36,858 nt of DNA from Thermoplasmata archaeon (GTDB lineage Archaea; Thermoplasmatota; Thermoplasmata; Lutacidiplasmatales; UBA184). The notes beneath the pieces are model-generated. The model did not search any database, was not told where the DNA came from, and saw nothing but the letters and a program-made list of their open reading frames with translations. Below, one piece after another: positions 1 to 36,858 of this stretch (positions within the stretch are counted from its first letter, which is position 1; every line of letters begins with the position of its first letter). Location of the stretch: positions 1 to 36,858 of the forward strand of contig JAKIWS010000015.1 of the NCBI GenBank assembly GCA_022749895.1, written 5' to 3'. The translations under genes were made by a program, and so were the position numbers.

Positions 1-285
1 CAGCAGCAGGAGCCGCCGACGGCTGTACCGGTCGGCGAGCACCCCCGCAAAGAAGCCGACCCCGATCGGGGGTACCGCCTGGGCGAGCCCGACCGCGGCG
101 ACCGCGATCGTCGAGCCGGTTTCCGAGAAGACAAGCCAGAGCAGCAGGACGTCCGCGACGCCGAGACCCGCCCAGCTCGCCGTGTTGCCGCTGACATACA
201 ACCCGAACGGTCGGTTCGAACGCAGCGAGGTCGCGGACCCGAGTGCCCCGCGAGATCCCGCCGGCCCAAGTTCGGACGAGGCCAC
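1..285 (-). CDS. MFS transporter, N-terminal part (runs off left edge)
   Basis: Manual minus-strand translation from a GTG at 285: MASSELGPAGSRGALGSATSLRSNRPFGLYVSGNTASWAGLGVADVLLLWLVFSETGSTIAVAAVGLAQAVPPIGVGFFAGVLADRYSRRRLLLL. Contains the MFS TM1-TM2 'G-x-LADRxxRR' loop motif. Not in the ORF track because it is open at the edge. Confidence 0.8.
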   Translation of the reverse strand, partial: MASSELGPAGSRGALGSATSLRSNRPFGLYVSGNTASWAGLGVADVLLLWLVFSETGSTIAVAAVGLAQAVPPIGVGFFAGVLADRYSRRRLLLL

Positions 286-348
286 GGGCGAACTACGGTC
301 CGTCCTCGGGCATGGAACCATCGCTGGGGCGGAACGGGCCGGTGCGAT

Positions 349-1512
349 CTACCGTCGGGCCGCGGACCAGGGCCGGAGTCCGGCCGATCCGCACGTCGGG
401 CAGGCTTTCCAGAACCTCGTTCGGACCACCCGCACGTCGTCGAGTCGCCAGAGGTTCAGGTGGAGGAGCCAACCCTCCTCTTCCCGGCGAAGGCCGGTGA
501 GGAAGTAGAGGGCCCGCAGCGCGCCGTAGTGCCCGGCGATCCCCGCCGTCGGGGCGATGACGGCGTTGTCCGTGTCGTCGGCGAACAGGTTCGCGCCGGT
601 GAACGTCCCTTCCGACCTCTGGCGGTTCGCGAGCTGGTGCTGGAGGCACCTCAGGCACGGGGTACGGCCCGGAACGAAGAGGGCGATCGCGCAGCGGGGG
701 CCGGAGTAGCTGTTCTCGAGCCACGGGGTCCGACTCGCCACGGCCGCGTCGTTCGTCCACAGGAGGATCTCATGAGGGCGGTCCGCCCCGAGCACGAAGA
801 GGTCGCAGTCCTCCAGCAGTGCCGGCAGGTCGCCCGGCGCGTCCACCCGGAGCTTCTCCGCCGTGACGCGCAGATGGGGATTGAGGTCCCGTAGGTGTTC
901 GGCGGCGACCTCCACCTTGGATCGTCCGACGTCCGTCGACCCGTAGAGGAGCTGCCGGTTGAGGTTCGACGTCTCGACCCGGTCCGGGTCGATGAGGCGC
1001 ATGCGCCCTACCCCAGCCGCGGCCAGACTCTCTGCCGTGGCGCCTCCGATCGCCCCCACGCCGAGGATCGTCACGCGGGCCGCCCGGAGCTGCCGCTGAA
1101 GGCTGGCGGCGGTCCGCGGAGTCCCGAGGGTCACCAGCGAGAAGAAGTCGAGATTTCGGGAGTACCGTTCGGATTCCTTCTCCGAGAGGCGGACGGAAGG
1201 GGAATCCCGGTCGCGTCGTTCGACCACCCCGAGGCGCTGCAGTTCGGCGACCGCACGGCGTACCGCGGGGACGCCGAGACGAGGGTGGACTTTACGCAGG
1301 TCGCGTGCGAGAGCCGTTAGGTCGCGGGTTCCGTCCATAAGACCCAGCAGGCTCCAGATCGTTCCCGGCCGGTCATCTCGGAGGGTCACCCCGAGGCCGA
1401 AGACATCGCGGGCGAGAAGGATCTGACCGTTCGGGAGTCGAAACGGCCGTAGCGACCGTTTCGTCGTCGGTTTGAACACTAAGTCCACCCAACCCCAGGC
1501 GGTCTCATCCAC
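349..1512 (-). CDS. ThiF/MoeB/E1-like adenylyltransferase with an N-terminal PqqD/RRE-like or winged-helix domain (MccB/TOMM-maturase-like)
   Basis: 387 aa. ERYSRN, GVGAIGG nucleotide loop, LIDPDRVETSNLNRQLLYGSTDVGRSKV, and paired CLRC...CPTC zinc motifs are typical of the E1-like superfamily. The extra N-terminal ~100 aa (FRLPNGQILLARDVFGLGVTLRDDRPGTIWSLLGLMDGTRDLTALARDL...) looks like the leader-binding domain of RiPP cyclodehydratase/MccB-type proteins. GTG start. Confidence 0.8.
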   Translation of the reverse strand: MDETAWGWVDLVFKPTTKRSLRPFRLPNGQILLARDVFGLGVTLRDDRPGTIWSLLGLMDGTRDLTALARDLRKVHPRLGVPAVRRAVAELQRLGVVERRDRDSPSVRLSEKESERYSRNLDFFSLVTLGTPRTAASLQRQLRAARVTILGVGAIGGATAESLAAAGVGRMRLIDPDRVETSNLNRQLLYGSTDVGRSKVEVAAEHLRDLNPHLRVTAEKLRVDAPGDLPALLEDCDLFVLGADRPHEILLWTNDAAVASRTPWLENSYSGPRCAIALFVPGRTPCLRCLQHQLANRQRSEGTFTGANLFADDTDNAVIAPTAGIAGHYGALRALYFLTGLRREEEGWLLHLNLWRLDDVRVVRTRFWKACPTCGSAGLRPWSAARR

Positions 1513-1625
1513 CTACTGGTGGACCCGCCGGCGTTCAGGAGGGGAGAGGACGCCGCGTCTCGACGGACGGACGTCCTACGTCGGCTCGAGCCGGCGGGAT
1601 CGGTGCGGGGCGAACGACCCCGTGC

Positions 1626-1712
1626 CTACTTCCGACAGGGCGTCGCGAGCGGCGACGTCTTCGCGTGCGTCAGTGGCTCTACCCGGACCCGGATTTCTCG
1701 CTTGTTGTTCAT
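1626..1712 (-). CDS. candidate 28-aa peptide (possible RiPP/microcin-type precursor)
   Basis: ATG..TAG ORF MNNKREIRVRVEPLTHAKTSPLATPCRK, immediately upstream of and co-oriented with the ThiF-like gene. A TATA-like box (ttgatatacc) lies about 55 bp upstream of the ATG. Charged N-terminal half and Ser/Thr/Cys-containing C-terminal half. Confidence 0.4.
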   Translation of the reverse strand: MNNKREIRVRVEPLTHAKTSPLATPCRK

Positions 1713-1762
1713 GGTCTCTGTGCCCCCCGTTTCGCGGGGTGCGAAATGAAATGCTCGCCCCC

Positions 1763-1772
1763 GGTATATCAA
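1763..1772 (-). promoter_or_regulatory. TATA-like box upstream of the peptide/ThiF/MFS cassette
   Basis: Minus strand reads ggaTTGATATACCggg. It is the only AT-rich element between tpiA and the ThiF gene apart from the tpiA 3' T-tract. Confidence 0.45.
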
Positions 1773-1984
1773 TCCTCTGTGAAGCGACAATAAGGGATGC
1801 GCACTAATGCGTGTCACTACGTAGGGGCCGAACGCCGCATTGTTGCCTTCGAATCGCCCGACGGGGAGGCAAGGGCGCCCGTACCCGAACGAACGGCGCG
1901 GGGCTCGCACGGTCGCCGAAAGAAGCTCAAAAACTCGTTCGACGTTAGAGCGAGGTTATCGAAGGATCGCACCCTGGAGCCGGC

Positions 1985-2716
1985 TCATCCGAACCCTTCG
2001 AGGAGCGCCGCGATAGCCCGCGCCGGATCCGCGGCGCGGGTCACCGCGCTGGCTACGAGAACACCATGGCTCCCGAGTTCGAGCGCGCGTCGCACGTCCT
2101 CGGTTGTGTGGACCCCCGCCCCACACAACACGCGAGTGAGCGGTGCGACGGTCTGGACCGCGGCCACGCTGTCCGAGATCACTTCCGGTCTCGCCATCGA
2201 GACCGACCGGTTACCCCCAATGAGTTCCGGCGGCTCGACCGCGAGGTAGGCGGGAAGGACGACCGCGAGCTGGCGGGCGTCCTCCGGATCCTGCGCGCAA
2301 ACGACGTCGGCAAGCCCCAGAGCTTGGAGCCGGCGGGAGGCTTCACCCACCTCCGCACGGGTAAGCCGGTGTTCCGAATGATTCAGGAGGGAGCCCCGGC
2401 CCCCGGCGGCCTGGACCGCCTCCGGTACCGTGTACCCGGTGCGGGCGCCCGCGAGCACGGCGTCAACGTGCTGGGCCAGGACCGGAATGTTCAAGGTGAC
2501 CGCCAGCCGACCGAGATCGGGGGCCGACGGGGCGATCGCGACCGGCACGCCCGTCTCAGCGGCCGCCTTCTCCAAGAGCCGCCCGAGCTTGAGCGCGGCC
2601 TCCCCGAGGCACGCGGGGTAGGCCTTCAGATTCAGCAGGAACAGCTGCTCGCCGAGCGGGGCGTCGTTAGTGGGCGACGGTGGCCCGAGGGCGTCGCGGT
2701 CGCGAGCAGATCGCAT
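1985..2716 (-). CDS. tpiA: triosephosphate isomerase, archaeal type
   Basis: FLLNLKAYP, catalytic LLNHSEHRL, YLAVEPPELIGG, and VLCGAGVHTTEDVRRALELGSHGVLVASAV phosphate-binding segments. Start uncertain: an in-frame ATG at 2716 would overlap the upstream gene, or a non-ATG start lies near 2650. Confidence 0.92.
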   Translation of the reverse strand: MRSARDRDALGPPSPTNDAPLGEQLFLLNLKAYPACLGEAALKLGRLLEKAAAETGVPVAIAPSAPDLGRLAVTLNIPVLAQHVDAVLAGARTGYTVPEAVQAAGGRGSLLNHSEHRLTRAEVGEASRRLQALGLADVVCAQDPEDARQLAVVLPAYLAVEPPELIGGNRSVSMARPEVISDSVAAVQTVAPLTRVLCGAGVHTTEDVRRALELGSHGVLVASAVTRAADPARAIAALLEGFG

Positions 2717-2876
2717 ACTCGTCGCCGTCGAAGAAGACCTCCCGGTCCGGGTGCTTGCGCTGAAGCTCACCGATCTTCGCGAGGACGTCTTCGAGGGTGG
2801 TGTTTTCGTCATTGGGGTCGACGCGCAGGTGGACGGTCTTGTCGCTTTTGTCGGGCTTCGAACCCGTGTCCACCAT
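2667..2876 (-). CDS. small conserved-looking protein of unknown function
   Basis: 69 aa MVDTGSKPDKSDKTVHLRVDPNDENTTLEDVLAKIGELQRKHPDREVFFDGDEYAICSRPRRPRATVAH. Co-directional with and overlapping tpiA; TATA-like cctataagtaagg about 35-45 bp upstream. Confidence 0.65.
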   Translation of the reverse strand: MVDTGSKPDKSDKTVHLRVDPNDENTTLEDVLAKIGELQRKHPDREVFFDGDEYAICSRPRRPRATVAH

Positions 2877-2910
2877 GACGCTCCGGTGCGAGGCGGTTAC
2901 CGGACTCCTT

Positions 2911-2951
2911 ACTTATAGGCGTTCGCCGCGCCCTCCCGACAGGTTTTATCC
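2911..2951. promoter_or_regulatory. divergent promoter region (two TATA-like boxes)
   Basis: Plus strand cttacttatagg (minus-strand TATA cctataagtaag, for 2667..2876) followed by aggttttatccg (plus-strand TATA about 35-40 bp before the ATG at 2984). Confidence 0.5.
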
Positions 2952-2983
2952 GCGGCTCCGGCTCCTCGGCCGGAGCGGTACCG

Positions 2984-3259
2984 ATGAAGGACCGAGGCGA
3001 ATTGAGCCGCATCGTCTTCGGCAAAACCCGGGTTATACTTACTCGCGATCTCTCCATCATGAACCCGAATCTCGTCGAGGGGGCTTCCGGGCTCGTCGTC
3101 GGGAAGCTCGCGAGCTACACGCTCAAAGTCGCCTTCCCCAAGGTCACGGTCGGCGTCAACTGGCAGGACTGTGACATCATGGAGGGCATCACCGGCATGC
3201 CGACGGACGCCGACCAACCGAAATCGATTCCCCGGCCCCGCGCGATGGGGGAAGAGTAG
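2984..3259 (+). CDS. hypothetical protein
   Basis: 91 aa ORF MKDRGELSRIVFGKTRVILTRDLSIMNPNLVEGASGLVVGKLASYTLKVAFPKVTVGVNWQDCDIMEGITGMPTDADQPKSIPRPRAMGEE, preceded by a TATA-like box; 30 bp upstream of purT. Confidence 0.55.
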   Translation: MKDRGELSRIVFGKTRVILTRDLSIMNPNLVEGASGLVVGKLASYTLKVAFPKVTVGVNWQDCDIMEGITGMPTDADQPKSIPRPRAMGEE

Positions 3260-3289
3260 CGCCCCATCCTAGGAACCGACGGAGACAAG

Positions 3290-4561
3290 ATGCCGGATGA
3301 CGGGACCGCGCCGGCGCCGTCGATTCGGTTCCGTTCCTCGCTCGGGACCCCGCTCGGGCAGAACGCCGCGAAGCTCCTCCTGCTCGGCAGCGGCGAGATC
3401 GGACGCGAGGTCGCCATCGAGGCGATCCGGCTCGGGGCCGAGGTGATCGCGGTCGACCGGTACGCGAACGCGCCCGCGATGCACGTCGCCCACCGCAGCC
3501 ACGTGGTCGCCATGACCGACGGGCGGGCGCTGCGAGCGGTGATCGAGCGCGAGCAACCCGACGTGATCGTCCCGGAGATCGAGCAGATCGACACGACCGA
3601 GCTCGTCCGGCTCCAGGAGGACGGCTACGCCGTCGTCCCCAACGCCGCGGCGACGAGGATCACCATGAATCGGGAACGGATCCGTCGCCTCGCCGCCGAG
3701 ACCGGTCACGTTCGCACGTCGCGCTACCTGCTCGCCGACTCCGTCGACGATGCGCGGAAGGCGGCGCGGGAGATCGGGTACCCGTGCTTCGTGAAGGCGC
3801 TCGTGAGCAGCTCGGGCCACGGGATGACCCAGGTCCGTAGCGCCCGGGGCATCGAACGGGCGTACCGGGAGGCGACCCGGCACGGGCGCGTGCCCAACCG
3901 GCGGGTCATGATCGAGGAGTCGATCGACTTCGATACCGAGGTGACCCTGCTCACGGTGCGCCACTATCGGCCCAACGGGAAGCCCGGAACGACGGTCCTC
4001 GCCCCGGTCGGCCACGCCCGGCCATCGACGGTCTATCACGAGAGTTGGCAACCCATGGGGTTCCCCGCGCGCGTGGTCCACGGGCTCGGCGACGTCGCGC
4101 GGAAGGTCACCGGCCTCCTGGGCGGGTTCGGAGTTTTCGGCGTCGAATGTTTCGTGAAAGGCGAGAACGTCTACTTCAGCGAAGTTTCGCCGCGTCCGCA
4201 CGATACCGGGCTCGTCACGCTGGGGAGCCAGTGGAACAGCGAGTTCGCGTTGCACGCGCGCGCGGTGCTCGGACTTCCGTACCAGGGACCGGAACCCGTC
4301 GTCCCCGCCGCCGCCCACGTCATCCTAGGGTCAGCCGTCGGTTGGTCCCCAACGTTGGGAGGACTCGATCGAGCTCTCGCCGAGCGCGGCGTGCGCGTTT
4401 TCCTGTTCGGCAAGCCCGAGGCGTACCCCGACCGGCGTCTCGGCGTAACGGTGGCCCGGGGCCGCACCATCGCCGAGGCGCGACGGACGGCCGCGCGCGC
4501 GGCGCACGCCATCGAAGCAGCGATCGCCTTCCCGCCCCGGCGTGCGGCAGTGCGTGCCTAA
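3290..4561 (+). CDS. purT: formate-dependent phosphoribosylglycinamide formyltransferase (PurT)
   Basis: ATP-grasp protein: LLLGSGEIGREVAIEAIRLGAEVIAVDRYANAPAMHVAHRSHVVAMTDG, VIVPEIEQIDT, VMIEESIDFDTEVTLLTVRH, FSEVSPRPHDTGLVTL. Confidence 0.95.
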   Translation: MPDDGTAPAPSIRFRSSLGTPLGQNAAKLLLLGSGEIGREVAIEAIRLGAEVIAVDRYANAPAMHVAHRSHVVAMTDGRALRAVIEREQPDVIVPEIEQIDTTELVRLQEDGYAVVPNAAATRITMNRERIRRLAAETGHVRTSRYLLADSVDDARKAAREIGYPCFVKALVSSSGHGMTQVRSARGIERAYREATRHGRVPNRRVMIEESIDFDTEVTLLTVRHYRPNGKPGTTVLAPVGHARPSTVYHESWQPMGFPARVVHGLGDVARKVTGLLGGFGVFGVECFVKGENVYFSEVSPRPHDTGLVTLGSQWNSEFALHARAVLGLPYQGPEPVVPAAAHVILGSAVGWSPTLGGLDRALAERGVRVFLFGKPEAYPDRRLGVTVARGRTIAEARRTAARAAHAIEAAIAFPPRRAAVRA

Positions 4562-4632
4562 GCACGCCGTGGCCGCGCGGAACGATACGTTTAGATACGT
4601 AGTCAATTCCCCACAACGTTGCACACCCGATC

Positions 4633-5559
4633 ATGATCTTCCCGGCGTTCAACGTCCCCATCGCGGTCCTGGCGTTCTTCGCCGCCGTCCTCAACGGCGC
4701 CATCGGCTACGGCTTCTCGTCGACCGTCACCCCCATCGCCTTGTTCTTCACGACGAGCAAAGTCCTCAACCCCGCGCTCGTCGTCGTGGAGCTGGGCGTC
4801 AACGTCACGCTCCTCGTGCGGGAGCGGCAGTTCATCCGCCTCATGTGGCCCCGCGCCTGGCCGGTCATCATCGGGCTCCTCCCCGGTGTTGTTACCGGCT
4901 CGATCCTCCTGAACGTGCTCGCGTCGACCTCGGTGCGGTTCATCGTCTATGCGGCGCTCCTCCCTCTGATCATCCTCCAACTGCTCGGGTGGTCTCGGCC
5001 GATCCGGCGCGAGCGCCGCACCGGACCGGTCGTGGGCGGCGGCATCGGCTTCCTCTACTCGCTGACCACGATCTCCGGCCCACCGCTCGCCCTCTTCTGG
5101 CGGAACCAGGGACTGAGCAAGGAACAGTTCCGGTGTGTGATGTCCCAGATCCGGACCGCGGAAGCGTCGTTCACGGCCGTCAGCTACGTCGCGCTCGGCT
5201 ACTTCACGCCCTCCGCGAACGCCCTGGTCCCGTCCCTCCTCATCCCCGTCCTCATAGGGGTGCCGCTCGGAGCGCTCCTCCTGACCCGGTTCTCTCGGGA
5301 CTTCTTCCGGCAGGTCGTCATGGCCGCCGACGGGCTGTTCGTGGCGTACGGGCTCAACAACGTGCTCGTGAAACTGAAGATCCTCTCCGCCGCCGTGGCG
5401 GACGTGGTCACGATCACGATCGTAGCGATCGTCGGCTTCTTGCTCTACCGCAGTCTCCGGAAGCTGCCGACGTTCCTCGCCTCGAAGGCGGAGGCCGCCC
5501 CAGGGCTACCCGAGTGGAGCCCAGAATCGGTCGCCCCGACCAACGTGGACAACAGTTGA
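4633..5559 (+). CDS. TauE/SafE-family permease
   Basis: Multi-TM protein: VLAFFAAVLNGAIGYGFSSTVTPIALFF..., second half GGGIGFLYSLTTISGPPLALFWRNQGLSKEQFR, typical duplicated TauE/SafE pattern. TATA-like tttagata near 4590. Confidence 0.8.
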   Translation: MIFPAFNVPIAVLAFFAAVLNGAIGYGFSSTVTPIALFFTTSKVLNPALVVVELGVNVTLLVRERQFIRLMWPRAWPVIIGLLPGVVTGSILLNVLASTSVRFIVYAALLPLIILQLLGWSRPIRRERRTGPVVGGGIGFLYSLTTISGPPLALFWRNQGLSKEQFRCVMSQIRTAEASFTAVSYVALGYFTPSANALVPSLLIPVLIGVPLGALLLTRFSRDFFRQVVMAADGLFVAYGLNNVLVKLKILSAAVADVVTITIVAIVGFLLYRSLRKLPTFLASKAEAAPGLPEWSPESVAPTNVDNS

Positions 5560-5592
5560 GCGGGCGGCGACGCTTCCCGACCCGGAGCGCCG

Positions 5593-6324
5593 CTAGTTCG
5601 ACGTGAACGTCGCGAACCCGGCGGGGATCAGGGCAAGCATCCCCGCGAGGACCGCGATCGCGATCCCCATCAGGATCATCGTCCGCCGGTCTCGGAGCTC
5701 GGAGACCCGCCGCGTGGAGAAGAACATGACCAGGACCGCGACAACGATGAACCCGAACTGCTCGGCGTAGCTGAGCGGGTAGTACTGGAGCGACGCCGGG
5801 GCGAAGAACGGGAAGGCTCCCCCGTCGACCCCGAAGTGGACGAGGATGGCTGCGGGGGCCGCCAGGGCCGCGAATCGTCCTTCGACGACCAGGAGCACGA
5901 CGACCAGGATCGCGAGCAGGAACACGTCGTGCGCGGGGCGGATAAGCACCGTGGGAAGGAACGCGCCGAAGACGTGGTCGACATCCAACCCGAGCGAGAA
6001 GAGGGGCGCGGCCCATAGGAGGGTCCGACGCCGCGCGGGGAGCGCCACCACGAGTCCGGTCGCCAGGTGCCAGAGCCCGTCGAGTAGGGCGAACGATCCC
6101 GGCGGTGGCGAACCCGAGTGGGCGTGGGCCCCGAACGCGAGCTCGATGAGGAGGGACCCCTCGCTCCAGAGCAGGATGACCGCCCCGAAGACGATCCCGG
6201 TGACGACCGCGTCGCGCGGGGTCGGGTCCCGGACCTCCCAACGGCGGCGCCACCAGAGGATGAGGACACCTCCGGTCGGGGCTGGCGCGGCCGAGGCGAC
6301 GGGTACGCTCGAATCGGGGCCCAC
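5593..6324 (-). CDS. multi-pass membrane protein (YdjM-like membrane-bound hydrolase-type)
   Basis: Several hydrophobic helices, with conserved-looking polar residues LDGLWHLATG, LGLDVDHVFGAF, RPAHDVFLLAI, ILVHFGVDGG. Probable GTG start at 6324, just after the stop of the upstream gene; the track's longer start overlaps that gene. Confidence 0.6.
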   Translation of the reverse strand: MGPDSSVPVASAAPAPTGGVLILWWRRRWEVRDPTPRDAVVTGIVFGAVILLWSEGSLLIELAFGAHAHSGSPPPGSFALLDGLWHLATGLVVALPARRRTLLWAAPLFSLGLDVDHVFGAFLPTVLIRPAHDVFLLAILVVVLLVVEGRFAALAAPAAILVHFGVDGGAFPFFAPASLQYYPLSYAEQFGFIVVAVLVMFFSTRRVSELRDRRTMILMGIAIAVLAGMLALIPAGFATFTSN

Positions 6325-6331
6325 GGTCGGC

Positions 6332-8929
6332 CTAGCGGATCCGCTCGAGCGAGAAGGAACCGATGACGAGACCGCGGGGCGTGGCACGGAACTCGATCCA
6401 TTCGCGGCTCGCCACTTCGCCCAGCCCCTGGACCGTCAAGTACGACCGGCCCCGCTCGTTCTTGCACTCGATCGAGCCGTCGACGCGCGCCTGGAGGGTT
6501 TGGATCTGGGCCTCGCTGATCGCCCCTTTGTCGACGGCGTACACGGCGAGCGCGTCGCGGGCCTTCAGGATCCCGACGAGGTTCTGGACGAAGACGTGCC
6601 CCGCCCGCTCGTCGGCGTGCGCCAAGGTCGCCGAGAGGCCGAGGAACCCGACGCGGAGCATCTTTCCGCCGGCGGCGGCCGCCTTGTTCGTCGACGTCAC
6701 GAGGGCGCTCAGCATGCCGGCGTGGTCGGACGGACCCTTCACGGGCGGCGTCTGACCTTTCCCGGCCGTGGCCGCCGGGTTGGAAGCGTCGATCCAAGTG
6801 ACCTTGCCGTGCTGCTCGAACTCCTTGAACTGGGGCAGGAGGACACCGATCTTCTGCTCGACCTCGGCCGGCGGCTGAGCGGCGGTGACGATGATCACCG
6901 GTTCGCCGCGACGGAGCCCTTCGGCGATGAACGCGTAGAGGAGCGTCTCCTTTTCGGTGAACGGCGGACCCACGACGAGGAGGTGCGTCTTGGGGGCGAA
7001 CCCCCCGAGGAGAAGGTCGTCGAGCCGGGAGGTCCCGGTCGGAAGGCGGTCCGCCTGTCGCGTCACCGGCGGGCGGAGCAGGCTATCGGACCCCGCGCTG
7101 GCCCCGAGCCGAAGACCGGCGGCCATCGTGGGTCCCCCGTCCTCGGCCTTCGGCGCCCCGGAGCCGAGGGGGCGCTGACCCAGAGCGATCTCGCGTTCCC
7201 GCACCTGCCGCTCGAACTTTTCGAGGGTGCTCCGGTCGGCCGCCACCTTCGCCTCCTGCGTCCGAACAGCGGCCTCCTTCTGGCTCGCGGCCATCGAGAG
7301 CCGGCCGATCTCCGCGGTCTTGGCCCTGAGGTCGGCATCGCGGCGCTCCAGTTCCTTCGCCCGCTCTTCGAAACCCCGCATCGCGGTCGAGAACTTCTCC
7401 CGCGTCGCCGTGCCGACCTCGACGCGGTCGCGGAGGTCCGCCTCCTGTCGCTCGAGAGCGATCTGGCGGCCGGTGATCGCTTCTTCGCGTCGAGCGATCT
7501 CCCCGGCGGACCGTTGAGATTCAAGGAGCAGTCGTTCGAGGTCCCGCGACTTGCGGCCGAGCGTGGCATTCTGCTCGTCCAGGACTAGCTTGAGCTTCCC
7601 GAGCTGCGCTTCGCGCTGCTCGATGTCGCGGAGCCGGGCCGCGTCGACGCCCGGACTCGGAGCGTTTCCGACCGCGACCCCGGCGACCGCGCTGCTGCGA
7701 AGCTCGCTCTCCTTCTGGAGCAATTCGCTCGTCTTCTGGTCGAGCTCACCTTGGCGGCCGGTGAGCCGGGCCTCCAGCTCCTTAAGCTGACCCTCGCGCC
7801 CGTCGAGGGTCCCCTGCCGTCCGGCGAGCTTCGCCTCGATCTGAGCGACCGCGGCCTCCTTCGCCGCCGCCCTCTGCTCGCGATCGGTGATCCGCGGAAG
7901 GCGGGTCGCGACCTCTTCCTCGCGTACCTCGATCTCCGCTTTCCGGTTCTCGAGCGTCAGGGCGAGGGCGTTGGTCTCGGCGGTCCGGACCTCGAAGTCG
8001 TGCTCCCGCTGCGCGAGCTCCTGGTCCCGGTGGTCGATCTCCCCTTCGGTCGCGAGGACCCGTTGCCGCTGGTCTTCGAGCGCCTCGGCGGAGCGACGTA
8101 GCGTTGCGTCCGCGGTCTCGACCTCGGCCTGGAGCTTGCCGAGCGCGACCTCCCGGGCCCGCAACGCGGCCTGCTGCTCCTGGATGGACTGAGCCAGCTG
8201 GACGATACGGTTCTGACCCGAACTGATCACCTGCCGCTCCTGCACGTCGGTGCCGGAGGACGTCAGGTGGAGGAACGAGCCGGACATCTGGAACAGCACC
8301 GCGCTCGCGAACAGCGTGACCGCGAGCTCGTTGGCCGCGGTCGTGGCGTTCGCGGGGTAGTAGAGGGCGAAGGCGATCGGTACGGGAAGGAGGGCCGCGA
8401 CGAACGCGCCCGTCTTGTGACGGGTCCAATCGCCCCAGGTCATCGCCAAGGCCGCGAGGGGGAGCGAGATCACCCCGAGCGCGAGGGGATAGAACCACGG
8501 CAACAGCGGGAGGTGGGCCGTTGGCCCGAAGTGGAAGATGACCGCGAAGTACAGGAAGGCCGCCACGAGGCTCGTCCCCACGGAAGCGATCGTGAGTGTG
8601 AAGTGGAGCTCCCACGGCCAAAGTTGGAACGCGTCCCATTTCGATCGTAATCCGAAGAACGAAAGGTAGACGCCGGCAACGACCGGCGGCAGGAGGAACC
8701 AGCGGCTGCCGAGGAACGGAGTCGACGCGAGGAAGTCGGTCGGCAGGAGAAGTTCGAGGAATCCGTCGAGGAGGAGGGCGGCCGCGACGATGACGGTGTA
8801 GTAGTGGGCCGTTCGTCCGATCTGGAGTTGAAGGAGCGCATCCTCCTTCGCCTGTTCGAGGTCCGCCGTCGTGGGTGTCGCCGAACGAGAGCCACCAGTG
8901 CGCGTGGGCAAAGCGACGTTGCGATTCAC
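6332..8929 (-). CDS. membrane-anchored coiled-coil protein with C-terminal KaiC/RecA-like domain
   Basis: 865 aa. About 6 N-terminal TM helices, about 350 aa of Glu/Arg/Ala/Gln-rich coiled coil, then TGTSRLDDLLLGGFAPKTHLLVVGPPFTEKETLLYAFIAEGLRRGEPVIIVTAAQPPAEV..., which is KaiC-like but with a degenerate Walker A. Confidence 0.75.
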   Translation of the reverse strand: MNRNVALPTRTGGSRSATPTTADLEQAKEDALLQLQIGRTAHYYTVIVAAALLLDGFLELLLPTDFLASTPFLGSRWFLLPPVVAGVYLSFFGLRSKWDAFQLWPWELHFTLTIASVGTSLVAAFLYFAVIFHFGPTAHLPLLPWFYPLALGVISLPLAALAMTWGDWTRHKTGAFVAALLPVPIAFALYYPANATTAANELAVTLFASAVLFQMSGSFLHLTSSGTDVQERQVISSGQNRIVQLAQSIQEQQAALRAREVALGKLQAEVETADATLRRSAEALEDQRQRVLATEGEIDHRDQELAQREHDFEVRTAETNALALTLENRKAEIEVREEEVATRLPRITDREQRAAAKEAAVAQIEAKLAGRQGTLDGREGQLKELEARLTGRQGELDQKTSELLQKESELRSSAVAGVAVGNAPSPGVDAARLRDIEQREAQLGKLKLVLDEQNATLGRKSRDLERLLLESQRSAGEIARREEAITGRQIALERQEADLRDRVEVGTATREKFSTAMRGFEERAKELERRDADLRAKTAEIGRLSMAASQKEAAVRTQEAKVAADRSTLEKFERQVREREIALGQRPLGSGAPKAEDGGPTMAAGLRLGASAGSDSLLRPPVTRQADRLPTGTSRLDDLLLGGFAPKTHLLVVGPPFTEKETLLYAFIAEGLRRGEPVIIVTAAQPPAEVEQKIGVLLPQFKEFEQHGKVTWIDASNPAATAGKGQTPPVKGPSDHAGMLSALVTSTNKAAAAGGKMLRVGFLGLSATLAHADERAGHVFVQNLVGILKARDALAVYAVDKGAISEAQIQTLQARVDGSIECKNERGRSYLTVQGLGEVASREWIEFRATPRGLVIGSFSLERIR

Positions 8930-8993
8930 GGTCCCCCCGACCGAGGTGCCACGGGATCGTCCCGAGCGAACAAAATAGGCGAGCGTCTGCTAC

Positions 8994-9992
8994 TTAGTTC
9001 TTCGCCGACGTCCGGTCGGCGGCCGACGTAGGGGTCGGTGCGCGGCGTGCAGCAACGAGGATCGCGGCGGCGTTCGTCCAGCGCTCCGGCCGGGCCCCAA
9101 GACGCTCCTCGACCTCCAGGAGGTGGCGCCAGGCGATCGGGTCCCCCCGGACGGAGGCGACCCGGTCGGGCTCCTGCCCGATCGCGGGCGCCACCGCCAC
9201 GGTCTCCTCGATCTCCAAGCCGGCCTCAACAAGCCAACGCACGGCCGTGGGTGCGTCGACCGGGCGAAACGCCGAGTTCCTCCCCCGCGAACTCGCGGCG
9301 AGTTGGAACCCTTCTCGAGCGATCCGATTCGTGCTCCAGGTCACCGGTGAGCGCAGCAACCGGCTCACGGCTCCGGGGGGCAGACGCGCCAGGTACCGGG
9401 ACCGTTCTCCAGGCCCGGGAGCGATCTCGATCAGCAGATGGCCGGCGAGGGCGACCTGCGCGGCGGCCGAACGAACGATCGCTTCCGCGTCCGACGAGCC
9501 GAACCCGATGACATTGCCCAACACGACGACCGAGTTGAATCGGAGCTCTCGGAAGGGGGGATGGAGCCCGTCGCCGAGCACCGGATGCAGGCGGGCGGCG
9601 AGCTCCGGGATGCGGCGCAAGTGTCGTCGCGCCTCGGCGAGCATGCGTTGGGAGAGGTCGAGCAAGACGACCGCGCCGCCGACGCGTCCGAGCGCGGGCG
9701 AGAACCGGCCCGGACCCGGGCCGATCTCCAATTGGAACGGCCCGGGCTGAAGATGGCGACCGAGGAATCGTTGGCGAAGAACCCGGTACAGATCCCGCGT
9801 GGGCGTTCCCTCGTAGCGAGCCCATTCTCGCTGAACTCGGTACTCGTCCAGTTGCCGGAATCGTTCCCTGGACGTTCGGGCACCCGCGACGGGCTCCGCC
9901 CTCCTGTCGGTGGCGTCGGGGCGGGGCCGGGGATCACGGGCGCGGCGACGGTGCTCGGCCGGTGCCCCCCTTGCGGCGACGACGCCCCCCAT
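8994..9992 (-). CDS. class I SAM-dependent methyltransferase
   Basis: LEIGPGPGRFSPALGRVGGAVVLLDLSQRMLAEARRHL (motif I/II), FNSVVVLGNVIGF. The track start (10034) lies upstream of the TATA box; ATG at 9992 is more plausible. Confidence 0.8.
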   Translation of the reverse strand: MGGVVAARGAPAEHRRRARDPRPRPDATDRRAEPVAGARTSRERFRQLDEYRVQREWARYEGTPTRDLYRVLRQRFLGRHLQPGPFQLEIGPGPGRFSPALGRVGGAVVLLDLSQRMLAEARRHLRRIPELAARLHPVLGDGLHPPFRELRFNSVVVLGNVIGFGSSDAEAIVRSAAAQVALAGHLLIEIAPGPGERSRYLARLPPGAVSRLLRSPVTWSTNRIAREGFQLAASSRGRNSAFRPVDAPTAVRWLVEAGLEIEETVAVAPAIGQEPDRVASVRGDPIAWRHLLEVEERLGARPERWTNAAAILVAARRAPTPTSAADRTSAKN

Positions 9993-10019
9993 CACGGCTT
10001 CTCGGCGTCCTCCCCCCGG

Positions 10020-10030
10020 TTTATATATAT
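10020..10030. promoter_or_regulatory. near-symmetrical TATA box (tttatatatat) shared by divergent genes
   Basis: Located about 30 bp before the + strand ATG at 10055 and about 33 bp before the - strand ATG at 9992. Confidence 0.65.
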
Positions 10031-10054
10031 GCACGAGGACGCTGGACCGTCTCC

Positions 10055-10198
10055 ATGCCGTACTACGAATGTCCCAAGTGCGGGGGCGGCTACGTGATCG
10101 ATGTCCTACCCAGCGCCCGACCGGTCTGCGACCGCGACGGGGCGCGCCTCAAGCGGACGAGCGACGCCTCGTACGAGAAGAACGCGCGCCAAGATTGA
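10055..10198 (+). CDS. 47-aa zinc-ribbon-like small protein
   Basis: MPYYECPKCGGGYVIDVLPSARPVCDRDGARLKRTSDASYEKNARQD; CPKC knuckle; canonical TATA about 30 bp upstream suggests a leaderless mRNA. The track ORF starts upstream of the TATA. Confidence 0.7.
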   Translation: MPYYECPKCGGGYVIDVLPSARPVCDRDGARLKRTSDASYEKNARQD

Positions 10199-10261
10199 GG
10201 CGCGCGTGTTGACCCGAGCGGAGCGACCCGTCGTTCGCGCCGGAACCGGGGTCCACCCGCC

Positions 10262-10915
10262 GTGACGTCCCTAGGCCCGATGGTGCCCCGGGCCGCTCGG
10301 TTCGGGGGGTTCGCGCTCCTGATCGGATCGCTCCAGTTCGTGCTCGCCATGGTCGTCGTGCAGGCGATGTATCCGGGCTACACCGATTTTGGCAATTACG
10401 TGAGCGACCTCGGAGGGTCGCACTCGCCCTGGGCGTGGCTGTTCGACGACTCGATCCGGGTGCTGGGAATCCTCGGAGTGGTCGGCGCGATCCTGATCCG
10501 GTCGGCGATCCCGACCCGGACCTCGGGCCGGGTCGGTCTCGGATTCCTGATGGTCGCCTCGATCGGCGCCTTCCTCGTGGGAACGTACCCCGAAGGTTCC
10601 CCGCAGCTGGGATCGAATATCCACGGCCTCGTCTCGGCCGTCACGTTCATCGCGTCGGCGATCGCGCTGCTCGCCCTCGGACCCGCGATGCTGCGGGATA
10701 CGCGGTGGGAGGGGTTCCGAGGGTACACGTTCCTTTCGGGGGTCGTAACGTTGATCGCGTTGCTGCTCTTCCTCGCGGGGATCTATCCGGGGCTCGGTCC
10801 AGGAGGGATGGAGCGCGTCATCATCGCCCCGATCCTCCTCTGGGCCATCGTCGCGGGGACGCACCTCCTGCGCCTTCATCCGTATTCCGGCGTCCGACTG
10901 GCTTCCCCGGCCTAG
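10262..10915 (+). CDS. DUF998-like integral membrane protein
   Basis: YPGYTDFGNYVSDLGGSHSPWAWLFDDSIRVLG, VGTYPEGSPQLGSNIHGLVSAVTFIASAIALLALGP, about 6 TM helices. Confidence 0.7.
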   Translation: MTSLGPMVPRAARFGGFALLIGSLQFVLAMVVVQAMYPGYTDFGNYVSDLGGSHSPWAWLFDDSIRVLGILGVVGAILIRSAIPTRTSGRVGLGFLMVASIGAFLVGTYPEGSPQLGSNIHGLVSAVTFIASAIALLALGPAMLRDTRWEGFRGYTFLSGVVTLIALLLFLAGIYPGLGPGGMERVIIAPILLWAIVAGTHLLRLHPYSGVRLASPA

Positions 10916-10919
10916 ACAT

Positions 10920-10936
10920 CGCCGGTCGCACCGGCG
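10920..10936. terminator. perfect 7-bp inverted repeat with 3-nt loop just after a stop codon
   Basis: cgccggt-cgc-accggcg, 5 bp past the stop of 10262..10915. No T-tract, so could be an mRNA 3' end or processing hairpin. Confidence 0.35.
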
Positions 10937-11038
10937 TCACGAATCACTCGACCGGTCATCGGACCCCCCACCTCGAGAGAACGCCAAGCCCTCGGGGATA
11001 AACCTCTTAACCGACTTCCGCGCCAACCAAGCTGCCGC

Positions 11039-12085
11039 ATGGAAATCTACCGGGGACGAGCTCCGCTCCGCGTGAGCTTCGCAGGCGGCGGCACCGACGT
11101 CTCGCCGTACCCCGAAGAGAAGGGGGGCGCCGTACTCAACTGCACCATCGACAAGTACGCCTACGCGACGCTCAAGGTCGACCGCAACGGTCGGGGGGCG
11201 ACCTCCGTTCACTCGCTCGACTACAATCTACAAGTTCACTACGACAAGCCGGACGACCTCGTGTACAACGGGGAACTCGACCTCGTCAAGGCGGCCTTGC
11301 GCGTGATGTACCCGACCGGGGAAGACGGGCGACCCCGGGATTCGCTCGAGCTGTTCCTCCACTCGGACGCTCCCCCGGGGACGGGACTCGGAAGCTCATC
11401 CACGATGTCGGTCGCGCTCGTGGGGGCCTTCCAGCGCTATCTCCGCGAAACCTGGACGCCGTACGAGATGGCGGAGTTGGCCTACCGGATCGAACGGGAG
11501 GAGCTGGGGATCAAGGGCGGCCGTCAGGACCAGTATGCCGCGGTCTTCGGGGGATTCAATTTCATCGAGTTCAACGGGCGGCGGACGATCGTGAACCCCC
11601 TCAAGATCGGGTCCGACGTCCTCAACGAGCTCGCGTACCGCCTCCTGCTGTGCTACACCGGAACGAGCCACTACTCGAACGACCTGATCGAGCGGCAGCA
11701 GAAGAGCTACGCCGACCGCGAGGTGAACACCGTCGCCGCGCTCGATGCGACGAAACAACTCGCCGTGGACATGAAGAACGAGCTCCTGCGGGGCAACGTG
11801 GACGAGATGGGCCGACTGCTCGACCAGGGCTGGCAGCTGAAAAAGCAGTTCACGACCGGCATCTCGAACCCCCAGATCGACGCGTTCTACGACAAGGCCC
11901 GCGCCGCCGGGGCCTTGGGCGGGAAATTGGTCGGAGCCGGCGGCGGGGGCTATCTCCTCTTGTTCTGCGATTTCGAGCGACGCGCGAACGTCGCCCGCGC
12001 GGTCAATGACTCGGGCGGCGAGGTCGTTGACTTTACGCTCGTGATGGACGGGGTCCAGGCCTGGCCCGTGCGGTCGAGTTCGTAG
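11039..12085 (+). CDS. GHMP-family sugar kinase, HddA-like (heptose-7-phosphate kinase type)
   Basis: RAPLRVSFAGGGTDVSPYPEEKGGAVLNCTIDKYAYATL, PPGTGLGSSSTMSVALVGAF, KLVGAGGGGYLLLFC. TATA-like ataaacctctt about 35-40 bp upstream. Confidence 0.88.
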   Translation: MEIYRGRAPLRVSFAGGGTDVSPYPEEKGGAVLNCTIDKYAYATLKVDRNGRGATSVHSLDYNLQVHYDKPDDLVYNGELDLVKAALRVMYPTGEDGRPRDSLELFLHSDAPPGTGLGSSSTMSVALVGAFQRYLRETWTPYEMAELAYRIEREELGIKGGRQDQYAAVFGGFNFIEFNGRRTIVNPLKIGSDVLNELAYRLLLCYTGTSHYSNDLIERQQKSYADREVNTVAALDATKQLAVDMKNELLRGNVDEMGRLLDQGWQLKKQFTTGISNPQIDAFYDKARAAGALGGKLVGAGGGGYLLLFCDFERRANVARAVNDSGGEVVDFTLVMDGVQAWPVRSSS

Positions 12086-12185
12086 TCCGCCTCGCCATGA
12101 TGGTCCGCGCCCCCCGACGGTCCATGCGCATCCGTACACGTTCTTATAGGCCCGTACCTGACGGTCGCGCAACTGTGATTCCCGC

Positions 12186-13808
12186 ATGACGGACGGGGTC
12201 GACGACAACGAGGCGCGCACGCTCCGCGCCGTCGGAAAAGGCGCCTCGGTGATGGTGGTCACCACCATCCTGCTGTTCGTCTTCGCCTTCGTCGGCCGCG
12301 TCGCCGTCGCTCGAATCTTCGGTGCGGCGGTCTGGGGGAACTTCAGCATCGGCCTCGCGCTCACACAGGCGATCGCGCTCGTCGCGATGCTGGGCCTCAA
12401 CCAAGCGACGGCGCAGATGCTGGCGTCGCACCGCGACCCGGCGACGCGCTGGGGCATCATCCGGACCTCCCTCTTCTGGACCAGCTTGGGCTCCGTCGTC
12501 GCCTCGGTGGCCGTGTTCTTCTCGGCGAGCGAGCTCTCCTCATTCTTCCACACCACGAACCACCCGCAGCTCACGCTGATCTTCCAGATGTTCTCGGTGA
12601 CGATCGGCTTCACCCTGATGTCGCTCTACCTGGCGGCAATCTTCCAGGGTTTCGAGAACATCGTCCCCAACGCCTGGTTCAATCAGGTCGTAAATCCCGG
12701 CCTGTTCGTCGTCTTCCTCTTTCTGTTCCTCGTGCTCAACCTCTCGTTCTTTGGGTCGATCCTCGCCTACACCGTCGCGAACGGGGTCGCCTTCGGCGCA
12801 CTGGCGGTCTACACCGTCCGCCGTCTTCCCCGGGTGCTGCCCCCCGCCTCGTCGGTGCGGCGCGTCAAGGCGCCCCACAACCTTTGGGGCCTCGCGGTTT
12901 CGCTCTGGGGGGTTACCGCCCTCGCCTTCGTCACCACTTACGTCGACACGATCATCCTCGGGCTCTACAAGCCCTCCGAAGTGGTCGGGTGGTACTCGTC
13001 GGCGACGACGCTCGCCCGCCTTCTCATCATCGGAAGCGGGGCGCTGACCTACATCTACCTCCCCGTCGCAGCACGCCTCGCCCGCGAGGGGGACTACGCC
13101 ACGTTGCGAAGTTCGTACGTGACGACCACGCGGTGGACGCTCGTCTTCACCGTGCCGCTGTTCCTTTTGTTCGCCTTCCTTCCGGATCAGTCGATGGGAG
13201 CGGTGTTCGGAAGCTCGTTCGTCCCGGGAGCCGCCGCGCTCGCGATCCTCACGTGGGGGTCGATCATCTCCGTGATGTTCGGACCGGTCAACGCCACGCA
13301 GGCGGGACTCGGGAAAGGTCGGATCCTCCTCGTTGCCGCCGCCGTGGCCGCGAGCTCCAACATCGCCCTGAGCTTCGCTCTGATCCCGACCTACGGGATC
13401 CTCGGGGCGGCCATCGCCTGGACCGTCGCCCGCGTCGTCTATCCCGGAGTGGGGCTGCTCGCCCTGATCCGGGAGGACCACATCTCCCCGTTCCAGCGCT
13501 CGCTGCTGCTCCCGATGGGGGTCGCCCTGGGGATCGGGCTACCGCTGTTCATCGGTGTCGACCTTTTGGAGCCGCACTATTGGATCGTATTCCCGATGTA
13601 TTTCGTCGGGGCGATCGTCTTCGTGTTCGCCCTCTTTGCGACCCGAAGCCTCCATTCCGGGGACCTGCTCGTGGCGCGGCACCTCGAGCGCCTGGTGGGA
13701 CGGCCGATGCCGAAGCTCTGGACGTTCCTGGAGCGGTTCGTAGAGACCAAGCCCGCCGCGGCCGTCGCGAGCACGGCCACGTGGCCGGGTCCCCGCACCG
13801 AACGTTGA
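12186..13808 (+). CDS. polysaccharide/oligosaccharide flippase (Wzx/MATE-like)
   Basis: 12-14 predicted TM helices, FVGRVAVARIFGAAVWGNFSIGLALTQAIALVAMLGL; TATA-like cttatagg near 12143. Stop overlaps the start of the next gene. Confidence 0.85.
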   Translation: MTDGVDDNEARTLRAVGKGASVMVVTTILLFVFAFVGRVAVARIFGAAVWGNFSIGLALTQAIALVAMLGLNQATAQMLASHRDPATRWGIIRTSLFWTSLGSVVASVAVFFSASELSSFFHTTNHPQLTLIFQMFSVTIGFTLMSLYLAAIFQGFENIVPNAWFNQVVNPGLFVVFLFLFLVLNLSFFGSILAYTVANGVAFGALAVYTVRRLPRVLPPASSVRRVKAPHNLWGLAVSLWGVTALAFVTTYVDTIILGLYKPSEVVGWYSSATTLARLLIIGSGALTYIYLPVAARLAREGDYATLRSSYVTTTRWTLVFTVPLFLLFAFLPDQSMGAVFGSSFVPGAAALAILTWGSIISVMFGPVNATQAGLGKGRILLVAAAVAASSNIALSFALIPTYGILGAAIAWTVARVVYPGVGLLALIREDHISPFQRSLLLPMGVALGIGLPLFIGVDLLEPHYWIVFPMYFVGAIVFVFALFATRSLHSGDLLVARHLERLVGRPMPKLWTFLERFVETKPAAAVASTATWPGPRTER

Positions 13809-15001
13809 TGAAACCGATCGTCGTGTTCGTCCCGCTGCCGCCCTCGTACCGGGGCGGAACGGAGGAGTACGCCTACCGGGTGGCGGCGAGGGTCGCCACC
13901 GTGTGGCCGGTGCGCGTGGTCACGACGTCGGTACGGTGGTCACCCGGGTCGAGCGTGGTCCCAACGGGCCAGGCCGCCGTCGAGCGCGTGCCGGCGCGCG
14001 AGATCTTCCAGCGGCCCCTCGTCACGACTCGATCGGCGAAGCGGCGACTCCGCGAACTCGCCCGGAGCGCCAGCCTGGTCCATGTGCACATGCCGTTCCC
14101 TTTGGTCGAGAGGTGGGTCGCGCAATGGGCGCACGAAGCTGGGATCCCTCTGGTCCTGACCTACCACATGGACGCGGACTTCGCGGGGGCGAGCGGCCGA
14201 CGGTCGGGGGACATCGTCACGGCGGCGTATCGAGCGTGGTCCGCCCGGCCCGCACTGCGCCGAGCCGCGGCGATCGTCTCGAACAGCCGCGGTTATGCGG
14301 AAACCTCTCCGGTACTGCGCGAGTACCTCGGGAAGGTTCACACGATCGCCAAGGGGATCGACCCCCAACGCTTCGGTTTGAGCGATCGACCCTCGGCCCC
14401 CCCGGCCGCTCCGAATGTCCCGTTGGACCGGGAGGGATCTGCGGGGAAGCGCGTCCTGTTCGTGGGTCGCTTCGTCCCGTACAAGGGGATCCCGGTCCTG
14501 CTCGAGGCCGTCGACCACTTGCGAAACCAAGGAACGGGGGTGCAGCTCTTGCTGGCCGGCCGGGGACCCGAGGAGTCACGACTCCGGGAACTAGTCGCGA
14601 GACTGGGGCTCGGCGACGTCGTTCGCTTCCTCGGGTTCGTTCCCGACGGGGAGCTCGCCGCCCTCTACCGGGGGGCGGACGTGGTGGTTTGCGCGTCGGC
14701 CGGTCGGCTCGAAAGCACTCCGACGACCCTCGAGGAGGCGGCAGCGCTCGGGGTACCGATCGTCGGATCGTCGCTCCCGGGCGCCGACGAATCGCTGCCG
14801 AACGACGGAGTCCACGGCCGACTGGTGCCGCCGGGGGACCCCGACGCTCTCGCCCGGGCGATCGGGGAATTGCTCCTAGCCCAGCGGCCGCCCGCGCGTT
14901 CGAGCCCGAGGACTTGGCAGGACACCGGGGAGGCCTACATCGAGCTTTTCCGGGGTCTGCTCCCGCCGGGGCGCCTGGCCGAACGGATGGAGCCGACGTA
15001 A
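13808..15001 (+). CDS. glycosyltransferase family 4 (GT4)
   Basis: ATG overlaps the TGA of the flippase (TGATG at 13806-13810). MKPIVVFVPLPPSYRGGTEEYAYRVA..., KRVLFVGRFVPYKGIPVLLEAV, CASAGRLESTPTTLEEAAALGVPIVGSSLPGADE. Confidence 0.88.
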   Translation: MKPIVVFVPLPPSYRGGTEEYAYRVAARVATVWPVRVVTTSVRWSPGSSVVPTGQAAVERVPAREIFQRPLVTTRSAKRRLRELARSASLVHVHMPFPLVERWVAQWAHEAGIPLVLTYHMDADFAGASGRRSGDIVTAAYRAWSARPALRRAAAIVSNSRGYAETSPVLREYLGKVHTIAKGIDPQRFGLSDRPSAPPAAPNVPLDREGSAGKRVLFVGRFVPYKGIPVLLEAVDHLRNQGTGVQLLLAGRGPEESRLRELVARLGLGDVVRFLGFVPDGELAALYRGADVVVCASAGRLESTPTTLEEAAALGVPIVGSSLPGADESLPNDGVHGRLVPPGDPDALARAIGELLLAQRPPARSSPRTWQDTGEAYIELFRGLLPPGRLAERMEPT

Positions 15002-15090
15002 CGGTCCTCCGGCCTCCCCATCGGCCCGATCGGCGCGGTGAAACGGGAGCGGTGGTCCAGGGGAGCGAAGGTTTCATTACCTCGACCTTC

Positions 15091-15106
15091 TGCGTACGCA
15101 TACGCA
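15091..15106. promoter_or_regulatory. inverted repeat tgcgta-cgca-tacgca upstream of cysC
   Basis: Perfect 6-bp arms, 4-bp spacer, ending 14 bp before the cysC ATG. Candidate operator or hairpin. Confidence 0.4.
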
Positions 15107-15119
15107 CAGGGTTTGATCG

Positions 15120-15731
15120 ATGTCGCACCACGGCTTTTGCATATGGCTGACGGGGCTTCCCTCCGCCGGAAAGACGACGATCGCGAAAGCGCTCACGCCG
15201 AAGCTCAAGGCGCGGGGATGGAACGTGGAGCTCCTCGACGGGGACGAGGTCCGCACCGGACTCAGTGCGGATCTCGGTTTCGACCGAAAATCTCGTGAGA
15301 TGCACGCCGCCCGGGTCACCTTCGTCTCGAAGGTTCTCGCGCGTAACGGGGTCATCCCGATCGTGGCGTTGATCTCACCGTACGCAACCTCCCGCTCCCG
15401 AGCGCGGACCGACATCGGGGCGTTTGTCGAGGTGTACGTCACGACGCCGTTGAACGTCTGCGAAGAGCGGGACGTGAAGGGTCTCTACAAGAAGGCCCGA
15501 GCAGGTCTCATCCACGAGATGACCGGTATCGACGACCCGTACGAGGCTCCAGAACATCCGGAGATCATCGTCGAGACCGTCGACCGCTCCCCCGACGACG
15601 CCGCCGAGTACATCCTGCGGGAGCTCGAGCGGCTGAAATGGCTGGCCCCGACGAAGGAGCCGGCCGCCGCATCCCCCGTCAGCCATGCCCCGTCGGCTCC
15701 GCGAGCGACCGGCGTCACGGGGAACGCCTAA
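15120..15731 (+). CDS. cysC: adenylylsulfate (APS) kinase
   Basis: [19 protein letters not shown]-loop, [67 protein letters not shown]. Confidence 0.95.
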
Positions 15732-15790
15732 ACGGCCCCGGCGGGCTCCTTGGTCCATGCTCCCCTAATTCCAGCGGGGCGGTGCGGTTC

Positions 15791-17236
15791 GTGGTAGAGT
15801 GCGCAAGCCCCGGGCCAGACCGCGGCCCCCTACTGCTCACCGGTCGGGACCGTCAAGGCCAACGAATCGCCCGGACCGCGGCCAGCGTCGCCGTAGCCAC
15901 GTTCGTGGTGCTCGGCGGGTACGGGATCCATCATGCCACCGCCCTGAGCGTCGGGTCGGCGGGAATCGGAAAGTTTGCGGCCATCGATCACATCATCTTC
16001 GTGGTCATGGAGACTCACGCGTTCGACAACTACTTCGGGCGATACTGCCAGGTCACCGGACCGGTCTGCCCCAACACCTCGATCGGCATTCCGGCGGGAA
16101 CCTGCGTGCCGAAGGACCCGGTCCACCCGTTGAACGGATGCATTCGCCCCTACAATTTCACGAGCGCCAATCTCGTGACGGGGAGCCCTCCCCACGACTG
16201 GCCGTCGTCGCACGCCGCGTACGCGAACGGCTCCATGAACGGCTGGTACCACGCGGAGAACATGGGCCGCACACCGTTCGGGACCTACAACGGCTCGGTG
16301 TTGCCGGTCTACTGGGACATGGCGCAAAAGTTCGGCCTCGGCGACAACTTCTTTTCGTCGACCCTCACCTACAGCTTGCCCAACCACTGGTACATCATCG
16401 CGGGCGACACTCCGGCGATCATCCACAAGGGCAATCTCAACAACTTCAACATCTTCCAGAAGCATCGCTACCTCGACCAGGCCAACGCGACGCCGACGAT
16501 CGAGCAGGAACTCGCGCGCCACACGAACGTGACGTGGACCTACTATGATTGGAACCTCCGAAACTACTCGAGCGCCATCAGCAGTACCGTGACCAACACC
16601 CCGGGGAGCGCGTACGGGATCTGGAATCCGCTGGCCGCGAAGCACCAGTCGTACGCCCATCCCCAACACTTCGCTCCTATCCCCACCTTCTTTTCCGATC
16701 TCAACCACACGCTCCCGAACATCTCGTGGATCATCCCGCCCGCGAACCTTTCCGACCATCCTCCCCACAACCTGACCTTCGGTGAGAACTTCCTCGCGTC
16801 GGTCGTGAACGGCGTCGAACGATCGTCGTACTGGAACTCGACGGCGATCTTCGTCACGTGGGACGACTACGGTGGGTTCTACGATCACGTCGCCCCGCCC
16901 CAGGTCGATGGCTACGGCCTCTCGTTCCGGGTCCCGCTGCTCGTGATCTCCCCCTGGACGCCGGCCGGCTACGTCGGCAACGGGCAGTTGAGCTTCGACT
17001 CGATCCTTCACTTCCAAGAATGGAGATTCGGCCTGGGATGCCTCACGAGCCGAGACTGCAACGCGACGATGCCGGTGGGGTTCTTCGACTTCTCGATCCA
17101 CAGGGCGCCGGTTCCGTTCTCCTCGGCGCAAAGCGCCGAGTATCCGTACGCCGCCCCGCGCGATCAGCAGCCGTTCATCGAGAATCCGGCGGATTTCTCA
17201 CCCGAGTACAACGTGAGCCTCGCCGAGCTCGACTGA
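15791..17236 (+). CDS. secreted phosphoesterase (phospholipase C/acid phosphatase-like family)
   Basis: [98 protein letters not shown]. Signal-like hydrophobic N-terminus. Start codon uncertain (GTG at 15782 or 15791). Confidence 0.85.
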
Positions 17237-17444
17237 CCGCTACGATCCTCGTTCAATTCTCCGATTGGAGGAGCCTCGACGGGGGCGGCACCGCCCGCTC
17301 GACCAGAAATCGTCGCGCCGGCGACGCGCAACCGAAGAGCGTCGAGCCGTGACGACATCGCGTCGCTCGCGCGAATCGACGCTTGTTCGCGTGTCGAGCT
17401 CGCGAGCGGTTTATTGATGTAGGAGAATCGCATCCGTCGATTCC

Positions 17445-17489
17445 ATGGCGAAGAAGTCCAAGAAGGGAAAGGCGAAGAAAAAGAAGTAA
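17445..17489 (+). CDS. putative 14-aa lysine-rich micropeptide
   Basis: ATG GCG AAG AAG TCC AAG AAG GGA AAG GCG AAG AAA AAG AAG TAA = MAKKSKKGKAKKKK. TATA-like gtttattgatg at about 17409-17419 (about 30 bp upstream of the ATG). Stands in an otherwise non-coding gap. Confidence 0.5.
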   Translation: MAKKSKKGKAKKKK

Positions 17490-17500
17490 CGCCGTCGCCG

Positions 17501-17576
17501 GGGTCTCGGCTGCAGCGCGGTATTTTTTCCGGAACTTCCGACTCCGCGGGCGGCCGAGACTCAATCGCCATTTTTT
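17501..17576 (+). ncRNA. nested hairpin followed by T-tract (structured 3' RNA or terminator)
   Basis: GTCTCGGC (17503-17510) pairs perfectly with GCCGAGAC (17553-17560), extendable by flanking GC/GU pairs. Inner cgcgg/ccgcg arms and ttccggaa palindrome in the loop. tttttt at 17523-17528 and 17571-17576. Confidence 0.45.
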
Positions 17577-17727
17577 ATTCGCTGTACGAAAACCCACCGC
17601 GCCGGAGCCCTCCGGGTCAACCCACCGGTAATGAATTTCGAAGGATCTCGGCGAGATCAGCCTGTCACGTCCCTCGGTCGCCCGGACGGAACCGGGCGGT
17701 ACCTACTCGAGGGCACCGCCGTGGGTC

Positions 17728-20700
17728 TCAGGTGGAGGGAGACTCGTCGGGCGGCGGGGCGTCCTCGGTCCATGGAGCGAACTCGTCGGGGGGAGGAACG
17801 TACTCGCGCGGGGGCAAGTTCGACGATCCGGGCCGGGGCCCGGCCTCTTTGCGACGTCGGACCCGGAGGGCCAGACCCAGCAGGAGGAGCACTCCGAGCA
17901 CCACGACGACCGCCCAGAGCCACCACGGGATCCCGCCGAAGGAAAGGATTCCGGGCCCCGGCCCCGCCGACCCGCCGGACGGCGTCACGGTCAGATTCGT
18001 CGTCGCGGTCGCGACGACCCCGAATCGATCGGCGACGGTCACCCGGATCGCAAAGCTGCCCGATTGGCCGGGGGTGCAGCTCCAGCTGGAGAGGTTCGTC
18101 ACCGCGCACCCGGCGGGAAGCCCGGAGAAGCTGTACGCGAGCGGCGCCGTACCGCCGGAGGCCACCACCGTAAACTGCGTCGTCGAGCCGAAGCCCACCG
18201 TCGAGGGGGAGGCGCCGAACGACTGCACGGTCGGCGGAGGGTTCACCGTCAGGAGGAGCGACGCGGGAGCCGATGCCCCGTCCGCGTCGGTCACGGTCAC
18301 GTTGATGCTGAAGGCGCCGGCGGCGGCCGGCGTGCAGGTCAAGGTCGCCGTCGACGAGGAGGCGCAACCGGCGGGTAGCCCACCGTAGACGTAGGTGAAC
18401 GGCCCGGTGCCCCCCCCGACCGTGACCGTCAGATCGGAGATGATCCCCTGCGTCACGGTCGAGGGGGTCGCGACGAACGACGTCACGCTCGGCGCCAGGG
18501 CGACGGCGAGCGTGACGTTCGCGAAGGCGCTCTCGCCGAGCGCGTCCGTGGCGAGGGCCTCGACGACGAAGGCTCCGCTCGCCGTGGGGGTGCAGCCGAG
18601 CGCGGTGGTGTTCGACGTACCACATCCCCCGGGGAGACCGGCGTACCGGTAGGAGAACGGTCCCACGCCGTCCGACACGTTCAGGGTGAACGAGGTCGAT
18701 CCACCGAGATCGAACTGCGGAGGGGAGGCGACGAACTGGGCGACCGAGGGCGACGGGACGACCCGGAGCGTCAACGACGGGCTGGGGACCGGCACACCGG
18801 CGGGACCGGTCACGGCGACGCGGACGCTCAACGAGCCGACCTGGGTCGCCGAGCACGTGACCGTCGCGGCGTTCGGCGACACGCATCCCGACGGGAGACC
18901 GCTCCATCCGAAGGCGAACGGTCCGGTGCCGTTGGCCGAAGCGCGCAGCTGCACGGAGCTACCCACATCGAGCACGGTGCGCGACGCCCAGATCGGCGCC
19001 ACCGCGTACGGTACGGAGAGCGCGGTCAGCGTGCCCGAGGCTTGGACGGTAAGTCGCGCCGCGGACGACGACGGGGGCGGCGAGCTGACCGGAAGGGAGC
19101 TCGACCATCCGACGAACGTCGTATTGACCCCGGCCGCCGCGGAGATGTTGAACGTCCCCCGCGGGAGATGGACCGTCTCCCCGTTCGCCGCGGCGACGCC
19201 GTTGATCGTCGCCACGATCGGGGACGATGACGTGGCCACAAACGTCACCGAGTAGAGCCGAAGCACAAAGTGGGCCGTCACGACCCCGCCGGCCCCGGTC
19301 ACGGTGATCTGGTTGGCCGCGACGGAGACCGGCCCCGACGTGCTCCAGCTCGTGAACCGATACTTGGCTCCGGCGAGCGCCGTGATGAGATAGGTCCCGT
19401 TCGTGAGGGTCGTGTTGAGACCGCCGTCGGCGAAACTGCTGATCAGATTGAACGCGATCGTTCCCCAGCCGACCGGGGTAACGCGGAACGTGAGGTTGAC
19501 GGGGCCCCGCACCGCGTAGCTCGCCGTGATCGTCACCGACGCGTTGAGCTGCATCCGGCTCTGCGACATGGTGGGCCGGTAGACCCAGGCGGCCTTCGGG
19601 TCGCTGACGTTCCAACGCTTGAACGCGTGACCCCCATACGGGATCGCGTTGAGGAAGTACATTCCCAGGGGTTCGATCGACGACGTCCCGTTGCCGACCG
19701 GGGGGCGACCGCTCAGCGAAACGAGGCCGTCCGTCGCCGGGGTCACGAGGAAAGTGACCTTCGCGCCGAGCGACGCGATCACGGTCGTCGTTCCGTTCTC
19801 CACGGTCACGTTGGCCCAAGGCCCGAAGTCCGTCTCGACCCCGCTCGGACCCGAGCTCCAGCCAAGGAACGTCCAGCCGGGCGCCGGGGTGGCGCGGATC
19901 GGATACGCACCGACCGAGGGATGGTAGACCCCGTAGGAGCTGTGATTGGACGGGAAGTAGGGTACCGGCGCTCCGTTGAAGGTGAGCGTGCCGTTCCCGA
20001 CCCCGCGCACGATGACCGTGGTCCCGAGGAGCGAGGGCGCGTAGGTTGCGGCGACCGAGATGATCGGGGTGGATCCGGTCACCGTCAGCCAGGTGGCGGG
20101 TTCCTCGGCCGACGCGACCCGACCCCCCGCGCCGATCACCGCCCAACCCGTGAAGCTCCAACCGGACGGCGGATACGCCTCGATCGTGTAGAGGCCGGCG
20201 GTCAGGGCGACCGACGCTCCCGACGCGACGGTCGCGATCGGCGTGCGGTTTTTGTTGGCGACGGCGGGCGAGACGGCGACCGCCCCACCCGGACCCGTAC
20301 CGTTGAACCACACGACGGTCGATGAACTGCTCGCGGCGAACGACGCCGAGAGCGAGCCGTCTCCTTGGAGGGAGACCGTCGTCCACGCGCTGTTCGGATC
20401 TTCCACGCGCGCCGCCCCTTGGGCCGTCCACGCGACGAACGCCTGACCGGCCGGGACGAGAGCATGCACGGAGTAACTTCCGAAGGCCAGGGACGGGAAC
20501 GACACCGTCTGTCCCGTCGGCGGCGCGACGACCTGGGAGAGGAAGTAGACGCCGCCCCCGGCGGCCCCGCTGGTCGACAGCCCGAGCGTTGCGTTGTTCC
20601 CGGAACAGGCTGGGACTGAGAAGTTGGTCGCCGGATAGTACGACGTCCCGATGGAATTGAGGATCGGGGTTTGGGAGTACTCCCGGCTCTGACCGAAATC

Positions 20701-22011
20701 GGTCGTCACGCCGGCGTAGTTCGTCGCGCCGAACTCGAACGCGCCCGACGGGCACGCATAGCTGAACCACGGGTAACTGCAGAACGAGCTACCGACCCGG
20801 CTCGTGCACGAGCCGTTGCTCAGCGTCGTGATCGCGAGGCTACCGCCGAGGTCCTGCGTGAACGCGACCTGCGAAGGGGCCACCGGTCCGGAGCTCGTGC
20901 CGAACGTCGGGACGCCGATCCGCCACGGCTGCTGCGTGTCGTTGGCCCAGCTGGCCGGATCGTAGCCGGGGCACGGGACGGCCGGGAGGAGCGGCGTCGA
21001 CGGCGGAACTCCCGGGCTGCATCCCTGGAAGCTGCTGTTGGACGGGATCGACGGGTTGCCTGCGTGCCCGAGCTCGAAACCCATGACGGCAGGCAGCGAT
21101 CCTCCGGACGTCCACAGCAAGCTGTCCTCGAAACCGCTTCGCGCATACGCGGGGTTGAGGGGGTAGCCTCCGGTCGAGTTGAACAATCGGACCGTCGAAG
21201 CGTTGCCGTTGGTCAGGTCCGCGACGCTGACATTTTCCCCGTACGGAGAGCCGGGCCAGCCGGTCATCTGGATCCGCAGGTGGTCCCCCTGGGACATATT
21301 GAGGTAGTCCGCACCGGGAACGCCGTTCCGATACAGCGGCTCCGAAAAGCAGGGATCTTCGCGCCCCGTCGTTCGATCGATCTGCCAGGCGACCGCTTGG
21401 CCTACCCACTGGCCCGGGCTCGTGGCGCTCGGGTGCTGCGGAGTCCGAACGTACCAACTGGAATCCGGGTAGAGCTGCACCTCGAGAAAACAGGCCGACA
21501 TCCAGGCCGTTGGGGCCGTTACCGGGAGCCCGAACCAGACGTCGGAGTAGAGATTTGATTGGTTCTTCGTCGGCCCGCCATCGGTGGGGAGCGTCACGCT
21601 CCACGTGATGTTGCCCCCGCTCCCGGTCGCGTTGGAGTAGAAGCTGAGGCCGGCCTCGTCGTGCCCGCGGCACGGGAGGAGGTACGAGGTCGGGGTTCCG
21701 GTCGACGGCCAGACTCCGTAACACCCACTCGGTCCAACTCCGCCCCCGGCGGTCGGTCCAGCGAGTGGGCGGACCTCCGGGCTTGCCGACCCCCGGGCGG
21801 GCAGAAGGTGGGGTTGGGTCGCGACTGGATCGCTCCCCGCTGTGGCCACCGGTGCGCTCACTCCCACCGCTCGGGGCGCGGCCGGCGCGGGAGTAGTCCC
21901 CCCGGCGACCGGCACGGACACGACGAGCAGCAGGACGACCAAGGTACCCGCGATGAGCGACGCCGAGAGGCTTTCCCGCCGGGAGGGCCCAATGACGACG
22001 GCGGTTTCCAT
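17728..22011 (-). CDS. very large secreted/surface protein: N-terminal extracellular domain, InlB-type B-repeats, PKD/Ig-like CX9C repeats, C-terminal TM anchor
   Basis: About 1427 aa from METAVVIGPSRRESLSASLIAGTLVVLLLVVSVPVAGG (signal). Repeats 'PSGWSFTGWAV', 'PAPGWTFLGWSSG', 'KYRFTSWSTSG', 'TTFVGWSSS', then four 'YxGLPxGC-x9-C' modules, then PWWLWAVVVVLGVLLLLGLALRVRRRK. Confidence 0.85.
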   Translation of the reverse strand: METAVVIGPSRRESLSASLIAGTLVVLLLVVSVPVAGGTTPAPAAPRAVGVSAPVATAGSDPVATQPHLLPARGSASPEVRPLAGPTAGGGVGPSGCYGVWPSTGTPTSYLLPCRGHDEAGLSFYSNATGSGGNITWSVTLPTDGGPTKNQSNLYSDVWFGLPVTAPTAWMSACFLEVQLYPDSSWYVRTPQHPSATSPGQWVGQAVAWQIDRTTGREDPCFSEPLYRNGVPGADYLNMSQGDHLRIQMTGWPGSPYGENVSVADLTNGNASTVRLFNSTGGYPLNPAYARSGFEDSLLWTSGGSLPAVMGFELGHAGNPSIPSNSSFQGCSPGVPPSTPLLPAVPCPGYDPASWANDTQQPWRIGVPTFGTSSGPVAPSQVAFTQDLGGSLAITTLSNGSCTSRVGSSFCSYPWFSYACPSGAFEFGATNYAGVTTDFGQSREYSQTPILNSIGTSYYPATNFSVPACSGNNATLGLSTSGAAGGGVYFLSQVVAPPTGQTVSFPSLAFGSYSVHALVPAGQAFVAWTAQGAARVEDPNSAWTTVSLQGDGSLSASFAASSSSTVVWFNGTGPGGAVAVSPAVANKNRTPIATVASGASVALTAGLYTIEAYPPSGWSFTGWAVIGAGGRVASAEEPATWLTVTGSTPIISVAATYAPSLLGTTVIVRGVGNGTLTFNGAPVPYFPSNHSSYGVYHPSVGAYPIRATPAPGWTFLGWSSGPSGVETDFGPWANVTVENGTTTVIASLGAKVTFLVTPATDGLVSLSGRPPVGNGTSSIEPLGMYFLNAIPYGGHAFKRWNVSDPKAAWVYRPTMSQSRMQLNASVTITASYAVRGPVNLTFRVTPVGWGTIAFNLISSFADGGLNTTLTNGTYLITALAGAKYRFTSWSTSGPVSVAANQITVTGAGGVVTAHFVLRLYSVTFVATSSSPIVATINGVAAANGETVHLPRGTFNISAAAGVNTTFVGWSSSLPVSSPPPSSSAARLTVQASGTLTALSVPYAVAPIWASRTVLDVGSSVQLRASANGTGPFAFGWSGLPSGCVSPNAATVTCSATQVGSLSVRVAVTGPAGVPVPSPSLTLRVVPSPSVAQFVASPPQFDLGGSTSFTLNVSDGVGPFSYRYAGLPGGCGTSNTTALGCTPTASGAFVVEALATDALGESAFANVTLAVALAPSVTSFVATPSTVTQGIISDLTVTVGGGTGPFTYVYGGLPAGCASSSTATLTCTPAAAGAFSINVTVTDADGASAPASLLLTVNPPPTVQSFGASPSTVGFGSTTQFTVVASGGTAPLAYSFSGLPAGCAVTNLSSWSCTPGQSGSFAIRVTVADRFGVVATATTNLTVTPSGGSAGPGPGILSFGGIPWWLWAVVVVLGVLLLLGLALRVRRRKEAGPRPGSSNLPPREYVPPPDEFAPWTEDAPPPDESPST

Positions 22012-22135
22012 CGAGTTCCCGGTGCCCCGGAGGGCGATAGGTCGGGTCCCATTCCTGCGCAGTCTTAAACCTATGCCCGGTGGCGGAATCGATCTCACGC
22101 GTGGGAGGATTTGCCGATAGAGCGGTCGAAACGGC

Positions 22136-22145
22136 TATACGTATA
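22136..22145. promoter_or_regulatory. 10-bp palindrome tatacgtata in a divergent intergenic region
   Basis: AT-rich palindrome in otherwise GC-rich DNA between the giant surface protein (-) and the secreted protein starting at 22332 (+). Confidence 0.3.
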
Positions 22146-22331
22146 TCTCCTCATTCGCCGCGCATCGTTTCGTGCCCGCCGTTACTGCGCATTCGGATGT
22201 GTATCGAGCGCATTCTTGGTCTATCGTGGCGAGCGAGGGTGGTACCGACAGGGGGGATCGGGCGTCCGTGGGATGACCGTCCATCTTCGCGCGGGAGGTC
22301 TTTTGTCATACTTGGTTTGGGAAGGACTGTG

Positions 22332-23390
22332 ATGGCTGCTCGCAGTGGACTGGTGGCCATCGTCCTCCTATGTGTGAGCTTCGGCGGCCCGATCCTGACG
22401 GGCCATCCGCCGCTGGCCCCTCCGGTTCCCCCCTTGCGCGCGGCGGTGACCCCGGAGGTCACCACGTCACCCCACGGCAACATCCTGATCCATTCACGGG
22501 CCCCGCAAGGCGCCATCACACCGGGGATGGTCCTGTCCGTAGAGTACCGCCTCGCGATCGTCAACGATACGCCCAGCATCGGGGCCGTGCCGGTACGCGT
22601 GCCCGGTACGCTCGCGAGTTTTCCCACGCAAGGAGGCCCCCTTTTCCTCTTCCAGGTCGGGCGCAATGTCACGCTCTCCGGAACCGGATTCAGCGACCCG
22701 AACGCTACGAACAGCCCCCAGCTCCTCACCAACGCGTCAGCGTTCCAGACCGGCGAGACCGCAACGTTCGACACGCAACTGGCCGCGCTGATGACGCCGT
22801 TCCCGTACGGCCAGCTGACGCTCGAGGCCCAGTGGCAGTGGACGCTGACGGCGCAGGACGGCTCGCACCTCAACGGCTCGTGGTCCCCGACGATCCCGCA
22901 GGTCATCCACCCGGCCCAGTATGCCTACCTGGTCAGCATCGGCCCGGCCCAGGTGGCGCCGGGGGGCGGCATCACCTCGTGCCTCGGTGGCTCGATCGTG
23001 AACCGCACGTTTTCGCTCCACGCGGAGACCGTCCACCCCCTCAACGACTTCGTGCAGAACACGAACACCGTGCCGGCGACGCAAAGTTCGCCGTTCTGCC
23101 AGACGATCGTGATTCCGTCGAGCGTGCCACCGCAGCCGCTCATTGTCCACATCTGGGACTACGGGAGTGTTACCCTCCTTCTCTACATCGTTAAGGTAGG
23201 ACTCCTCAACGCCTCCAAGCTCAACGGTTCCGGGCCGGCCGCGCTCCCCTGGGTGTACTACGTCGACGGCGGGGCCCTGGCGGTCGGCGGCGGGATCGTC
23301 TTGTGGATGCTCGCGGGCCGCCGGCCCGGTCGGCCTACCGCCCCCGCGGCAGAATCGGATGCGCCGATGCCCGAAGGCCCTCCGCGGTAG
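22332..23390 (+). CDS. secreted protein with C-terminal TM anchor, unknown function
   Basis: MAARSGLVAIVLLCVSFGGPILTG signal peptide; many N-x-S/T sequons; ALPWVYYVDGGALAVGGGIVLWMLAGRRPGRP TM plus basic tail. ATG at 22332 chosen over the longer track ORF. Confidence 0.7.
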   Translation: MAARSGLVAIVLLCVSFGGPILTGHPPLAPPVPPLRAAVTPEVTTSPHGNILIHSRAPQGAITPGMVLSVEYRLAIVNDTPSIGAVPVRVPGTLASFPTQGGPLFLFQVGRNVTLSGTGFSDPNATNSPQLLTNASAFQTGETATFDTQLAALMTPFPYGQLTLEAQWQWTLTAQDGSHLNGSWSPTIPQVIHPAQYAYLVSIGPAQVAPGGGITSCLGGSIVNRTFSLHAETVHPLNDFVQNTNTVPATQSSPFCQTIVIPSSVPPQPLIVHIWDYGSVTLLLYIVKVGLLNASKLNGSGPAALPWVYYVDGGALAVGGGIVLWMLAGRRPGRPTAPAAESDAPMPEGPPR

Positions 23391-23447
23391 CCCCGGTTTG
23401 GGCGCGCAGGGTCGGCGTCGGCGTACCCGGGGTACCTCGTGCGGCGG

Positions 23448-25439
23448 CTACCGCGACACGAACGGGTCGTGCCGCGCATCCCCAGCGAAGTCGCGCGCGG
23501 CGAGGGGGGAAACGGGATGGCGTCGACGCCGCCGTCGTACGACGAGCCCGAGAACAACCGCGGTGACTACGCCGACCCCGGCGATCGCCGCGATCCGAGG
23601 GGCGGTGAGCCAAGGTGCGCCGCCCGGATTTCGAACGTAGAGCGTCACCGTCGCCTGGGCCGACGCGTTCACCTCGTCGACCACCGAGACGGTCACCGGA
23701 AAGGTTCCCGCGGACGTCGGCGTGCAACGGAGCTTCGACGTATTGGTGGGAGCGCAACCGGGCGGCAGGCCGGCGTAGCTGAAGGTCAGGTGGCCGGTTC
23801 CCCCCGCCACCGTCGCGACGAAGCTCACGTTCGTGGTTCCCGCGTACGCGGTGAACGGTGACGCGGTCAGGCCGGCGATGGTGGGGGCCGGATTGATCGC
23901 GAGGGTCGCGGTCGCGCTCGCCGGCGGGTCGCCCACTCCATCGTGAACGACCACGCTAATCGGAAACAGGCCCGGGGAGGTGGGCTGACAATCGATGGCG
24001 GAAGCGTTGATCGAATCGCATCCGGGCGGGAGTCCCGTCCACGCGAACGTGTACCCACCCGAACCGCCGTACGCCGCGGCCGCTAGGTGGACCGACCGGT
24101 TCGCGTCGGTGGCCGGCGGCTGAAAGCTCGGCGCCGTGACGGCGACCGACCCGGCGCCGAAGACCCACGTGTCCGCGATCGGGAGTCCGGTGGCGGACGC
24201 ACCGCCGAACAGGAGGACCAGGCTGCCCGAGGCGTTCGTTGGGGTCACGCTCGCGACGGCGGGGGTGGATCGGGGGGAGGGCGACGTGGGTACGAGGGGC
24301 GTGAGGTTCGTCCACGTTCCGCTCCGGAGCGCCCACGTGTCCCCCAGGATCCGTCCCGACCGCGAAATGCCCCCGAACACGAGCAGCCCGGCGTTCGTGG
24401 CGTCAAACGCCGTCCCCGCGGCCCATCGGGCCGGCGGCGCCGGTCCGGTCGTGACATTCCGCCAGGATCCGGCCGAGAAGACCCAGGTGTCGTTCTGGGG
24501 AACGACGTTGAACCCCGTTGAGCCGGTCCCACCGAAAAATACGAGATCGTTCGACGACGGGTCAAAGGCCAGGGCGGCCCCGAACCGGCGGGTCGGGGAG
24601 GAGGTCGCCGTGAGGTTAGCGGGCGTCAGTTCGACCCAGCCACCCGCATGGTACGCCCAGGTATCGCGAAGGACGTGCCCGGAGGCAAACCCCCCGAACA
24701 GCACCGCGTAGCTGTCGTTCGCGTCGTACGCCAGCGAGGCGTTGACCCGTCCGGTGGGCGTCGTCCCGGAGCTGGAGGTCACCACCGACCAGTGCCCTCG
24801 GGCGAAGCTCCACGATTCACCGTTGACGCCCCGGGGTCCGAGACCCCCAAACAGGAGGACGTACCCGTCGCCCGTGTCGAACGTCATCGAGGCGAACGCT
24901 AGCGCAGGGGGAGTATTCTTCGCGGTCGCCACGGCCGGCGAGAGGGCGACCCATCCGTTCGACCCGTAGGCCCAGGTGTCGCGAAGCGTTCGACCGGTCG
25001 GATCGAGCCCCCCGAATAGGACGGTGTAACCATCCGAAGGGTCGTAGGTCATGGCGGCACCGCGGCGGGGTGGGGGCATGACGCCGAGACCGGAACTGAT
25101 GTTGAACCACGCCATCGCACCTGCGCCCACTGAACCGACGCTCCGACCGCAGGCGTCAGGTCCTTCGACCCTTGCACACGTCGATCCGGCCTCCGCCGGG
25201 GACGCCGGGCCCGTTGCCGATGAGAACGAAGACGAAAGGGCCCGCTCGGGGCCGGGCGAAGGATGTTCCCGGGCGATCCCGTGCGGGACGGGAGAAGGCG
25301 GGAGGAGGCCCACCAGCGACGCAAGTACGAACAATCCAACGAGCTGCCCGACGCGGCCACCGACGCGGCAGCGAATCCCTCGCCGACGCGCGGGCCGTCC
25401 CGAACGTGGTGGGCGGTCTGGGTTCACGGAACCGATCAA
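23448..25439 (-). CDS. Kelch-repeat surface protein with two PKD-like CX9C modules and C-terminal TM anchor
   Basis: Repeated 'PPxRxGAAMTYDPSDGYTVLFGGLDPTGRTLRDTWAYGSNGW' units; two 'GLPPGC-x9-C' modules; IAAIAGVGVVTAVVLGLVVRRRRRRH. Probable TTG start overlapping the upstream glmM stop. Confidence 0.85.
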   Translation of the reverse strand: MIGSVNPDRPPRSGRPARRRGIRCRVGGRVGQLVGLFVLASLVGLLPPSPVPHGIAREHPSPGPERALSSSFSSATGPASPAEAGSTCARVEGPDACGRSVGSVGAGAMAWFNISSGLGVMPPPRRGAAMTYDPSDGYTVLFGGLDPTGRTLRDTWAYGSNGWVALSPAVATAKNTPPALAFASMTFDTGDGYVLLFGGLGPRGVNGESWSFARGHWSVVTSSSGTTPTGRVNASLAYDANDSYAVLFGGFASGHVLRDTWAYHAGGWVELTPANLTATSSPTRRFGAALAFDPSSNDLVFFGGTGSTGFNVVPQNDTWVFSAGSWRNVTTGPAPPARWAAGTAFDATNAGLLVFGGISRSGRILGDTWALRSGTWTNLTPLVPTSPSPRSTPAVASVTPTNASGSLVLLFGGASATGLPIADTWVFGAGSVAVTAPSFQPPATDANRSVHLAAAAYGGSGGYTFAWTGLPPGCDSINASAIDCQPTSPGLFPISVVVHDGVGDPPASATATLAINPAPTIAGLTASPFTAYAGTTNVSFVATVAGGTGHLTFSYAGLPPGCAPTNTSKLRCTPTSAGTFPVTVSVVDEVNASAQATVTLYVRNPGGAPWLTAPRIAAIAGVGVVTAVVLGLVVRRRRRRHPVSPLAARDFAGDARHDPFVSR

Positions 25440-26812
25440 CGCTCGGCGGCGGTCCGGACGAGCGAGAGGCCGTGGTCGACCAGCGCCCGGGCTCGATCGG
25501 GCGCGTCGCTCTCGGCGAACACCCGGCAGATCGGCTCGGTCCCGGACGGACGGATCAAAAGCCAGCCGTCATCGTAGAACGCCTTGACGCCGTCCAGGGT
25601 GACCACGCGCCGGGCCTCCCCGGTGAGCGTCGTCGTGACCCGGCCTACGACCGTCGCTCGCAGCTCGGGCGCGAGCGGAGTCTTCGCCTTCACGACGACG
25701 GACCGGGGGAGCTCCGCGATCAGCTCCGAGAGGGGCTGCGCCCGGCGGACAAGCACCTCAAGCATCTTCGCGGAGCTCATCGGGCCGTCCCGCGCCGTCT
25801 GGTGGTTCGGCCAATAGTAGCCGCCGTTCTCCTCACCGCCGAAGAGGGCGTGGCGCCGGTCGATCTCTTCGGCGACCGGGAGCGAACCCGATCGCGTGAT
25901 CACGATCTCGCCGCCTTCGTGGGCCACGACCTTCTCGACGCACGTCGAGGACGTGATGCTGGTCACCACCAGGCCCTTAGGGTGCGCTCGGAGCTCTTCA
26001 CGGGCGAACAGCGCGAGCGTGACCTCGCCGGGGACGTAGCGCCCCCGTTCGTCTACGAAGGCGACGCGATCCGAGTCCCCATCGTGGGCGACCCCGAAAT
26101 CGGCGCCGCTCGCGATCACCATCGCCTTGAGGTCGGCGAGGTTTTCGTCGGTCGGCTCGGAGGGATGCCCCGGAAAGTAGCCATCCGGGTTCGCATTGAG
26201 GGTGGTCAACCGGCATCCGAGCGAGCGGAGGAGGCGCGGACTTGTGACCGCACTCGTACCGTTCCCGCAATCGAGGATGACCCGGAGCCGCGCGGCCCGG
26301 ATGGACTCGACGTCGACGTTCTTCTCGATCGAGGAGAGGTACCGATCCACGCCCTGGGAATCCTGCCGGATCGTGCCCACCTCGTTCCAGGGAACCGTCA
26401 CGAAGCGCCGTTCGTGGATGCACCGCTCGATCGCCTGCTCCATCGAACGAGGGATCTCGAGGCCGCCCGCGCCGCAGAACTTGATCCCGTTGAACTCGGT
26501 GGGGTTGTGCGAGGCGGTGACCATGAGGCCGCCGGGAGCGCCGAGGGCCCGCACGTTGTACTGGAGCGCCGGCGTCGGCATTTTCCCCATCTCGAGGACG
26601 TCGACGCCGCGCATCTGGAGCGAGCCGGCGAGGAGGCGGGCCATGCCGTCGCTCGTGGTCCGGAAGTCGGACGCGATCGGTACCGGCCCACGGTTCCCCA
26701 GGCACGTCGCGAGCGCCGAGGCGGCCTGGCTCACGAGCTCGGGCGTGAACTCGGTGCCCACAACGCGCCGAATGCCGTCCGTCCCGAACAAACGCGGGGG
26801 CTCGTCTGCCAT
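25436..26812 (-). CDS. glmM: phosphoglucosamine mutase / phosphomannomutase family
   Basis: LFGTDGIRRVVGTEFTPELV, GLMVTASHNPTEFNGIKFCG, GVAHDGDSDRVAFVDERG, FGGEENGGYYWP, LLIRPSGTEPICRVFAE. Alternative upstream ATG at 26836. Confidence 0.93.
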   Translation of the reverse strand: MADEPPRLFGTDGIRRVVGTEFTPELVSQAASALATCLGNRGPVPIASDFRTTSDGMARLLAGSLQMRGVDVLEMGKMPTPALQYNVRALGAPGGLMVTASHNPTEFNGIKFCGAGGLEIPRSMEQAIERCIHERRFVTVPWNEVGTIRQDSQGVDRYLSSIEKNVDVESIRAARLRVILDCGNGTSAVTSPRLLRSLGCRLTTLNANPDGYFPGHPSEPTDENLADLKAMVIASGADFGVAHDGDSDRVAFVDERGRYVPGEVTLALFAREELRAHPKGLVVTSITSSTCVEKVVAHEGGEIVITRSGSLPVAEEIDRRHALFGGEENGGYYWPNHQTARDGPMSSAKMLEVLVRRAQPLSELIAELPRSVVVKAKTPLAPELRATVVGRVTTTLTGEARRVVTLDGVKAFYDDGWLLIRPSGTEPICRVFAESDAPDRARALVDHGLSLVRTAAER

Positions 26813-26912
26813 CGAACCGGGTCCCGCTGTCCGCATAGGTACGTAAGCCTATCGCCGGGCGGACCCCGCGTCCGTCGCCCCCCATGGGTGGGCGAGTTCG
26901 GGCGGCAACGCG

Positions 26913-27845
26913 TCAGCCGGATCGAACCGCCAGGGCACCGACCAGCGCGTCGGCGAGTCGGGAGGCCAACCCTCCGTCCGGATCGAGCTCGGGGTCGAAC
27001 ACGGTCACCTGCAGACCCTTCGCCATCGGCAAGGAAGCGAGCGCACCCACGATCTCGACGAACGTGCTGAGGTCCAATCCGTTGGGCTCCGGGGTGTCCA
27101 CCGCCGGCATGATCGCGGCGTCCAGGACGTCGGCGTCGATGTGGATCCAGAACGGAGCGCGATCGTCCCTCATTATGGATGCGCGCGCCGCCTCGGCCGA
27201 CCGCGCGGGACCCAACGCACGACAGCGCTGCGACGTGAGGACGCCCCCGAGCGTCCTCCGGACCTCGCCCAGGCAGTCGTCCTCCTCTCGGATTCCGACG
27301 AGGTGGGCATCACGGTCGGCGACGTACGGACGTCGACCTTCGATATCGACGAGCGCCGGCGCCCCACGACCGGTCACCAGAGCCAGGTCCTCGCCGGCGG
27401 CCGCGCCGACGTGCGGTGCATTGCCGAGGTGACGAAAGTCGCTGTGCGCGTCGAGAAAGGCGAGCCCGTGGCGCCCACGACGGCGCAACGCCAGCATCGA
27501 CCCGAGAAGAATGCTGCAATCCCCCCCGAGTACGACCGGGAACCCCCCATCCGCGACGATTGACCCGATCCGGTCCGCAAGTTGGACGGAGTACCGGGCG
27601 ATCGCCGCCCCGTTCCGTACGCCCGAGCCGGGAGACCAGGTCGCGTCGTACGCCGGGGGCGCGACGGTCCCGGCGTCGTCGGCGCCGATCCCTTCCCGCA
27701 GACCTGCTGCCCGCAGCGCGCTCGCGAGGCGCCAACACCCGGGCACGCGCCCAGGGGAGGGAGGCCGGAGCCCGAGATTCGACGGAGCATCGAGGAGGAC
27801 GTACCGCCGGCCGGAGGCTCGCTCGTCAGTTGAACGGGAGTTCAC
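26913..27845 (-). CDS. arginase/agmatinase/formiminoglutamase family hydrolase
   Basis: FPVVLGGDCSILLGSMLALRRRGRHGLAFLDAHSDFR and FWIHIDADVLDAAIMPAVDTPEPNGLDLSTFVEIV, the manganese-binding motifs of the ureohydrolase family. GTG start. Confidence 0.88.
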   Translation of the reverse strand: MNSRSTDERASGRRYVLLDAPSNLGLRPPSPGRVPGCWRLASALRAAGLREGIGADDAGTVAPPAYDATWSPGSGVRNGAAIARYSVQLADRIGSIVADGGFPVVLGGDCSILLGSMLALRRRGRHGLAFLDAHSDFRHLGNAPHVGAAAGEDLALVTGRGAPALVDIEGRRPYVADRDAHLVGIREEDDCLGEVRRTLGGVLTSQRCRALGPARSAEAARASIMRDDRAPFWIHIDADVLDAAIMPAVDTPEPNGLDLSTFVEIVGALASLPMAKGLQVTVFDPELDPDGGLASRLADALVGALAVRSG

Positions 27846-27990
27846 GCGCGCGCTCCTTGATCGTGGTCGGGCTCGCCGTGAACTGGCGGTCGACGCGCCC
27901 GGCCGAGGAGAGGTCGCGAGTGACCGAGACGGGAGACGCGGTAAATAGGGCGGCCTCTCGGGTTCGAGCGAGGAGTCGGACTGCGTTCAC

Positions 27991-29382
27991 ATGCCGCGTA
28001 GGATGATCGTCATCGGCCTCGACTCCGCCTCCCCCGAGTACCTATTCGGGCGCTGCCTTCCGTTCATGCCCAACGTACGACGGCTTCTGGGTTCGGGGGT
28101 GCACGGGGCGCTCCGAACGACCGACCCGCCGATCTCGATCCCCGCGTGGGCGGTCATGTTCACCGGGATCGATCCGGGCTCCCTGGGATTCTACGGCTTC
28201 CGCCACCGCCGGGATCACTCGTACACCGACACGTACGGTCCTACCTCCGACCTGCTCCCCGTGCCCAGCTTCTGGAAGCTCCTCTCCGACCGCGGCCGCC
28301 GGGTCTGCGTCGTGGGGATGCCTCCCGGGTACCCCGCCCCGGCGGTCAACGGACTCTACGTTTCCGACTTCCTCACCCCCCCGGGCGGACCCGAAGCCAC
28401 CTTTCCGCGGTCGCTCGGAGCCGAGCTCGAGACGAAGTTCGGACCGTACGTCTTTGACGTCACGTTCCGCGCGGAAGAACGCCAGCAGCTCTACCGCGAC
28501 CTCGTGGCGATGACCCAGCAACATTTCGCCGTCGCCGAGGAGCTCTACCTCCGGGAGCCGTGGGACGTGTTTGGGATCCACGAGGTCGGGACCGACCGGC
28601 TGCACCACGCCTACACGCAGTACTTCGACCCGTCGCACCACAGCTACGTCGCCGGGAATCCGTTCGAGCACGTCCTCGAAGACTACTACCGCATGCTCGA
28701 CCGCTCGATCGGTCGGCTCGTCGCCCACGCCGACCCGGAGACACTCATCGTTATCGCGTCCGACCACGGGAGCATGCCGATGGAGGGATGCTTCTGCATC
28801 AACCAGTGGTTGGTCGAGCACGGCTACCTCGTCCTGCGCCAGCCGGTCTCGTCACCGATCACCTTGGAGAAGGCCGGGGTCGACTGGAGCCGAACCCGCG
28901 TGTGGGGCGCGGGAGGGTACTACGCCCGTCTCTTCCTCAACCTCCGGGGCCGGGAGGCGCACGGCATTGTCGACCCGACGGAAGTTCCCGCCCTCAAGCA
29001 CCGCCTTCGACAGGAGCTCGGGCAGCTCCGCGGTCCGGACGGCGGAGCGATGCCCACGCAGGTGCTCGAGCCCGCCGAGCTCTACCGAGAGGTGCGCGGG
29101 GACCCTCCCGACATGATGGTGTACTTCGGCGAGCTGAAATGGCGCTCGGCCGGGACGCTCGGGCACCCCGGCCTGTTCCTCCGGGAAAACGACACCGGCC
29201 CGGACGACGCCGTCCACTCGTACGATGGGGTGTTCGCGGTGTACGACGCGCATCGGAGCGGCGCCCGTGAGATCCCACGCCAGAACATCCTTGATGTGAC
29301 ACCGACCCTGCTCGCGATGCTCGGCGAGCCTCTCCCCGGGCACCTCCAGGGGGCCCCGATGCGCGACGTCGTCGACGCTTAA
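27991..29382 (+). CDS. alkaline-phosphatase-superfamily phosphodiesterase (type I phosphodiesterase/NPP-like), paralogue A
   Basis: MIVIGLDSASPEYLF, DPPISIPAWAVMFTGIDPGSLGFYGFRHRR, HEVGTDRLHHAY, IASDHGSMPMEGCFCINQWL, DVTPTLLAMLG. Confidence 0.88.
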   Translation: MPRRMIVIGLDSASPEYLFGRCLPFMPNVRRLLGSGVHGALRTTDPPISIPAWAVMFTGIDPGSLGFYGFRHRRDHSYTDTYGPTSDLLPVPSFWKLLSDRGRRVCVVGMPPGYPAPAVNGLYVSDFLTPPGGPEATFPRSLGAELETKFGPYVFDVTFRAEERQQLYRDLVAMTQQHFAVAEELYLREPWDVFGIHEVGTDRLHHAYTQYFDPSHHSYVAGNPFEHVLEDYYRMLDRSIGRLVAHADPETLIVIASDHGSMPMEGCFCINQWLVEHGYLVLRQPVSSPITLEKAGVDWSRTRVWGAGGYYARLFLNLRGREAHGIVDPTEVPALKHRLRQELGQLRGPDGGAMPTQVLEPAELYREVRGDPPDMMVYFGELKWRSAGTLGHPGLFLRENDTGPDDAVHSYDGVFAVYDAHRSGAREIPRQNILDVTPTLLAMLGEPLPGHLQGAPMRDVVDA

Positions 29383-29419
29383 GCGCGCTCGATTCCGGCC
29401 CGTCCGTCCGCGGAGCGAG

Positions 29420-30904
29420 TCAGTCGTATCCCCACGACCGCATCTTGTCGTCCTTGAGGGGAGGACGGGTCAGATCCCCCGCGTCGGCCCGATACCGCTG
29501 AAGGTCGGACGGGGAGAAGATCCCGTACACGGACGCGAGGGTTCGAAGTCGCTCCTCCCCCTGTACGCCGGGGGCGACGACGTGTTCGTCGGCGTCGCCG
29601 ACCCGCCAGGAGCTCAGTTCCTCCGTCGCGAGGTCGAGCACCCATTTCGTATCCCCCGCGTACGCGGCGAGGAGACGATGGTTCCACCGGCGGTCGAGGC
29701 CGATCCCTCGCAAGGAGTAATTCGGGTCGGAGGCCGGGCCCCCTTCGCAGAAGACGGGGTTGCGGGCGGGGGGGGCCGTCGGGAAGGGGACCGGGGCCGC
29801 GCCCGTCTCGTCAAACGCCGGTTGCCCCAACGCCGCGGACTTGAGGTAAGAAGGGATCTCGCACAGGCTGACCCAATCGTCGACCCGGGCCGGGAGCGCC
29901 ATCCCGTCGGGGTAGCCCACCACGAGGGGGACGCGCGCGACCGAATCGGAGGCCCCGCAGCCGTGGTAGATGTTGCCGTGCTCGCCGAACGACTGGCCGT
30001 GGTCCGCCGTGACGATGATCAAGGTCCGACCGAGCTCGCCGGCCCGGTCGAGGGCGGCCAGGATCCGTCCGACCTTCTCGTCGGCGCTCTCGATCGCACG
30101 AAGGTACCGCCGCTCGACCTCCGCCCACGGAACCCTCCCGGCGAGGCCCGGCACGGCGAGAAGATAGAACCGAGGAACCCGGGCGTACCGCCGGGCGGCC
30201 CATCCGACCGCCGTCCCGTCCTCGACGTACGGCTCGTGGCCGTCGACGAAGTTGAAGAAGCCGTGGAACGGCCGTTCGCCGTCGCGCTGAGCGAGCCATC
30301 GGTCGAATTCGTCGACCAGGAATGGGCCGCAGACCGACCGCTTGAAGGCGATCTCTTGACGATAGTTGATCGAGGTCATCGGGATCGCCAACGGGGGCAG
30401 CCGCTCCACCAGGCGCCGGATCTCGACGGAGTAGAGCAGACCTGAGTGACCCACGAGCCGATTGACCAGCGTTCGCTCCTCGTCGGTCGTCTCGTACCGC
30501 CGGGCGTAGCGGTAGGCGTAGCCGTCCTCGAGGCCGTACCCGGCGACCAGATGCGTCTCTTCCGTGAACATCGCCGTGTCGTAGCCCCGGCGGGCCAGCC
30601 AGGCCGCGACCGGCTCCGTCGGCGGAGGTCCCGACCGGAACGTGCGCCGGCGGTGGACCCACGGATAGGTCCCCGTCGTGATCGACATGTGGGAAGGGAT
30701 CGTCCAGTTGCCGGGGGCGACGGCCCGGGTGAACGTCGAACCCCGACCGCGGATCCGGTCGATGTGGGGCGTGCGGGCGATCCGACCATGGGTCGATGGG
30801 GCGACGCTCCCGGCGCGGACGCAGTCGAGCACGATCACGAGGAGGTTCGGGGAGCGTCCCCGGCCTCGCGCGGCCGGCGCCCGGGGCGTCGATGGATCCG
30901 GCAC
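29420..30904 (-). CDS. sulfatase-family (alkaline phosphatase superfamily) enzyme
   Basis: NLLVIVLDCVRAGSVAPSTHGRIARTPHIDRIRGRGSTFTRAVAPGNWTIPSHMSITTGTYPWVHRR, LIIVTADHGQSFGEHGNIYHGCGASDSVARVPLVVGYP. Confidence 0.88.
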   Translation of the reverse strand: MPDPSTPRAPAARGRGRSPNLLVIVLDCVRAGSVAPSTHGRIARTPHIDRIRGRGSTFTRAVAPGNWTIPSHMSITTGTYPWVHRRRTFRSGPPPTEPVAAWLARRGYDTAMFTEETHLVAGYGLEDGYAYRYARRYETTDEERTLVNRLVGHSGLLYSVEIRRLVERLPPLAIPMTSINYRQEIAFKRSVCGPFLVDEFDRWLAQRDGERPFHGFFNFVDGHEPYVEDGTAVGWAARRYARVPRFYLLAVPGLAGRVPWAEVERRYLRAIESADEKVGRILAALDRAGELGRTLIIVTADHGQSFGEHGNIYHGCGASDSVARVPLVVGYPDGMALPARVDDWVSLCEIPSYLKSAALGQPAFDETGAAPVPFPTAPPARNPVFCEGGPASDPNYSLRGIGLDRRWNHRLLAAYAGDTKWVLDLATEELSSWRVGDADEHVVAPGVQGEERLRTLASVYGIFSPSDLQRYRADAGDLTRPPLKDDKMRSWGYD

Positions 30905-30913
30905 GAGCGGGAT

Positions 30914-33298
30914 TTACCCCTCCAAGATCACCCAATCGGGATTCGCGTACCCGAGCTGAAAATGGTACGTCGCCTCGTAGTACGCGATCGTCTGGCCGCT
31001 CGACGGATCGTTCGGGAGCAGGAGAAAGTGGATGTCGTGGTCGCCGAGGAACGTCGCCGTGTCGAGGTACGGCGGAAGCACCACCGCCGGGTTGCTGGTC
31101 GGGCTCGTCGAGAGGTGGACCGAGACTTGGAGCGGCGCCGGGCCCGCGGGAGGGTCAAAAATAAGCCCCACCGCGGTGCCAGTGGGCGATGAGGTGACGG
31201 CCGCCGCCGAAGGCGCGGGCACGAGGGACACGGTCGTGTTGATCGGCTGCGCACCGGGGAGCCGCCCCAGGATCGTGGAGACGTTCCACTCGAGGGTTCC
31301 GCCGGTGATCGCGATCGCGGGGGGCGACCCGGTGTGCATCTGCGACACCAATCGGGGAGGATCCGCGAGAGTGATGCCCAAATGGCGGAGAGCGGCCCCG
31401 GCTTGGCCCGTGACCGTGTAGTTGATCCAAGCCTCCCCGCGCGTCGGCGCCAAGGTCGCTGTCTGCACGACCTGGAAGTGAGGGCCGACGTACGTGGTGA
31501 CGGCCGAGATCGCCGCCGGTCCGGGAACGATGAGCGTGGGCGTCGAGAACTGCGTCAGGCCCTCCACGAACGACGCGTTGGCGACCGAGGAGGTGACGAA
31601 CGAAGCACCGGGAAGCAGCCGGAGGAGGGAGACCGTGACGCCCTCGTCCATCACGGAGTACATCGGAGCCTGGCTCAGGAGGGCCGAGCCGAACCCCGAG
31701 TACGAGAGGACCGCGAAATTGTTGGTCAGGGCCTCCCGCGAATTGAGCGCCCAGTACGACTCCTCGGTATCCATCACCTGCCACGGCGCGAAGAGGAGCC
31801 ACGTCGGCCCGACATCGTAGCCCCCGCGCGTCGTCAGCGCCTCGGTCCATCGGATCGCCTGGTTGACCGTCAGCACGGACCCCGCGCGCGGGTTCGCCTT
31901 GAGCCACGCTTCGGCATCGACGAAATAGGCGTTGTGACTCGTTCCGGAATTCAATTTTTCATTGAGAAATATGGTCGGAACGGCGACGTTCCCTGCGAGG
32001 ACGGCCACGATCGCGAGTACGCCAGCAATCGCGACCGTACCGGTGGGACGGGGTCGACGCGGCGAGCGGATTGGCGCTCCGGAAACCGACGTCGCGGGCG
32101 ACCAAGGTGCCGGATCGTCCGACGTCGCCCATCGGGCGCGCAGGAGGAGCTGCTCGATCGCGAGTCCGACGGCGAGAAAGCCCGGTAACGGGAGGAAGTA
32201 CAGGAACCGGGGATAATCGGTGTCAACGTGCCCGATCCAGCCCAGAAGGGGCGTGACGAGCGCCGCGGCCAGCCACCCTTCCGCGATGAGCAGCGCGTTC
32301 GGCGACCAGCGCGACCAACGCCGGGGGGCCACGGTGCTGACCAGCACGAGCGCGGCCGCCACGGAAGCGAGGAGGACCATTACGACCCAGGGCGCGAGCA
32401 CGAGGGGTCGACCACTCACGAAGATCGACGGCGCGTTGGCCAGGGGTACGAACAGTTCGCCGAGATTGTCGATGACGTAGGCTGCGGGGTTGGCCGAAAT
32501 GTAGTTTGGCGTCGCGATACCGAAGTACCGGACGGCGGCGGTGTAGCCCGCGATGACGCCGACGAGGAGGCCTGCCCCCAGCAACGTGGTGCGCGCGAGC
32601 AGCAGGCGCACCCGGGCCCGTCGCGCCACCAAGAGAAGGAAGAACCCGCCGGCGAGCGCGAGCAGGAGGAGGTCGAAGGTGAGCGCGTGGGTCAGGTAGA
32701 CCAGGGCGAGGAGGGCGCACAGAAGGATCCCATCCCGAAACCGCTCGCGCGCGACGTACGCCGCAAAGGCGATGATCGCCTCGTTGAAGAGGATGAAGGC
32801 GAGGAAGTTCGGATACGCCCCCCAGAATAACATCGAGAGGGTCGTGCCGTTGAACAGCACCAGGCCGACGAACAGGACCTGAACAGGGCCGGTCGCGAAG
32901 AATCGGCGGGCGAGATGGACGACAGAAAGTCCGTACCCCGCCAGCAGCACGCCGGCGATCACGAACCCGGTCGCGGTGGCGGTGCCGGTGACGAGATAGA
33001 TCCCGCCGATGATCGGGAAGATCAGCGGGGGGTAGAGGAAGGGAGAACCCACGGCGAGCACCGGCGGGTGGGCGAGGCCGACGAACGCGTACGACCGCTG
33101 GATCCAATCGCCCGGGTCCGAGCCCGGGGGTATGGGGGCCGCGGTCATCGCCCACTCGAAGATGGCGGTGACGACGGCGACCATGCCGAGCATCACGACG
33201 ACATGGATCCGGGACGGTCGCCAGCTCTCGGCGACCAGCGGCGGCGGGGGGGGAGGCGGCGCAGGAGCTGCCGGTCGTTTCGTTGACATTCGGGCCAA
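30914..33298 (-). CDS. large multi-pass membrane protein with extracytoplasmic C-terminal domain (GT-C-like)
   Basis: 794 aa: Pro-rich N-terminus, about 11-13 TM helices (first loop GSDPGDWIQRSYAFVGLAHPPVL), then a soluble C-terminal half. 9 bp gap to the downstream sulfatase. Confidence 0.7.
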   Translation of the reverse strand: MARMSTKRPAAPAPPPPPPPLVAESWRPSRIHVVVMLGMVAVVTAIFEWAMTAAPIPPGSDPGDWIQRSYAFVGLAHPPVLAVGSPFLYPPLIFPIIGGIYLVTGTATATGFVIAGVLLAGYGLSVVHLARRFFATGPVQVLFVGLVLFNGTTLSMLFWGAYPNFLAFILFNEAIIAFAAYVARERFRDGILLCALLALVYLTHALTFDLLLLALAGGFFLLLVARRARVRLLLARTTLLGAGLLVGVIAGYTAAVRYFGIATPNYISANPAAYVIDNLGELFVPLANAPSIFVSGRPLVLAPWVVMVLLASVAAALVLVSTVAPRRWSRWSPNALLIAEGWLAAALVTPLLGWIGHVDTDYPRFLYFLPLPGFLAVGLAIEQLLLRARWATSDDPAPWSPATSVSGAPIRSPRRPRPTGTVAIAGVLAIVAVLAGNVAVPTIFLNEKLNSGTSHNAYFVDAEAWLKANPRAGSVLTVNQAIRWTEALTTRGGYDVGPTWLLFAPWQVMDTEESYWALNSREALTNNFAVLSYSGFGSALLSQAPMYSVMDEGVTVSLLRLLPGASFVTSSVANASFVEGLTQFSTPTLIVPGPAAISAVTTYVGPHFQVVQTATLAPTRGEAWINYTVTGQAGAALRHLGITLADPPRLVSQMHTGSPPAIAITGGTLEWNVSTILGRLPGAQPINTTVSLVPAPSAAAVTSSPTGTAVGLIFDPPAGPAPLQVSVHLSTSPTSNPAVVLPPYLDTATFLGDHDIHFLLLPNDPSSGQTIAYYEATYHFQLGYANPDWVILEG

Positions 33299-33364
33299 GC
33301 CTACCGTGGGCGCGAGAGTAGACGTTTGCGCTCGGGCGCTCCGCCCGTCGGCTCCAGGCCGTGG

Positions 33365-34762
33365 TCAGAGCCAGCCCGGGATCGCGCGCCCCTGCATCTC
33401 CGCGGGCACCGGCACGTCCAGCATCCGGAGCAGGGTCGGCCCGACGTCCAGGATCGATTGCTGCGGCTGTGCAGTGCGTCCGGAATGCCCGGGTCGTGCG
33501 AGCAGGTAGACGCCGTCGAACGAGTGGACCGAATCGTCCGGTCCGGTGTCGTTCTCGTCCAGGAAGAGACCGTCATATCCCACCGTTCCCGCCGACCGCC
33601 ACTTGAGGTGGCCGAAGTAGGCCATGAGGTCCGGAGCGTCGCCCCGGACCTGACGGTAGATCTGGTCGGGGGCCCGGATCTCGGGCGCGAGCGGCTGGCC
33701 GTTGGGGAGCCGCACGCGGCCGAGATCCTCGGCGAGGCGACGCCGAAGTTCGGGGAGCTCCTTCGGGTCGACGGTTCCCTGAGGCTCCCGACCCTTGACG
33801 TTGAAGTTGAGACGGGCGTAGTACCCACCGGCTCCCCAGACCGACGTGCGCGACCAGTCGACGGTCGCCTTTTCGATCGCCGTGCCCCGGGCGGGGGCGG
33901 CTCCCTTGAGGGCGAGGTAGTCGTTCTCGATCAGCCACTGGTTGATGCAGAAGCAGCCGTCCATCGCCTGGCTCCCGTGGTCGGACGCCACCAGGATATT
34001 GACCCGGTCGTCGACCAGGTCGAGCAGTTGGCCGATCTCGTCGTCCATCATCGCGTAGTACCGATCGGCGATGTCCCGGAACTTCGCGTGGTCCTCGTGG
34101 CGGGGGTGGGTGGTGTCGAAGAACTTCCAGAACGCGTGGTGCAACCGATCCGGGCCGATCTCGTGCAGGGCGAAGAAATCCCACGGCTCCTTGGACCACA
34201 GGTGCCGGGCCGCCTTGAACCGCCGCCGGGTCATCGTGAACAGCTCCTCCGCGATCCGCTCCCGGTCGTCGGCCCGGAACGTCACGTCGAACGTGTAGCC
34301 GCCGGTGACGGACTGGAGCTCCGGCACGAGGGAGGGGGGGTGGCAGAAATCCTTCGCGGACGATGGCGTCAGGAAGTCGGAGACGTAGACCCCGTTGACC
34401 TTCGGCGGCGGATACCCGGGGGGCATGCCGATGACGCAGACCCGCCGGCCGAGCCGGGAGAGGATCTCCCAGACCGGGGGGTGCGGGATCATCTGGGGGG
34501 TCGGGGTGTAGTTGTCCCAGTACGACCGCGCCCGTCGATGGCGGAACCCGTAGATCCCGAGGCTCCCCGGGTCCATCCCCGTGAACATGACCGCCCAGGC
34601 GGGCACCGTGATCGGCGGGTCGATGGTCCGTAGCGTGCCGAACTGCCCCCGGTCCAGCAACGACCGCAGGTGGGGCATCTGGGGCAGGAACCGGTCGAAC
34701 AGGAACTCGGGCGGGACGGAGTCGAGTCCGAGGAGCAGGACCCGGGGTCGGTCGTTGGTCAC
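33365..34762 (-). CDS. alkaline-phosphatase-superfamily phosphodiesterase, paralogue B
   Basis: RVLLLGLDSVPPEFLFDRFLPQMPHLRSLLDRGQFGTLRTIDPPITVPAWAVMFTGMDPGSLGIYGFRHRRARSY: near block-by-block match to 27991..29382. GTG start about 26 bp after gtttaaag (34785-34792) suggests leaderless transcription. Confidence 0.88.
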   Translation of the reverse strand: MTNDRPRVLLLGLDSVPPEFLFDRFLPQMPHLRSLLDRGQFGTLRTIDPPITVPAWAVMFTGMDPGSLGIYGFRHRRARSYWDNYTPTPQMIPHPPVWEILSRLGRRVCVIGMPPGYPPPKVNGVYVSDFLTPSSAKDFCHPPSLVPELQSVTGGYTFDVTFRADDRERIAEELFTMTRRRFKAARHLWSKEPWDFFALHEIGPDRLHHAFWKFFDTTHPRHEDHAKFRDIADRYYAMMDDEIGQLLDLVDDRVNILVASDHGSQAMDGCFCINQWLIENDYLALKGAAPARGTAIEKATVDWSRTSVWGAGGYYARLNFNVKGREPQGTVDPKELPELRRRLAEDLGRVRLPNGQPLAPEIRAPDQIYRQVRGDAPDLMAYFGHLKWRSAGTVGYDGLFLDENDTGPDDSVHSFDGVYLLARPGHSGRTAQPQQSILDVGPTLLRMLDVPVPAEMQGRAIPGWL

Positions 34763-34823
34763 GAGGGGCGGGGGAAAGGCTGGAGTTTAAAGCCTTGCGG
34801 TCAGGCGTAGAATATGCGCATAG

Positions 34824-35579
34824 CTACGCATCGGCGACGGCGAGGCCGCTCGAAATCGGGCACGGGGAGGCCCCGAGCCCCAAGCGTCGGCGCTCCGGAA
34901 ACGGGACGTTGCCGCGGATCCAACCGCGCACTTGGGCGGTCACCGGGCCGAACCCTTCGAACGGGAACGCCGGAATCCCCATCTTCTGGCAGTAGCTGAG
35001 AAGTCGCCGTCGCGCGAACACGACGTCCGCGACCTCCGCCGCGTACTGGTCCGTACTGCCGTCGCCGACGAACACGACGCGCCCCGGATCCGTCGATTCG
35101 GCGCGGACCGCCTGGGCCTTGCAGATCCCGCAGAGGCGGCAGGTGGCGTGGCCGTGCGGGTGGAGCACGCGGAGCTGGCCGTCCGGTCCGGCGATGGCGG
35201 CATCGCTCAGGACCGGCAGCCGGAGTCCCTCCCGCTCGAGCACCGGGTGGATGTAGAAATCGAGGCCACCCGAGACGATCTTCGTCGGGATGTTCTCCGC
35301 CGCGAGTAGGTCGAGCAGGTCGCGAGCGCCCTCGCGAAGGGGAACGTTCTTCACGACGAAGTCGACCATCTCCGGGATCTGGTCGGCCCGCATGAGGGAC
35401 GCTTCGCGCTCCCACGCCTCCCGGAGCGTGATCTTGCCTTCGTGGAGTTGGATATCGACCTCGTGCGCCACGACGTCCCCGTTCGGACAGAACTTCTCGA
35501 CGAGGACGATCGCGACGTTGGGGTCGACGAGCGTCCCGTCGAAATCGATGAGCATCGTGAACGGAGGGTGGAAGGACAT
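34824..35579 (-). CDS. HAD-superfamily phosphatase (MtnX/phosphoserine-phosphatase-like)
   Basis: MLIDFDGTLVDPNVAIVLVEKF, KIVSGGLDFYIHPVLE, HATCRLCGICKAQAVR, VVFVGDGSTDQYAAEVADVVFAR. Internal ATG (MSFHPPFTMLIDFDG) preferred over the longer track start. Confidence 0.85.
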   Translation of the reverse strand: MSFHPPFTMLIDFDGTLVDPNVAIVLVEKFCPNGDVVAHEVDIQLHEGKITLREAWEREASLMRADQIPEMVDFVVKNVPLREGARDLLDLLAAENIPTKIVSGGLDFYIHPVLEREGLRLPVLSDAAIAGPDGQLRVLHPHGHATCRLCGICKAQAVRAESTDPGRVVFVGDGSTDQYAAEVADVVFARRRLLSYCQKMGIPAFPFEGFGPVTAQVRGWIRGNVPFPERRRLGLGASPCPISSGLAVADA

Positions 35580-35714
35580 CTCGCAGGATCCGGCGGAGGG
35601 CCGTTCGCGCCGAGTATTTGAGTCGGAGCTTCCGGTGCGCATACCGGCGCATGGGGCTCCCGCCGCGCCCTGCGACCTCTAATACCCGAGCCGTTGTCGG
35701 GCCGCCCGAACCCC

Positions 35715-36858
35715 ATGTTACCTCTCCCCCACGGTGGACGACTCGTCCAACGGCTCCTCGGCGACGCCGAGCGCGCCCGGCGCGAGGACGAGCTTGCCGA
35801 GCTGCCGCAGCTCGCTCCGTTCATCGACGCGGTCTACGATACGGAGAAGCTGGCGACCGGGGCCTACAGCCCGCTCGAGGGGTTCATGGACGAGGCGACG
35901 TTCGACTCCGTGACCGCCGACGGTCGCCTGCCCAACGACCTTCCGTGGACGATGCCGATCGTTCTGGCACCCACCGACGCGGCCGCCCAGGAAAAGCTCC
36001 GTGACGTGAAAGCCGGGGACGATGTCGCGCTCCTCGATGGCCAGGGCCGCTTCTTCGCGGTCCTCCACCTCCAGGAGCGGTGGCCGCTCGACCGGAAGCG
36101 TTTCGCCGAATCCACCTACGGGACCGTCGACCCGGCCCACCCGAACGTCGCCGACATCTTCGCCCTCGGTCAGGAGGCGTTCGCGGGCCGCGTCGACCTC
36201 CTGCGTCGGCTCGAGACGCCGTACGGGCCGAAGGAGCTCACGCCTTCCGAGACCCGGGCCGCGTTCGACAAGCTCGGCTGGAAGAACGTCGCGGCCTACC
36301 AGTGTCGGAACCCGCCCCACACCGCGCATGAGTACTTGCAGCGACTGACCCTCGACCGGAGCGACGTCGACGGGCTGCTGATCCATCCCGTCGTCGGACG
36401 GCTGAAGAGCGGGGATTTCCGGCCGGAGGTCATTCTCCGCAGCTACGAGGCGCTCGTGAGCCATTACTATCCCGCCGACCGCGTGATGCTCGCCGGCTTC
36501 ACGATCACCATGCGGTACGCCGGCCCCAAGGCGGCGATCTGGTTCGCGATCGTTCGGAAGAACTTCGGCTGCGGGCTCTACATCGTCGGGAGGGACCAAG
36601 CCGGGGTCGGGAAGTACTACGACCCCTACGCCTGCCACCGGGTCTTTGACGAGGTCGACGTCGGCGTGATCCCCCTCCGCTACGAAGAGACGTTCTTCTG
36701 CCGGAAGTGCGGGTGGATGGCAACGACCAAAACCTGCTGCCACCCGGCGGCGGAGCGCATCGCCACAAGCCAGACCCGCATCCGTCAAGCGTTGGCCGCG
36801 CACGAGCCGCTTCCCCCCGAGATCATCCGCCCCGAGGTCGCCGAGATTCTCGCCGGCA
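35715..36858 (+). CDS. sat: sulfate adenylyltransferase (ATP sulfurylase), truncated by the right edge
   Basis: MLPLPHGGRLVQRLLGDAERARREDELAELPQLAPFIDAVYDTEKLATGAYSPLEGFMDEATF; QCRNPPHTAHEYLQRLTL; HPVVGRLKSGDFRPEV; VRKNFGCGLYIVGRDQAGVGKYYDPYA; CRKCGWMATTKTCCH. TATA-like tctaatac about 30 bp upstream. Open at the edge, so absent from the ORF track. Confidence 0.94.
   Translation, partial: MLPLPHGGRLVQRLLGDAERARREDELAELPQLAPFIDAVYDTEKLATGAYSPLEGFMDEATFDSVTADGRLPNDLPWTMPIVLAPTDAAAQEKLRDVKAGDDVALLDGQGRFFAVLHLQERWPLDRKRFAESTYGTVDPAHPNVADIFALGQEAFAGRVDLLRRLETPYGPKELTPSETRAAFDKLGWKNVAAYQCRNPPHTAHEYLQRLTLDRSDVDGLLIHPVVGRLKSGDFRPEVILRSYEALVSHYYPADRVMLAGFTITMRYAGPKAAIWFAIVRKNFGCGLYIVGRDQAGVGKYYDPYACHRVFDEVDVGVIPLRYEETFFCRKCGWMATTKTCCHPAAERIATSQTRIRQALAAHEPLPPEIIRPEVAEILAG

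What the first reader, a model, noticed from the sequence alone, without database searches (positions are those of the whole stretch)
1..1772. Possible microcin-C-like / RiPP cassette in an archaeal-looking genome: 28-aa peptide, RRE-ThiF adenylating enzyme, MFS exporter
Seen: three co-oriented minus-strand ORFs in the order peptide (1712-1626, MNNKREIRVRVEPLTHAKTSPLATPCRK), ThiF/E1-like protein (1512-349), MFS transporter (285 to beyond the edge), with one TATA-like box at 1763-1772. Known: E. coli microcin C has the same logic: mccA heptapeptide, MccB (a ThiF-like enzyme with an N-terminal peptide-clamp domain), and MccC (an MFS exporter). From memory, MccB shares RYSRN, an 'ADxPxxxxxW.N' segment, 'xxVPGxTxCxxCQ' and a C-terminal CxxCG zinc site. 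Here the equivalents are RYSRN, ADRPHEILLWTN, FVPGRTPCLRCLQ and CPTCG. TOMM cyclodehydratase partners also combine a PqqD/RRE-like domain with a ThiF fold. Inference: the ThiF enzyme modifies the short peptide and the MFS protein exports the product. Caveats: the peptide does not end in Asn as MccA does, I found no Asn-ending short ORF in the gap, and RYSR is common across E1-like proteins.
Basis: partly seen in the sequence, partly recalled or inferred. Interest (0 to 1): 0.82.

Follow-up and report, generated by a model that had tools for sequence, protein, structure and literature searches.

The report
Archaeal ThiF-modified small-peptide gene cassette
A soil archaeon carries a tiny peptide gene next to an enzyme that probably activates the peptide's end and a pump that probably exports it; bacteria make such modified peptides (some are antibiotics), but I found no published case from archaea.

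Summary
The 28-aa frame (1626-1712, -) is a gene: homologous 27-31-aa peptides precede orthologous ThiF genes in all eight ThiF orthologs found in one archaeal family (one is Ca. Lutacidiplasmatales AcS5-107). Changes concentrate at third codon positions, and a TATA-like box sits about 60 nt upstream in five loci. The ThiF protein is a full RRE+adenylation enzyme; its closest solved structures are MccB and PaaA over full length, and the ATP-site Arg/Lys/Asp are invariant. Peptide-ThiF-MFS with a convergent AAA/TPR ATPase recurs in several chromosomal contexts. Related loci with an M50-like protease occur in other Thermoplasmata and in Actinobacteria. They share the leader motif R-P/K-L-D/E/T-K/R-x-E-T. 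One archaeon has three tandem peptides with an identical 18-aa leader and variable cores. This is a RiPP cassette of the RRE-ThiF ('TLAT') kind. Membership in microcin C is not supported: no peptide ends in Asn. Best mechanism: the RRE binds the leader, ThiF adenylates the C-terminal carboxylate, an unidentified nucleophile forms a cyclic or capped end, and MFS exports the product. Chemistry and bioactivity are inferred. No held paper describes this in archaea. New variant of a known kind.

The parts
1765..1772 (-). TATA-like box (TTGATATA) of the peptide gene promoter
   Evidence: Best-scoring box at -60 from the ATG; same spacing (-59 to -62) in G025, G010, G246, G259; background 95th percentile 3.0 against 3.6-7.5 here
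1626..1712 (-). Precursor peptide gene, 28 aa MNNKREIRVRVEPLTHAKTSPLATPCRK (leader motif IRVRVEPLTHAKT, putative core SPLATPCRK)
   Evidence: homologs beside 7 other orthologous ThiF genes; third-position bias of substitutions; shared leader motif with actinobacterial and other archaeal peptides
349..1512 (-). RRE-ThiF adenylating enzyme (TLAT), 387 aa, GTG start
   Evidence: Pfam ThiF 4.6e-48; PDB MccB 1.9e-27 and PaaA 1.1e-19 by sequence; AF2 model pLDDT 81, pTM 0.80; Foldseek MccB/PaaA top hits
1213..1470 (-). N-terminal RRE (PqqD-like winged helix), residues about 15-100
   Evidence: Predicted order of elements b-b-b-a-a-a: E22-25 E30-34 E42-45 H51-58 H65-75 H81-93; MccB structural alignments mostly span 351-387 columns and so include it
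385..1110 (-). Adenylation domain, residues about 135-376; N183, R186, Q187, K199, D244 and the zinc-site cysteines C286/C289/C371
   Evidence: These residues are invariant in all 12 archaeal RRE-ThiF homologs aligned; C374 nearly so
1..285 (-). N-terminal part of the MFS exporter, cut by the contig edge (start GTG 285 or ATG 321)
   Evidence: MFS_3 4.2e-6 on the fragment; complete ortholog in L036 MFS_1 1.7e-33 / MFS_3 4.1e-23; whole gene on G000 contig C88

Best explanation
This is a RiPP biosynthetic cassette of the RRE-ThiF (ThiF-like adenylyltransferase, TLAT) kind in an archaeon. The 28-aa peptide is the precursor. Its N-terminal leader (IRVRVEPLTHAKT) is bound by the RRE at the N-terminus of the ThiF protein. 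The ThiF domain uses ATP to adenylate the C-terminal carboxylate of the short core (...TPCRK). A nucleophile then displaces AMP and leaves a cyclised or capped C-terminus; the invariant Ser/Thr at position -5 of the family peptides, the backbone, or a Lys/Arg side chain are candidates. The MFS protein exports the product. A convergent AAA/TPR ATPase is a candidate regulator. Shown here: the parts, their conservation, the RRE-ThiF architecture (by model) and the intact catalytic residues. Inferred: leader binding, adenylation, the final linkage, export and bioactivity.
For: Peptide beside ThiF in 8 of 8 orthologs, in several chromosomal contexts. Coding-type substitution pattern. Promoter at the peptide gene. 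Peptide-ThiF-MFS-convergent ATPase conserved in G025, G010, G246, G259, L032, L033 and reconstructed for the own genome from C14 and C88. Full-length match to MccB/PaaA by sequence and fold. Invariant ATP-site R186/K199/D244, the residue types reported as essential in EnfB (PMC12250964). Three tandem peptides with an identical 18-aa leader and variable cores in G165. Leader motif shared with actinobacterial loci that pair the same enzyme with an M50/site-2-protease-like protein. A separate housekeeping E1 in each of 7 sibling genomes.
Against: No expression, mass-spectrometry or bioactivity data. No dedicated leader protease in the window's subclade: an M50 homolog is absent from all eight genomes. 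No peptide was identified near two of the distant ThiF genes (G165:C25, G247). The core boundary and the nucleophile are unknown. ThiF and MFS assignments are homology-based.
Confidence: 0.82

Rival explanations
1. A true microcin-C-type peptide-nucleotide: ThiF attaches a nucleotide through an N-P bond to the C-terminal residue and the conjugate acts as a Trojan-horse antibiotic.
For: MccB is the best solved-structure match by sequence and fold. The layout peptide-ThiF-MFS matches mccA-mccB-mccC on pMccC7-H22.
Against: All reported MccA precursors end in Asn, which is required for the N-P bond (PMC6495379). The peptides here end in K, R or M in the family and K, S, G or A in the wider group. 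No MccD/MccE/MccF-like gene is adjacent. MccB sits on a very long branch in the tree.
Confidence: 0.08
2. The 28-aa frame is only a regulatory leader ORF (attenuator) and the ThiF/MFS pair acts on something else.
For: Hairpins follow the peptide stop in several loci (L032 z -2.5, L033 -3.0, G311 -2.8), and a short conserved ORF ahead of an operon is a typical attenuator layout.
Against: The amino-acid sequence, not just codon content, is conserved at both ends. In G165 three tandem copies share the leader and differ in the core. Related peptides lie downstream of the enzymes in G202 and Streptomyces NBC_00464, where attenuation is not possible. The enzyme carries an RRE. Hairpin z-scores for the window (-0.8) and G246 (0.1) are not significant.
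Confidence: 0.06
3. A MoeB/UbaA-type enzyme activating a ubiquitin-like sulfur carrier (SAMP/MoaD/ThiS).
For: The catalytic domain scores to MoeB/ThiF models, and none other than this ThiF was found in the 83%-complete own genome.
Against: All curated cut-offs for MoeB/ThiF/UbaA are missed. The N-terminal RRE is absent from those enzymes, and structural matches to ThiF/MoeB cover only about 270 columns. Seven sibling genomes have a separate canonical E1.
Confidence: 0.03
4. An E1-like docking partner of a YcaO cyclodehydratase (TOMM biosynthesis).
For: An RRE fused to a ThiF fold also occurs there; TIGR03882 matches weakly (9.6e-5, below cut-off).
Against: No YcaO gene in any of 11 carrier genomes, with positive controls ringing. 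The ATP-site residues are intact.
Confidence: 0.01

Closest known systems
Pantocin A (paaP-paaA-paaB) and related ThiF-MFS plasmid cassettes (Pantoea, Macrococcus)
   Same: Minimal set of peptide, RRE-ThiF and MFS exporter; PaaA matches the query including its N-terminus by sequence and fold; ThiF-MFS neighbours in Pantoea piersonii and Macrococcus bovicus. The paaP/paaA/paaB naming is from general knowledge.
   Different: Pantocin needs an internal Glu-Glu pair, absent here; the enzyme is only distantly related; here an AAA/TPR ATPase is convergent.
Microcin C (mccABC...)
   Same: MccB is the top solved-structure match over the full length; MFS gene directly downstream.
   Different: No C-terminal Asn; 27-31-aa instead of mostly 7-aa precursors; no MccD/E/F; different domain of life.
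Enterofaecin (EnfB), GRC (GrcB), Ind (IndF) RRE-ThiF RiPPs
   Same: RRE-ThiF that adenylates a carboxylate; the (V/I)RKA leader motif reported for EnfB resembles IRV(R/K) here; Arg/Lys/Asp ATP-site residues (PMC12250964, PMC12150305).
   Different: None of their nucleophile or acceptor motifs (C-terminal WIVI, Glu-Cys, Trp-x-x-Ile) is in these peptides; bacterial hosts; different transporters.
Unnamed actinobacterial RRE-ThiF + M50/site-2-protease-like loci (Nonomuraea, Streptomyces, Nocardia, Actinacidiphila)
   Same: Best full-length homologs outside archaea found (41% identity, E 4e-70) with peptides sharing the R-x-L-D/E-K-x-E-T-T leader.
   Different: M50-like protease instead of MFS next to ThiF. 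G202 (same archaeal family) has both and bridges the two layouts. No NCBIfam model matches their peptides.

Membership tests
RRE-ThiF (TLAT) RiPP biosynthesis | ThiF/E1 adenylation domain with intact ATP-site Arg, Lys and Asp | tested here: met
   Pfam ThiF 4.6e-48; R186, K199, D244 invariant in 12 homologs and aligned with R/K/D of MccB
RRE-ThiF (TLAT) RiPP biosynthesis | N-terminal RRE fused to the ThiF domain | tested here: met
   AF2 model b-b-b-a-a-a, blocks mostly pLDDT 76-87; Foldseek alignments to MccB over 351-387 columns. By model only; RRE-Finder was not available.
RRE-ThiF (TLAT) RiPP biosynthesis | Conserved short precursor peptide encoded nearby | tested here: met
   8 of 8 family orthologs; tandem leader/core precursors in G165
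RRE-ThiF (TLAT) RiPP biosynthesis | Transporter and/or protease in the cluster | tested here: met
   MFS_3/MFS_1; M50-like with weak daptide-protease match in the distant members
RRE-ThiF (TLAT) RiPP biosynthesis | ATP-dependent modification of the precursor | not testable with these tools
   Needs an in vitro or co-expression assay
Microcin C | Precursor ends in Asn | tested here: not met
   Ends K/R/M in the family and K/S/G/A in the wider set; requirement stated in PMC6495379
Microcin C | MccB-like RRE-ThiF with MFS exporter downstream | tested here: met
Microcin C | Nucleotide attached by N-P bond; self-immunity genes (MccE/MccF/HIT) | tested here: inconclusive
   Linkage not testable; no such gene among the neighbours listed; genome-wide not searched
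Pantocin A | Core with adjacent Glu-Glu that is bicyclised | tested here: not met
   No EE in any peptide of the family
TOMM/LAP (YcaO-dependent) | YcaO cyclodehydratase in cluster or genome | tested here: not met
   0 of 11 genomes, controls positive
MoeB/ThiF/UbaA sulfur-carrier E1 | Curated model cut-off and no RRE N-terminus | tested here: not met
   All cut-offs missed; RRE present; separate canonical E1 in 7 sibling genomes

The most novel reading that the evidence does not exclude
A previously undescribed class of archaeal (and actinobacterial) RiPP with its own leader motif, in which a ThiF enzyme activates a C-terminal Lys/Arg (or small) residue and forms a linkage not seen in known ThiF RiPPs, for example a 5-residue Ser/Thr-Pro-x-Arg-Lys macrolactone, because none of the known ThiF-RiPP acceptor motifs is present. 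It would be an archaeal antagonistic or signalling peptide moved between Actinobacteria and soil Thermoplasmata.
Probability: 0.4. Interest if true: 0.85.

Novelty: new variant of a known kind. Interest (0 to 1): 0.68.

Why it matters
Published archaeal RiPP surveys list YcaO-, radical-SAM-, lanthipeptide- and lasso-type clusters (PMC12144867). The ThiF-like RiPP work read here either mined bacterial databases (PMC12150305) or does not mention archaea (PMC12250964). This cassette adds an enzyme class to archaeal peptide natural products, gives short synthesisable substrates with a definable leader and core, and gives a single-enzyme in vitro test of new C-terminal chemistry. It also links Lutacidiplasmatales, other Thermoplasmata and Actinobacteria through a shared precursor motif, which suggests a wider unnamed family.

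Tried and rejected
First AF2 run with 4 sequences was too poor to use (pLDDT 40); repeated with 14 rows. In-frame stops reported for two ThiF genes were just their natural stop codons. Hairpin after the peptide as a conserved mcc-like terminator: present in several loci but not significant in the window or G246, so not claimed. M50 leader protease elsewhere in the MFS-type genomes: not found. YcaO partner: none. Viral-contig scans returned only distant ThiF proteins, useful as alignment rows. NCBIfam models for the precursor peptides: none. Two bacterial ThiF loci from the genome scan (L034, L035) are thiamine-type genes and irrelevant. A conserved Cys nucleophile was considered and rejected: Cys is replaced by Tyr or Val in four of the eight family peptides.

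Full report
OBSERVATION. The window is the whole of contig C14. The own genome (2.02 Mb, 83% complete) has one RRE-ThiF. A second contig of it, C88, overlaps the left edge over 362 bases with 341 identities. C88 holds the complete MFS gene and, convergent to it, a 793-aa AAA/TPR protein 72% identical to the one beside the cassette in G025. The 94% overlap identity suggests that strain variation broke the assembly.

THE PEPTIDE IS A GENE. Orthologs of the ThiF protein were found in seven other genomes of the same family (79 to 57% identity); only 9 of 103 family genomes carry a member, counting the window's genome and the more distant G202. One of them, L031 (contig JAKIWE010000001.1, apparently the same contig as G025:C11), is AcS5-107, a Ca. 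Lutacidiplasmatales MAG (PMC9287336). Every ortholog has a 27-31-aa peptide about 200 nt upstream: MNNKREIRVRVEPLTHAKTSPLATPCRK (window), MRTNQAIRIRVQPLTRAKTSPLATPYRK (G025), MNTKENVRIRVEPLTKGQTKPVPSPVRR (G010), MNTRQKVRIRVKRLSKAQTRAVPTPVRR (G246), MSTKQNAGIRLQPLTKAQTRPVPTPVRR (G259), MVAKAKRIRVKARPIARLPNMPSPCRK (L032, apparently G242), MVAKAKRIRVKARPVARLPNMPSPCRK (L033, apparently G238), MTEKPKRIRIKARLLPRNAVPKPGIPSPCRM (G311). Invariant features are Ser/Thr at -5, Pro at -4 and Arg at -2, with K, R or M at the end. In three separate pairs, 35 of 55 substitutions are at third codon positions (p 4e-6 against one third). A leader-plus-end pattern matched only these ThiF-adjacent frames among 693 small ATG-started ORFs in 13 loci and once in 3,949 simulated ORFs; the pattern was drawn from the peptides themselves, so this shows specificity, not independent significance. 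A TATA-like box lies at -59 to -62 from the ATG in all five same-genus loci.

THE ENZYME. Pfam ThiF E 4.6e-48; MoeB/ThiF/UbaA equivalog cut-offs are missed. Best solved relatives by sequence are MccB (1.9e-27), with PaaA matching residues 14-216. A 14-row AF2 model (pLDDT 81, pTM 0.80) shows an N-terminal b-b-b-a-a-a module, the RRE order, before the adenylation fold. Foldseek ranks MccB and PaaA first, over 351-387 columns for MccB (TM-score about 0.7 on the query); ThiF and MoeB follow over about 270 columns. N183, R186, Q187, K199 and D244 are invariant in 12 archaeal homologs; Arg, Lys and Asp of this kind are the residues reported essential in EnfB (PMC12250964). Seven sibling genomes have a separate canonical E1, and none of 11 carriers has a YcaO gene.

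THE MODULE. Peptide-ThiF-MFS with a convergent AAA_16/TPR protein is conserved in G025, G010, G246, G259, L032 and L033, while the outer neighbours differ between groups. More distant RRE-ThiF genes in the same class (G165 two copies, G247) and G202 of the window's family are followed by an M50-like membrane protein (Pfam M50 E 0.01-0.06; daptide-protease model 6e-7 for G247). G202 has ThiF, M50-like and MFS together. Nothing further was found in 390 genomes across the phylum or 117 of G165's order.

RIPP SIGNATURE. G165 has three tandem peptides with an identical 18-aa leader and variable cores: MAKKIAISIRPAEKWETT + FYITEMPFDAK, IFITNMNGVDVK, YYITPLIEDCK. The best full-length relatives outside archaea found are actinobacterial (Nonomuraea 41%, E 4e-70; Streptomyces, Nocardia, Actinacidiphila), again followed by an M50/site-2-protease-like gene. 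A motif scan over 16 loci found short peptides only beside such ThiF genes: MKKKKLEVKIRKLEKIETTINRGGASG, MKKVSKPAQPRNDQPPVVISIRRLDKKETTGLPCSGNGAS, MSKLTKTTAKTPAAAPARIGFRRLERVETTNSPCANAS, MEKIEIRPLDRLETTAQSCPRCA, MEKIEIRMLDKLETTAVCHEDVPCS, and in archaeon G202 METNETQSTIAPADRTRKLVVQFRKLERIETSDITGPRNMGGIS. They align with the window's IRVRVEPLTHAKT. The eight family ThiF proteins form a 100/100 clade; deeper placement among archaeal and actinobacterial relatives is unresolved, and MccB has a very long branch.

MECHANISM. By analogy with characterised RRE-ThiF enzymes, which all adenylate a carboxylate that a nucleophile then attacks (PMC12150305, PMC12250964), the most likely course is leader binding to the RRE, C-terminal adenylation, intramolecular closure or capping, and MFS export. 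The product is not determined. C-terminal Asn (microcin C), Glu-Glu (pantocin), Glu-Cys (GRC) and Trp-containing ends (enterofaecin, Ind) are all absent, so the linkage is either an imide-type closure or something new.

NOVELTY. RRE-ThiF RiPPs are a known bacterial kind. The archaeal RiPP survey read lists YcaO, radical SAM, lanthipeptide and lasso types with no mention of ThiF or microcin (PMC12144867); the ThiF-RiPP review does not mention archaea; the Ind study mined bacterial RefSeq. Subscription papers and preprints outside the library were not searched, and no antiSMASH or RRE-Finder run was possible.

Noticed in passing
G000 contig C88 (L038) 1-362 versus window 1-362: The two contigs overlap with 94% identity in a mosaic (identical ends, mismatches between), which suggests that co-assembled strain variation broke the assembly inside the MFS gene.
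   Followed up: yes
L036:12532-14913, L032:8479-10827, L038:1403-3784: A 780-790-aa AAA_16/TPR (MalT-like, STAND-type) protein is always convergent to the MFS gene with touching or overlapping ends; Streptomyces relatives have a BTAD-type regulator gene just upstream of ThiF. Likely regulator; more distant paralogs occur elsewhere in G000.
   Followed up: partly
L063:7418-7952: Three tandem precursor peptides with near-identical flanking repeats, each followed by a small hairpin (such as GGGAGCTTTTAGCTCCC): recent duplication with core diversification.
   Followed up: partly
L112:8431-8631: Streptomyces sp. NBC_00464 plasmid: two unannotated ETT-motif peptides downstream of the ThiF and M50-like genes.
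   Followed up: partly
L070:3686-4831: An IMG/VR contig (153 kb, locus 33% GC) encodes a 381-aa ThiF protein with an N-terminal extension of RRE size; its cluster was not examined.
   Followed up: no
window 11039-15731 and 25436-36857: From translated sequence only: an apparent surface-glycan or sulfation region (GHMP kinase, flippase-like membrane protein, glycosyltransferase, APS kinase, ATP sulfurylase, phosphosugar mutase, three alkaline-phosphatase/sulfatase-like proteins).
   Followed up: no
window 17728-22098 (-): A 1456-aa putative surface protein with repeated domains and a C-terminal membrane anchor.
   Followed up: no
window 1713-1750 and the same place in G025, G010, G246, G259: A GC-rich CCC(C/T)CG...CGGGGG segment just before the peptide ATG that could form a hairpin or act as a ribosome-binding region.
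   Followed up: no
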